This document shows positions 1-64,000 of a stretch of DNA of 64,000 nucleotides, in pieces. The number at the start of each line of letters is the position of its first letter. Position 1 is the first letter of the stretch. The translations under genes were made by a program, and so were the position numbers. The notes under the pieces are model-generated. The model made no database searches, had not been told where the DNA came from, and was given only the letters and a program-made list of their open reading frames with translations. Location: assembly GCA_029204225.1 (NCBI GenBank), contig MU831836.1, forward strand, positions 1-64,000, given 5' to 3'. Source of the DNA: Diphasiastrum complanatum. Its lineage: Eukaryota; Streptophyta; Lycopodiopsida; Lycopodiales; Lycopodiaceae.

Positions 1-415
1 TCCTCAACATAGGACGAACTATTATGGTTCTCCTGTCTGCTTTGAGCTTGTTTGTTTCTTAGGTTCTGGCGGTAGTCCATGGCTTCATGACCCTTCTTAT
101 GACAATGGATACACTCAATTTTTGGATTGAGCCAACACGAATATACAGTATGTCCTTCACGTTTGCATCTCACGCATGTCTGCTTGTCTCCACTCTATTG
201 TTTCAACCTTCCTTTGTTCTTCCATTTGCCTTTGATGGCTCCTTCTTGCTTGCTGGTCTCGATCCTGCTTTCGATCTGACTCCCTCTTAGGCTTGAATTG
301 TTTCTTTGTCTTCTCCTTGTTGTTGTAGAGGGCTTGGTCAGAAGGATCCTTGTGATCAAGGTGCTCTCAATCTTCAACTTCTTTTCAAATATCGACAACA
401 ACCTTTTCGACTGTC
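1..415 (-). mobile_element. LTR-retrotransposon gag 3' fragment with zinc knuckles
   Basis: Read on the minus strand, this segment encodes a strongly basic Lys/Arg/Gln-rich Gag tail followed by a CCHC zinc knuckle, CVRCKREGHTVYSC (about 176 down to 135), and a second knuckle-like module in which the last Cys is Tyr, CIHCHKKGHEAMDY (about 114 to 73). Such knuckles bind genomic RNA during packaging of retroelement particles. The frame carries stops near its upstream end, so it is decayed. It runs off the left edge of the window and is cut on the right by the copia LTR starting at 421. The long basic linker and paired knuckles suggest a Ty3/gypsy-type Gag rather than the copia Gags next door, but no other domain is available to decide this. 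Confidence 0.6.
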
Positions 416-420
416 ATAGT

Positions 421-1216
421 TGACAAGATTTCCAAAATTCACACGTGTGGGGAATGTCCACAAGTATGATTGATCTTGATTAAGCTTTGTGATTGGCACA
501 GTAACATGATTCTAGATTGATTAGCAAGATCTAGTTCAGAAGAAATGGCATAACCACAATCTAACATGCTAAGCAACTGAATATGATAGCAATGAATCAA
601 AGAATGAACACAAGTACAAGATTTTAGTGTATTAGCATTAGCTTCAACATGAGTTAGAGAGAGAAATCTAGAGAGGTAACAGCAAAATAGTTTAGATCCA
701 AAATGGTATGAGCTGTAGCTACAAAACTTTGGTACTTCATCATTGATTGTGAGGAGAGCTACACATATTTATGGAGTTTGAGGTAGCACAAGGTAGAACC
801 ACATCCATCCATTCCAAAATGACAACTAAAGTGACATCTAGAGTCTATGTGACATTTGTCACTTGCCATGCATGAAATTCTACCAACTTTTTACAAGTGT
901 GCTAGTTCTAACTAACAAAGTACAAACCATCATGCATGCGTCCATTACACTTTGTGCATGCCTTGCATGTCACTATGAATCACTTACAATTAATGCGTGT
1001 GAATTGCCACGAGTTTCTACAAGCATGACTTTGCTAATTCTATGTCTACAATTATATTCAAGTTGTATTCTTCAATCAGATATTACATAACCATGTAGCT
1101 CGAGTTCTATGTAGACCAAACTTGGCATTTTGCATTTATGAGACTACATACTTGCATGGTACAACATTTGTAGCAAGCCAAGAAATCAATGTGGATTGTT
1201 TTTCCAATTTTAAACA
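421..1216 (-). repeat. Copia A 3' LTR (796 bp)
   Basis: On the plus strand it starts TGACAAGATTTCC and ends TTTTAAACA, giving TG...CA ends in either orientation. It matches the LTR at 6662-7455 along its length with scattered substitutions and small indels. It contains the palindrome CACACGTGTG at 440-449. A purine-rich tract (minus strand) lies directly against its right edge, marking it as the 3' LTR. Confidence 0.88.
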
Positions 1217-1230
1217 CTCCTCCTAAAAAG
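1217..1230 (-). other. Polypurine tract of copia A
   Basis: The minus strand reads TTTTTAGGAGGAG directly before the LTR start TGTTTAAAATTGG. In LTR elements this purine run primes plus-strand DNA synthesis. The equivalent tract occurs at 7456-7470 next to the middle LTR and at 31321-31334 for copia E. Confidence 0.75.
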
Positions 1231-1249
1231 TAATCTATATTGATTTGAG

Positions 1250-1558
1250 CATGGATGAACCAATAGGCTGAACCATATAAATTCTTTTCTTCTAGATACC
1301 CATTTAGAAATGCATTAGAGACATCTAGTTGAAGAACTTGCCAATTGAAAAAAATAAGCAAGAGAAATTATGATTCTAATTGATATCATCTTCGCAACTG
1401 GGGCAAAGGTCTCCTTCATAATCAAGTCCATAAACGTGAGCAAAACCTTTAGCACAAAACCTAGCCTTGTACTTGTTGATTGTGCCATCTTGGATTATAG
1501 TTGACTCGAAAAAACCACTTGCAACCAATGATGTGGTTGTTGGATGGAAGATCCACAA
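1250..1558 (-). pseudogene. Copia A reverse transcriptase stub
   Basis: Minus-strand frames encode the start of a copia RT: a fragment with VASGFFESTI and KARFCAKGFAHVYGLDY (1558-1376) and then LQLDVSNAFLNGYLEE (1361-1250). The latter is the conserved RT motif with the first catalytic Asp. The coding sequence then stops matching RT at CATGGAT (1250-1256) and continues straight into the short 3' untranslated segment and polypurine tract. The YVDD-containing part of RT and all of RNase H are therefore absent. Comparison with region B (8585-8591 and 7488-7494) shows the break lies at a shared 7-base word. Confidence 0.8.
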
Positions 1559-1718
1559 GCTCCCATGTCTTATTGGCCATCAAAGCTTCATATTCCTCCT
1601 TCGTGGCAAGGTACCATTCCTTCGAGTTGAGTGCATCATATACATCCTTCGGCTCCTCATGAGAAATAAATAAGCAAAATTAGTGGAGTTGATTTCCACT
1701 TGCTTGCCTCTATCTTTC

Positions 1719-2926
1719 TTAGGTAAGCCTTCTAGACTCGGATCTTTCCCTTTGAGATCTCCTTGGTGAAAAGATTCGAGGTGACTCCTCCTCAATTCTC
1801 GGCCCCATCTCTTCATGATAGTCTTCAAGGGTGATGATTGGAGTATCTTTGTGAGAATCTTTGAACTCGGCCTCCTCAAGAATGTATTTTTGAGCTTCAT
1901 GGAATATAACATCCCTACTCTCAATTGTAGTTGAGGTAGAGGGAACATAGATTCTGTAAGCTTTCTTGTTGGATGCATATCCAACCATGATCCCTTTAAT
2001 AGAATCAGGATCATCTCTTTTCCTCGTTTCCAAGGGCATATTAACAAAGCAAGCACAACCAAAAACTCTAAGGTGATCTACCTTAGGTTTCTTCTTAAAC
2101 AAGACTTCAAAAGGTGATTTTCCAGCAAGTGCATTGTGAGGTAATCTATTGCACAAATAGTTTGCACAATCTATAGCTTCACCCCAGTAAGCAATAGACA
2201 AAGAAGCTGCTACTCGAATTGCTTTAGCACATTCACATAAAGATTTGTTTTTCCTCTCAGCTACTCCATTTTTAGATGGAGAATAAGCACAAGAAAACTC
2301 TCTCTTTATTCCTTCACCTTCACAGTATTCATGAAACTTGTTGGAGATGTATTCACCTCCTCCATCACATCTTAAAGCTTTAACTTTGAAAGAAAACTAT
2401 TTCTCAACATAAGCTTTGAAGAGTAGGAAGTGATAAAAAACCATAGCCTTTGAAGAAAGTAGATACAACCAAGTATACCTAGTAAAGTCATCAATATAGG
2501 TGACAAAACATGTTGTACCACCAATACTTTTAGAAGAGGAAAAATGTACATCTGAGTGTATAAGCTCCAAAGGATGAGTAGTCTTTATAAAAGATTTCTG
2601 ATATGACTTTCTGTGTGACTTTGCAATGGCACAAGCCTCAAAGGCTTGAAATCTTTAGAAAGAGACTTTGGAAAACCAATAGCCTTCACCTTCTTAACCA
2701 TAGAAGACATAGATTTAAAGTTAGGATGACCCAACCTTCTATGCCACAGCTCCTCCTTAGATAACAAAACAACTTCACAAAGGGTTGCATTCTCATAAGA
2801 ATTCAACTTAAAAATTCCACCACATCTAGATCCATCAGCAAGGATCTCATCATTTCTCTTGATAAAACAAGTATTGGAGTTGAACTTTACATCACAACCA
2901 TTATCAAGCAACTTTCCCACACTCAT
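1719..2926 (-). pseudogene. Copia A integrase, downstream copy (GAG-preintegrase to integrase C-terminus)
   Basis: Minus-strand frames give, in order, a protease C-terminal/GAG-preintegrase piece with ELWHRRLGHPNFKSM (2926-2585), an integrase core segment (about 2580-2210), and an integrase C-terminal region with DYWGEAI-like, CNRLPHNALAGKSPFEVLFK and a retroviral-type sheet ending near SRDVIFHE (2201-1719). Integrase inserts the cDNA into the host chromosome. The first segment duplicates 3885-4735 almost exactly. It begins abruptly at SVGKLLDNG, right where the foreign LTR 2931-3884 ends. Stops and frame changes make it non-functional. Confidence 0.8.
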
Positions 2927-2930
2927 TAAG

Positions 2931-3884
2931 TGGAATGACCATGTAGGAACTTTTATTTCTAAGCAAATACAATAAATGCAAGTAGACCCCTCTTAAAGAA
3001 AGTAGAGTGAGCCACCTTTTGATGGTGACCTGTAGTGGAGAGCAATATTCCACTTGTAATTTGTGAAATGTGGAAATTCCACTAGGATGCCACCTAAGGA
3101 GCTCTCTTGCTTATTTAAGAGACTCCCTCTTTGCGAAGAGGAGCTTTTTGCATTGTATCTACTCCATGCTTAATAAGAAGATTTTCCATGAGTTGATGCT
3201 ATACTAAGCTCCTTGATCATGTTGATTTTCTTGAGTGATGCCCCTATGATCATGCCCTTCCATTCATATTGTGTGTGGTTGTGGATTTAGAGTAGATTAG
3301 TGTTCTTGCTTTCCTAGTTGTGGATTATATTTCTTGTTTTCTTGTGGATTAATGTAGGAGCCAGCATTCAAGTAAACTAAAGAGGCTAGAAATGTGGCAT
3401 AAATCTTGCATATTCTCTAACATTCTAGTTCTTGATGTTCTTGGGATGTCCAAGAATCAAAAGGCTGGTTAGTTTCTTGATTCTTGGACTTCTAACATGC
3501 TGTAGATTAGTTCTTGTTTCTTGTTTATCAGTTTATGCAAATGTAGCTCAGTTCAGTGTAGTGTAGGATCTGATTTCAATCCGTTTTTAGAGTAAGTAGT
3601 AGTAGAAACTACTGAACGTTCATTGGTTTGCATGCTGATCTGTGAATGAGTGTTCTTGGCTTGCATCCTATGTAGAATATAAGTGCGTTCAAGAGTGACG
3701 TCCCTAAGTAGTCCTCTGACAGGCAGGACAAAGAAAATCCATACTACAGAGTCCTGGGCATTGTAACACATAAGAAATAGTCAAGTAATGCCCAAACGAG
3801 TCTGGTAACAGACAAGAAATAGATTTGTAAGCAAGAAGCAGAAAAGTAAACAACAGGTCCTCTGGAGCAGGGGATTTGTCAACA
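2931..3884 (+). repeat. LTR of the gypsy-like family, inside copia A (954 bp)
   Basis: The segment starts TGGAATGACC exactly where copia sequence stops and ends TTTGTCAACA exactly where integrase sequence resumes. It is clearly homologous to 20752-21692 and 53328-54268: shared blocks include GAGTGAGCCACCTTTTGATGG, TTCCACTTGTAATTT, and a TATA-like CTTGCTTATTTAAG followed by AGAGACTCCCTC. The plus orientation is inferred from the TATA position and from the 20.7-kb copy, where it is the 3' LTR of a plus-strand element. Flanking bases (TTAAG left, CTTAG right) are not a clean target duplication; instead the copia sequence on the two sides overlaps by about 850 bp. Confidence 0.85.
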
Positions 3885-4373
3885 CTTAGGTTTCTTCTTA
3901 AACAAGACTTCAAAAGGTGATTTTCCAGCAAGTGCATTGTGAGGTAACCTATTGCACAAATAGTTTGCACAATTTATAGCTTCACCCCAATAATCAATAG
4001 GCAAAGAAGCTGCTACTCGAATTTCTTTAGCACATTCACATAAAGATCTGTTTTTCCTCTCAACTACTCCATTTTGAGATGGAGAATAAGCACAAGAAAA
4101 CTCTCTCTTTATTCCTTCACCTTCACAATATTCATGAAACTTGTTGGAGATGTATTTACCTCCTCCATCACATCTTAAAGCTTTAACTTTGAAAGAAAAC
4201 TGTTTCTCAACATAAGCTTTGAAGATTAGGAAGTGATAAAAAACCATAGCCTTTGAAGAAAGTAGATACAACCAAGTATATCTAGTAAAGTCATCAATAA
4301 AGGTGACAAAACATGTTGCACCACCAATACTTTTAGAAGAGGAAAAATGTACATCTGAGTGTATAAGCTCCAA
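3885..4373 (-). pseudogene. Copia A integrase core, upstream copy
   Basis: The minus-strand frame of 164 codons carries the complete catalytic triad of a copia integrase: Asp in LIHSDVHF, Asp in ALRCDGGGKY, and Glu in SQNGVVERKNRSL, with DFTRYTWLYLL between. It is the best-preserved integrase core in the window. It ends at VLFKKKPK where the foreign LTR begins, so the C-terminal domain is separated from it by 954 bp and it cannot yield a whole enzyme. Confidence 0.85.
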
Positions 4374-4387
4374 AGGACGAGTAGTCT

Positions 4388-5125
4388 TTATAAAAGACTT
4401 CTGATATGGCTTTCCGTGTGACTTTGCAATGGCACAAGTCTCAAAGGCTTGAAATCTTTAGAAAGAGATTCTGGAAGACCAATAGCCTTCACCTTCTTAA
4501 CCATAGAAGACATAGATTTAAAGTTAGGATGACCCAACCTTCTATGCCACAGCTCCTCCTTAGATAACAAAACAGCTTCACAAAGGTTTGCATTCTCATA
4601 AGAATTCAACTTAAAAATTCCACCACATCTAGATCCATCCGCAAGGATCTCATCATTTCTCTTGATAAAACAAGTATTGGAGTTGAACTTTACATCACAA
4701 CCATTATCAAGCAACTTTCCAACACTCATTAAGTTCTTTGTAAGCTTTGGAATGAAAAGAACATTAGAAAGTGCAAGAACTTTTGAAGCAGCAAGTTTCA
4801 ATGGAATGTTGCCAATTCCTTCTATTGGGCACTCATGATCATTAGCTGTGTAAATAAATCTCTTGAGTCCTTTGAAAGGTAAGATTGAGTCAAATGACTC
4901 CTTTGAATAGCACATATGTGAAGAAGCTCCACTGTCTATGTACCAAGCTCCATCTTTCTTGGAAGGTGATGAAGAAAAACTGGACACCATGAGTGATCCT
5001 TCTCCATCACTTGCAGCAGAATCTTCTTCAATCTCTTTGGAGAGATTAGCTTGCTTGAGTTGGTTTTTCTTCTTGAAGCAATTAGAGGCATAGTGCCCCT
5101 TCTTGCCACAAAAGAAACACTTCAC
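4388..5125 (-). CDS. Copia A zinc knuckle, protease and GAG-preintegrase (open 245-codon segment)
   Basis: The open frame starts at the nucleocapsid knuckle CFFCGKKGHYASNC. It continues through an acidic linker into an aspartic protease with WYIDSGASSHMC (active-site DSGA), then a preintegrase zinc-binding domain with ELWHRRLGHPNFKSM. Retropepsin cleaves the copia polyprotein. The apparent Met is internal: in a working element this would be the middle of one Gag-Pol polyprotein, and the frame upstream (5140-5893) belongs to Gag. The segment ends at a stop before the integrase core at 4373. Copia G carries a very similar region. Confidence 0.82.
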   Translation of the reverse strand: MKCFFCGKKGHYASNCFKKKNQLKQANLSKEIEEDSAASDGEGSLMVSSFSSSPSKKDGAWYIDSGASSHMCYSKESFDSILPFKGLKRFIYTANDHECPIEGIGNIPLKLAASKVLALSNVLFIPKLTKNLMSVGKLLDNGCDVKFNSNTCFIKRNDEILADGSRCGGIFKLNSYENANLCEAVLLSKEELWHRRLGHPNFKSMSSMVKKVKAIGLPESLSKDFKPLRLVPLQSHTESHIRSLL

Positions 5126-5139
5126 TTTCTTCTTTTTGG

Positions 5140-5893
5140 ACTTTGAGTTAGAAGGATGAGATGTATCATCCTCTTCACCATCTTTGTCTCGATCTTTGGC
5201 TTTGTCTTTGTTGGATGCTTGAGAGAACTAATTCTTACTCCTTCCTTTCTGCTTGCCTTTGACAAAGAGGGCTTTGTCAGTTCCACCATGCTCGAGTTTG
5301 TTCATCCTGGAGAGTTTATGGCTTTGTCTAGATTCTTCAAAAATAAGAATTCCTTGGAGAGTTTCTAGATTAGGCAATTCCTCCTTAATAGCAAAAGACT
5401 GAACAAGATTATCATAGTCATCTCTCAAGCCATTCAGTATGACTTAAACTAGCTCATCTTGGTTAATAGTAACACCAACACACGAAAGCTCTCTATGTAA
5501 ATCTTTAACTCTCAGAACATAGTTAGATGCACTCTCTTCACTTTTTTGAAAACTTTGGAAAATTTGATTCCTAAGAGTGAGTATTCTAAAAGTATTCTTT
5601 ACTTCATAGATGATAATTAGTGCATCTCAAGCTTCTTTGGCTGTAGTGCAAGATCCTATCTCTCTCAGAATTTCATTACATACATTCATCTTAATGAAAT
5701 GTAGAGCCATTCTAGCTCTTTTCTTATACTTAAGAATTTCAGCCTGTGCTTGAGACTCCTCCTCAACACCAAGCACAATATCCATAACATCCTGGAGTAT
5801 CAAAATAGGCTCCATTCTGAACTTCCAAATTGAGTAATTAGACGTGTTTAGTCTTTCACTGGCTTCTAGAAGATATCCTCCCTGAGATGCCAT
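5140..5893 (-). pseudogene. Copia A Gag
   Basis: The minus-strand Gag starts MASQGGYLLEASERL at 5893 and shows the usual plant copia Gag (UBN2/DUF4219-type) order: NYSIWKFRME, a helical region with KYKKRARMALHFIK, then NQIFQSFQKSEESASNYVL and VILNGLRDDYDNLVQSF, and a basic tail into the knuckle at 5125. At least two stops interrupt it, for example after CTTAKEA. It is closely related to Gag of copia G (60341 down), which shows what the intact version looks like. Confidence 0.82.
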
Positions 5894-6648
5894 TTTAATG
5901 AAGACTTCTTAGTTATTGGACTGAGATATGTTTGAGCTTGTTCCAATTAGACTTAAAGTTGATGCTCTCTTTCACTATAGGTATTTTCAAGGACGTACTA
6001 CCTTCCTATGTGAAACACTTGCAACTGTATTTGAGGTGACTCTCAAATATTCCACAAAACAAGTTATCTAGATCAGACACACAAAGTGGATTGAGACACT
6101 TTGGCTAGTTTGAATCCTACTTTTGGCACGTGTGGAATGCTTCAAAAGAAAATGTAATTGACTCTCAAAAGGCTCAAAAGGTGTTCATTACTTCAAACTC
6201 AGTCTTGATCTTCAGTTTTTTGTGTAGGATGCTCAAAACAATGGATTCAGAACAAAGCAAGATTGAATCAAATCAAAATGTTGTCACTCGGATTTTGGAC
6301 CTATCCTTAACTTGTTTAAGAGCTAATAACTTTTGATAGACACATTAGATTGATTTGGTTTCAATTTATATGGAAAGTACAGATCATAAGCTTTTCATTA
6401 GTTATAACACTACTATCTTTGGATCTATAAGCAAGGAGAACAAAGAGACTGAAAATCTTTGATTTTCACACGTGCGGAATTCCAGAATTCTGTACTACCA
6501 CATTTCAGGTCTGAAAGATCAGTTTCAATCCGATTTGATCCAAATACACTTCAGAGAAAGGTGAGAAAAAGTGCAAAACTACTTTTTTGCTTGCTTTAGC
6601 TCTCAGTTTCTTGCAGAATCATAGATGTTAGCATGCAAAGCTTAATTT
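5894..6648 (-). other. Copia A 5' leader
   Basis: This is untranslated sequence between the primer-binding site and the Gag start. No ORF or RNA gene is recognised. It contains a G-box-like word TTCACACGTGCGG near 6468-6480 and a GAATTC-rich patch just after. Confidence 0.6.
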
Positions 6649-6661
6649 GGCTCTGATACCA
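6649..6661 (-). other. Primer-binding site, copia A
   Basis: The minus strand reads TGGTATCAGAGCC immediately after the LTR end TTTTGTCA. This is the standard plant copia site complementary to the 3' end of initiator tRNA-Met, where minus-strand DNA synthesis is primed. Confidence 0.92.
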
Positions 6662-7455
6662 TGACAAAATTTCCAATTCACACGTGTGGGGAATGTCCAC
6701 AAGTATGATTGATCTTGATTAAGCTTTGTGATTGGCACAATAACTTGATTCTAGATTGATTAGCAAGATCTAGTTCAGAAGAAATGGCTTAACCACAATC
6801 TAGCATGCTAAGCAACTGAATATGATAGCAATGAATCAAATAATGAACACAAGTACAAGATTTCAGTGTATTAGCATTAGCTTTAACACGAGTTAGAGAG
6901 AGAAATCTAGAGAGATAACAGGCAAAATAGCTTAGATCCAAAATGGCATGAGCTGTAGCTACAAAACTTTGGTTCGTCATCATTGATTGTGAGGAGAGCT
7001 ACACATATTTATGGAGTTTGAGGTAGCTCAAGGTAGAACCACAGCCATCCATTCCAAAATGACAACTAAAGTGACATCTAGAGTCTATGTGACATTTGTC
7101 ACTTGCTATGCATGAAATTCTACCAACTTTTTACAAGTGTGCTAGTTCTAATTAACAAAGTACAAATCATCATGCATGTGTCCATTACACTTTGTGCATG
7201 CCTTTTTTTCACTATGGATCACTTACAATTAATGCATGTGAATTGCCACGAGTTTCTACAAGCATGACTTTGCTAATTCTATGTCTACAAACTATGTGCA
7301 AGTTGTATTCTTCAATCTAGACATTACATAACCATGTAGCTCGAGTTCTATGTAGGCCAAACTTGGCATTTTGCATTTATGAGCTACATACTTGCATGGT
7401 ACAACATTTGTAGGAAGCCAAGAAATCAATATGGATTGTTTTTCCAATTTTAACA
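6662..7455 (-). repeat. Middle LTR (794 bp) shared by copia units A and B
   Basis: The plus strand starts TGACAAAATTTCC and ends ATTTTAACA; it is similar throughout to 421-1216. It has a primer-binding site on its left edge (6649-6661) and a polypurine tract on its right edge (7456-7470), so it serves as 5' LTR of A and 3' LTR of B. The palindrome CACACGTGTG is at 6679-6688. Confidence 0.9.
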
Positions 7456-7472
7456 CTCCACCTAAAAATAAT

Positions 7473-8048
7473 CTATATTGATTTGAACATGGATCTTGGT
7501 ATAACTCCAAGATTGGCTCTATGCTTGATGAAGGAACTTTTGCTCAAAGGTTTGGTGAGCATATCATCAATACAAGATGATGTGTCGATGTGCTCCAAAT
7601 TGATTTCCCCTCCAATGAGCTTCTCTCTCACGAAGTGATGTGCAACTTCGATATGCTTGCTCCTTGCATGGAATATTGGGTTGTTGGAAAGGTCTTGAGC
7701 TGAAATGTTGTCGCACATGATCATAGGTAGATCCTATTCCAAGATTATCTTCAGCTCCACTAGTAACCTCTTGATCCAAAGCACTTCCTTTGTTGTTGTA
7801 GTGAGCACCTTGTACTCAGCTTCACATGATGAGAGTGATACAAGTATCTTCCTTTTTGGAAAGCCAAGATATATGACATAAGCACTTGTAGATTTCCGAT
7901 CTGCTCTATCACTTGCAAAATCCGAGTCAGAATAACCAATAATAAAAAGATCTTCAGTTTTATATAATAAACCAAAATCAAAAGTTGAAGATATATATCT
8001 AAGCACTCTCTTGGCCATTTTCCAATGATAGATAGTAGGATTTTGCAT
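7473..8048 (-). pseudogene. Copia B RNase H domain
   Basis: Two overlapping minus-strand frames (8048-7734 and 7724-7473) encode the copia RNase H: RVLRYISSTFDFGLLY, YSDSDFASDRADRKSTSAYV, SLSSCEAEYKVLTT, then MCDNISAQDLSNNPIFHARS and KHIEVAHHFVREKL. Catalytic Asp, Glu and Asp positions are present. The domain removes RNA from the RNA-DNA hybrid. A frame break near 7730 separates the last third. Confidence 0.83.
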
Positions 8049-8051
8049 AGC

Positions 8052-8723
8052 CTAGCTCAACTTATGAACACAAAAGCTTATGTCAGGTCTAGTTATTGTG
8101 AGCCAAATTAAGGAGCCTATAAGACTTCTAAAAAGTGTGATATCCACGAAGGATCTTTCATCACCTTTGTTAGAGTCCTTTACATTTTGCTCCATAGGTG
8201 TTTCTATACTCTTACAATTCAACATATTGAACTTCTTTAACATTGAAAGAGCATACTTGGATTGACATACAAAAGTTTTATCTTTAAGAAAGTCAATCTC
8301 TAATCCTAGAATTTTTCCAAGATCTTGCATCTTGAACTCTTTTCCAAGTGCAATCTTGGTTTCCTCAACTAACTTGATACTACTTTCTGTCAGAATGATA
8401 TCACCAACATAAATAAGAAGAATGACAATATCTTTATCAAAAAACTTGACATATAAGAAAGGATCATAGTTATCAAGATTAAATCCTAGTAACTCAAGAA
8501 AGGTGTTAAGTTTAGAATACCATGACCTTGGAGCTTGCTTCAATCCATATAAACTTTTGAAGAGCAAGCAGACTTTTTCTTTGTCATGGATGAACCCAAT
8601 AGGTTGATCCATATAAATCTCTTCTTCTATATACCCATTTAGAAATGCATTAGAGACATCTAGTTGAAGAACTTGCCAATTGAAAAAATAAGCATGAGAA
8701 ATTATGATTTTGATTGATACCAT
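8052..8723 (-). pseudogene. Copia B reverse transcriptase, active-site variant YVGD
   Basis: A 223-codon minus-strand frame covers most of a copia RT: LQLDVSNAFLNGYIEEEIYM with the first catalytic Asp, SLYGLKQAPRSWY, VILLIYVGDIIL, then LGKEFKMQDLGKILGLEI and GSLIWLTITRPDISF. The universally conserved YVDD reads YVGD (GGT in place of GAT), which removes a metal-binding Asp and should abolish polymerisation. The region upstream continues to the integrase C-terminus through a stop near 8723-8700, and RNase H follows downstream across one stop. Confidence 0.85.
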
Positions 8724-9600
8724 CTTTGCAACTGGGGCAAAGGTCTCCTCATAATCAATTCCATAAACTTGAGCAAAACCTTTAGCACAAAGCCTAGCCT
8801 TGTACTTGCTGATTGTGCCATCTTGATTATCCTTGACTCAAAAAACCCACTTGCAACCAATGATGTGGTTGTTGGATGGAAGATCCACAAGCTCCCATGT
8901 CTTATTGGCCATCAAAGCTTCATATTCCTCCTTCATGGCAAGGTACCATTCCTTCGAGTTGAGTGCATCATATACATCATTTGGCTCCTCATGAGAAATA
9001 AAATAAGCACAATTAGTGGAGTTGATTTCCACTTGCTTGCCTCTATCTTCATAGGTAAGCCTTCTAGGCTCGGATCTTTCTCTTTGAGATCTCCTTGGTG
9101 AAAAGATTCGAGGTGACTCCTCCTCAATTCTCGGCCCCATCTCTCCATGATAGTCTTCAAGGGTGATGATTGGAGTATCTTTGTGAGAATCTTTGAACTC
9201 GGCCTCCTCAAGAATGTATTTTTGATCTTCATGGAATATAACATCCCTACTCTCAATTGTAGTTGAGGTAGAGGGAACATAGATTCTGTAAGCTTTCTTG
9301 TTGGATGCATATCCAACCATGATCCCTTTAATAGAATCAGGATCATCTCTTTTCCTCGTTTCCAAGGGCATATTAACAAAGCAAGCACAACCAAAAACTC
9401 TAAGATGATCTACCTTAGGTTTCTTCTTAAACAAGACTTCAAAAGGTGATTTTCCAGCAAGTGCATTGTGAGGTAATCTATTGCACAAATAGTTTGCACA
9501 ATCTATAGCTTCACCCCAATAAGCAATAGACAAAGAAGCTGCTACTCGAATTGCTTTAGCACATTCACATAAAGATCTGTTTTTCCTCTCAGCTATTCCA
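8724..9600 (-). pseudogene. Copia B integrase C-terminal half and RT lead-in
   Basis: The 231-codon minus-strand frame 9533-8838 encodes YWGEAIDCANYLCNRLPHN, GKSPFEVLFKKKPKVDHL, RVFGCACFVNMPLETRKRDD, SRDVIFHEDQKYILEEAE and then the linker to RT ending TWELVDLPSNNHIIGCKWVF. An overlapping piece (8890-8702) continues toward RT. The protein is nearly identical to the A copy at 2201-1719. Upstream of about 9600 the integrase Glu motif survives as AERKNRSLCECA, but the central part with the second catalytic Asp is missing at the family junction. Confidence 0.83.
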
Positions 9601-10016
9601 TTTTCTCTACTAGAGACTTGAACTTAATGAAAGCTTCATAAACAAGACTTTTTTTTTTATAGTAACTCAATCCATGTGAATCTAGTACAATCATGTATAA
9701 AAGTTACATACACCAAGGCACCTCCATTACTTGCATGTGAAAAACTATGTACATCAGAATGTATGAGATCCAAGGGAGAGAGAGATCTTGAAGAAGATCT
9801 CTTGTAAGAAGATTTGTGTGACTTTGCAAGGCCACATGCCTCACACATCTTTCCACACTTCTTGAAAGCTCTTGGTAGGCCGAGAGCTAGTTCCTTGCTT
9901 GTCATTGACTCCATAGATTGAAGATTAGGATGGCCTAATCTCTTATGCCAAAGCTCCACTTGAGATAGCTCCTCCCTAGCCAAGTTCACACTTTCACTTG
10001 CAACATTAGCATCCAA
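9601..10016 (-). pseudogene. Integrase N-terminal part from a second copia family
   Basis: The minus-strand frame 10016-9657 contains the preintegrase motif VELWHKRLGHPNLQSMESM, a zinc-finger pair with CEACGLAKSH, and the first catalytic Asp in DLIHSDVHSFSHASNGG, followed by DCTRFTWIELL. After a poly-A-like run a fragment reading EAFIKFKSLVEK follows and then joins directly to the family-A sequence NGIAERKNRS at about 9600. The sequence differs clearly from the A-family preintegrase (for example KSMSSMVKKVKAIG there), so this is a different lineage. Confidence 0.78.
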
Positions 10017-10391
10017 TTACTTGAAAAGTCTACCTTGCTTAATGCCACTAGCTATGCACTTATCATATTTTAAGATGGAACGAACTCCATTCTTGAAATG
10101 TACATCTAGTCCATTGTCCATTAATTGTCCTACACTAAGCAAGTTTCTTGAAATGGTAGGAACATACAAAACATTATCTAGATCTATCCCTTTAGATGTG
10201 CCTAAGCAAAGAGGTATAGATCCTATGTCATCTATCTTGCATGCTTGATCACTAGCAGTGTATATTGACTTCTTAGAGTCATTACAACATAGAAGAGTAG
10301 AAAAATAATGCTTGTTAAAAGACATGTGGGAACTGGCCCCACTATCTATCCACCATATGTCTTGACTTGAAGTTGGTGTAGATGCAACCAT
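10017..10391 (-). CDS. Aspartic protease of the second copia family in B
   Basis: The 124-codon minus-strand frame shows IWWIDSGASSHMSFNKHYF with the retropepsin DSGA, followed by SIYTASDQACKIDDIGSIPL and VLYVPTISRNLLSVGQLMD, the normal copia protease order. It is bracketed by the zinc-knuckle segment upstream (10736-10413) and preintegrase downstream, each separated by a single stop. It would act only as part of a Gag-Pol polyprotein. Confidence 0.8.
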   Translation of the reverse strand: MVASTPTSSQDIWWIDSGASSHMSFNKHYFSTLLCCNDSKKSIYTASDQACKIDDIGSIPLCLGTSKGIDLDNVLYVPTISRNLLSVGQLMDNGLDVHFKNGVRSILKYDKCIASGIKQGRLFK

Positions 10392-10412
10392 TAAGGATGT
10401 GTTGAATCCATC

Positions 10413-11272
10413 CTATTCTTCTTCCTCTTGAGCAATGTTCCCTTGATCTCCTTTGGCTTGTTGATTCTTCTTCAAGTAGCATTCTGAGGCAAAGTGTCCT
10501 TTCTTTCCACAAACGAAACACTTGAGTTTTTCCTTCTTCTTCACTTTGCCTTTGAAAGTAGATCCTCCATTCTTCATCTCGGCCTCCTTGCCTTGATTTT
10601 TCTTGAATGGATGTTGCTTCTTCTTGTCTTTAGATGTAAAGTTAGCTTTATCCTCTCCTCCATTAAGTGACATGCTATCCATTCTTGTCTTGAGGTGTAG
10701 AAGCCTACTCTCCTCGACCACAAGAACATTGTGCAACTTTTCAATGGATGGAAGAGTGTCTTGAATGTCAAATTATTGGACTAAGTTGGTGAACTCATCA
10801 CCTAGACCATTCAAGATGATTTGTACTAGCTCTTGATCTTGGATCTTCTCTCCTATTGCACTTAACTCCTTGTTAAGAGATTTGATCCTAAGGACATACT
10901 CATGTCCACTCTCTCCACTTCCTTTCATGCTTTGAAAAACTTGATTTCTTAGCATGAGGATTCTTGAAGTATTATTGGATTCATAGATTCTCTTTAATGA
11001 ATCCCAAGCCTCTTTGGATGAGGTACAAGAAGACACCTCTTTCAAGAGGTCATTGCATACATTTAACTTTATGCAATGTAGAGCTAATCTTGCTCTCTTC
11101 TTGTATTTGGCTTGTTATTGGGGAGTTTGAGGCTCTTCCTTAACTCCATGAACTATGTCAAATAGATCATGGATCACTAGGAGTGATTCCATTCTCACTT
11201 TACAAATGGAATAATTTATGAAAGTGAGTCTCTCACTTGATTCCATCAAATATCCACCCATGGATGACATTG
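10413..11272 (-). pseudogene. Gag and zinc knuckle of the second copia family in B
   Basis: Gag starts MSSMGGYLMESSERL at about 11272 on the minus strand. It continues through KKRARLALHCIKLNV, EAWDSLKRIYESNNTSRIL, NQVFQSMKGSGESGHEYVL and VQIILNGLGDEFTNLVQ (11045-10773), then a basic region and the knuckle CFVCGKKGHFASEC inside 10736-10413. Several stops interrupt it. Layout matches the A and G Gags but the residues differ throughout, consistent with a separate family. Confidence 0.8.
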
Positions 11273-11838
11273 TAGAATGAATGCTCTTCTAAAATTCACA
11301 AAGATTTCTGAATTTTAGAAGATCTATGAAGGGCCTAAAGCTTACAAGAATGCCTATAGGCTTGTCTTTATCAAACTAGCACACAAGCTTGAATGATACA
11401 CAAAGATCTTGCCAAAAATTCCTAGCTTTCACTAACACAAAAAAATTGTTTTACACTTTTCTTAGAGATTTCACTTCAACTAAGGATCTGAACAAATCAG
11501 CCTCTAATATCTGATCTTAGACTCTAAAAGGAAATGCTTCAATGATCCAAAACTCTATTTGGTCATAGGCATTAGCTAGATTGAATCTAGATCAATACTA
11601 TGCTTCAAAGAGCACAAAAAATGAACTAGTATTGTGATTTTGGGAACAATCAAACACAAAGTAACTTGAAATGAAAGTTGTTGTACAGTTTCACACATGT
11701 GAAAAGTACATACACAGCCTCCAAGTTGTTTTGATCCAAATGATCACAAGTTATCACTCTAGATGAACTCGCCCTCACTAGTATTGGCCAAAAACAAATT
11801 TTGCCAATGATCTTTACAAGATTTATGATTCAATGAAT
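11273..11838 (-). other. Leader remnant upstream of the B Gag
   Basis: This AT-rich stretch is untranslated; no primer-binding site and no LTR could be found in it. The only recognisable element is a pair of CACATGTG-type words near 11694-11702. Its right limit is taken where the GATCTCGACC-rich repeats begin. Confidence 0.45.
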
Positions 11839-12049
11839 TTTCGACCGAGGCCTCACGCTCCTTGCCTAGCTGAGTTCCACGACTCTCGTCTGGATCGGAC
11901 AAAACCTTGTTTCATTATCTTATTGAAACTACACACTCACTCTCGATCGAACCACTACTCACAATATCCTATCAGGTCCTGAGTTAAATCTCAACCGATG
12001 CTCATCGATTAGATCTCACCTGAGCCTTTACGTTGAAATCTCACCCAAA

Positions 12050-12545
12050 GCCCCTGCTGCAACACTCGACTGGAGACACCTTGTCCGATCTCGATCGAAG
12101 CTTTTTCTCCAAACTCGACCAACGCTTCTTATCACATCTCGATCGACACCTCCTGTCACATCTCGTCCGACACTTCCTTTCACATCTCGACTGACGCTTC
12201 CTGTCAGATCTCGACCAACACCTCCTGACGCCTCCTCTCAGATCTCGACCGACGCTTTCTCTCAAAAATCAATCGACGTGTCTTGGCCGATCTCGACTGA
12301 CGCTTTCTCTCAGATCTCGACCGACACTTTCCCTTAGATCTCGATCGGAGCTAGTCACTCCGATCTCAACCGAAACCTTCTATCAGATCTCGACCGGTGC
12401 CTTCTGTCCTTCTCTCGACAGACCACATTCTGTCACATCCTCTACCGAAGCCCTCTGTCTGATCTCGACCGGAGCCAGTCACTCAGCTCTCAACCGGACT
12501 ATTCTATCAACTCTCAACCGGGACAAGACACGACTCTCATCTTGA
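12050..12545. repeat. 24-bp tandem repeat array, about 20 degenerate copies
   Basis: Units of 24 bp (occasional 25-34) follow each other with the core CAGATCTCGACCGACGCT and variants such as CACATCTCGATCGACACC. More diverged units extend left toward about 11930. Because 24 is a multiple of three, the array is open over long stretches in several frames; on the minus strand it spells an Arg/Ser/Cys-rich octapeptide repeat (12265-12041), which I regard as incidental. It sits in what should be the leader of the gypsy-like element. Confidence 0.85.
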
Positions 12546-12761
12546 CCAAAGACTTGACTTATTTTTTTCGAGTTATATTTTTTGAGTCATTCTTTCTTTT
12601 TCTGACCTGGACCAATTTTTTTGACCCACTCCATTCTCTCGACAACACTCAAAACTCAAATAAATAAAAAAACAACAACACAACAAAACACAAACACCAG
12701 TCAAGTTACCAAAGAGTCCAAGAGGCCTATTTATCCAATCCTAAGGTACTCTCGAGTTGTT

Positions 12762-13717
12762 ATGGATCGTCCTTATGATCCGAATCCCACAGAGGACTAT
12801 CCACCAGAGATGGTCTCCCCATCTACTGAACAGGCTCGATTTAATAGATATTCTAGGATGAAATCCCAAGTCCAAGAGCCATCCACCAACCCATTTGACA
12901 GATGGGAACCCATGCGTTTTGAAGCTCCATATGATCGACCACATTTTCATGCTACAAAATCTTCACATGCACGAGCTCACTTAAATGGAGCTTTTGCAAA
13001 TAATGTTCCGCATATTGAAAAACATACTCCAAAGCTCGATTTACCTAAGTAAGACGGTAACACTGATCCTCAAAGAATTCTTCAAGTCTTTGAAAATTCA
13101 TGTGATGTCTATGGCGAGACATCACCAGACGCCATGGTACAGCTCTTCTTGATGACCATGATTGATCGAGCACGAGAATGGTTTTTTAACCTTGATCGTG
13201 AAGATAAACGAGACTGGTCACTCTTGAAGGAGGCATTTATCAAATGCTTCAAGCCATTTCGCTTGATCGAAAGTCCTTTTGTCAAGCTAAGTAACATCAA
13301 AATGACAAAAGATGAGAAGTACGTGACTACATTGAATGATTTAAAAGATTAAAAAGTCAGGTACAAGAGCAATCCATTGAGTCTATGCTCATAATTTGGT
13401 TCCTCGTTGGACTCCCACGATGGATACGACGTGAACTTTGCTCCAATAATGAATACACATCATTGAAACAAGCCATGTCTGATGCCATTCGGGAAGAAGA
13501 TGAGGGATCAGATGTCGATGAGCCACGTGAACGGAGAGCACATCGTGCTGTCCAAGAAGTTCGACCAAATGAGGAAACATGAGAATAGTTCTGGAAAACA
13601 CAGATGGAGTTGCTTAACCAGCAACACCAACAACAGATGGAAAAACTCACAAAAGAGTTTCAAAACACTCTTAAGTCTATCCAGAGTTCGATGCTAGGTC
13701 AGTTACCCACTGGCCAA
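12762..13717 (+). pseudogene. Gag of the gypsy-like element
   Basis: The frame starts MDRPYDPNPTEDYPPE at 12762 with an N-terminal arm of about 95 residues. It then shows a typical Retrotrans_gag fold: LDLPK, DGNTDPQRILQVFENSCDVY, AMVQLFLMTMIDRAREWFFN, LLKEAFIKCFKPF. A stop at 13050-13052, another after TTLNDLKD (13352) and a frame change around 13380 interrupt it; the second part continues as FLVGLPRWIRREL and a Gln-rich helix ending MEKLTKEFQNTLKSIQSS. The end of the frame, LGQLPTGQ, is cut by the solo LTR at 13718. Gag forms the particle. Confidence 0.75.
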
Positions 13718-14202
13718 TGATAAATTTTACAGTTTTTAGGACAATAATGATTGTACTTTACAATCATAGAGAGTTATTGGTTGCTTAATCAATGGATCTA
13801 TCAAGTTCTACACATAAGATCTTGATCTAGATTCACTACACTTGGATTTAAGTAAGAGCAATGGATCAACACATCATTAATTAGTGAGAGCAGCCTCACA
13901 CGTTCTTTTCTAAGATTCTAACAAGTGCATTTATTAGCTTTCTTGCTAAAGACATAAGTATCGATAAATTAAGAAAAGCTAATTTCTAGGTGACTAGTCA
14001 ACTTGACTAAAAACTAGTCATATCATGTTCACACTAACTAGATTGATACAAAATCAATTTAGATATATACAAGCATAAAAAGTACATCCTTTCACATGTG
14101 AGAACAGGCTCCACACATGTGAAATCAGATCATCACATTATTCTAATGTTTGATCAATATTTACACTAACCAATGTCAAGTGAGAAGTGACAATTTTCAA
14201 CA
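13718..14202. mobile_element. Solo copia-like LTR (485 bp) inserted in gag
   Basis: It begins TGATAAATTTTAC and ends AATTTTCAACA, so TG...CA, and is flanked by CCAA on both sides (13714-13717 and 14203-14206), a four-base direct repeat. Removing it rejoins the host frame as PTGQIHHR leading into the zinc knuckles. Inside are two CACATGTG-type palindromes near its right end, as in other copia LTRs here. No internal element sequence is attached, hence solo. Confidence 0.72.
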
Positions 14203-15092
14203 CCAAATCCACCATAGATGAGAGAACACATGGTGCCCTCACTGTCGAGGTGCACACACTGGCAATGAGTGCCCTTCATACAAACTAGTCCTAGATACTT
14301 CATTGATCAAATGTGACATCTGCGACTTTATGGGTCATAAATCCCTCTATTGCATTATAACCCGAGGAACCAGACTCACAACCAGTCAGGGGGACATTAT
14401 CGACCTCCTAGACACCAGTTTGTTTCACAAAATCAAAATCAGCATTATCCATCACAAAACCACCAAGTCCATATACAAGAGTTGCCCTGACAATCTAGAC
14501 ATGACGCTCAACCACAACGCTAGCTGGCGCTCTTAGGACCATCTCCAAGGGGACAACCTGATCTAGGAGCACAAAAGCATAAACACCCTCGAGAATCTGC
14601 ACAGACACATCTTGTAGAAAACTCCCACGATCACTCAAATCATTATGATACAACAGTTCCATCTGTTAGTTCTCAACAACATCCAAACGGGATGAGTATT
14701 CCACACCACCGGAAAATCCAGCACAACTAGCCATCCAAGATGGTTATGCTATTGCCATAGGCCCAATGAGCAACCGCTGTTTTAATTCTGGCGAAACTGG
14801 CCACTTCATGGTTGACTGTAAAGTTAAGAACCAATACCATGCGGATTGCCTAGACTGTGTTTGCAAACACAGTTTTAAAGACTATCCTAAACAACCTAAC
14901 AGGATCCTTCCAGCACGTCATATATCATCTGAACCTGTTAGAGTTCTCACTAGAGCACAACGCCAACAACAAGAACAACAACAAAACAATGAAAAATTAG
15001 CTGACCCACATGGAAGACACTTGGCAGCTTCCACTTTATCCAAAGACTACCCAGACCCAAACGTGGAACAAAGGCAATACAAAGAATTTTGA
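14203..15092 (+). pseudogene. Nucleocapsid zinc knuckles of the gypsy-like element
   Basis: After the solo LTR the frame resumes with CPHCRGAHTGNEC (C-x2-C-x3-H-x4-C) and CDICDFMGHKSLYC (C-x2-C-x4-H-x4-C), then a Gln/His-rich linker. A third knuckle lies in the 14766-15092 frame, CFNSGETGHFMVDC, where the second Cys is Ser. A Cys/His cluster CLDCVCKHSFKDYP and a Gln run follow. Several stops and frame changes show decay. Three knuckles in one nucleocapsid is more than most plant gypsy elements carry. Confidence 0.68.
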
Positions 15093-15344
15093 GATGAGTT
15101 TTTGCGAGAGGAAGAACATACGAAAAGTCTATTATCCACTCAGATCCCTGACAAAGAGCAATCCCTACAGGGACTTGAAGTATTTTTTGACCTATTACAA
15201 GCTCAACTCACTATGCCATTCCATAGTGTGCTAAAATCTTTCACCGGGCTTCAACGATATATCCATCGTAGTTTTCAGCTACCTACTATTCCTGATGAAC
15301 AGCGGAAAACAGAAGAGATTCCTGAAATTTTCTAGATTCCTATG

Positions 15345-15830
15345 AATTTGCTGAATATAGGTGTTGCTAAGGGGACTAGCATCACCTTGCCTTTGTCCTA
15401 TAAAGACTATCCCACAGTATCTGCTATCCTTGATAGCCGACCAGGTGTTAATATAATGGCTTTGTCCTTGGCAAAGTCATGGGGCTTCCATACCCTCGAT
15501 CAACCATGATACAAACTTCGCATGGCTGATCAACGAGTTACAGACCCTGCTAGTCATTTATCAAATATTAAGGTTCGAATAGCAGGTGTCAAATTTGTGA
15601 TCGATTGTGTCATCTTAGAATTACCAAAAGATGCCAATACTTATAAAACTCCTTCTTGGTATACCCTGGCTCCAGATGGCATGTGTTGTCCAAGATTGGA
15701 AGCATAGCAAAATCACCTTTGGCAACACATGCCATCTGGAGCCAGGGTATACATAGTTTATGATGATTGGTCATCAACAACTGAAGAGACATAACGTTTC
15801 TAATTACAAAGCTTTGCTAGCTTTCAGCCC
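15345..15830 (+). pseudogene. Aspartic protease of the gypsy-like element
   Basis: The translation reads AILDSRPGVNIMALSLAKSWGF, where the retropepsin D-S/T-G triad appears as DSR. LRMADQRVTDPASHL and a strand-rich segment VRIAGVKFVIDCVILELPKD follow. After a one-base frame shift comes LLLGIPWLQMACVVQDW and KITFGN, matching the C-terminal LLGxPWL block of gypsy proteases. The Gly to Arg change and the frame shift make it inactive. A perfect 30-bp inverted repeat lies over the LLGIPWL block (15659-15752). Confidence 0.68.
15659..15752. repeat. Perfect 30-bp inverted repeat with 34-nt loop
   Basis: The left arm 15659-15688 (GTATACCCTGGCTCC onward) is the exact reverse complement of 15723-15752; the spacer is 15689-15722. 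The left arm is genuine protease coding sequence (LLGIPWLQM), so the right arm is probably a copied inversion of it rather than an original terminal repeat. The arms could fold into a stable hairpin. Confidence 0.93.
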
Positions 15831-15836
15831 TCTGCC

Positions 15837-16599
15837 TGACAAAAATTTCGCAAACACGAAAGGCACGAAGCACGAAAGTTTCACAAACACCTGACGGGAA
15901 GACACAAAGTATGAAAGATTCGCGAACGAGAATCTTTTGCGGTCTAACACGGGAAAGTCAGACGACGGAGACGCAACCAACGACGCGACATGAAAAATGT
16001 CGCAAAACCCGTTTTGCCCTCACGCTCCAAAGAGTACCAGTAAAGATCACGCAAGTACCCAAAAGTACAAAAATATGATCTGATGGCATGATGTCAGTAA
16101 ATACTCCCTAGGTCATGGCTAATCTGCCACTCTTGTAATTCCTTGATTAGTTGTAGATGCTTAATCACTCTAATCTTGGATTTACATAGCCATACTTATT
16201 GGATGATACTTGACATATAGATCAACAAAGATATACATAGTGCAATGAAGTAGTCTTATGCTAGTAAGTAATCAAGTCGAAATTACAGAGTACATGTCCG
16301 TCTACGTGCAAAGACAATTCTGTCTAGGATCTGTAGATTCAATTGTTTGCTAGTAAAGAGAGACGATTACTCGTGAGAGAATCATGTTTCTCCCACGCCA
16401 ACGCATTGCGTGGATTTCCATGCAGTGCTTGAAGAATAAAAGAAAAGATCAATATAGATGATTTTCTTGCTGTGTCTGATCTCGAATGCAAATGTGTTTG
16501 CTGCCATTCGTGTGTCTGAATTCTCTTGTTCATTTTAATTTCGCATCTTGGTTGAAACTATGTTGAATGCTACATTAATTTAATAAACGTAGATCAACA
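15837..16599. mobile_element. Second solo LTR (763 bp) in the gypsy-like element
   Basis: The segment begins TGACAAAAATTTCGC and ends GTAGATCAACA. Flanks are CTGCC on the left and ATGCC on the right, a 4-of-5 match as expected for an aged target duplication. Removing it rejoins a plus-strand frame as SPLPDYILEDCRSD. The insert starts with a CG-rich patch of repeated CACGAA words, unlike its surroundings. No coding domains are inside. Confidence 0.62.
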
Positions 16600-17429
16600 A
16601 TGCCTGACTACATTCTAGAGGACTGTAGGAGCGATACAGCTGGCAGTGTCCAGCGATCGCATCTGAACTCTATCCGAGTCGCAAGAGGATCATGGTTGTC
16701 GCGACTGTTTCACGATTTTCTCTTATTTGATTCTCATCAACAACATATGACGAATCAGATAGTGTCTCGATCCAAGCCAAAGGCCACTATACGAGATCCC
16801 CATACATAATCAATTGGGGACAGACACTAGCCACTGTGGACTGTGCTGATTCTAATCGATGTCGTATCAAAACTGCTACAGAAGCTGTGGATATTCTCCC
16901 ATCTTCTACAGACATTGATACACCCATCATCCCACTTATGATGATTGACTCGATTCCTATAGCGTGGTGCCTAGGAGAACCTAGCGTCTCTACCGCCCAT
17001 GTTTTCGAAGAAGGTATTCTTTCCATGGATGATGCTGGAATGACGGATGAACATGTACTCCTTTATCTAGATGCCCAACGTTATCCGCCAAAATCAATTC
17101 CTTAGGAGATCAAGTCACTAGGGCCATTGGCTCATGTCCAACTGACATCCAAAGTATCCAACACACAAGCGTATAGGCCCAAACCCAAAGTATACACCTG
17201 GGATGTGTATCTAGACGAAGTCTGGGATACAGTCGATGATGACATGATAAATGAGGCCACAACACTGCCCACTCCAAAACCACAAAAACCTCGGTTACAA
17301 AAAAATAAAATTATTGATACAAAATTAACCAAGCGTCAAAAACAGATGCGTGAGAAGCTCAAGCAGCCGATTAAGCGCTTGTCCAAAGAGACAAACCAAA
17401 CCATCAGACCAAGCTTCCACATCCGATAG
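16600..17429 (+). pseudogene. Unrecognised ORF 1 downstream of protease
   Basis: Three consecutive plus-strand frames (16600-16809, 16836-17105, 17127-17429) look like one decayed coding region. They encode LEDCRSDTAGSVQRSHL, then an acidic section with DILPSSTDIDTPIIPLMM, and after an in-frame stop YTWDVYLDEVWDTVDDD followed by a Lys/Arg/Gln-rich tail (KRQKQMREKLKQPIKR). I do not recognise the family. No RT signature (LDL, YxDD), RNase H or integrase triad is present. Position directly after protease is where RT would lie in a standard gypsy element. Confidence 0.45.
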
Positions 17430-18570
17430 TGACTCAACTCAGATGGTTTTACATGCCTTCTCACCGGAGCCATTCCCTTCCATCCCAACCAACGCCTCCG
17501 TTCAACTCTCAACCGACACCTCTGTCAACTCTCAACCGACGCCTCTGTTCAACTCTCAACCGACGCCTCCATTCAACTCTCAACCGACGCCTCCGTCAAC
17601 TCATGACTGATATCATGCTCCAGCAAGTACAAAATGGGCCCAGGCTTCAACAATACCTACAGATTGTGGACAAAGCATGGGGCATCCCAATAGGGGCCAA
17701 ACAGTTCAAGCGTCCACATTCCTGGGCTACCTCACCATCAGATCTTCCACCCAAAAGGGTGAACACCAGTATTCTTCCACTGGTACACAAGCAACAAAGC
17801 CTGCAACCAGATCCACAAGCAGCAGCATCCTCGGAAGCTCGACACGCCGATACCTCCAAGGCCCAATTGCCAGGCACAAGGCAACAAAGAATATGCAAGA
17901 AGCTTCAAGCCAAGAGGAAATCACCTGATGGATCATTATCAGACGATTCAGCTTCAGATGATGGAAGTTCGAATGCAGCCTCTCCGACACACTCCTCACC
18001 CTCACACACCATCGACGGGGTGATGGAGCAACTACATCATCGGCAACAGCGGACACAGACACAACCCACGTCATGCCACCAGACCAAGCCACCACCCCAC
18101 CCATGTTGATAACCATGCCAACGCTGTCAACATCACCATCGGCACTTTTTTCAAGGGGGGGTGGGAGGAGTGGAGAGTTCCAGTCTCCAAGACACGGAAG
18201 CGGCCCAGCAGCCACGAGCCCAACAAGTCCATACCTTTTGGACACTTCACAATATTTTGATGTTGCAGACCTGATGGAGATAAGTGATGATGAACCAAAA
18301 AAGGTAGATCAGTCAAGAGGAAGTTTGACCCTCCCAATAACCACCACCACCACCACCACCAGAACAACCACCATTGCTACTAACATTATTCCTCCACTCC
18401 CTCCACCTCCATCTTCTTTTCCTACACAACGCCTATTTTTTGAATTAGCTTCACCATCTCACACCCCTGATCAGTACCCAACCCTCACTAACCCTGAGAA
18501 GCTCTTCGAAGCAGCTAAGCGCTCAGTGATCGGCCTATCCGAAGCAAGCTACACATGCATTGGTTGGTAA
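17429..18570 (+). pseudogene. Unrecognised Pro/Ser/Thr-rich ORF 2
   Basis: Overlapping plus-strand frames 17429-18109 (226 codons) and 18073-18570 (165 codons) encode a low-complexity protein. It has a 24-bp repeat tract near the start (17481-17602), then LQQVQNGPRLQQYLQIVDKA, a basic Arg/Lys/Gln stretch, SDDSASDDGSSNAASPTHSS, a poly-Thr run, PPLPPPPSSF, and a C-terminal FELASPSHTPDQYPTL. The codon-level composition is coherent across the two frames, suggesting one original gene with a frame shift near 18090. Function unknown; composition suggests a disordered linker or capsid-associated protein. Confidence 0.42.
17481..17602. repeat. 24-bp tandem repeat, about 5 copies (coding)
   Basis: Units share the core CTCAACCGACGCCTCC and repeat every 24 bp (one unit is shortened by a base or more). 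In one frame they spell repeats of FNSQPTPP. The unit length and the ACTCTCAACCG word are shared with the array at 12050-12545, 5 kb upstream in the same element. Confidence 0.85.
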
Positions 18571-18953
18571 GCCAGCACCAAGTGCTCGAGAACAAGGTCA
18601 AGTACCAGGACCGAGAAATTGCACAACAACAAAAACTGGCCAAAGAAAAAGAAAAAGAGATAGAAGAAATCAAATTTGTGATGGCCGGGCAGAAGACCAC
18701 TTTGAAAGAGATCCAACAACAACTAAAGCACCAGATGGTCCAGATCGACCAAGTACGAGACGGATCATCGAGTACAATTACAGTTGGTGTCCCTCTAATA
18801 AAGCCCGAGGACATACAATTTCAGGCCCCACAGGCTTCAGCCATCCGGATGGAGAAGTATGTGCGGCTGATCCAAGAATGGGAAGCCGAGGAAAGAAACT
18901 TTGAAAATATTGTGGCCAAGCAGGAAAAGATCATCTTGGAGTCCCAGAAGTAG
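18555..18953 (+). CDS. Coiled-coil ORF 3 of the gypsy-like element
   Basis: A 132-codon open frame is rich in Lys, Glu and Gln with heptad-like spacing: VLENKVKYQDREIAQQQKL, AKEKEKEIEEIKFVMAGQ, TTLKEIQQQLKHQMVQIDQV, and after a short loop RMEKYVRLIQEWEAEE and FENIVAKQEKIILESQ. After a stop the pattern continues (LEDTTKALQQVLDRVN). This predicts a long alpha-helical coiled coil. It overlaps the end of ORF 2 by 16 bases in another frame and is probably part of the same original polypeptide. No enzyme motif is visible. Confidence 0.5.
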   Translation: MHWLVSQHQVLENKVKYQDREIAQQQKLAKEKEKEIEEIKFVMAGQKTTLKEIQQQLKHQMVQIDQVRDGSSSTITVGVPLIKPEDIQFQAPQASAIRMEKYVRLIQEWEAEERNFENIVAKQEKIILESQK

Positions 18954-19062
18954 CTAGAAGATACAACAAAGGCCTTGCAGCAAGTCTTGGACAGGGTGAA
19001 CTAGTTGTGAGACACGACGTGCAAGGCCCAAGCAGGCGCTCACTCACAGAAACCACGGGACG

Positions 19063-20406
19063 ATGATGGAGATGATAGAGCACGCAATAAAGATGGGCAA
19101 ACCTGACCATCAGATGATAGCTTGGGATCAGGTAGCCAGAGAGCCGAAGCTGCTTCTGGAGCTTTTCCCCTTCCCCCTCCCACTTTTAGCCCTTCATCTT
19201 ATTCCGCTTTTAATTTTTTCTAAACATTCATTCCAACTTACCTTGTTTCTTCATTTTTCCTCTCTCCACCACCTCCTAGCAATATAATGGGCCCATCAAA
19301 AGGTTCAGCTGACACATACAAAGCTCGAAGGAATTATACTCCGCTCCCCCAGTGCGGTGTATAATTTGTTATACCCACCTCCTCCTAAACCTGTCATTCA
19401 TGCACCTCTCTCTCTACATCATTCCATCCCTGACCTTCCAGAAGTTAACAAGGACATTGGAGGTGATGACAACTTCCTGGTAGATCTATCAAGTCAAAAA
19501 GATTCTCGTCCAGACAAGACACGAGTACAGTTGAGCCATCAACGAGCAAGTGGGCGAAGGAAAAAGATACGGACACCAAGGCCCTGGATGATTACCTGGT
19601 GAGGCCACCACAACCACGTAGGATAGCTTCTCCTACCAGGCTCAGAGACAAAATGGCTGATACCAGATAATCAGAGAAATTTGAGAGGAAATATCCTCCC
19701 AACATGAGGGGAGGCAAAGAGGAGATAGATCAAAGCCAATACTCCACCAGGGCTAAGATCATTGCGACACTACAACTACAACCTGACTGGCGAAGCAAGA
19801 TTCTAAAGGATAGCAGGCGGCTCCAAGAGTACCTGAGGGCACCGGCATGGAAGCGAATAGATCCATTCTACATGCTGCTCAAACGCAAAAATCCATGGCC
19901 GGCTGAAAAGCCACAAGTTGAGTTGGTGCACTGGCTAGTCATTCCGGGAATCTCACAGAGAATCTCCCCAGTGACCTGATACTACAGTTGCTAGATTTTG
20001 GGCACAAACACAAGACAAGTGCCGACCTATGCATGCAAGAAAGTGTCGAATTTTGTCGATCCATGGGCTTCTAATGCAGCAAGAATGTTTCTGGGATCGT
20101 GGTTTGGATCCGATTAGGATCAATCCTAACGTAGCCCTCCAGTCTGAGGAAGATCATGAGATGATGACCCAACTATACTACAGAGCGGCCTTCATGTCAT
20201 CACGATAAGTCAGCATGGTGGAAGATTGGCAGGAGATGGGCTTCATTGAAAAGATACGAGAATACATGGGGCCACTAAACTTCGGAAGTAAGCTCCGCCT
20301 CCAAGTGTTTGAAGCCCTGGGGCGAAAGATGAGCAAGCGGAAACAAACGGCAAGAAGACGAGTCGAGCAGGACTTACAAGAGGTTCTCAAGAGGGTTGGA
20401 ATGTAG
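19063..20406 (+). pseudogene. Unrecognised C-terminal ORF pieces of the gypsy-like element
   Basis: Short plus-strand frames continue to 20406. One (19704-19979) reads YSTRAKIIATLQLQPDWRSK, LQEYLRAPAWKRIDPFYML. The last (20215-20406) reads MVEDWQEMGFIEKIREYMG, FGSKLRLQVFEALGRKMSKR, ending in a basic helix and a stop at 20404-20406. Between them are untranslatable stretches and an ORF of hydrophobic composition (19063-19287) that is probably a shadow. I cannot assign a function. Confidence 0.35.
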
Positions 20407-20751
20407 CGGCCATTGGGAGACCTTCATTTTTGAGAAACAATTTTGTGGATAATAAGCACCTAGTGTTACGGAAGTGAACGAAGATCCACGCTTTTCCAAG
20501 TGCCGAGCGGAACGACATCACCTGTGTTGCAGTGGGTCCTACAACAGATTAGGGGTGGACAATGTTGGCAGATTCCAGAGAATTCCCAGATGCCGAGCCA
20601 AGCTAAAGACACAGAGTATCTCTCACCCATGACCGAGGAGGCCTCAGAAGGAGGAGAGCAGAAGAAGCTGAGAGCCAAGCATGAGAGCCGAGAATTACCA
20701 CCTAGGACGACAATTATTATCTATGTGAGCCTACACAATGTATCCCAGAGA

Positions 20752-21692
20752 AGGAACGACCATGTAGGAGCTAGTAACATTTCCTAGGCATTGTAAATAG
20801 TGTAGATCCCTTAAATAATTTAGAGTGAGCCACCTTTGATGGTGACCACTAGTGGAAGGGCTTTTTCCACTTGTAATTTTCAAATTAGTGGAATTGCCAC
20901 TTGGGCTCCACATGGGCAGCCTTCTTGCTTATTTAAGGGCCCCCCTCTCTTATGAGGGAGCTTTGATTGTATTGTCAATTGCTCTTGAGTGAATTAAGAA
21001 GATCTTTCAGGAGTTCTTGATGATTATGAAGCTCTTGTTCATGGCAATCTTCTTGAGTGAAATTTCTATGAGCATGTACTGATTTCCTTTTTGATTGTGG
21101 ATTAGTTAGATCTCTTGCTTAGTTTCTTGTTTCGTGGAATGTAGATGTGGATTAATTTTCTTGTTTCCTGATTTTGTAGTTTCAGCATGCAAGTAAACTA
21201 TAGAGGCTGAGATTGTGGATCTGATTTGCATACTTTCTAACAATCATGTCCTTGATTGTTCTTGGGCATTCCAAACATCAAGAAATGGATGTTTCTTGAT
21301 CCTTGGGCTGCTAGAATGCTGTTAGGAATCTAGTTTCTTGTATCTTGTTTCTTGTTGAGTAGCTTAATCTTGTCATTGCATTGTTCCCTGATTTTGGTAG
21401 ATAGATTGTAGATTTGCTCTTGATTCAGAACGTTGATCTATACTGAGCTAGGACTAGTTGCATGGCTTGTAAATGCATGTAGCTGAGTAACGTAACTGTC
21501 TCTCCCCACTGACAGGATGGGAATACACATTGTAATCTGAGAAACACTTCTGTCTGGAAACTGTTCTAACAAGAAGACCAAAACGTAAAGAACTGTAACC
21601 AACGGAAGTAACAAAAAGAAGAACGAACAAACAATAGAGAATCGTGTTCATAGATTCAATGGAAATTTGTGAACAGGGAGTCGGACTTCGAC
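20752..21692 (+). repeat. 3' LTR of the gypsy-like element (941 bp)
   Basis: Homologous along its length to 53328-54268 and 2931-3884. It begins AGGAACGACCATGTAG (the TGG of the other copies appears as AGG) and ends GGACTTCGACA. A TATA-like CTTGCTTATTTAAGG with a following purine/pyrimidine-rich segment fits a promoter, and the last third holds GACAGGATGG/CTGACAGG words shared with the other copies. The upstream internal end (20580-20751) is also shared with 53200-53327. Confidence 0.83.
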
Positions 21693-24183
21693 ATTTTTTT
21701 TGTGTAGTACGTACAGATTTCAAAATGCTCAATGGATTTGGACCTAAGCATTAGAATCCAATACTCTCCCTTAATGTAAATCTTGAAAAACTTTGATATT
21801 CAGATTTAGAATGTTGTTAAATCTGAAGTGACGATCCTTAGATAATGCTTTGGTGAAGTAACTTGCTGCCATAGAATTTGTCTTGCACTAGATTATTGAT
21901 ATTTCCTTGCTTTTCACTTCGTCCTTCAGGTAGTGATACCTGATTTCAATATTCTTACTTCGAGAGTAAAATCTTGGACTTAAAGAGAGTGCGATTATGC
22001 TTTGATTGTCATAATATATGGTTGGCTGAGCAAGGTCGATATCTGCTAGTAGATTTCTCAACCAAATTGCCTCCTTGGTAGCATTTGTGGTAGCTATGTA
22101 TTATGATTCAGTTGATGATAATGCTACTGAGGTCTATTTTCGGTTGTTCCATGAGATTAGGCCTTGATTGAATAAGAATACAGATCTAGAAGTCGATTTT
22201 TTGGTGTCGATATCTCCTGCCTAATCTGCATCTATATAACCTTCAAGAATGTTGACAGATTGGCTACCTTCATAACAGATGCACAGATGTTTTGTAGCTT
22301 GGACATATTTCATGACCTTCATGAGTGCTTTTTAATGAATTGGCCCTAGATTCCGGTAGGAACTGGCTAACTGAACTGATCGAATATGCAAGATTGGTAC
22401 TTGTGAACGACTTGTGTGTGTTCGGAGTGTAGAGTTTATAAACCTTGTGATCTGGAGAATAGCCAATAAAAATCGATTTCTGCTAGTATCGTCTAGTTTT
22501 TTTCTTAACTCAACAAGGATCTGAGAGTAAGCAATACATCCAAAAACTTGAAAGTGCTTGAGTGAGAGTTTTGATCATGTCCATACCTCATAAGGTGTTT
22601 TTTTGTTTAGAGATTTTGTAATGGATCGATTCTGTATATAAGTAGCTTCTGCCCATAAACTCTTTGGAAGAGAGGCATGGGCCAGCATACTCTTGGCACT
22701 TTTGATCAATGTCCGACTCTTCCTTTCAGCTATACCATTGGAATGAGGTGGATAGCTAGTTGTAATTGTTGGTGTATTCCACTCGCCTTGCAGAACTCCT
22801 TGAATTCGGTGGAGATAAATTCTCCCCCTCCATCAATGCGTCGAGCCTTGATTTTTCTCTATGTCTGAATGTCAACAAATGCCTTGAATTATTTGAAGAA
22901 TTTGAATGCTTCAGATTTGTTCCTTAGAAAGTAAGTAACAGATTTTCGAGAAAAATCATCAATAAAATTTAGAAAGTAAACGGCTCCCCCTGTGGAAACA
23001 GATTGCATAGGGCCACAAATGCACAAGATCTAGCAAACTTCTGGGATGTTTGTTGATAATACAACTTTCACAAAGAGAAGTTGATTTGCTAATAGATGGT
23101 AGATCTTGCACTAAATTCATATTGGACATTTGTTGAATACTTTGAAATTTAAATGGCCTAGTCTGAAATGCCATAACATATTAGTCGATTCAAAAGTTGA
23201 AGCATGAAGAACTGGACTTTTCTAGATTAACAATGGCTTAGTTTGTAAAGATATCCATATCTCCTACCAAAAGCTAAAACTTTCCTAGATTTGTCAAGAA
23301 TAGTCAGCCCTCTGTATTGAATTTGACCCTACGACCAGAATTAGTGATTATGCTTATTGAAAGCAGATTTTTAGTAAAATTTGGTACGTGAAAACATTGG
23401 ACAGAAATTTTACATCACCTTTTTGAAATTCAATCCTAACAGTTCCTTCACCCTTGATAGTATGATGAGTTGTCTCCTAATTGTACAATTCTAGAATGGA
23501 TGTATGGCTTGTAGAGTTGGAACCAGTTATGTGTCGTGTTCCTCACGAGTTTAGATACCAGGTTTCGATATCCTGTAGTTCTCCAACTTTGGTCATAAAG
23601 GCTGTTTCATTTTTCTCTTGTGGCTAGGTCGACTGACTGGTAGTTGCAACATTTGCTTGTTGTTGTTGGAACTGTCTTTTCATTGTTATATTTCAATGTC
23701 CTATAGTCCTTAATAAGGTGACCAGTCCTTTTACAGTATTTACAGAATAGTTTCTATCTTGGCTGGAATGATGAAGAATCTGAATTCAAACTTAAATTCG
23801 ATCCAGGCTGCATGCTGTTCTTCTTGTCAGAATAGTCTAACTTTGTAGATCTCTTGGATCTAAATTTCTAATTTTTCTTTGAGGATAGAGCTTGAGGATC
23901 CGATCCTGAGCTGGAGGAGGATCCATGTCGTCTAATCTCCTCTTGAAGTAGCATCGAAATGACTCTTGATAGAGTAAAATGCTGCTGGTTCGAGATCGTT
24001 GTGACCTAGGTTTCAAAAGCTTTAGGTAGACTCGATAGTAGGGTCATCACTGCATCAGAATTTTCAATGATTGAGTCGGTTGTAGTCATCTGATCCATGA
24101 GATTTTTGAATGTGTTGAGATGGCTCAAAATACTATCTGCATCAGACATTCTTATAGTAAAGAATTTTTTCCTTAGATAAAAC
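21693..24183 (-). mobile_element. Decayed Ty1/copia element D
   Basis: Minus-strand remnants occur in copia order. A polypurine-like TTAAGGGAGAGTAT lies near 21762-21778 next to an LTR end truncated at 21692. RNase H (about 22340-21790) shows AGDIDTKKSTSRSVFLF and SWNNRK, then KEAIWLRNLLADIDLAQP and SRSKNIEIRYHYLKDEV. The integrase C-terminal part (about 22720-22360) shows LPKSLWAEATYIQNRSI and LKHFQVFGCIAYSQ. A degenerate protease and knuckle (CKYCKRTGHLIKDY, last Cys to Tyr) follow near 23750, and Gag with MSDADSILSHLNTFKNLMD near 24150. RT is missing between integrase and RNase H. It is cut on the right by the LTR of F. Heavy decay indicates the oldest copia here. Confidence 0.72.
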
Positions 24184-25012
<829 letters not shown>

Positions 25013-25024
25013 ATGGTATCAGAG
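25013..25024 (+). other. Primer-binding site, copia F
   Basis: TGGTATCAGAGC lies immediately after the LTR end CTTCACA; it is complementary to the 3' end of initiator tRNA-Met. Confidence 0.92.
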
Positions 25025-25615
25025 CTTGTGTTGTAGGTTATGAAAGGATTTGCCACATTCATCAAGGATTTGGAGGAGATATCAATGCTAGAGCATGCTA
25101 CATTGATTGCTACTCAAAAATCGAGGTTTTTGCATATTGTAGATTGGATCTTTTGTAGGTCAAAACTCAATTTAGCTCAATGAACTTGAGGAATTCCAAT
25201 TTCACACTATAATTACTAGAAATAGTTGATTTTTGATGCATTAGGAAGGTCTCACTTGAGGCTACAAGATTCTATATCAAGTTTTTAGCAATTGCATGTA
25301 GGATTTGGAATATTCAATTTTTTTGTGATTTTGTCAAAACCCTAATTTTTATTGGATCTCTATTTTGTGAGGTTACTGAACTTCATTAGAATGTGTGTAA
25401 ATCTTCGGAAGTGGCAAGAGTCATTAGATTGAGGATAGATCATAAGTTGATCAAGATTTCTACATTCTATTTGTTGATTTGCTATATATAAGTGCTAGAA
25501 GAGAATTGAGAGGTTCCATATCTTGTGATTTCTTTTTGGAAACATTTTTTGTATTTCAAAAGAGTGCTTTGTGCATTGGAACAAGTTGAAAGAGAAGGAT
25601 CAGATCATTGCAACA

Positions 25616-26709
25616 TGGCTACATCAAGTGGAGTCATGTTGGAAGCCAATGATAGGCTTCTCTCAAGCAACTAGTCATTGTGAAAAGTGAGGATGGAATC
25701 ACTTCTTGAGATGAGTACTACACATGATAAAGGTGAATGTTACCAATGAACTTCTCAAGGAAGTTGGTAAGAGTACTTCATCAAAGGATGCTTGGGATTC
25801 ATTAAAGAAGCTTTATGAATCCAAGTCTACATCTAGAGTGTTGACTCTAAGAAGACAAATCTTTCAAAGTTTGCAAAAGAATGAAGAGAGTCCAAATATT
25901 TTCTTTTGAGAGTGAAGGCTTTGAATGATGAGTTATCTTGCATTGACGAAAGCTTTAAGGAAGGAGAACTTGTTCAAGTTATTCTTAATGGTTTGTTGGA
26001 TGCTCATGCTAACATTGTACAAAGGCTTGCCATTCAAAGAACTTTGCCAATATTGATTGATCTTCAAGATATCTTGATCAATGAAGAATATAGGCTTCAA
26101 GCAAGAGGGGGATCTACATCAACATCTCAAGTTGGAGAGGAGGCTATGTTCATTAAGGGCAAATTCAAGGGCAAAAGCAAAAGTAAGTGGTCTAAGGGCA
26201 AGATCAAGGGGAGGCTTCTTCAAATATCAAAAAGAAAGATAGGTCTAAGCATCAAAGGACACTTTGCAAGTGAGTGCTACAAGAAGAAGAGAGATCAAGG
26301 AGACAAGCAAGGTAATCTTACTCATGATGAAGATGGTTTGGATGTTCAAAATTCAAATGATGATGCTTTTGTGATGTCTTCATGTATGCTTGCTAATGAT
26401 GGAGATCTACATCCATGGTGGATTGATAGTGGTGCAAGCTCACACATGACTTTTCACAAAGAGTACTTCACTTCTTTGTTGGCATATGGAGATGACAAGA
26501 AGGTGATCTACACGGCCAATGATGGTGAGTGTGCAATAAAAGGGATTGGCACAATTCCTATTTCTCTCTCTACAAATAGGAATCTTCATCTGAAGGATAT
26601 TTTGTTCATACCTTCCATTACCAAGAATTTACTTAGTGTGAGTCAATTGCTAAGTAAAGGTTTCAAGTTGAGTTTGAGAAATGCAAAGTTTGCACCTTCA
26701 ACTTGCTAA
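25616..26709 (+). pseudogene. Copia F Gag and protease
   Basis: Gag begins MATSSGVMLEANDRLL at 25616. It has early stops and frame shifts, then open pieces 25724-25909 (VTNELLKEVGKSTSSKDAWD, LTLRRQIFQSLQKNEES) and 25906-26709 (267 codons). The latter holds VQVILNGLLDAHANIVQRL, a Lys-rich region, a knuckle remnant KGHFASEC lacking its first two Cys, and a protease with PWWIDSGASSHMTFHKEYF and FIPSITKNLLSVSQLLS. The two frames overlap at 25906, a one-base frame shift. The protease end breaks off at 26700. Confidence 0.78.
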
Positions 26710-27170
26710 CCCTTCTCATCATATGTAAGCTTGGAATGGCTTTTGCCTTTGCCATGAGGATATTTTTTAGAACTTGACTTGGAGAGGCATCTCCACCATC
26801 ACCATCCAAAGAACCATTTCATCACCATAAAAAATGTTAGATCCATCAACATCAATAACATCAAGCTTATCCATGTTCTCCTTTTCAAAGACAACATCCG
26901 AAAAAATGTGCACTTCTTTTGAGGTTAGGAATGTAAATCCTATAAGATTTTCTTACTTCACTATAGCCAAAAAAACAACCTCCTTCAAGAATCCAAAAGA
27001 TGAGTTGACATAACAAGTACTACCAAAGATCTTCAAATGCTCCAAACTTGGCTTCTTACCAAAAATAACCTCAAATGGACTCTTATCGAGCTTCATATAC
27101 GTGGCCAATCTGAGTGTCCAATATATTGAGTATGATAAACGCAAAAGCTTTATTATCCTAGAATTTCAAT
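26710..27170 (-). pseudogene. Copia integrase C-terminal fragment (H)
   Basis: The minus-strand frame 27144-26953 reads LDKSPFEVIFGKKPSLEHLK, IFGSTCYVNSSFGFLKE. Downstream, after a stop, it continues as FLTSKEVHIFSDVVFEKENM and LDVIDVDGSNIFYG. This is the copia integrase C-terminal region leading toward RT. It meets the plus-strand protease of F head to head at about 26705, so two fragments of similar families are joined in opposite orientation. Confidence 0.65.
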
Positions 27171-27489
27171 TTTGAGTTGGCTGTGTCATCTTCAATCTTC
27201 AATTCGATACCTATGACAACATCCCACAACTCGTTCGCGATTACCAAGGTCTTCATCTTAACATGTAAATTTTTTCTTCAATTACTCCATTTAAGGATGT
27301 TTCTTGGACATCTATTTGATGGATTTTCAGATTTGCTATTTCCTGCAATCAATACTACCATTTGCTTTGTATTTGATTTTAAAATTCACGTACATTCAGT
27401 TATATTTATGTCTGTTGGCAGCTCTATAATAATCCAAGTATGTTTTTTCAAGAGAGATAGGTATTCTCTCTATCCATTGTTTTTTTTTT

Positions 27490-27900
27490 AAATCAACATC
27501 AAAATGCTCTAGAGCCTCCTTGATAGAAGTCGACATTTTTTTTTAATAAAATAACATGCATATTTGAAAATGAATGTGGCTGGTGGAGTTTTTCTTCCAG
27601 TTGACCTTCTTGGAATAACAAGTTTGGGTCGTGGTTGCTATTGTTTATTAAGTACTTTCCCTCAAATTCACTATCAAATGTGAATTCTTGAACAATTAGG
27701 ATTAGAGGCACTTGAGTTTCAGTGTTACTAGAAGTAGGAGCATTAATAGACTCAATTGAAATCTTGTCCTTATTTTTTAAATTCATAAATTGGTTTTTTG
27801 AAGAGATATAACATCCATCTTGACAAATAATAGTTTACTAGCTATAGGGTCATAAAGCTTATAAGCTTTATTTTATGCCAATAGAAATAGACTTGGTCGC
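27490..27900 (-). pseudogene. Second copia integrase C-terminal scrap
   Basis: On the minus strand, reading from about 27900: KAYKLYDPIASKLLFVKMDV followed by the 95-codon frame 27786-27499 (MNLKNKDKISIESINAPTSS, FDSEFEGKYLINNSNHD). The KAYKLYDP...V.DV pattern is the conserved copia integrase end where host-marked RDVIFDE occurs. The remainder is acidic linker. The 27171-27489 stretch between the two fragments shows no recognisable domain. Confidence 0.5.
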
Positions 27901-28666
27901 CTACCAGCATCAAGCTTCTTCCCATGCTCTTTAGGAGTTTGCCATCTATATTCAAGTATTTTTTTACTGATAATGTCTGTGAAAGATTGGGCATTGAAAT
28001 AAGTCCTCAAATTTTAGAATTAAGTTCTAAATCTCATTTGAATGTAATTGAATATCTCTTTCTTTTTCTTTTTTCTTTTTTTTCTTTTTTTTGTCTCAGA
28101 GCTTTATTCAATGTCTTGATATTACATTGTAGATAATCTTTATCAAAATGACTCATTCAACTATGGATGTTGTACGTTGTACAATGCAAATCTATTCTTT
28201 GAGTGGTTTAATTTTTAGGAGGATGTTGATCTTGCAAAGGTAAGTTGTAATCCAATTTTGATATAGTTTCTACAATACTAGTCATCCTTTTATTTAGTAT
28301 CAATAATTGATGTTCTGATATTGATTGGCTTGCAAATTTTGCCTAGTGACTATGCAAGCTACCATGTGTACAAATTCAGACAGGAGTTAATCTTTAGCAT
28401 CCTTGGTAGTACCATATGTTGTACTCCCATAGGGGCACGACACTAATGATGTACATATAGAGAGCAAAGAAGGGAGATTTGTGTCCCAAATGCATAAATT
28501 GCACTATATAGATTCATGAAGAAAGACATTAAATTTGTACAATTGTACTAAAGCCCAACTTGTGGCTTTCTTTTATTGATTAAATTCATGAATATCTACA
28601 TGTTCTTTTGCAATGTCAATTGTCGATGGAAGATCTTTGCAAGTTCTGATTAGCTCTTGTCTTTTT
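27901..28666. other. Unassigned AT-rich stretch
   Basis: No gene, RNA gene or recognisable element domain. A T-rich run (TTTTCTTTTTT) near 28070-28092 is the only low-complexity feature. Confidence 0.4.
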
Positions 28667-28768
28667 CTTACATGTAAGAAAATCAATATGTTAATTTATA
28701 GATTCATTGCATATAATTTTATCTGCAATGAATCTATAAATTAACACATTGATTTTCTTACACGTAAG
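28667..28768. repeat. 45-bp-arm palindrome with 12-nt loop
   Basis: Left arm 28667-28711 and right arm 28724-28768 are reverse complements at 43 of 45 positions; loop 28712-28723. The outer 12 bases of each arm, CTTACATGTAAG and its variant, are themselves near-palindromic. This could be a foldback/MITE-like remnant or a hairpin-forming transcript. No obvious target duplication is seen. Confidence 0.9.
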
Positions 28769-28849
28769 GGATTGCAATATCACAGTTTATCTCCAGAATA
28801 GGAGTCCTACCATTGCAATACCAAAGTTAAAACTAGAATAAGCATTCAC

Positions 28850-28990
28850 CAACAGGAAGCCAAAATGAGTCACTTGAGGATTTTTGGACAAAAGCCTTCG
28901 CTCACATTCCAAAGGAGAAAAGAGGTAAACTTGATGTAAAAGTATTAAAGTGCAACTTCCTAGGTGATCACCAACACTACATAATGACAA
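28850..28990 (+). pseudogene. Small copia integrase fragment
   Basis: The plus strand encodes LRIFG and, after a frame change, KAFAHIPKEKRGKLDVKVLK and CNFLGDHQ, matching the copia integrase segment that normally reads LKVFGCKAFAHIPKEKRGKLD...CIFLGY. About 45 residues survive; nothing of the rest of the element is recognisable beside it. Confidence 0.62.
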
Positions 28991-30698
28991 GCCTATGTTT
29001 AGTATTGAGACTTGCCCTGTTGGAATTACAATATGTTTTAAATCTTGTGAAGTGGTTAAGCCTGAATTTTTTGATTTGCCAATTTAATTTATCGTCCTAT
29101 TGACTAGAGATTCATACTCATTTGTTGGGAAACTAGACTACAATATGTTTGATTTATTCATTGACCCAAATGCGAGCTAAAACATTGGACTTAACTCATT
29201 TTCTCTCTCTAAAATTTTTCTGAAACTTGCATGTCTAACTGAAATCTCCACGTAATATAATCTTGTATTTTTTGGGAGGACAAGTCTAATTGAGAAAGTT
29301 GAAATTTTTGTGCCATGTCATTTATCTACCTACATCTGGAACTAGTTTGAAGTTACATGTTGAAAACATGTCATCGCTTAATCATTATTCTATCTTTATA
29401 AAGTTTTTATATACATCATCACTTTGATCTAATATCAATTTATGTTATTTCCATTTCATCAAGTGTGAGTCCAGTCAAATTTGACTCATCCTCATCATCA
29501 ATCTATATCAAGTGTAATTCAACTATTAAAAAACTCATATTTAGTGACATGTAGCCCATCTGATCACCAAGAATTTTGAATTCACTCTCAAATATCATAT
29601 CCAATTAGCAATCTCCAATTTTGCATCCTAAATACTCGTAACTATGATCAAAATATAATGTGGCATCCATTTTGATAATATCCATACAATCATTTACACG
29701 TACAACAAATGTGATTCACATAATTGAGATTTGAATCTATCAAGATTGAATAATGACTAGACCATCTATAATGCCCTCTGTATTTGTGAAATCTCTTGCA
29801 AACCCAAAGGTTATATGGAATTACAATATGTGTATTCAAGATACAAAGATGATTCTAAATGTAGACATAGGCCAAGTATAGTTGCATCACCAATCACTTC
29901 CTTTGATGTTAGCTGATTTCTGCACTAGCTCACTAGTCTGATTAAAACCACTTACCAAAATGAAATAGAATCAAAACTTAATCAACACATGTTCATATCT
30001 AATCCTAAACTCCATTAACAAGTTGCACTATAGCAAAATGCATTCAATGAATCACCAAAATGCACATCTATTAAGCATTCAACAAGATTTCTACACACGT
30101 GTAGAAGAGAGCCAAAGATGAGATGATAGTATTGCTCCAAAATCTTCCACATATGCAAATGGAAAATGGTCCCCCTTTCTTCAAGTCCTACCTACTATTT
30201 ATAGTTAAAATTTATGACTCTCTCTCTCATCTCTCTAGAATCATTTCCACTAACTTAGCCATCGCCGAGACTAGCTATATTGGCCAATACATAGCTCTAA
30301 AGATGATTTAAGTCATGTGATCTGATTTCATACATGTTAAAGAAATCATGTGAACTTTACTTACAAGGTTGGCCTCAAATAAGCAAAATAACCGAATACT
30401 AGTTGACAATTTTCACATATCACTCCATCCAAGAATTTAATGTTTATGCTTCTTCCACATAGACATATCCATTACTAATATAGTATATAGATTAACCTTA
30501 GTGGGAGCATTGGTAGTTATACCTAACTATTTAGATCATCCAACTTGATTTTTACATAATTTATTCACCTCAATACATAAGATCTGGGAGTCATATCCAA
30601 TATGTTATAGATGTAACTTGCCCTTAATGCCATGTGCAAGGGATAAAATGTTAGAATGTTTATCCACTAAGGGGCTGATCTCATTGGAAGAAGATCTG
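28991..30698. other. Unassigned intergenic stretch
   Basis: No coding region is convincing. A perfect short palindrome CTACACACGTGTAG lies near 30092-30105, and a CT-rich patch near 30211-30235 resembles LTR material, so an old LTR may be hidden around 30050-30400, but I cannot bound it. Confidence 0.35.
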
Positions 30699-31320
30699 TG
30701 AAGTTTTTAGCATGTGTGAATCTCACCACACACCCTACAAGATCTTACTAAGGTGTTGTGATTGCACAAGATTGATCAAAGAACAATATGCTTGAAAAAT
30801 CTAAGGCAAGAGCACAATGGCATACATCTGATGAAAAAATCTAACTCTTCACTATGAGAAATGAATGTCAGAAATAATTCTAAGTGTTCAGTATGGGAGA
30901 AAGAGGCTGCTCTCGGGTAGAGAGAGAAAATCATACATAGGAAACTTGGGTAGAGAGAGAATGAGTCCAAAACACCAAAATCTCAATATTCTCAATATGG
31001 CAAAACATGCCTAGCTTTTCCTACATGAGAGAGACTCGAATTCCTATAGTGGAGTTGCATGGAAAGTCCACTTAACTGAACTAATTCACCTACCAGAGAT
31101 CCACATGTGTTGGCTTGCATGCATACAGTAAGACTTTGCATGCTATCAAAACATCTGCATGTCATCATAATTGAACCTATCTAACTCAAATCCGAGCTAC
31201 ACTAGAAGGATATGTGCTCAATTCACACTCCTTATATGTACAACATGAAATCTAGTGGAAATTATCATGGACATGACCCCAAACTCGAGATAGGAAGATA
31301 ATATTTTAATAATCTTCACA
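30699..31320 (-). repeat. 3' LTR of copia E (about 622 bp)
   Basis: The right end ATCTTCACA abuts the polypurine tract CTCCTCCTTAAAAT (plus strand) and is secure. The left end is placed at TGAAGTTTTTAGCATGTG from the pattern of the other LTRs (TG, T-run, CA-rich palindrome) and is less sure. It contains CTCTCGGGTAGAGAG words also found in the LTRs of G. Confidence 0.65.
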
Positions 31321-31334
31321 CTCCTCCTTAAAAT

Positions 31335-32168
31335 TTATGTTCCTATCAACATAGATTTCAAAATTAGGCCAAGGTTAGACCTCATCTTCATAAAGACATT
31401 CTTGAGTAGAGGCTTGGTGAGAAGATCTGCAACACAATCTGAAGATAAAATATGCTCCAAAGAGATCTCTCTTCCAATGACTTTTTCTCTTACAAAATGA
31501 TGAGCCACTTCAATATGCTTGCTCCTTGCATGAAAGACTGGATTATTTGCAAGAGCCTGAGCTGAAATGTTATCATTCTTGGTAATTGGTAAATCTTCAT
31601 CTGCATAATACTTAAGCTCCAAAAGTAGCCTTTTGATCCATAAAACCTCCTTTGTTGTGGTTGTAAGAGATTTGTATTTAGCTTCATAGGATGATAAGGA
31701 AATAGTTGCCTGCTTCTTTGACAGCCAAGTAACCAAATTTTCTCCAAGAAATATAGTGTAAACACTTGTGGATTTCCTATCCAACCTGTCTCCTGCAAAA
31801 TCTGAATCTGAAAAAGCAATCAAAGTCAGATCTTCTCCTTCATAGTATAATCTATAATCCAAGGTGGAAGATATATACCTCAAGACTCTTTTAGCCAACT
31901 TCCAATGATATAACTTTGGATCTTGCATGTGTTGACTTAGCTTATAAATACAAAATCTTAGATCAGGCCTAGTCACTGTTAACCAAATAAGTGAGCCAAT
32001 AAGACTCCTATAAAGAGTGATGTCCTCAAATGATTTTTCATCATCCTTAATAGGAACTTTTACAGTGTGCTCCATAGGTGTATCTATGCCTTTACAGTTC
32101 TCCATATGAAATTTCCTGAGCATGGAAAGTGCATATCTACTTTGGATTATAAATGCATGACTTTCCAA
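31335..32168 (-). pseudogene. Copia E RNase H and RT C-terminus
   Basis: A 277-codon minus-strand frame encodes the end of RT (SRYALSMLRKFHMENCK, GSLIWLTVTRPDLRFCIYKL) and a full-length copia RNase H: LRYISSTLDYRLYYEGEDL, FSDSDFAGDRLDRKSTSVY, LSSYEAKYKSLTTTTKEVLW, KNDNISAQALANNPVFHARS and KHIEVAHHFVREKVIG. The catalytic Asp-Glu-Asp residues are retained. It is separated from the RT frame upstream by a small frame break at about 32170-32212. It ends against the polypurine tract. Confidence 0.83.
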
Positions 32169-32212
32169 AAATCTATTTCAAGGCCTAGAATATAGTGAAG
32201 AACTCCTAAGTC

Positions 32213-32662
32213 CTACATTTTAAACTCGGTACCAAGTGCATGCTTAGTTTCTTCAACTAACTTCTCACTGTTTCCACAAAGAATGATATTATCTACATAG
32301 ATGAGAAGAATAATTACAAAGTTATCTACAAACTTATAATACAGAGAAGGGTCATATTCACTTAGACAAAATCTGAGTGATATGACATAAGAAGTGAGCC
32401 TTGCATACCAAGACCTTGGTGCCTGTTTCAGTCCATACAGACTTTTGAACAAAAGACAAACTTTTGATTCATCACCTTCCTTCACAAAACCTGGAGGTTG
32501 CTCCATATAAATCTCCTCCTCAAGGTAACCATTGAGAAATGCCTTAGAAACATCAAACTGGAACATACTCCATTTGTGAAAACATGCAAGAGAGATGAGT
32601 ATTCGAATTGTTACCATCTTTGCTACTGGTGCAAAGGTAATTTCATAATCAAGACATAACAA
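32213..32662 (-). pseudogene. Copia E reverse transcriptase, active-site variant YVDN
   Basis: The minus-strand frame of 149 codons reads LDYEITFAPVAKMVTIRIL, FQFDVSKAFLNGYLEEEIYM, GFVKEGDESKVCLLFKSLYG, LKQAPRSWYARLTSYV and IILLIYVDNIILCGNSEKL. The metal-binding YVDD is YVDN, so the enzyme should be dead. The domain start normally preceded by integrase linker (CKWVFK...) is replaced by unrelated sequence. Confidence 0.82.
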
Positions 32663-33560
32663 ACGTCAATAATCTCACCAATGAGATCTCCCTTGCCTTG
32701 AAAAAATTGCCTCTCGATTTGCTCCATGTAGTCTTCTCCAACCAACCTTTTGCCATCTTGATCATGAGTGATCAATTCACAATCATAGAATCCTTTGAGT
32801 TGATGAAGAGATGTGAGATCTATGCCTTGGATCTTCCCAAGAACCAATCTTCCATTGCTCTTTCCTTCATAAATTATTGATTGCATCATAAGAAGTAGAA
32901 ATCTCAAAGACATTAGAAGCCATGAAAAAAATGATTATTACGTTCAACATAAGGATGATTGAAGTACTCTCTTTTTTCAAACAAGAACTTTTACTCAATG
33001 TTTTAGGTAATGACTCATATGATAATGATTCTTCCTCACTATCATTCACAATGACATCATTCAAAGTACATCCTACTTAGAACTCTTCACATACTTCTCT
33101 TCTTCTTGACTTGTGGCTATCTCCCTCACCAAGTCTCTTGATAGAACCATTTGATATACTCTCTTTATGAAGACATGTGACTCCACTTGCTGGAAAAACG
33201 ACTTTCTTGGACTCATCACAAAAGGATGTAGAAGAGCCACCTCCTTCATGAATGCACCTAGCAACATCTTTCTCCATATGATCAAAAAAATCATTAGCAA
33301 TAACCTTTTCCAAGGAAGAACCATCACCTCCATTGATGAAGTTAGCTCTTTCTTTACCTTTTGCATGCTTGCACTTGCCATGAAGAACCATTGAAACACC
33401 ATCATTATCCTCAAGACTAGCCAAGTTAGCACAAAGATGAACATCTCCAAGAAGCATATTAGATCTTGACCTAGATCTAGCATAAGGAAGCTTTTTGGAC
33501 TTTGCATAAGATCCACCATCTTATTGATGCTAAAAGGTAACTTTCGAAAGGTGAGACCAA
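32663..33560 (-). pseudogene. Unrecognised spacer in the integrase position of copia E
   Basis: Between protease and RT lies about 0.9 kb without any integrase motif. The 126-codon frame 33457-33077 reads LLGDVHLCANLASLEDNDGV, SSLEKVIANDFFDHMEKDVA, RCIHEGGGSSTSFCDESKKV, followed by NDSEEESLSYESLPKTL and, in another frame, GIDLTSLHQLKGFYDCELIT. None matches preintegrase, the D-D-E core or the integrase C-terminus. It could be captured host sequence or a decayed insertion. Confidence 0.45.
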
Positions 33561-34119
33561 TCTCCTTTTCCATTCCATCCTTTTTGTTAGCCATAACAAA
33601 AGCATCAAGCTTGAAAAGTCTACCTTGTCTATTGCCCCTAGCAACCAAGATTTCTTCCTTTGTAATGAAACAAGCATCACCACCAAAATTTACCATGTAT
33701 CCTTTCTCTATCATTTGACCAACACTTAGAAATTTTTTTGAGAGTTAAGGAATGTAAAGAACACCATCAAATCTTGCTTTCCTATTAGTAGAGAGACAAA
33801 TAGGAATTGAACCAATACCTTCAATCACACATTCACCACCATTGGCCACGTGAATTGCTTTCTTGGCTCCATCATAAGTGACCAAAGAAGTAAAGAACTC
33901 CTTGTGACTAGTCATGTGGGAACTAGCTCCACTATCAATCCACCATGAATCTTTGTCACCTTCACTTGATATTGGACTTGAAGAACACATCAAAAGAGAA
34001 TCACCACCACCTAGATCCTCATCATTAGTAGTAAAGTTGATTTGCTTGCTACCTTCATCTCTTTGCTTCTTCAAACATTCATTTGCAAAACAACAATCTA
34101 GATGTACACTTGGATTCAT
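33560..34119 (-). pseudogene. Copia E protease
   Basis: The minus-strand frame 34119-33745 contains a knuckle remnant (FANECLKKQRDEGSKQ), an acidic linker, then SWWIDSGASSHMTSHKEFF with the retropepsin DSGA, and IEGIGSIPICLSTNRKARF. After a stop the protein continues as FLSVGQMIEKGYMVNFGGDA in the next frame (33714 on). It is close to the F protease, differing by scattered substitutions. Confidence 0.78.
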
Positions 34120-34420
34120 AAAGCTTCTTCAAAGCTTCCCAAGCCTCCAAAGATGATGTGCACTTACCAATCTCCTTGAGAAGTTCATTGGTAACATTCA
34201 TCTTAATCATGTGTAGAGATTACTTTGCTCTCTTGTCATACCTCACTTGATCTTGAGGTGCTTGAGGTCTCTCCTCCACACCTGCAACAATCTCCATCAA
34301 CTCATTCATCTCCAATAAGGACTCCATCCTCACCTTCCAAGTAAAATAGTTGATTGAGGTAAGCCTATCATTGCTCTCCAACATAAATCCACCACTTGTA
34401 GCCATGTTGAAGTGAGCTGA
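34120..34420 (-). pseudogene. Copia E Gag, internally deleted
   Basis: Gag starts MATSGGFMLESNDRLTS (about 34405, minus strand) and runs through YFTWKVRMESLLEMNEL, VEERPQAPQDQVRYDKRAK and NELLKEIGKCTSS to ALKKLYESKCTSRLL. It then jumps straight into the knuckle remnant, lacking about 130 residues that F retains (FQSLQKNEES through the Lys-rich tail). Confidence 0.78.
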
Positions 34421-34994
34421 TCTTCTTCTTTCAACCTGTTCCAATGCAGAAAGCACTCTCTTGAATGTCAACAAATGAACTCAAGAAGAAATCACAAAGA
34501 TATGGAATCCCTCAAATCTCTTCTAGCACTCTAACTAGAAAATCAATACATAGAATAGTGAAATCTTGATCAACCTATGATCTATCCTCAATCTAATTTT
34601 TCTTGCCACTTCCTAAGATTGAAACACACTCAAATGAAGTTCAGTAACCTCACAAACTAGAGATCCAGTCAAAATTAGAGTTTTGACAAAATCACAAAAA
34701 ATTGAATATCTCAAATTCTACATGCAATTTCTAGAAACTTGATATATCTTCTTGTAGACTCCAATGAGACCTTCCTAATGCACCCAGAATCATCTAAATC
34801 CAGTAACCCAAGTGTGAAATTGGAATTGATCAAGTATATAACCCTATATTGAGTTTTGACCTACAAAAAATCAATTCTACACATGCAAAAGTGCTGATTT
34901 TTGAGTGGAAATCAATCTGGCATGCTCTAGCATTGGTAACTCCTCCAAATCCTTGCTAAAGATGGCTGATCCTTTAATAACCTGAAACACAATA
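34421..34994 (-). other. Copia E 5' leader
   Basis: Untranslated sequence between Gag start and primer-binding site, homologous to the leader of F (25025-25615) by eye (shared words such as TCAAAACCCTAATTTT). No gene. Confidence 0.6.
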
Positions 34995-35006
34995 GGTCTG
35001 ATACCA
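34995..35006 (-). other. Primer-binding site, copia E
   Basis: The minus strand reads TGGTATCAGACC directly after the LTR end CCTTCACA. One base differs from the initiator tRNA-Met complement TGGTATCAGAGC. Confidence 0.85.
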
Positions 35007-35662
35007 TGTGAAGGATTCTAGATCATTCAAGATCCAATCCATGTCCCTGATCTTTGGTTACAATAAGGAGCAAACCAACAATTTTGCCAATGTAGAAAAA
35101 TCAGAATCTACATACAAAATGAGATGCAAACTCTAAGAGATACTGATCAAACATGAACCAAAACATAAAATATATTTGTTTTCTGTACAATTACAGTACC
35201 CTATTGTATTTCACACGTGTGGAACCAAAAGTAGCAAAATATGAGCATTCTACACACAAGATTGCAAGATATCACCAAGATAGTGCACCAATGAGTAGTA
35301 GAACCCAAAGAGAACCATGTATAATGATGAAATGAGAGAGATAATGGAGAAGATGTGTCTATCCATGAGTTAAATTCTTTTTCTAGAGTGTCCAAACCCT
35401 ATTTGGTTACTTGGCTTTCCCTCCAAAATGTAAACCCTACTATTTTTGGGTCTAGATTCAATGTACCCAAAGTTCAAATTTGAATCTCTCTCAAACTCGA
35501 CTATCAACTTTCCCACACTTTCAAAAAGTGTTTATTGAATGTATTTTAAACTAATTTAACTTCAAAAAGTTTTATCTCTAAGTCTAAAATGAGTTTTGGC
35601 CTCTTATTAACAATTTAACAAAATATGACTAAACTAGACTAAACTAGTTGAAATCTCTCACA
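35007..35662 (-). repeat. 5' LTR of copia E (656 bp)
   Basis: The plus strand begins TGTGAAGGATTCTAG and ends AAATCTCTCACA. It is homologous to the F LTR in reverse orientation but lacks the CT expansion. CACACGTGTG is at 35212-35221. Confidence 0.85.
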
Positions 35663-38600
35663 TGAGATAGTGTCTTCCCTTTCCATATCTTTGCTCATGA
35701 AAACAAGCCTACATATTTTTTGACCCAGAGTGTAAGTTTCTTGACCCTTTGTATAAATCCGACCCTAGAAATCTGACCCAACGACTTTACATTGATGTTC
35801 GCCAACTTTGTACATGCATTTATGGCACAAAAGCAGTTGTAATAACTTTAAGAAATTCAATTGCAGATATTTTTAGTATATCAAACTTAGAATCTTCATC
35901 AAAAAACTTCTTTTGATATTCCGAGTCTAATCAATTGTTAATCAGTATCAGCATTATCACACTCAACAAGCTGAAGTTATAACTTCATGCCATTGTACTC
36001 ATTGTTGATAATAATCAAAGTGCTTTTGTTATGGTTCTATTGCGCATTTGTATGAATCCTTCGTTTGAATTATTTTGCTGCTAACTGTGACGCTTCTAAT
36101 CCACGCATCTAGATCGCTCTCAGCTTTTGCTCATACCCACTGATTTTCGACAAACCATCATCGCATAGACAGGTCGCAATCCATGAATCAATTACAAGAA
36201 CAACGTTAGGCACGAGTAATAGGTCTACTCTCATAGATGAAAATATTAATGGCCCATCAAATCCAGCACTCATAGATGGGATCTCACAGTTATATACTTG
36301 GATATATGTGCTACAACTCACAATTGAGGATCGAACTTTGAGGTATTGATTTAAGCACATGCACCTATCAAATTATATGGCATCTCCTTGAGGCCATACT
36401 CTTGAGAGCTTGGAAAACTCTCATTGGCCAAGGAGTACGAGATAATCAAAGTGGTCCCCAAGATTAGGAGGTGGTCGATCTTTCATTACTCGCATAAGGG
36501 TAGTGTGGGCTCTTCCCTCACTAGGGCTTTTCAGCTAGACCAATCCCCTCTCAAAAAGATCTCTAACATATGACATACAATGTTATTATATCAAAAGACT
36601 TCCACATACATGGATTTTAGAGAAGCACTAACAACAAAAAATACACCACATGTAAGCACATGTATTATGTGTACTTGAGATTAAAGGGCTTGGATGTGAA
36701 TAAAAATAGGTTCATTAGCCAACCAGTACTGATAAGTCAACAAGAGTCATTCCATGTGATGTCAAGGTCTTGACATTTTAAGGTTGCTAGTTGTTATGCA
36801 AACTACTACATTGTCTGCTTCTCTCTTTGAATTCAAGTTTATATAGAGTTTCGAGCTTCATTTGGTTGTTTGAGCATGACTTTGAAATATAGATAGGGCT
36901 AATGTCTATGTTTTATTGTTGTTGTATTTGCACTATTTCGCATCTTTATCTATGCAAAATTCCCAATAATAGAATGTAGGCAATATTGCCTAAATGCTCT
37001 ATAATTTTGTATCAAAATAAAGAAATATCATAGTCTTCAATATTCATCACAAAAAAAAAAACTCTCAAAAGTCACACAAATTTCGTGGCAAAATGCCTTG
37101 AGATTATAAACTCAAAGCCAATGCATGGTAAATTCAAGAAACAAAATATTATTTAAAATCATAAAAAATGGAAATCTATTTTTGTATCTTTTTTCATCAT
37201 GTAAATTATTTTTTCACTTAAAGGCAATTCTCGATATAAAAACCTTGTTCAAATTATTGTCACTCTTATTCTCGTTTGGGACAAGCTTAAAGACATTCAA
37301 TCTTGACAAATTAAACTACATTGTTGGTAAATTTTTAGCTATGAGTGCTATAAATAAAAGTTATTTAGAAAGATTCATAGAAAAAATTTCTACACTAGCT
37401 CAAGATATTCACAGACTTTCCCAGCTTTTATAGTTGTTGTAAAAACTTTTGCCATAGTGTGTATCTAAAATGGTCTTTTCGCTAAATGTTGGATCTATTT
37501 TTCCATGGCCAAGAAACGATTAGCACATTCATTGTGAGCAAGTGTAACCTATTGGACATTTTGAGAATCTACACAATTTTTTTATGTGTCATTACGTGGT
37601 AAGTTTGAGAAGCAAACTACTTTTTTATATCAATATAAATTGAAATCTCCATTTTACAACATTGAATTTATTGTTTCAATCCAAGCAAAGCTTCTCGTGA
37701 TCTCAAAACCTCGTTTAATATCATATGATAGGTCCTCCTACACTCTTATTTTGCCAAGCACCTTGCGTATGAAATTGCAAAATTATATCATTGGCACAAG
37801 CAAAGTAAATCATGGAAAATTGTGTATATAATGAAATCCTGCCCAAAGGATTTTTGGAATTCAACACCATCAAAGGCGTATGAAGTTTACATAGGTTGAA
37901 CTTTACACTGCATAAAAATCATAAGCAAAATTTTGTGTTGACACTTTCTTGGACATATTTCATCTATAGGTTGGTTTTATTTTGAGAACCCATCGTCTCT
38001 ATGGGCATAATGCTCTTTATGCTCTAGAGCCCATGCCCTCAAAGAGCATGATGATGCCCTTTATGATGTGACGCTGGGTTTTAATGTGCAAGCAAAGAAG
38101 GAAGATAATTATGTCACATGATGCCCTCAAAATTTTCAACACTTCATTGACAAGAATACAATACTAGAGTAAAACTTGTAAATTTGAAATTTATGACCAA
38201 AATTAGTGCACTTTCTATGAATAAAAAAACCTACAAACTTCTGAAGTGAGAGGCTAAAATCAATTTCAACAATTCGCCTCTAAGAATTTATTGATTTTTC
38301 TAGAGCATTGTAAGAAACATGCAAAAGAGTACATAATCAAGGGCTGAATTTCCTAATTGTGCATACTTCCTAACCCATTAAAAATAATTCTTCAACATAT
38401 AGCTAAAAAGGCTCATTGATTTGATTTTCTTGTGCCTTGGAATATATTTTTTTGGCAATGAACCAAATTACTTTGATGATCCGATGTCAAAGAGGCCAAA
38501 GAGCACTAGGCCATAGTTATTCAGAACCATGGATTAAGCATGAGTTAAAACCACCATGGGAGAAGAGTAAAAGCTCAAGACCCTCAACTTCAATGGAGCA

Positions 38601-39500
38601 TAACCATAGCAGATCAGAAGTGGCAAATTTCAATTGCTTCATTTGGCTACAACTCCAATGGCATCCTTCAAAGGATGCCATGTAGGTTTCAATTTTTCAT
38701 CCTCAGATACCAGTAGAAGCCCATTCTGATGAAGAAATGCATTTTGGGCTTGTTCCACATTAGATCAGCTTCATGATTGACTTGGGTTTCAAAATGTGGG
38801 AGGAGAGCCAATAAGTAATCAGGACTAGAAAGTAAATGTGTTCACCATGCTAGTCCAAAATTTTACAGGCAAAGAAATGAGCATATTTCTTCTTTCCTGT
38901 GTGTTTCCACCACCTTGTTTCTTCTTGTAAAGGAGAAAATTTCTTGTTCCAAGCCTCCCTGCTGGCTCATTTAAGCCCAAAGCTGCAAAATGATAAACAG
39001 AGATTTCTCAGGCGGAGTTACAGGATAAAATACCAAACAGAATTTTAGCCAATGCAAACTTTTGTTTCAGCTCGAGCTCAAATTTCTATCTTCAATGACC
39101 AACACTATTCTGGTTAATACTTTAAAGCAAAACGGTAACTGTCCAGCACCACCAACTAGCATCCTAGAGCTTCTATCCTCATCACAATCAGTCTTGATTC
39201 ACACAAAGCCTACTTCGCAGTTAACATTAACACTTTCCTACAAGCAGATTCAGTGGTTGATCGTGAAAGCTTGTAGCTAGACACGATGATCAATTTGTCC
39301 TACTTAATCTTCTAAAATATCAAAAACAAAGAGGTAAGAGAAGCTTGCTTCTCAAGTAGCCATCGCACATTTGGTGTACAGAAATTTAAAAAATGGAACT
39401 TGAGCAACCATAATCTTGACAATAACTGCTTCAATTAATAGAATTTGTGACATAGAATATCTTCATGGGAACACAAGATCTCTAATTTGAGGTTGGATCA
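35663..39500. other. Unassigned intergenic stretch
   Basis: Mostly AT-rich sequence with short ORFs of no recognisable family. A patch near 36360-36560 has higher complexity and a 38000-38080 segment repeats CTCTTTATG/AAAGAGCATGATG words, suggesting old repeats. A minus-strand frame near 38740-38640 (AFLHQNGLLLVSEDEK, WHPLKDAIGVVAK) looks protein-like but is only about 40 codons; I could not link it to a gene. Confidence 0.4.
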
Positions 39501-39730
39501 TGACTAAGTGTACAAGAGATTGCAAAGTACTAGAAACCAAAAGCTGAAAAATGGCACAAGACAGCAGATTGTTGTAACAAAGAGGATGAAGTGTTTCCTG
39601 TGTTTGTCACACAAAAGATACCCCAAAGTATCACAGGCTAGAGGGACAGGAAGGGGGGTTTGTTTGTAGAAATAGACAGAAATCTTCACGAACAGGAGAT
39701 GATAGGATCTCAACAGCACAACACTCATAG

Positions 39731-40351
39731 TTAAATCAAGCTGACTGAGAACAGCTTTGTACCTTCGAAGTCATTGTTGGCACAGCACAGATCCACTGTT
39801 TTGTAATTTACTCCAAGCAGAGGCACCCGCCCTTCCCTAGCATAAGCTTTTAGAGCAAGCTGAATCACACGCTTCACAGTATCATGAGAATACACCAGAA
39901 ATCTCAGTGGGCCAGGACTGCCGATAACGTTCACAGTCACCAACAATTTGGTCGCTTCCCCAGATTTGTTCTATCACATAACAAACAGCTCAAGTCAATT
40001 CCTTGCTGATAATGTTCTGTATAATCTCAATGAAGACTTTTGCTTCTAATCAAGATTATTACTCACCTTGGCAGTCGATCCTGCTTTTCTAGATGGTCTG
40101 GATTTATTCTGTGCATGTTCCGGTGATCCAGTACGACAGATCCAAGCACCTCTGTTGGGCTTGAAATCAGATACCTTGAAAGCTTTGGTGGGATTTATCT
40201 TAGAAGATATGGAAATAGGTATGTCGAATTTTCCATCGATAACAGGAAGACCTGCTGAGTTTGAACAATGTAACGAATCCGGGTACAAAGTTGATCTGGG
40301 CATCACAGTTGCCACTGAAATCTGCGCTTTTGGCTTGCGAGATCTGGACAT
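39731..40351 (-). CDS. At4g22758-like (DUF7054) protein, two exons seen
   Basis: Exon 1 (40351-40067) starts MSRSRKPKAQISVATV and encodes a basic Ser/Pro-rich leader of 95 residues ending RPSRKAGSTAK at a donor AAG|GTGAGT. Exon 2 (39970 down) follows an acceptor GATAG, in phase, as NKSGEATKLLVTVNVIGSPG, PLRFLVYSHDTVKRVIQLAL, KAYAREGRVPLLG. This closely follows the ubiquitin-like core of the plant family typified by Arabidopsis At4g22758 (LLVTVN.xGS.GP.RF..., ALK.YAR.GR.PLLG). The function of the family is unknown. The frame reads to a stop at 39731, but GAAG|GTACAA at 39763/39762 is a good donor; the usual C-terminal block with a Trp and NFVLCK is not present, so a third exon is expected further left and was not found. 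Intact frame and splice signals argue for a real gene. Confidence 0.78.
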
Positions 40352-41040
40352 TTTGCTGCGTTGCTAATTGATCCAGTCAACAAAAAATACCGTCAGATTT
40401 ATTTCTCGTGTCAGTGAACTTTGATCCTCCTGGGAATATCTGGCACCTTGCAAACTTCCTATGCTGCTGGTATCTGTCACTCCCACCAGAAAGGAAAAGC
40501 ATAAAAATATATCACGTCCACCGTAAGGTCGAATTGTTCAACTTCGACCAGCTGAGACTGTGACACTCATCTGATCAGCCAAATATCAGAAACTTATAAT
40601 TCACGAAGTCATGGTTGAAGGTGTTTCTTAGCTCATGCAGGATCGACTACACCCAGACAACGTGAATCCAAGCATCTCACGCTCATCGTTTGAAGCATGC
40701 AAACGAATTTACCCAAGTAGTTGGCTGTGTTATGCTGTTGCATGCGCAGAAGCAAGCTCTGACTGCACCCAGATGCGCTTCAGCTGCGTTCCCAGTGTGC
40801 ATGATCAAAGGACGCTCATCCCAATCGCCCACAACAAATAGCAGCCAATTCAAAGCAGCTATGGATACTTGCTCAGCAGCAATTACAAACAGGTATGGAC
40901 TGTGAATTCTGAGATAATCCTCAAGAAAGCAGAGCAAGCTAGAAGCCGCTATGAGGGAGGACAAGCTTCTGCTACAGCAATGGCGATGGAGAAAGCAATA
41001 GAAAGGTTATGGATGAGTTATATTAATTAGATGATTAATA
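40352..41040 (-). other. Probable 5'UTR of the DUF7054-type gene
   Basis: The region between the TATA-like box and the start codon is pyrimidine-rich on the minus strand at its upstream end (TTTCTATTGCTTTCTCC near 41003-40985), as plant 5'UTRs often are. It may contain an intron, but the splice sites are ambiguous. ORFs on either strand here (for example 40964-40683 minus) have no recognisable content. Confidence 0.4.
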
Positions 41041-41063
41041 TTATTATTATTACCTGTTTTAAA

Positions 41064-41194
41064 CTATTTTATATGTGAATCAAGAAACAAAGCGCAGTGA
41101 CGGTGGGCACTTGACACGTGTATGTGTCCCTTGCAAACACCAAGGGAGGGTCATATGCAGGACCAGAAACTGCTCCGCCTTTCACTGACACGTG
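41064..41194 (-). promoter_or_regulatory. Putative promoter: TATA box and two G-boxes
   Basis: On the minus strand CACATATAAAATAG (41077-41064) is a good plant TATA box, about 30 bases before the pyrimidine-rich 5'UTR. Upstream lie two G-box/ABRE cores: TTGACACGTGTATG with CACGTG at 41115-41120 and CTGACACGTGGAGG with CACGTG at 41189-41194. bZIP and bHLH factors bind such sites. Inferred from motifs and position only. Confidence 0.5.
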
Positions 41195-41209
41195 GAGGCC
41201 TAAATGCGT

Positions 41210-44200
41210 ATTTCACGGGCAGGGCTATGGCACATGTTAAAAGGAGATGGCAACTGGAATAGGGGTGATGCCCTTAGCCTTAGAAAAGAGAGAGCGAGCG
41301 AGCGCGCGCTTAGGGTGTTATGGAGAGAACTAGTTTTAGAGCTTTTCATTGGTTCATGTGTGATTAAGGTTCTAACCAAGGAGGTGTGTTTGATGGACAT
41401 GTGTATTTCACTTTATCCCATAAAATTAATGTCATTTTGATTGAAAGGCATGATTGTTCTGCAATTATGCAAAGCATAAACTTCAAGATGAAAAGCGTGA
41501 CAAGTTAAGAGTTCCTTTGAAATTAGGGTTTCCGCTAGGAGAAACATCAATGATAGAGAGAATGAATGAATGGCGTTACATTTACTTGTTATAGAGAGAA
41601 AATATGAATGAATGAATGGCATTATATTTATTTGGTTTCACTCCCCTTCTCCTCCTCCCCCCCACCACACCCCCCCCATCCAAATGTAAAGACAATGTAT
41701 ATGGAAAGCTTTGAATTTAATAGTAAATTAGGACAAGCTTACAACAAAACATTAGTATATAAAAATTAGTTCCACTTCTTACAAAGATAGAACAAAAAAC
41801 ATAAATATCATGCCAAAGACAACCAATTTGTCGAGCCATTTATCACATAATCTAGTCCCCGAACAACTCGTGGCCTCCACACTCGCTACGCAAGTGTGAA
41901 ATTGTATGTGCTAAAAACCTTGTACATAGTGCCCAAAGCAATATGTCATTATATTGAATGATATTATTTTATACTACAACACCAAACAAAATCCCAACAA
42001 ATATTTATGCCTCCAGTGGAAGCTTTCAAGGGGCATACAACCTTCATGTTGTGGGCTTTAGAGACATCCATCATGACCTTAAAACTCATATTCATTACAT
42101 CGCGTGCTTCTAAAACATCAATTCCCATGAATTTCTCATCAACCCGTTAAATATATTTTCATTAAATATTGACTTCAGTCCTTGGCTTTGAAACTGTGAG
42201 CCATGGCATCGTCAAAGTTTTGGGGACTTGTGGCTTCCCCATACCCTATGAAAAAATTCCACACATTTTGGAGCATAAACAACGTTATGTTTTTCCAACC
42301 CAATGGCAATGAGAATGTCCCCATGAAACAAAGACTCGTACTGGGACAATTTGCTATTCTGGTTAGTAGTGGTTTCAAAGTGGTGGGTAGAAGGGCCCCT
42401 TGAAGTTACTACTCACGAAAACAAATTTTTGAAGTTTCCATGGGGACATCTATTTCAGAAAATGTCGATGTGTTCATGAAGAGATGCTCTTAGTGCCCAT
42501 AAAGCCCATAAGACTTGGACCATAAAGCAAATTCTAATCTATACATGATGACAAGTGTCCAAAGAAAAGTCAACCAAAAACTCCACCCATTCTATGAAAG
42601 TGTAAAGCCCTTATCACATGCCTTTACTCTTCACCAAAGTTGCTTGTGTGAAGAATCTAAGACATAAATTCAAACTACCTTTCTAACATACCTTAACAAT
42701 GGCCAAATTCAAGAAATTACTAGTAAGAAACTTTTCCCTTGTTCCTTTCCTCCTATAAAGAAAACAAAAAAAGATTACTCTCTTGAATTTCAACATTGAT
42801 TTATTTATCAATCTTGTCATTGTTGGCTATATTGAGTTACATTACGCAATCCCTGCTTTCGTATGAATTCATTGTTCAATTATATTATTTAGCCCACTTT
42901 CTGAACATTAATTTGGTAAATTATATTGACAATGTAGTCATTGTTCATAATAGGGGTTTCTTGGAATATAACTAAATGCTTACATACTAAATGTGAAGAC
43001 TCTAAATTTTAATAGATAGATTTAATTATTAGAAATCTTAAAATTTGAGTTATTGTAAGAAAAATTTGTTGAGAAATAAAAACAATTGTTTGGAAGTCAA
43101 CATCGTTCCATTCTTTGTTGAAACCCATTTCTAGAAAAAAAAGTCGCTCCCACTCTTGATCAATGTCATTTTTTAAGCACTTGTAGAGACTGTCAACACA
43201 ATATAGGAACCGTTTTGCCAATCTGTCATGGCATAACTCAAACCCATTTCAAGGTAGGGGACTAGGCCACAGGCCCACGGCCTACAACAATTCCAAAACA
43301 AATACTTTTAACTTTTTTCATGACATTGGTACATGGTTTCAACATAGTGTATAGGAGCAAATGGACCAAATTCCTCAAAAAGAGGGAGTTTGGATGCCTG
43401 ATGCACTTCTTTGATTATCATGCAAAACGCATGAATCCTTAGCTCAATTAAGAGGTTTCAAGAACCTATTATTCATCCAAGACTCATGAATGAACATGGT
43501 CCTACCATTAAAGTGCCATGGCCAAGCTTATGAACAATTTTGTACAGTAAATTATGTTATTTTAAGCCACTAGTTGTTGCTCATCAAAATTTTCCAGCCA
43601 TAAAATTGTACAATTTCATTGCATAGGAAAGGATATTTTGGGAACTTACAACACCGTTGAATGGTCATTCATTTACCAGCCTTCAAATGGTAGTTTTACT
43701 TGGTGGAAAATGTATCCTAAATGCATTTTCCAATACATAAATTGAAGCTTAAAAATTTTAGTTTATTTAATAGGATGTTATTTGCATGCCCAGGACTGGT
43801 CTCGGGCAGCGTGTCCACGCTAGAGATCGGTAGACCACCAACTCGTAAGTTAGTTATGATTGTAAGGAAATTTGACGTGGCCCAGATAGGCTGCAGAGGT
43901 GTCCAGTGAGGTATCACAGTGCACTACTAGTGGTGCATGGGCCTTGGAGGGTATAAGTATACCTATTGGGCTCTCACTAGTGTATGCTTGATTGCATGAC
44001 TGGTAGCAGGATGTTGCTGGTGTGAATTCTCATTCATGTTTGAGATTGATCCTTGGCTTGGGGGCTAGATCCGTTCGATCTAGATTTGGTTGGGTTGGTT
44101 TGTCCACCATCCGTTCCCTTGTTTGTTGCTTGTATTGGCATGCTTAGAATAGGATCCTTGGTTGAGGACTTTATATTATTGGTAATTAATTTCTTGGACA

Positions 44201-44600
44201 CAAAAAGTCATGGGCTTCTTGTGTTAAGGACATTATTCACATAAAGCTCATGCGCTTATCCATGTAAAGAGCATGATGCAATCATTTTTTACATGATGGT
44301 CATAAAAATTGTGTGCACATAAGGTAAATTTGACCACTAAAGCCTCTTACCTACAAATAGAAAGGATGTAAAAAACTTTCTAATTATGATTTGTACTAAA
44401 TCTAAAGTCATGCTTAGATAGACTTTATCGATTTTCAAACCTTTGCCCTCTTGCTCTACATAGTCTACACTCAAGTAGGGGTCTCTATACTTTGAGAGGA
44501 CTTCATTTCAAATAAAAAGGCTCATTTTGCAAGGCTTCACCTACAAAATTGTCACATTCACCATGCCTTTATGGCATTCAAGCATGTCATTTCATGAGGT
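41210..44600. other. Unassigned intergenic stretch
   Basis: No gene recognised. A C-rich run occurs near 41650-41680 and a short imperfect direct repeat (GAATGAATGAATGGC) near 41562-41620. A GC-richer segment around 43780-44130 with GGTATAAGTATACC near 43950 resembles a promoter or old LTR but cannot be bounded. Confidence 0.4.
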
Positions 44601-44978
44601 TTCCCATATAAACTAATACAAATTCTACATTCTATAAACATTTTTGAGAAAAAAGGGTCTTTTGCAAATGATCCAGTCCTAAAAGTCCTAACCCTCGAAC
44701 TTTATGGGAGCTAGAACCCATTCTCTCAAGTAAAGGTCTTCAAAGCCTAGAATTTTCTGTTGCCAAAATTTGTGTTAGAAGTCAATGTACACTTTACACT
44801 TGAATGCTTGATCAATGTGAACTCTATAGTTTGTTAACTACTTGTACTCATCTCCTTATTATGGACTTTCTTGTGTAACCGTGAATATTATTCTAATGCT
44901 ACAATTGGAGTTCTCCTTCTATGTGATCTTGCTTGAATATATGTTGTTTGCCTAATCCTCAACATGGTATCAAAGCTC
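44600..44978 (+). mobile_element. Possible remnant copia 5' LTR end and primer-binding site
   Basis: TCCTCAACA is followed by TGGTATCAAAGCTCC at about 44964-44978, one base off the initiator tRNA-Met complement TGGTATCAGAGC and preceded by CA as an LTR end would be. The LTR start is not found and no Gag survives beyond scattered words, so this would be very old. Confidence 0.45.
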
Positions 44979-46299
44979 CCATCTTCCTGAAGTGCATGTG
45001 TCAGATCTCAATGTTAGGTGAGATGTCTCTCGATTAGTGTGAGAAGAGATGAACCATTGTCAGTGATTTTTTATAAATCCCAAATCTTAGAGAGGAGAAT
45101 TTTTTTTAACCCTAAAGCACATTTTTAACTTGTCTACAACAAACTATCAATGTTAAGAGATCGATTGCAAGCATGTGAATGAAATTTTTGATGAATTTCA
45201 AACATTTTTTAGTACTCAATAAAAATTTAACCATTTAAGAGCCATGCTTCTATGTCCTAATATCGTTTGTGGTTGGGCTTATGTAAAAAAAATGCCAACA
45301 AAGTCGATTACTATTGATTGTCATTCTCTAATCATTACATGGCCAAGGAACATTCCCCATAATATATGTAGTTTTCCATTTGTGGGGATTAGTCTAAGGC
45401 TCTTGAGGATCTAGCGACATTCTCTCATTTCTTGAAAATCTGACTTGATCTAGCATGGATGGGTCTTGTGTAATCTCACATGCAAAGAGGCCGTGGTAGA
45501 TCTTTGTAGGGTCATCAAATCTCACTTTTTTACATGTAATACCTTAAAAGTAAATATTGTTCATAACAATGATGATTTGATACCTAAATTGCCACATAGA
45601 GCACAATTTGGTTCTCCCATTACCACATAGACTATATAATTTGTGTGAATGATTCACATGATACAATGGCTCAACTCATGGTGTCCAAGCCTTTTGTGGT
45701 AATGGAAATTGAAAAGCTAATAATACAGGGCAAAAAATTTAAAAAAATGAGAGTGGACACTTAAAAAATAGATGTGCTAGCGATTGTCGTGACACCTATC
45801 AAAAGACATTTAGAGAATTATCCATTGAAATTTTTGCATCTATTGCACCTATCAAAAGACATTTAGAGAATTATCCATTGAAATTTTTGCATCTAGTAAA
45901 ATGCATTTAATATTATATGGCATGTCATGTGTTACATAATGCTTCTTGGTTTCCAAGGGAAGGCTCAAACTTGCGACCAAAGAAACTTTGGATGGCACCC
46001 TAACCAACAAAGCTAATTCCATTGAGATGTGTTATATAATGAGTGAACAATGAGTAAAATGAAACATGCAAAACTGACAAAAAAAATTAATTTCGTCCAC
46101 CACTTCTATTTTATTTTATGTTCTTTTCTTTTTTTCGAGTCTTGGATTATTGTTAGGGCAGCATTCCATAGCCTTCAATCATGGAGTGTTCGGGAAAGTC
46201 GGCAAAGTTCAAGAATGAAATCGGCAACTTTTGTCAAAAATCGACATGCTCTAAAACTTGCAGGTTTTTTTTAGGTCATAAAACAATGTATAATCGGCA
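44979..46299. other. Unassigned stretch upstream of TAF10
   Basis: AT-rich, with no gene. It contains a 53-bp-period direct duplication at 45793-45895; the last few hundred bases presumably include the TAF10 promoter, but no clear TATA box was identified. Confidence 0.4.
45793..45895. repeat. Two-copy direct repeat, 50 bp at a 53-bp period
   Basis: The segment starting CACCTATCAAAAGACATTT at 45793-45842 recurs without a visible mismatch at 45846-45895, separated by TTG. It looks like a recent local duplication. Confidence 0.92.
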
Positions 46300-47609
46300 T
46301 GTATTGTATTGAGGGTCATCCTTAAGAAAACCGAAATAGTTCAGAAAATACAGGTTTTTGGAGGAGAACCCAAAAAAGGTTTCCCGAACAGTGCAGGCTT
46401 CAATGGAGCTCTATTTCTGATCGTGTTTCGTGCATTTCTCGTTCGATCCTCGTCGTTTCGTAACCCTTCTCCAACGTTTGGTTCGAGCGTTTTCTTGCGT
46501 TTGCTTCCGGACTTTCGTGTATTTGTTTCTTCACGCGCGTTGTTTGTCGCAGAGGATTCTGTCTTGCAACATACCGTAGTAAAACCTCTCATTCCCTGTA
46601 AGCTTTTCCATCTTCTTTATGCGATTAGGGCTAGCTTAGCAGTTGGGTTTGGGGTGGATCAGAATTCTATGAGCTGTGACCTTTTCATTTGTTTTTTGAA
46701 CTTTTCTCTGCTGATATGCTGAAAATGTTAGATTTAGTGTTTTTCGGGATTGTGCCTAGATCAGTCTGTTAGGGTTTCCGTCTCTGTAATCCCAATATGA
46801 TTCATTATTATCCATTGCAATCATGCTTCCTTGTGCATTTTATCTCTTTGCATCAACGAATAAAACATTATTGCAGCTTTCGAAATTGCCGGTTTTGATC
46901 TTGCTGGTGTTGTTCACTGCAGGGTTGAATAACTGTGCAAGGCCAGGGAATGCATGAAAGAAGATATTTTCTACGAGAAGCTTTGAAGTAGAATAGGACC
47001 TAGCAGCCTTCCAGGTTCACTTTTGGGTCTGATCTCTCCTACTCTGGATGCTTGAAAGAAGAAACGATCTGCAAGAAGCTTCGAGTTCAAGTAGTTTGCT
47101 AGCTGCAGAGGCCGGAACAGTTGCTGGCTCTAGGCTTGCATCTGCCCATTAAGATTAGCTGAATGGAGAATATTATGATTGGCTTTTAATGCTGCAACAA
47201 GGGCGAGGCTGCTACAAAGGACTGGAGGTAGCAAAACTTGAAGGGCCATAGGAAGGGTAAGATTTACTTTCTTTTGCTTCTCAGAAAGAACTTTTCAAGC
47301 TTTTATACTTTCATGTGCTTCTCATCGGGTAATTTAAAGGTATCAGAGTTAACAGAGTCTGATGTTGAGAATCTTGTTAAAACTAAAATGTGAGTAACAT
47401 TTTGAAATATGTTATTGGAAGAGTTAAGTCACATTTTTAATCTTTACCAGCCGCTTGGATAAGAGATGTTAGAGATATGACTCGGAATCAATGAACCATT
47501 ATGTTGAATATAGCATGTTCTTTTCACTTCATAAAAGTGTTAGTCATTGTCCATACCCTGTTCCTAACTTCAAAGCAAGTTATTCTACAGGACTAAAGAG
47601 CAGGCGAAG
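46300..47609 (+). other. Predicted TAF10 5'UTR with two introns
   Basis: Plausible splice signals define three leader exons: a donor at CCCT|GTAAGC (intron from 46598), an acceptor TTCACTGCAG ending at 46922, a donor GGAAGG|GTAAGA (intron from 47257) and an acceptor ATTCTACAG ending at 47590, only 19 bases before the ATG. Exon sequence near 46430-46590 is richer in CG and CT than its surroundings, as a leader would be. Transcription start unknown. Prediction from signals only. Confidence 0.5.
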
Positions 47610-48026
47610 ATGGCTACGGAAGAGATGCAGGCAGAGAGCAGTGATGCTGCGCTTTTGGATTTCCTCTCTTCCCTTGCTGATTACACTCCAACCATTCCAG
47701 ATGAGCTGGCAGAGCACTATCTTAGCAGCAGTGGCTTCCAATGCCCTGATATTCGGGTAACTCGTCTTGTGTCGGTTGCAACCCAGAAGTTCATTGCCGA
47801 GATAGCAGCTGATGCTCTGCAGTACTGCAAAATGAGGCAATCTGTGTCATCAAAGGAGAGGAAGGAACGTGGACCGTCAGTTAAGGAAAAGAAGCTTGTC
47901 ATGACTACAGAAGATCTTGCTACAGCCTTGAGAGAATATGGGGTCAATTTTAAGCGTCAAGAGTACTTTGCTGACTCACCTTCTGCAGGAATCAATCTCC
48001 CTTCGAAAGACAAGGGTGATGAATGA
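47610..48026 (+). CDS. TAF10: TFIID subunit TAF10
   Basis: A complete 138-residue frame, ATG to TGA without introns. TAF10 is a histone-fold subunit of the general transcription factor TFIID (and of SAGA), acting in the nucleus at RNA polymerase II promoters, where it pairs with TAF3 or TAF8-type partners. The protein shows the family signature: a short acidic N-terminus, LLDFLSSLADYTPTIPDELA, EHYLSSSGFQCPDIRVTRLV, SVATQKFIAEIAADALQYCK, a charged loop (about residues 75-92), KLVMTTEDLATALREYGVNF and the plant-typical YFADSPSAGI tail. Length matches plant TAF10. The start is the first ATG after the predicted acceptor at 47590; a second Met lies at residue 6. All helices of the histone fold are intact, so it is probably functional. 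Confidence 0.95.
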   Translation: MATEEMQAESSDAALLDFLSSLADYTPTIPDELAEHYLSSSGFQCPDIRVTRLVSVATQKFIAEIAADALQYCKMRQSVSSKERKERGPSVKEKKLVMTTEDLATALREYGVNFKRQEYFADSPSAGINLPSKDKGDE

Positions 48027-50453
48027 GGAGAAGAAGTTCGTGCTGGTAGCTGGTAAACACATCATATCAATCTATTAGATCTATTATCCTTGAGTTTTAT
48101 AACATATTATCTTGCGTTTTGCATCATCTTCTTAATTATGTTGCTTGGTTACTCTCACCCCAAGCTGGTTTGAAACAAAAGGCATCTTGCAAACTGATTC
48201 TTTCAGGTCTCTTCAAATGGGCACCCTAATTCTCATTTGATTGCTACTTTAAAAGAACATTTCTAAATTCTATATCTATGGACTAAATCCTCTGTATACT
48301 GCCTCTTGCTAGTTGTGATTTGCTTACCTTGAACTGTTATTTTCAAGTTTCCACAATTTCTAAATATTAAAGGATCATGAATACCCATTCTTCACTCCTT
48401 TGTTTTTCTTGCGACGATTAATAGGCTCGCTTACTTAATTTCTTTGCACACCTACCATCTCTCTTTTCAATGTATACCTTATAGGATAGAGGAATATGTT
48501 ATTGCTCTGTCCTGCAATTTTGATGTTCTTCCATCACGAACAATCCTTCAATCAATTTGGACTTGCTACAATAGAAATTTCCTTGCAGACCTAATTTCCT
48601 TGCAGATCATCCAATTTTCCTTTCAACGTATATCTTGTAGGATAGAATAATATCATAATGCTTTTTGACCTTTGAACTTTGGATTCTTAAAAGTCCTAAT
48701 GTGTGAATTTTCCAGCCACGTGCACATTCCTGATATCAAGTATTAAGTATCATTGGCAAGGCAAGGTGATTGATGCACTCTTAAATTTGTTTGTTTCCCT
48801 CTTCAACTTTAGGTTGATAATCAACTTCTCTTACTTCAAAATGCACTCATTGAATTTTTCTATATCCAAAATTTGAGCATATATATTTACATTAGGAATG
48901 TATTGTTTTATATACATAGCAACCCCATTTATATCGTTGCAAGAAAATTCATTTATTTGTTAAGAATGATATAGTTTTTGTATTTTTACCTCCCAACTGG
49001 AATAGGATATTTGGGTGGTCTAATTTTTCATTCTCACTAAGTGAACATTTATGAATGAGCTCCTCAAAGATAATGTTTCAGAAAGTCCGAATTTTGAGGA
49101 TGATTGGACAATCTTTTTGGAGGAATCATTCAAGAATGTTGACTTTTAAATTTTTTTTTTCCTGGTAAAGTAAAAAATACATTCAGTAGATACATGGTTT
49201 TAGATCTTACATTTTGAGGATGATTGGACAATCTTTTTGGAGGAATCATTCAAGGATGTTGACTTTTAAATTGTTTTTTCTTGGTAATGTAGGAAATACA
49301 TTCAGTAGATACATGGTTTTAGATCTTACATTTGGTAGTATATGCTATTCATAAATTTCATCGAGTGATATATTGTGCTATGTAAGCTATCAAGATGATG
49401 ACAAATTTATCATGTTCGTTGATCTCATAAGAGTTAAAATCATGAATTTGCTTGCAAGTGATTGAAAGCTCCACTAAACAAGTGCAACACAAAAATGTAG
49501 CACACCAAGTTGTCATGCTAATCAAATGAAAGAACACGTGGATAGATAGATTGACATAGCCAATTGTAGAAATTTTACTTCCATTTTGAAGAGTTTTCAA
49601 TATATATGTACATCAATCATTAATTTTAAGCCATCTAGAAACATCTTCTTACAATTGAGAGACTTCATTTTGCAAGCACCTTGAGTTGCAGATCTAGATG
49701 GCATTAACAACAATTGCTTATAGAATTGTATTTTTGCATTGTAAGTCTTACATCTTTTATTGTCACGTACATATTAATTTGAGATTGTTGTTGTTTCATT
49801 CTATCGAGCATTATAATTAATTTCACTTATGTAGGTGTTTTTCCTTCAAATAGCTTTGACTGGCAAGAAGTAAGATCATTTAGTAAAAAATTCTTCACCA
49901 TACATGCAATATATGGAGAATTGATTTATGGTGGGGGCTTACATCATTTGCTCTCATTGAAATGAGAGTTTACTCTTATGATCACGTGTACAAAGTTCCA
50001 AAAAGGAACATGGCAACGTATTACCTTTTCTGAAAATAGTCGATTCTTATGAGTGGTCCCATGTTGATTGCTTAACTATCGAATCAACAAGAGGGCAACT
50101 TATCAAAGAGATTACGATGAATATGAAGCCAACATTTTGGCTCCAGACAAGTTTATACTAGCAACTTTATTTGCATCGTTGCATTTGTCGCCACATTCAA
50201 GAGAACTCCTTTTAGAAATACAAATACAATATGAGCATGGAAAACAACACAATGCTCATTTTTTTATAATGTGTTTACTTCTTGGGATTCAAGTCAAGTG
50301 GAGCACAAAGGAGATTTGATAAAGTTAACCTTTGTCATGAAACAATCACGTCATACGTGCTCCTTAAATTTAGTGTATAAGTAGCTTAAGCTTTTGGTCA
50401 TGGTCAATGAGACGCATTGGACTTTGACATTCAAGAGCAAGAAACTAAACTAT
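48027..50453. other. TAF10 3' region and unassigned sequence
   Basis: The first part should include the TAF10 3'UTR; AGCTG|GTAAAC at about 48052 could be a 3'UTR donor but no matching acceptor is clear. Beyond that the sequence is AT-rich, with a 120-bp tandem duplication (49091-49330) and a plus-strand ORF at 50068-50319 of unknown nature. Confidence 0.4.
49091..49330. repeat. 120-bp tandem duplication, two copies
   Basis: Copy 1 (49091-49210) and copy 2 (49211-49330) both begin ATTTTGAGGATGATTGGAC and end TTTTAGATCTTAC. They differ by a few substitutions and the length of a T run, so the duplication is moderately recent. Confidence 0.9.
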
Positions 50454-52881
50454 TTATCCATCTATCGCATACAAAATATGAGAAGTGCATGTCAATATTG
50501 AGTGGAATCTACATGATCTATGGGCTATGCTTGGAGTGTCCTTGGAATTAGTAGAAATCTCATTAGTCGTTGCATTACTCTTTGAGGGCCAAGAAAATGG
50601 CATCTCTAAAGTACAACAATTAGCTGTTACATTCATGAGTAAGGACTCTTGGCCTTCGAAGAAATCTTCCCACCAACTTGAGTCAATGAGAAGTCTTTTT
50701 TCTTGTTGGCATTTCTTCCAATCAACATCCAAATTCTGCTTGTGCATTGCTCGACTACATAATGCACCTCCAAACGATTTGGCAAGGCTCCAACAATAAT
50801 ACGTTCTGGATTAAATAAAAGAAATTACAACCCAGTCTCTGGAAGCCAGCAAGAAGAGCTGGACAAATGTTTACCAAACAGCAATGTCTTGCCATCCCTT
50901 TTTACAATGAGAAATTGATGTTGAAAGTTGAGATCATTTAACTGAGAAATGTATTTTTTTTCAAAAGACAAACCTAGCACAAAACTCCTGAAATCAAATG
51001 TTTGTTTCAGATGGACAACTACTTCAAGAAAAGATACCATTTTGGGTAAAGTGAACGCATCTTCACGAGCAAGTCGTTTCGAGAAAAAGCTAAACATCTT
51101 ATCAATATAGTCATGCGTATGACCCATAAAAAGAAATTCAACTTTAATTTTTTTGAAAATTTAATTCTCCACCAACATACTAAGATAATAAGCGAGCTTG
51201 ATTTTTATTTTCTCTAGCTGTATTATCAAGCTGCAAATATAGTACTTGGGGCAAATCACTTTTCTTGTTTGTGATTATATAATGCAAAATTGTAATTGTC
51301 AAGTTAGAATCATGATGAACATTTGGATAGGTCAAGAAGACACGGGCCTGAAGTGCTCGATGGTAGATAAGAGACCCAACGAGATGCATTTGAACAAATG
51401 TATCTTCTTTAATATCCTTCGGAACTCTTAAAAAGTGTGGAAGGTAAGTATTTTTTTGATCCATGCCATCAATAACAATTCCAAGATACTTCTCATGATA
51501 TTTCAAACATTTTTTTCTGTGCTTTGTTAACTTTGCTCTTTCTTCATCTTGTTCTCGATGCACTTTAAGAGCTTCATTCACCTTATCCACATATTTAAAA
51601 ATTTCAAAAGTCATTTCAAAGTAACAAGAGAAATCACAATAAAAAAACTATGCAAGAATTTTACTATCAGTATCTTTATCTATACTGGACTTTTACATTT
51701 TGCCTTTGTACTTTGAGCGATGCGCAGATAGTGCATACTCCCATTCTCACCTTCCTTGAAATAAATACGTTGTTAAAATAGTGTTTCCAAAGCTTGGTGA
51801 AATGACTATAACTAGTAAATTGCTCATTTTCATGAACCATTTCCTCTGTAAATATTGTAAACTTCACGCCTTGTAAAATTGTTCGTTAGGTGCCACCTGC
51901 CAATGTTGGCATAATCTCGACATGTGAACTAAAATAGCTCTCCATGCAAGATATTGATAAATTTTCAACTGGACCAACTGCACGATTGTATCGAGGATTG
52001 TAAATAGAAGCATTTTTTAAAAGCCTCTCATGAAACCTGCCAAGTCTTGAATTTCCAATAGAATGAACATGCTTAAATGCACTTCTACAAACAATAGAAT
52101 GTCCCAAGTTGTACTCGATTATATCTTTGATGTCTGGCTTTAGTGCAGACGTAAGATACGCCTCTTGCTCTTCTCGATTAAGACTTAGTTAATAAGATCT
52201 CAATGACTTTATCCTGTAAATACTGAACTTTTTTATGCAATCATTACTGCAACACGCAACCTTAAATGTATCCTTCAGTTGAGATGACAACAACAAAAAA
52301 GTTCTCCTCCCATAGCTTGAAAATCTTTGATCAACATGAAATTTCTTCCCACCGCTTCTAGACTTTCGGACATTGTCATCGGTGTTGGCATCTTTCCCGT
52401 CATCAACAATGTCGTTGTTGCCATCATTGTCATCCTCAGTCTCCCTCATAGCACTTCGTCAACATCCTGATAATTTTCCGAAAGACCTTGACCAAATGTG
52501 CATTGACAAGATACTTCGATATCACACTCAAATTGACCTCCCTCATCATTGAAATGCGTAATTGATTCAAGAGACAAAACAACAAAAGAGAAGTCAACCA
52601 TATTAGAAATGGGGGCCTCCAAATTAAACTCGACTCGGAACATGAGTTTTGTAAAACATCATGCTCATTTTGAAATTCTAACTCGACATAAGAGCTCACA
52701 AAAATAGTGACATCCGCACTTTTCGTGGTGCTTTCTTGAGACTTGACATCAGATTCGAAGACATAGCTCGAGATTGAATCGTGCAACTAGAAACAAAGAG
52801 TTCTTCTTGAGATACGAAAGTCTCGTATGACGAGATGGATATAGACATAGTAAGTTGCACAAAGAGCATAGAAAAACACAA
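50454..52881 (-). pseudogene. DUF7869-type DDE-like gene, frameshifted
   Basis: A chain of minus-strand frames collectively resembles the long (about 600-700 residue) DUF7869 proteins known from seedless plants and animals and thought to be transposase-like. From the N-terminus: an acidic section (52786-52189) with a Cys pair VACCSNDC; a helical block IVCRSAFKHVHSIGNSRL (52107-51886); FTKLWKHYFNNVFI and MGVCTICASLK (51867-51676); then the core with VIDGMDQKNTYLPHFL, LTITILHYIITN and LYLQLDNTARENKN (51614-51180); and after frame breaks MGHTHDYIDKMFSFFSKRLA (51127-50825) and SWWEDFFEGQESLL (50747-50454). The Asp residues in DGMDQ, QLDNTARENKN and GHTHDYID would form a DDE-like triad. At least four stops or frame shifts show it is dead. 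No terminal inverted repeats were found. Confidence 0.68.
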
Positions 52882-53159
52882 ACTTAGGTGATTAAAATGA
52901 AAATTCCAAGGCCCTTATACTCTCAATCGCAGACTCCAAAAACCATTAAAATCATTCACTGGATTTGAAATTTTTATAAATCCATTTATGTAAAATTTGA
53001 ATTCCATCACTATATATAGTTAATTACGTCCCATTTTCTCCCACGCGACCTAGGGAGCATAACATTCTTCTGTTTTCATGCCATTATATTTTTGCCTCCA
53101 ATCCTCGCTTACACACAATAGACGCTAACGACGCGGGCGACTATTCTCTCACAGTGAGT

Positions 53160-54268
53160 TCTTTGTTGGCTGATTCTGACGAATTCCCAACATACTCGAC
53201 CAAAGCTAACCAAGAGCACCTCTCACCTTAGACCGAGGAGGTCTCTGAGAAGACGAGACGAACGTAGACTTACTAGTTAAGAATGACAAGCAAGAACTGT
53301 GTAAGCCTCATGGTGAATCCCGAAAGATGGAATGACCCTATAGAAACTAGTATTTCTAGGCTAATGTAATAAATGCAAGTAGACCCCTCTTAATGAAAGT
53401 AGAATGAGCCACCTTTTGATGGTGACTTAGTGGAGAGTATTATTCCACTTGTAATTTGTGAAATGTGGAAATGCCCTGTTTATTCAAGAGACTCACCCTT
53501 TGTAGAAGGGAGCCTTTTGTAAATGTTTCTACTCCATATTGAAATGAGAATAACTTCCATGAGTTTTGATGCGTTCTTGAGCTCCTTGATCATTCTTGTT
53601 TCTTGAGTGATGTTTTAATGATCTTGCCCTTCCATCTTCTTTGTGTGTGGTTGTGGATCTTAGTGGTGGATTAGTTTCTCGCTTTCGTAGTTGTGGATTA
53701 GATTTCCCTTCTTGTTTGTGGATTAATATAGGATTCAGCATTGTGGTAGTTCATCATGAGTTGGTTTGAGGTGCAAGTCTTGCAAATTCACTTGCATTCC
53801 ATTTCTTGATGTTCTTGGCAGTTCAACAATCAAGAATTGTGTGTTTCTTGATCCTTGGGCTCTCAAAAATGTTGTCTAATTTATCTAGTTTAGTTTCTTG
53901 CTTGTTCTTGCATTTGTAATGTGTATGCTAGTGTAGTTTTCAAATTTCAATAAGCTGTCCATTTTGATTTGCAGCATTAAAGTAGGATTTCATAGCTATT
54001 CAACCACTCTACACACTGATTTCTTGGTTGAATGCATGATCTGCATGTTCGGTTTGAAAGCATGTGATTTTGATTCAAGAGAGACGATTTTGGATGTCCT
54101 CTGACAGGCAGGACAATACTACAACAAAGAACAGTCCATTTTGCCTAATTCGGGCCTTAAACAAGAACATTAACAAGAAGCCTAGTAACAGGCAGACAAA
54201 TTTGTAACACGATGCCCATGAAAAGAATCCAGTAAACAGATTCTATAGAGAGAGAGAATCTGTCTACA
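53160..54268 (+). mobile_element. 3' end of a second gypsy-like element: internal tail plus LTR
   Basis: 53200-53327 matches the internal end of the 11.8-21.7 kb element (shared ACCGAGGAGG and TCTCTGAG/CTCAGAAGG words), and 53328-54268 is its LTR (941 bp, starting TGGAATGACC, ending CTGTCTACA). The copy has no gag or other internal sequence; its left end is lost near 53160. The sequence resumes with unrelated AT-rich DNA at 54269. Confidence 0.8.
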
Positions 54269-55779
54269 CTCTTTTACAACGATAAGCCATTCGGGAGAAT
54301 CTGAGAAGATGGCCAGGTATTCGAATAAGTATTTTTGGATCATAGAATTTTTTGATTCCTTAAGATGCTTTAGCCATTTAAGATAGCTTTATCTGAAAAT
54401 AGATCCATATAATGACTAGATTTTTCGTGACTTATATGTCGTTTGAGATTCTTAAAATTATGTAGAATTTGTGTTTCTCTAAGATCAATTCGTTTTACGC
54501 ATTTTTGAATATCGAGAGTCGAATACTAGGGATCGATAGGGTATATATAGAGTGTAGAACCCACCCCGTCTTCCCATGCACTGAATCCACATGTAAGCAT
54601 ACTACCATTCCATGCCAGACTCCTACACATGTCCACTACATGTAGGCACCCCCAACCCATAATAGCCAAGAACCATGCACAAGCACAGTGCATGTACACC
54701 CTATCCCATAATAGGATGCAACACACATGCTGATACCGCATGCGAGTGTGACCCCATGGTCCTACTCAACCATTATCCAGAGGCCCGATCCCTACGTCCA
54801 AGGCACCCCCTTATAGTACCCCCACTAGGGCCGTAACATATACTCTGGTATGGGATTTGGAGTTGATGGGTTCAATTTTATATAAGTGATAGAGTATTGG
54901 TGAGCCTCTAAGTTAGGTCAACTATCATCTCATAAACCCTCCAAATGAATTTTGTTGTTGTGGTGTACTCGAATTAATCTATCTCCACTTCATAGATTCC
55001 TATGAAAATTGCAATAAACATCGTTATGTATCAAATGAGTAATGTTGCAGATTACCTAAAATAGATTCTTGCTAAAATTTAGAACTTTTCAATCTATTCA
55101 AAAAACAAGCACATTATTTTTTATCCAAAAAAAATTAGAAACCTAAAATTCAAGATTAATTCATATTGTGTATAAAATTGTGAATAAATACATTTTTTAA
55201 CATGCAATAATAGAAAACTAAAATTATTAATAAGAATGGAAACACATCTAATTAATATTATTTACACCGAGCACAAAGTTGTGGAATGAATTTGCCATTT
55301 TTTTAGTTTTATTCTTGTCAATTTAGAAACTATCTTTTAGTTTGACTGTATTTAACACAATCATTTGAGGGCCAAATGAAAGAATATGTTCAGTCCCCAT
55401 ATATAATGGGCAAAGATAAAAAATTTAATATTTAGTTCATCATAATTTATAACATAATAAAATCTATATCAAATATATTTTTTCAATTTAAATATATTTG
55501 CAATGATTTAAAACATATTTTTTTAGTTACAATTTTGATTATTAAAATATAAACAAAATGAAATTCTGATAAGTATCATAATTATCAATAAAACATAGAG
55601 TGATAGAAAAGTATAACTAGTTTTGGTAGTTATATAGAATTTCATACAAAAATAACATTAAAGTATAAGTGAGAAAACAAATAAATTCCATCATACCAAA
55701 AATACACTCACGATAAAGACAATTGACATTTCAAACATCTCATAATAATTCTCAATTGATTCTGTATTCCGAATAAAGT
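54269..55779. other. Unassigned AT-rich stretch
   Basis: No gene or element domain. 54530-54830 is noticeably richer in C and has repeated CCATGCA/CACATG words; 55050-55760 is very AT-rich. Confidence 0.4.
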
Positions 55780-56551
55780 TTATACATCCAAAATCTCCTC
55801 ATCAGTATGAATTGGACGAGACTGGCCATCACCATCATGGTCACCATCACCAACATCAATATCTTCATCCTGGAGACTAGCAAAATCTCCATGCTTGTCT
55901 TTAAGAGGAGGTTGTGGCTCTAACGAGGCCACCTGCACTTTCTTGCTGTCGTGGGCGAAAGATGCACCCACCTCATCGTCAGCATTTGGCAGATCTTCAA
56001 TTGCAACAACCCTCTACACAATGAATGTCGATTGAACAGAATCCTTCTTCATAGCAATATAGTTTCTTTCTTTTTTAAGTGCACAAACAGTAGTGGTGCT
56101 AGTTCTAGAACACGGATCTAGAATCCAATCATTCTCATAAATAAATCAATTAGTTCATTTATTGGTCTTTGTGGCTTTTGATAGGGAGTAATTACGGCCC
56201 GAGAGACTTCATAACCATGTGTCTCATCCTTTAATGCCTTCGCAACTATAGCAGCTTGGTTAGTGGAATGAAAAAAAAAACTATTCCTCATAGCGACACA
56301 ATTGTGATCTCCTTAAAGGCTTCACAACATTGAGAATCTGCGCATATGTAAAAGCAAAATCATCAAAAGTACTTCACGCACGGGGTAGAAACTTTTGCTG
56401 GTGAGTCACCATCTCCTCCTGGATGACCCGTCCTGCACTTCTTATGCATCGCCTTTGGAGTAACAAATCCTTCTAAGACTTTAAATTTGATTTTTTGTGT
56501 GAGTTTGTTGTGACAACAAGGATTAACATGAGGAAGTTGCCAAATAGTCAA
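55780..56551 (-). pseudogene. Unrecognised minus-strand ORF pieces
   Basis: Two short minus-strand frames occur: 56551-56363 (HVNPCCHNKLTQKIKFKVLE, KCRTGHPGGDGDSPAKVSTP) and 55971-55780 (VASLEPQPPLKDKHGDF, DVGDGDHDGDGQ, ending in a stop). The second is acidic and His/Asp/Gly-rich. The order suggests one decayed gene with DNA between (55972-56362) carrying stops. The family is not recognised; a transposon-associated protein is as likely as a host gene. Confidence 0.3.
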
Positions 56552-56734
56552 TAAGATTTCTTTTGTGTCGGTTATTTTTAATAATCAAACACGAATATTA
56601 AACATTTTCAATTTTTTGCTAAAAGTATAGCATAAGTACATGGAAAATTGACAAAATGTTTCTCTAAAAAACACTAAAGTTCCTTTAGTTTCTAACTAAA
56701 ATTTAACATTTGATACGAGAAATCGATACCCGAT

Positions 56735-56817
56735 ATCGATTTGCGGTATCAAATTGACAAATGATGCCACAGATTGATATCAGATATCGATCTCTCGTTT
56801 TCATACCGCAAATCGAT
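56735..56817. repeat. Inverted repeat with ATCGATTTGCGGTAT arms, left of copia G
   Basis: The arm at 56735-56749 is the reverse complement of 56803-56817 (15 of 15), with a loop containing further ATATCGAT words. A near-identical module lies on the other side of G at 61914-62007. The pair look like neighbouring copies of a short palindromic repeat into which G inserted. Confidence 0.85.
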
Positions 56818-56831
56818 ACTCGAGTTGCGAT

Positions 56832-57641
56832 TGTTGAATTTCACACGTGTGGATTGTCCACTACATGTACTTGTGATCTCCTAAGGTGTGTAGATGCACC
56901 AAGATCAAGACTAGATTGAGATTCAAGATCTATCTTTGATTCTATGGCAAAAACACACTACTACATGCATTCAATCACTTCCAACTCTCACTCACACGTG
57001 TGAGAAGTGTTCCAAAAGTATTCTAAGTAAAAACAAGCTGCTCTCCTCGGGTAGAGAGAGAAAAACCATCATGAGCTCTCGGGTAGAGAGAGAAAGCTAG
57101 AAATTCAATGACACTCAAAATCCACTCAATCTCAAAATCAAATTAGATCCAAAAGGAGGAGTACAATGATACTAATAGATTCATGAGCTACCACTATGCT
57201 TAACTATGATTGGATCACACTTTGCCACCTCTTAATCCTATTGGACCATTGATCCATGCACCTCTAAATTCTATTGGACTATATTCAAGCACACCTCAAT
57301 TTTCTATTGGACCTCACAAGGTTCCACCTCTAAATCCTATTGGACCTCTTAAGCTTCATCAAACAAAAGCATGACACTTGTCTACACTCTAATTGGCACA
57401 AGTTTGGCTCAATATTGGCATTACAAGTGGAAATGGATAATTTGCCATCTATGCCAAATTTGACCCTATCAACATCCTACACCTAAATGCTTGACTATGA
57501 AATTCTATGAGACCCCTATATCAAACATTTTGATTTACTTTACAATTGTCCACACGTGGGAACATCCTCCACACATGTGAGATTCACTTACAAACTTCTA
57601 TCATAAAAAATACCAAGCTAGATTTTTGCCAATTTCTCACA
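56832..57641 (-). repeat. 3' LTR of copia G (810 bp)
   Basis: Plus strand TGTTGAATTTCACACG to CAATTTCTCACA, followed by the purine tract complement CTCCTCCTCAAAAAA. CACACGTGTG occurs at 56842-56851 and 56993-57002. It shares with the E 3' LTR the repeated word CTCTCGGGTAGAGAGAG. Confidence 0.95.
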
Positions 57642-57656
57642 CTCCTCCTCAAAAAA
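57642..57656 (-). other. Polypurine tract of copia G
   Basis: The minus strand reads TTTTTTGAGGAGGAG directly before the LTR start TGTGAGAAATTGG. Confidence 0.8.
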
Positions 57657-57767
57657 TAGCTTGGAAAGGTACTAGATCACTTGAGAAGTTTGTAAATCTT
57701 TTTGAGTGGATCCTTTGGTATGCATAAGAAGTGAAGATCAGCCAAGGGATCCATCATAGCACCACCC

Positions 57768-60341
57768 TTACCATATCCATGATAAGATCTCTTTGGTAGA
57801 GATCTCTTGCCAATGCCTTTGAAGAGTGCTCCACCAATATGCCACTATTATCATGGGCTTCCTCCATGCTTGATGATGATCTTTGCCTTGAAAGTTCCAC
57901 TTGCATGATGGATGCACCATAAATAGAGAAATATGAGGCTTCCAAGCCTCATAAGGATCATGGAGATCAAGATCATAAGATGTGAAACAATGATGATTAT
58001 CAAGATTATGCTTTCTAGCTTGACTAGTCCACATACAATGAACTATATCCATGATGGATCTAATCTTGATATCAAAGACTATCTTGATCTTTTTTAGGCT
58101 AGTTACTCTCTCAAGGATGTAAGTGTCCACTTTGGATGCTTCACTTAATCTCAAGAGGAGTTTACAATTTGCCTCAAAACATGTGAAAACATGATTTTCA
58201 AAAAAGTGAGTACCAAGCTCAATCTTGTTCTTACTAGAACCAAGAGCATACTTTTGACAATACAATATCTTGCTTTCAAAAAGTATTGGAAACACATCTA
58301 AGTCAATAATGACAAGAAACATGTCCATACCATAAGCATCATACAAAACTAGTATAGCTTTTCTTGAACTTTGAGATCCAAAAAATTCAATGAAGCAAGA
58401 TAGCATTTCAAGCAAAGGAAGAGAAGCATATATGAATGTGTTGTAGTAGATACAACATGAAAGATGCCCCTCTTTGCCATGTAAGGTGAGCCATAAAGAC
58501 TCGGCCATGCATCTTGAAGATATTCTTGAAATCATATGCAGAAGAAACTCCTCCTCACACATTGGCCCCATCATAACATGAATACCTTCAAAAAGGATAA
58601 TTTGTGATGCTTCTTGAGAAGCCTTGATCTCGGCCACTTCCAAGATTGAATCTTCATGCAATATGACATCTCTATTCACCATCACATTTGAAATAGAGAG
58701 TGTAAAGACACTAAAGGTCTCCTTGATGGATGAGTATCCAATCATGATCCATGAGCTTGGATCATCCTTCCTTCTTGTTTCCAAGGGAATATGTGCAAAG
58801 CAAGCACTACCAAGTTCACTAAGGTGATCAAACTTAGGCTTCATCTTGAATAAAACTTCATATGGTGCTATTCCTTCAAGAGCTCCAATACTCCTCAAAG
58901 CTTTGATCTTCAATGAGAATTTCTTCTCAACATATGCTTTGAATAATAAGGAATAATCATACACCATAATACTTGAAGAGAGAAGATATGTGCATCTTGT
59001 GTAATCCTCCTCCTTTGAAATATTGGAAATATAAGAAACATCAAGAGAGTTTGCACTCTCACTTGGATCAAATTTGTAGATGCCTTCAAATCTTGATCCA
59101 TATGCAAGGATCTCACCATCCTTCTTAATTACACAATTGTCAATATTGAAATTGACATCAAAGCCACTATCAAGAAGTTGGCCAACACTTAAGATGTTCT
59201 TTGTAAGCTTTGGGACAAAAAGAACATTGTTGAGAAAGAGATCTTTAGAAGATGCAAGCTTCAAGGGAATAATCCCTACTCCTTCAATATTGCACTCATG
59301 CTTACTTGCAAAGTATATGGTCTTCTTGACTCCATCATAAGGCATAATAGATGAAAAAAAGTTCTTGGAGCCACACATATGTGAAGATGCTCCACTATCA
59401 ATATACCATGAGTCATCCTTGTTGAAGGTGGAAGAGGAGAAGCTTGATGCCATAAGAGAGCCTTCTCCATCACTTGCAATATAGTCTTCTTTCTCATTGA
59501 TGATGTTGGCTTGATTGAGTTGATTCTTCTTCTTGAAGCAATTGGTGGCATAATGGCCTTTCTTGCCACAATAAAAACACTTGATCATCTTCTTCTTGAG
59601 ATTTGAATTAGAAGCATGAGAGGTATCCTCCTCCTCTCCATCTTGGTCTTTAGCTTTGTCATTAGAGAAGTGATGGTGTTGCTTCTTACTCCTCTCTTTG
59701 TGCTTGGCAAATAGAACTTTGCCATCATCATGATTGAGTGATAGCTTGTCCATCCTCAAGAGTTTGTACTCTTGTCTTGATTCTTCATAAATAAGCACAC
59801 TTTGAAGGGCCTCCAAACTTGGTAGCTCCTCCTTAATAGCATAGGATTGGACAAGGTTGTCATATTCATCTCTCAAGCCATTGAGAATGACTTGGACTAG
59901 CTCACTTTGATTGATTGAGTCACCAATACATGCAAGCTCCCTATGAATATCCTTGACTCTCAAAACATAATTAGATGCACTCTCATCACTCTTTTGACTA
60001 CTTTGGAATATTTGATTTCTAAGAGTGAGGAGCCTAGAGGTGTTCTTAGCCTCATAGATGGACTTGAGACAATCCCAAGCTTCCTTGGATGTAGAACAAT
60101 CACCAATCTCCCTCAATATCTCATTAGAGACATTCATCTTAATGTAGTGGAGAGCCATCCTAGCTCTCTTCTTGTATTTTTGTACTTCTTGAAGGACTTG
60201 AGGCTCCTCCTCAATCCCAAGTACAATGTCCATCACATCTTGGAGTATCAAGATGGACTCCATCCTCAACTTCCATATTGAATAATTGGAAGTAGACAAT
60301 CTCTCACTTGGTTGCAACAAGTATGAACTCATTGAAGTCAT
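57768..60341 (-). CDS. Gag-protease polyprotein with degenerate pol, copia G (857 aa)
   Basis: One open frame covers nearly the whole internal region. Residues 1-240 are copia Gag (NYSIWKLRMES, NQIFQSSQKSDESASNYVL, VILNGLRDEYDNLVQSY). CFYCGKKGHYATNC (255-268) is the knuckle. WYIDSGASSHMC places the protease active site at about 315-318; LFVPKLTKNILSVGQLL follows. From about 430 the preintegrase domain is gone and integrase survives only as scraps: DYTRCTYLLSSSIMVYDYSL, YVEKKFSLKIKALR joined to IAPYEVLFKMKPKFDHL and CFAHIPLETRRKDDPSSW. All three catalytic acids are missing. The last 250 residues contain faint RT-like words (NKIELGTHFF) but no YVDD and no RNase H. The start at 60341 matches the Gag start of element A. 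Normal copia polyproteins exceed 1200 residues. Confidence 0.9.
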   Translation of the reverse strand: MTSMSSYLLQPSERLSTSNYSIWKLRMESILILQDVMDIVLGIEEEPQVLQEVQKYKKRARMALHYIKMNVSNEILREIGDCSTSKEAWDCLKSIYEAKNTSRLLTLRNQIFQSSQKSDESASNYVLRVKDIHRELACIGDSINQSELVQVILNGLRDEYDNLVQSYAIKEELPSLEALQSVLIYEESRQEYKLLRMDKLSLNHDDGKVLFAKHKERSKKQHHHFSNDKAKDQDGEEEDTSHASNSNLKKKMIKCFYCGKKGHYATNCFKKKNQLNQANIINEKEDYIASDGEGSLMASSFSSSTFNKDDSWYIDSGASSHMCGSKNFFSSIMPYDGVKKTIYFASKHECNIEGVGIIPLKLASSKDLFLNNVLFVPKLTKNILSVGQLLDSGFDVNFNIDNCVIKKDGEILAYGSRFEGIYKFDPSESANSLDVSYISNISKEEDYTRCTYLLSSSIMVYDYSLLFKAYVEKKFSLKIKALRSIGALEGIAPYEVLFKMKPKFDHLSELGSACFAHIPLETRRKDDPSSWIMIGYSSIKETFSVFTLSISNVMVNRDVILHEDSILEVAEIKASQEASQIILFEGIHVMMGPMCEEEFLLHMISRISSRCMAESLWLTLHGKEGHLSCCIYYNTFIYASLPLLEMLSCFIEFFGSQSSRKAILVLYDAYGMDMFLVIIDLDVFPILFESKILYCQKYALGSSKNKIELGTHFFENHVFTCFEANCKLLLRLSEASKVDTYILERVTSLKKIKIVFDIKIRSIMDIVHCMWTSQARKHNLDNHHCFTSYDLDLHDPYEAWKPHISLFMVHPSCKWNFQGKDHHQAWRKPMIIVAYWWSTLQRHWQEISTKEILSWIW

Positions 60342-61085
60342 GTAAAGTGGAGATAAATAAAAGTGATGAACAAAAAATGTTGCTTCTCTCTCACTATAGG
60401 ATCCAATAATGGTGTGCTACCATCTCCTATGCAAGATCTTGCAACAAATTGTGAGATGATTCTCACTAGCTATCTCAATCTCTCCAAAACTAGATCTACT
60501 TCACATCAAATGATGGAGTATGGGCAAAGTTAGGATCAAACACTCTTATCACGTGTGAAATACACTAAGAAACCAAATTTGACTCAAATACAATGATATT
60601 GCATGAAACAAAATGGCTAAGATCTCAAAACAGTGCCTAGATCACATATAGATGAGATTGGTAAGCATTCAACTGTGATTTTGGATCAAACAAGCAATCT
60701 TTTGACCAAACCAAATGTGTCCACCCAGGTCTAGGTGCCCTACCTAACCCTCTTCAAAAGCTTATAACTTTTGATTGGCTCAACCAAATGGAATGAAACT
60801 GATTGCATCAGAAACTAGACAAAAATAGCTTCAAAACAAGCTATCTAGCAAGATTTTTGGATCAAACATGAAAGAGAACTACAAACTGAAATTGGATGTT
60901 CCTCACACGTGTCTGAGCACCTGATTCCGTACAGTACCAGGTCAGACCCAATCAATGTCCTTTTGATCTCTTTTGATCCAAAATTGAACAAGATAGCTAG
61001 GAAAATGGGCCTTGACAATTTCTAGCTCAAGATTGATGAATAGTTTTCACTCAAAATAGATCAAAATGCATGGTAACCTTAGGTA
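60342..61085 (-). other. Copia G 5' leader
   Basis: Untranslated sequence between primer-binding site and Gag, containing CACGTGTGAAATAC near 60550 and CACACGTGTC near 60904. No gene. Confidence 0.7.
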
Positions 61086-61098
61086 GGCTCTGATACCA
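61086..61098 (-). other. Primer-binding site, copia G
   Basis: The minus strand reads TGGTATCAGAGCC immediately after the LTR end AATTCAACA. Confidence 0.95.
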
Positions 61099-61908
61099 TG
61101 TTGAATTTCACACGTGTGGATTGTCCACTACATGTACTTGTGATCTCCTAAGGTGTGTAGATGCACCAAGATCAAGACTAGATTGAGATTCAAGATCTAT
61201 CTTTGATTCTATGGCAAAAACACACTACTACATGCATTCAATCACTTCCAACTCTCACTCACACGTGTGAGAAGTGTTCCAAAAGTATTCTAAGTAAAAA
61301 CAAGCTGCTCTCCTGGGGTAGAGAGAGAAAAACCATCATGAGCTCTCGGGTAGAGAGAGAAAGCTAGAAATTCAATGACACTCAAAATCCACTCAATCTC
61401 AAAATCAAATTAGATCCAAAAGGAGGAGTACAATGATACTAATAGATTCATGAGCTACCACTATGCTTAACTATGATTGGATCACACTTTGCCACCTCTT
61501 AATCCTATTGGACCATTGATCCATGCACCTCTAAATTCTATTGGACTATATTCAAGCACACCTCAATTTTCTATTGGACCTCACAAGGTTCCACCTCTAA
61601 ATCCTATTGGACCTCTTAAGCTTCATCAAACAAAAGAATGACACTTGTCTACACTCTAATTGGCACAAGTTTGGCTCAATATTGGCATTACAAGTGGAAA
61701 TGGATAATTTGCCATCTATGCCAAATTTGACCCTATCAACATCCTACACCTAAATGCTTGACTATGAAATTCTATGAGACCCCTATATCAAACATTTTGA
61801 TTTACTTTACAATTGTCCACACGTGGGAACATCCTCCACACATGTGAGATTCACTTACAAACTTCTATCATAAAAAATACCAAGCTAGATTTTTGCCAAT
61901 TTCTCACA
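61099..61908 (-). repeat. 5' LTR of copia G (810 bp)
   Basis: Same length as the 3' LTR with two visible differences. CACACGTGTG occurs at 61109-61118 and again near 61260. Confidence 0.95.
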
Positions 61909-61913
61909 GCGAT

Positions 61914-62007
61914 ATCGATTTGCGGTATCAAATTGACAAATGATACCGCAGATGGATACCGGGTATCGATCTCTCGTATCAATTTTGATTTTGATACCGC
62001 AAATCGA
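61914..62007. repeat. Inverted repeat right of copia G, partner of 56735-56817
   Basis: Arms ATCGATTTGCGGTAT (61914-61928) and ATACCGCAAATCGA (61994-62007) flank a loop with GATACCGGGTATCGAT, itself palindromic. It is about 85% similar by eye to the left module. Confidence 0.8.
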
Positions 62008-62039
62008 CACCGTGTATCGAGTTCAAATATTGAATGGCG

Positions 62040-62829
62040 ATATTAGCAGAGTTTGTAAAATTAGTATCACAATAGAGCAAGTTATTTTTTATTTCTATCC
62101 AGAGAAAGCAACATGATACGAAAAAATGATATGGCGTATCGAGCTTGCGTGTGCATGACTTGTTTTTCAAAACTAGAGTCACTAGAGTTAGCATAGCATG
62201 GATTTGCTCTAACACCTGCACACGTGTCCACACCATATCTTTTAGCGATAAACAATATATACGAAGAAAACTATTCATACTTATGCATAAAACAAAACGA
62301 ACTGATATGGACCAATGCCCAAAAACTGATCAACATGGCACTCGTCGTCAGGGCTTGGCCTATCGCTAAAAAATATGCCTTTCGTTTGGGAAGATTGGAA
62401 TATGATTTAAAAATGCTATTTATGTTGTTAAGTAGTATAGCTTCTTTTGGACATGGATAACAACTAACGCTCAGCTATGACACCTATCTTCCCACTATAC
62501 TAACTCGTGTGGTTTTGTGTTGTGGGATGGTGGCAGATATCAGCTGGACGTTTTGAGAGTGGTTATGTTTTATGGTGCTTTACGGTACTATATTTTACTT
62601 TTCACCTTAACTATACCTTGTTGGTTTATGAATAAAGGCTTCAAAGGGTTTAGTCTTGCTTTATCAAGAAGAACTATGTGAAATTGTGTATCTCTCTCTC
62701 TCTCTGCATCCTTGTGGTGTAACTCAGACTATTCCTTGGTTGGGATAGTACTAGACCCTTACCTTTTATCCGGTTCATAAGCTAACAAAGGTCTGTTCTC
62801 ATGTTTTAGTCCACAAGATGGTTTCAAGA
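62040..62829. other. Unassigned stretch
   Basis: No gene recognised. A short CT run lies at about 62693-62706. The segment 62560-62800 has a TATA-like GTTTATGAATAAAGG followed by a pyrimidine-rich leader, so it may be the promoter or LTR of whatever is encoded at 62830 onward. Confidence 0.35.
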
Positions 62830-63297
62830 TGCTGCTCTTTTGGGTTATGGGAAGCCCCTACCTCCACCTAACCATTTTATTCAGACGCTTATCTGTTGTA
62901 TAAGAAAGACCGTAATGATGCATTCTTTTATCATTGACACTGATAGGGCTACTTGTTTCTATGCTGGACCTGAGGATAAGGTTTTGTGTTTGATTGATCT
63001 TTTGGGGACTTTGGATTGGGTCAAGATCTATCTGGACTTTGTTAAATAGAAGGATATTTTGAGTTTGATAAAAGAAATTTAGCAGACTTAATGAATTTGT
63101 TGAAAGTTTTGAGGAAGAAGAAAGATTTTTCAATCTGCGTATTAGAAAAGTCTTTGCTTGCCTTGAAAATGAGAATGGTAATTCTACTGCTAATATTCCA
63201 CCTTCCACCTTTGATGCAACTCTATCACCACACCCTTTGGTCTTTTTAGATGATCTTGATGAGGATATTGCTTCCCAGCTTGAATTGTTTTCTCAAT
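62830..63297 (+). pseudogene. Unrecognised plus-strand ORF, upstream part
   Basis: Frame 62840-63049 encodes GYGKPLPPPNHFIQTLICC, TDRATCFYAGPEDKVLCLID and LGTLDWVKIYLDFVK, then a stop. A second frame (about 63079-63297) gives KFSRLNEFVESFEEEERFF, RKVFACLENENGNST and LDDLDEDIASQLELFSQ. The composition is protein-like and the two pieces are consecutive, suggesting a decayed gene or exons. I do not recognise the family. Confidence 0.4.
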
Positions 63298-63323
63298 AAA
63301 TATGTGATATTGGAGATCAATCT

Positions 63324-63854
63324 TTGTATGATTTCTACCAATCCAAAAACTGTCAAATCCTCATTGTACCGAGCAGAACCATTGAATTCAAATCTGCCTT
63401 TACTGCCTATAAGCTCTGGAGCCTACCTGTTGTCAACTTTCTTGCTCCTGTGCCTATCGACCTTTGGATCCTGATGTCACATCTCACTGAAAAAGAAATC
63501 GATGTTTGTAAGTCAACTGCTTTACACAAAAATCCCTCTCTTGAAACTCTAGCAACCTTTGATACTGTTATTCGCATGAACAAATTTGAGCCTTCTTGCT
63601 ACCCATCTGAGCAAACCTGGGCCAGAATCAGAGGACACTTTGAAATTGGCTTGAGTAAAATAAACCTTCACCAAGCCAGAATCTGGAACTGTAAAAGACC
63701 TTTCTTCAAGTGTAGATGTGGTGACAAATGCAACAATTCATCCATTATCTGGTTTGACCACGCCATTTGGTACATGATGAGCAACCTAGGCAAGTATTTT
63801 CCTGGTGCTTCCCTCCAAAACCAAATGAACGCTTTTTTCATGTGGCTATACTAA
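63324..63854 (+). CDS. Hypothetical 176-aa protein
   Basis: The plus-strand frame starts MYDFYQSKNCQILIVPSRTI and continues FKSAFTAYKLWSLPVVNFLA, WILMSHLTEKEIDVCKSTAL, TWARIRGHFEIGLSKINL and a Cys cluster RPFFKCRCGDKCNNSS, ending YFPGASLQNQMNAFFMWLY. It may be the continuation of the 62830-63297 pieces in another frame; coding-like sequence goes on after the stop (VSIELAKDSSAKILAHMGD) to the window edge. No family recognised. It lies next to retroelements, so an element-encoded protein is possible. Confidence 0.45.
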   Translation: MYDFYQSKNCQILIVPSRTIEFKSAFTAYKLWSLPVVNFLAPVPIDLWILMSHLTEKEIDVCKSTALHKNPSLETLATFDTVIRMNKFEPSCYPSEQTWARIRGHFEIGLSKINLHQARIWNCKRPFFKCRCGDKCNNSSIIWFDHAIWYMMSNLGKYFPGASLQNQMNAFFMWLY

Positions 63855-64000
63855 CCCGCCAGAGATGTGCTTAAAGCACACCTTACTTTTCTTTTCATTT
63901 GACAATACATGACTGATGTCTCTATTGAGCTTGCCAAAGACTCTTCTGCCAAAATCTTAGCACACATGGGAGATACTGAAAACATACGTGAGATAGAACG

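What the first reader, a model, noticed from the sequence alone, without database searches (positions are those of the whole stretch)
56832..61908. Very young copia insertion that lacks a working integrase and RT yet keeps an 857-codon frame open
TSD GCGAT is perfect, LTRs differ at 2 of 810 positions by eye, and one frame runs from Gag through protease into scrambled integrase/RT remnants with no stop. All three integrase acids and the RT YVDD are absent. A recent transposition by an element with no pol of its own implies trans-mobilisation, and the long open 3' portion suggests either very recent rearrangement or selection for the extended protein. This is close to a defined non-autonomous copia subfamily encoding only Gag-protease.
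Basis: partly seen in the sequence, partly recalled or inferred. Interest (0 to 1): 0.75.

Follow-up and report, generated by a model that had tools for sequence, protein, structure and literature searches.

The report
Mobile copia family lacking own polymerase
This is one of more than a thousand copies of a copia-type jumping gene that makes its own coat protein and protease but must borrow the copying and inserting enzymes from another element; the odd part is a long tail on its protein whose reading frame stays open although its amino acids hardly seem to matter.

Summary
Window 56832-61908 (minus strand) is a 5,077-bp copia element: 810-bp LTRs differing at 2 positions, GCGAT duplications, and an 857-codon frame with Gag, zinc knuckle, protease, an integrase fragment and the integrase SH3 domain. 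No integrase core or RT is detected. "Scrambled RT remnants" are not established. It is not a one-off: its integrase deletion junction occurs at 1,138 places in the host genome, none for a reversed control. Six of seven further two-ended copies have perfect 5-bp duplications; seven two-LTR elements, window included, date to about 0-0.8 My. It is therefore a semi-autonomous Gag-protease subfamily, presumably moved in trans, a known kind (TR-GAG; wheat RLG_Sabrina_SA, RLG_Quinta). The partner was not found. New here: in the 413-codon post-protease tail, truncating mutations are common as singletons (39 against 321 others) but nearly absent among shared variants (1 against 118; p=1.7e-4), while missense changes look unconstrained (omega about 1.1). 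Leader and LTRs do show shared frame-breaking indels. The frame thus seems kept open largely regardless of sequence; escape from nonsense-mediated decay is my untested explanation.

The parts
56827..56831 (.). target-site duplication GCGAT (left)
56832..57641 (-). 3' LTR, 810 bp
   Evidence: 808/810 identical to the other LTR, 2 transversions
57642..57650 (-). polypurine tract GAGGAGGAG next to the 3' LTR
   Evidence: sequence; the window's related copia has GGAGGAG or GGTGGAG at the same place in its two LTR copies; role recalled
57768..60341 (-). 857-codon open frame, Gag-protease-integrase fragments-tail, stop included
59769..60263 (-). Gag domain (residues 27-191)
   Evidence: Pfam PF14223, E 6.5e-28
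59535..59585 (-). zinc knuckle (residues 253-269)
   Evidence: Pfam PF00098, 20.6 bits, cut-off 20.8
59160..59408 (-). protease region (residues 312-394)
   Evidence: Pfam PF22936 Pol_BBD, E 7.5e-24
58896..59009 (-). fragment of integrase core (residues 445-482) between the two deletion junctions
   Evidence: tblastn to the window's related copia, 60% identity; no Pfam rve match
58857..58910 (-). deletion junction 2 (ALRS|IGALEGIAPYE), the 54 bases used as probe
   Evidence: 1,138 places at up to 2 mismatches, 0 for the reversed control
58647..58847 (-). integrase SH3 domain remnant (residues 499-565)
   Evidence: Pfam PF25597, E 4.2e-11
57771..58481 (-). 3' tail of the frame (residues 621-857), no recognisable domain
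   Evidence: AlphaFold2 mean pLDDT 33 on residues 614-857
60342..61098 (-). leader, from the primer-binding site to the frame
61087..61098 (-). primer-binding site TGGTATCAGAGC (initiator tRNA-Met type, recalled)
   Evidence: same 12 bases in the window's related copia at 6661
61099..61908 (-). 5' LTR, 810 bp
61909..61913 (.). target-site duplication GCGAT (right)

Best explanation
The element belongs to a large, recently active, semi-autonomous copia subfamily. Copies carry LTRs, primer-binding site, polypurine tract and a frame for Gag and protease, but neither a full integrase nor RT/RNase H. It is transcribed from its LTR and makes Gag and protease; its RNA is packaged, copied and inserted by the enzymes of another copia (inferred; partner not identified). 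The integrase, RT and RNase H losses are shared by the family and are not recent. The translated tail after protease is kept free of stops and frameshifts in lineages that keep multiplying, although its amino acids are little constrained. I infer that what matters is that ribosomes run almost to the 3' LTR: a stop after protease would leave about 1.4 kb of untranslated RNA before the 3' LTR and expose the genomic RNA to nonsense-mediated decay. Shown: subfamily, junction, copy number, TSDs, age range, truncation deficit in the sample. Inferred: mobilisation in trans, and the decay-escape reason. My odds by step: subfamily moved in trans 0.9; frame of the tail under selection to stay open 0.6; decay escape as the reason 0.25.
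For: 1,138 junction copies, 0 control. Of the 20 loci fetched, 7 gave both element ends and 6 of these 7 have perfect 5-bp TSDs, all different, plus the window; LTR K2P 0-0.021 in 7 elements, window included. Gag-PR vs the window's related copia: dN/dS 0.20; SH3 remnant 0.45-0.48. Among 37 deduplicated copies, variants shared by 3 or more: gag-PR omega 0.38 (N12/S10, p=0.026), tail 1.17 (N39/S10). Tail truncating against other mutations: singletons 39:321, shared 1:118, Fisher p=1.7e-4 (counts, test; one search adds three in-frame indels to the 321 and gives the same p); in the 23 junction-sampled copies alone 30:213 vs 1:64, p=0.009; without L073 and L076 35:282 vs 1:86, p=0.0023. Shared non-3n indels against shared substitutions: leader 7:43, LTR 11:86, tail 0:119 (p=1.5e-4 and 1.1e-4). 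Sister copy L073: 100 tail substitutions, no stop (5.4 simulated, P=0.004) and no gap in the tail.
Against: No autonomous partner with matching LTR ends was found; the RT search of the genome did not complete. Sharing can also come from recurrent mutation or gene conversion. The same single-vs-shared truncation contrast is not significant for gag-PR (21:270 vs 3:61, p=0.59), where constraint should be at least as strong; two of those three shared events are complementary indels summing to +3. At 'shared by 2 or more' gag-PR omega is 0.89, not different from 1. Some singleton classes are also short of stops (gag 3 vs 9.0 expected, residues 445-620 3 vs 8.5), so singletons are not a perfect neutral yardstick; singleton indel rates also differ between LTR and tail (p=0.015). 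Many thresholds were tried; the gag-PR p=0.026 would not survive correction. L073 lacks everything upstream of residue 441, so its tail is not attached to gag. L079 has a tail stop and two 1-base insertions. One search's default-scoring alignment puts 2 gap columns in L073. No transcript or protein data.
Confidence: 0.6

Rival explanations
1. The tail is under no selection. It is eroding pol sequence that happens to be still open in the few source copies, and the deficit of shared truncations is sampling noise or an effect of recent common ancestry.
For: Missense omega in the tail is 0.95-1.38 in every class except one class of 8 variants (2.26). Gag-PR does not show the same truncation contrast. 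Tail open in only 14 of 26 covered copies. AlphaFold2 gives no fold, mean pLDDT 33.
Against: Truncating mutations are compared with point changes of the same class, so age is accounted for (p=1.7e-4; 0.009 in the junction-sampled copies). Leader and LTR of the same set do have shared non-3n indels, though fewer copies cover them (16 and 23 against 34). The more diverged L073 copy is open after 100 substitutions.
Confidence: 0.25
2. The tail encodes a real, loosely constrained protein part (for example a Gag-protease C-terminal extension needed in the particle), comparable to the DUF1 of wheat RLG_Quinta.
For: Frame conserved. Differences in residues 621-857 that L073 and L079 share and that are rare in the other copies give omega 0.61 (N19/S9, p=0.25). 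L073 has 67 amino-acid changes against 74 simulated (P=0.06).
Against: No significant amino-acid constraint in any class tested; no Pfam match and no PDB match better than E 1.9; no confident model.
Confidence: 0.2
3. A one-off defective copy carried along by recombination or by a single event.
For: None in the calls apart from its own lack of pol.
Against: 1,138 places with the same junction; independent TSDs.
Confidence: 0.01
4. The 3' part (residues 634-857) is captured host or foreign sequence rather than drifted RT/RNase H.
For: No detectable pol homology by BLAST or Pfam.
Against: Stop-free in the pol frame; a weak colinear alignment to RT/RNase H (BLOSUM45, p about 0.02; not with BLOSUM62).
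Confidence: 0.35

Closest known systems
TR-GAG elements (plant non-autonomous LTR elements encoding GAG, in some definitions GAG plus protease)
   Same: Two LTRs around a frame with GAG and protease and no RT or RNase H; Inpactor files elements with only GAG, or GAG and AP, there (PMC6022998, passages). A copia TR-GAG (AT5TE33540, ATCOPIA63, 562-aa GAG) was seen to transpose in ddm1 (PMC8704663, passages).
   Different: Here the frame runs 413 codons past protease through integrase fragments into an unrecognised tail, and this frame looks retained.
RLG_Sabrina_SA, wheat
   Same: High-copy 'semi-autonomous' family with an intact GAG-Pro frame; the RLG_Sabrina population lacks RT and INT (PMC9744471, passages).
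   Different: Gypsy, not copia; no such tail mentioned in the passages seen.
RLG_Quinta with RLG_Cereba, wheat
   Same: Non-autonomous family with its own GAG plus an unexplained part (DUF1), moved by a partner (PMC11302176, passages).
   Different: Centromeric and of another superfamily (Gypsy; the label is recalled for Quinta); its partner is identified by PBS and LTR ends; here no partner is identified.
BARE-2, LARD, TRIM
   Same: Non-autonomous LTR elements (PMC6022998, passages).
   Different: BARE-2 has a disrupted GAG and its other genes intact (PMC9744471, passages); Inpactor uses LARD and TRIM for elements without any domain.

Membership tests
Ty1/copia LTR retrotransposon | copia-type Gag and protease region | tested here: met
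   PF14223 and PF22936
Ty1/copia LTR retrotransposon | TG..CA LTRs, PBS, PPT, 5-bp TSD | tested here: met
   6 of 7 further copies with perfect 5-bp TSDs
Ty1/copia LTR retrotransposon | pol order INT before RT | tested here: inconclusive
   only INT fragments remain; RT absent; the window's related copia has SH3 followed by RT
TR-GAG (Inpactor rule: GAG, or GAG+AP, only) | GAG with or without protease present | tested here: met
TR-GAG (Inpactor rule: GAG, or GAG+AP, only) | no INT, RT or RNase H domain | tested here: met
   no rve or RVT_2; an INT SH3 remnant is present, which a domain screen could score as INT
TR-GAG (Inpactor rule: GAG, or GAG+AP, only) | mobile as a family | tested here: met
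   1,138 junction copies, TSDs, young LTRs; transposition itself not observed
Autonomous/non-autonomous pair (criteria in PMC11302176, passages) | identical PBS | tested here: met
   PBS identical to the window's related copia
Autonomous/non-autonomous pair (criteria in PMC11302176, passages) | identical LTR termini | tested here: not met
   TGTGAGAAATTGG..TTCAACA here vs TGTTTAAAATTGG..TTGTCA in the relative, its LTR edge set by eye: that relative is not shown to be the partner

The most novel reading that the evidence does not exclude
A retrotransposon lineage keeps a long reading frame open for the sake of openness itself. After losing RT and RNase H it retains more than 400 codons of nearly free-drifting translated sequence because translation up to the 3' LTR protects its genomic RNA from nonsense-mediated decay (or a similar surveillance). 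Selection then acts on stops and frameshifts but not on amino acids.
Probability: 0.25. Interest if true: 0.75.

Novelty: new variant of a known kind. Interest (0 to 1): 0.5.

Why it matters
In the papers seen here, semi-autonomous Gag or Gag-protease families are described mainly from Gypsy in wheat and from copia and other TR-GAGs; this is a copia family with over a thousand junction copies in one genome. If its tail is really held open without amino-acid constraint, it separates selection on protein sequence from selection on frame length. That gives a natural test of whether RNA surveillance shapes which defective retrotransposons can still multiply.

Tried and rejected
One-off copy: rejected. 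Intact parent of the same subfamily: the intact-integrase probe gave 236 places at up to 2 mismatches and none exact; of 30 loci read, 10 had any BLAST match to the element, at 65-77% identity apart from two 54-nt matches at 80-81%. A second probe for intact sequence left of IAPYEVLF gave 840 places; the 10 loci read all had the same deletion. RT/RNase H origin of residues 634-857: not shown. Structure of the tail: mean pLDDT 33, so no fold search was made. An autonomous relative by RT protein and a genome count of the first junction were asked for repeatedly and never answered. Papers: Chaparro 2015 (PMC4350172) is not held, so TR-GAG is taken from later papers' passages. No paper describing this element, or a copia Gag-protease family with a frame-conserved tail, was seen in the listings or in the passages read; that is no proof of absence.

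Rows dropped before counts: L007, L017, L070 and L072. L007, L070 and L072 share flanks with another copy; L017 was dropped as a near-identical copy of L012 sharing its stop and indels, no flank being available. still held these rows or some of them. L049-L054 were left out of the frame counts because they are the same places as L009-L012, L016 and L018. One search scores each base singly in the window's codons and so books one L073 change as a stop; the L073 translation itself has none.

Full report
What is there. The element is on the minus strand, 56832-61908, 5,077 bp. Its two 810-bp LTRs differ at 2 positions, both transversions, and GCGAT flanks it on both sides. TGGTATCAGAGC follows the 5' LTR directly and GAGGAGGAG precedes the 3' LTR. 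The frame 60341..57768 has 857 codons. Pfam shows copia Gag, zinc knuckle (marginal), protease region and the integrase SH3 domain, but no integrase core and no RT.

How it was shortened. The same window holds a degenerate related copia on the same strand (gag-protease at 5893-4541, 66% identical in the tblastn alignment). Against it, the frame jumps from just after protease into the integrase core (residue about 445). After 38 residues it jumps again (ALRS|IGALEG, residue 482-486) into the C-terminal SH3 region. Homology ends near residue 620-633. The part after it matches nothing in Pfam, and in the PDB nothing better than E 1.9. An alignment with the relative's RT/RNase H is colinear but weak: z 2.5 and p about 0.02 with BLOSUM45, 0.18 with BLOSUM62, and shuffle level by tblastn. 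AlphaFold2 on residues 614-857 with an eight-row alignment gives mean pLDDT 33. So 'scrambled RT' is possible but not shown.

A subfamily, not a relic. The 54-base integrase junction occurs at 1,138 places with up to two mismatches and never in the reversed control. A 601-base piece of the 3' part has 1,547 candidate places, and the 40 that were scored are all at least 99% identical. Of 41 loci read over the frame, 39 cover each junction and 37 have both without an indel. For the 24 loci fetched through the junction this is by construction; of the seven found by tail DNA alone six have both, and of the ten found by the probe for intact sequence eight have both, the others not covering one or both. 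Of the 20 loci fetched, seven gave both element ends, and six of these seven have perfect 5-bp TSDs, all different (L068 does not). Seven elements with two full LTRs, the window included, have LTR distances of 0-0.021, or 0-0.8 My at 1.3e-8 per site per year (rate recalled). A sister group (L073 and kin) has LTR stretches only about 69-79% like the window's but a tail about 92% identical, so the rearranged structure is older than the present burst. Some copies are mosaics (L076, L079).

Selection. Between the element and the window's relative, gag-protease has dN/dS 0.20 and the SH3 remnant 0.45-0.48. Within the subfamily I compared 37 deduplicated copies with the window copy, without building any consensus. 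Variants in one copy only mostly arose after insertion; variants shared by several copies mostly arose in copies that went on to multiply. In variants shared by three or more copies, gag-protease has omega 0.38 (N12/S10, p=0.026 uncorrected) and the tail 1.17 (N39/S10); at two or more, gag-protease is 0.89 and the tail 1.12. For truncations in the tail, singletons hold 17 stops and 22 frameshifts against 321 other substitutions; shared variants hold one stop and no frameshift against 118 (Fisher p=1.7e-4). Restricted to the 23 copies sampled through the junction only, it is 30:213 against 1:64, p=0.009; without the two sister-like copies 35:282 against 1:86, p=0.0023. In the same data the non-coding leader has 7 shared non-3n indels per 43 shared substitutions, the LTR 11 per 86, gag-protease 1 per 63, the tail 0 per 119; among singletons the tail is also lower than the LTR (22:337 vs 24:169, p=0.015) but not clearly lower than the leader (15:146, p=0.20); fewer copies cover leader (16) and LTR (23) than tail (34). 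The sister copy L073 differs from the window tail by 100 substitutions with no stop (5.4 expected, P=0.004) and no gap. Against this reading: the same contrast in gag-protease is not significant (21:270 vs 3:61), some singleton classes are also short of stops, many thresholds were looked at, recurrent mutation and gene conversion blur 'shared', and L073 lacks everything upstream of residue 441. Openness today is modest: 4 of 18 fully covered copies (L011, L014, L068, L075) plus the window have the whole frame open allowing in-frame indels; the tail is open in 14 of 26 and gag-protease in 11 of 22.

How it most likely works. Shown: an LTR element family without its own polymerase and integrase core has multiplied recently. 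Inferred: RNA made from the LTR is translated into Gag and protease, packaged, then copied and inserted by another copia's enzymes. I could not name that copia. The window's relative has the same primer-binding site but different LTR ends, so it fails one of the pair criteria used for RLG_Cereba/RLG_Quinta (PMC11302176, passages). Inferred, less surely: the tail is kept open because a stop after protease would leave about 1.4 kb untranslated before the 3' LTR and mark the RNA for nonsense-mediated decay. That plant decay senses long 3' untranslated regions is recalled knowledge; the listings showed no paper whose title or abstract start ties it to plant copia elements, and I read none of them.

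Known or new. Non-autonomous families with Gag, or Gag and protease, are known: TR-GAG (PMC6022998, PMC9784723, passages), a copia TR-GAG that transposes in Arabidopsis ddm1 (PMC8704663, passages), wheat RLG_Sabrina_SA with GAG-Pro (PMC9744471, passages), and RLG_Quinta with GAG plus an unexplained domain (PMC11302176, passages). This is a new copia member with over a thousand junction copies and, as a variant, a tail whose frame seems kept while its sequence drifts.

Noticed in passing
window 421-9604, minus strand: Related copia with two 95% identical repeats that contain its LTRs (421-1256, 6662-7494) and internal duplications (2082-2931 = 3885-4734; 1250-2272 = 8585-9604, about 96%); it looks like a recombined LTR-internal-LTR-internal array with a stop-bearing RT/RNase H at about 7495-8800.
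   Followed up: partly
window 24746-25843 and 34091-35274: Inverted pair of copia-related stretches, four arm pairs 75-89% complementary, 8-10 kb apart, with a primer-binding site at 25014.
   Followed up: no
window 56707-56798 and 61910-62036: The element sits inside CGATATCG-rich repeats with inverted symmetry, perhaps a MITE or satellite.
   Followed up: no
L073 (G000:C1 near 2767213): A fully open 417-codon tail, 84% identical in amino acids, that starts at residue 441, right at the first deletion junction, with unrelated DNA upstream.
   Followed up: partly
L076: Mosaic copy: part of an LTR (76% like the window's) abuts directly on protease-tail sequence 94% like the window's, followed by leader-like sequence at 74%.
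   Followed up: no
L006/L007; L012/L017; L070-L072: Near-identical copies: L006/L007 and L070-L072 share flanks, a sign of segmental duplication or unmerged haplotype contigs; for L012/L017 no flank was available.
   Followed up: partly
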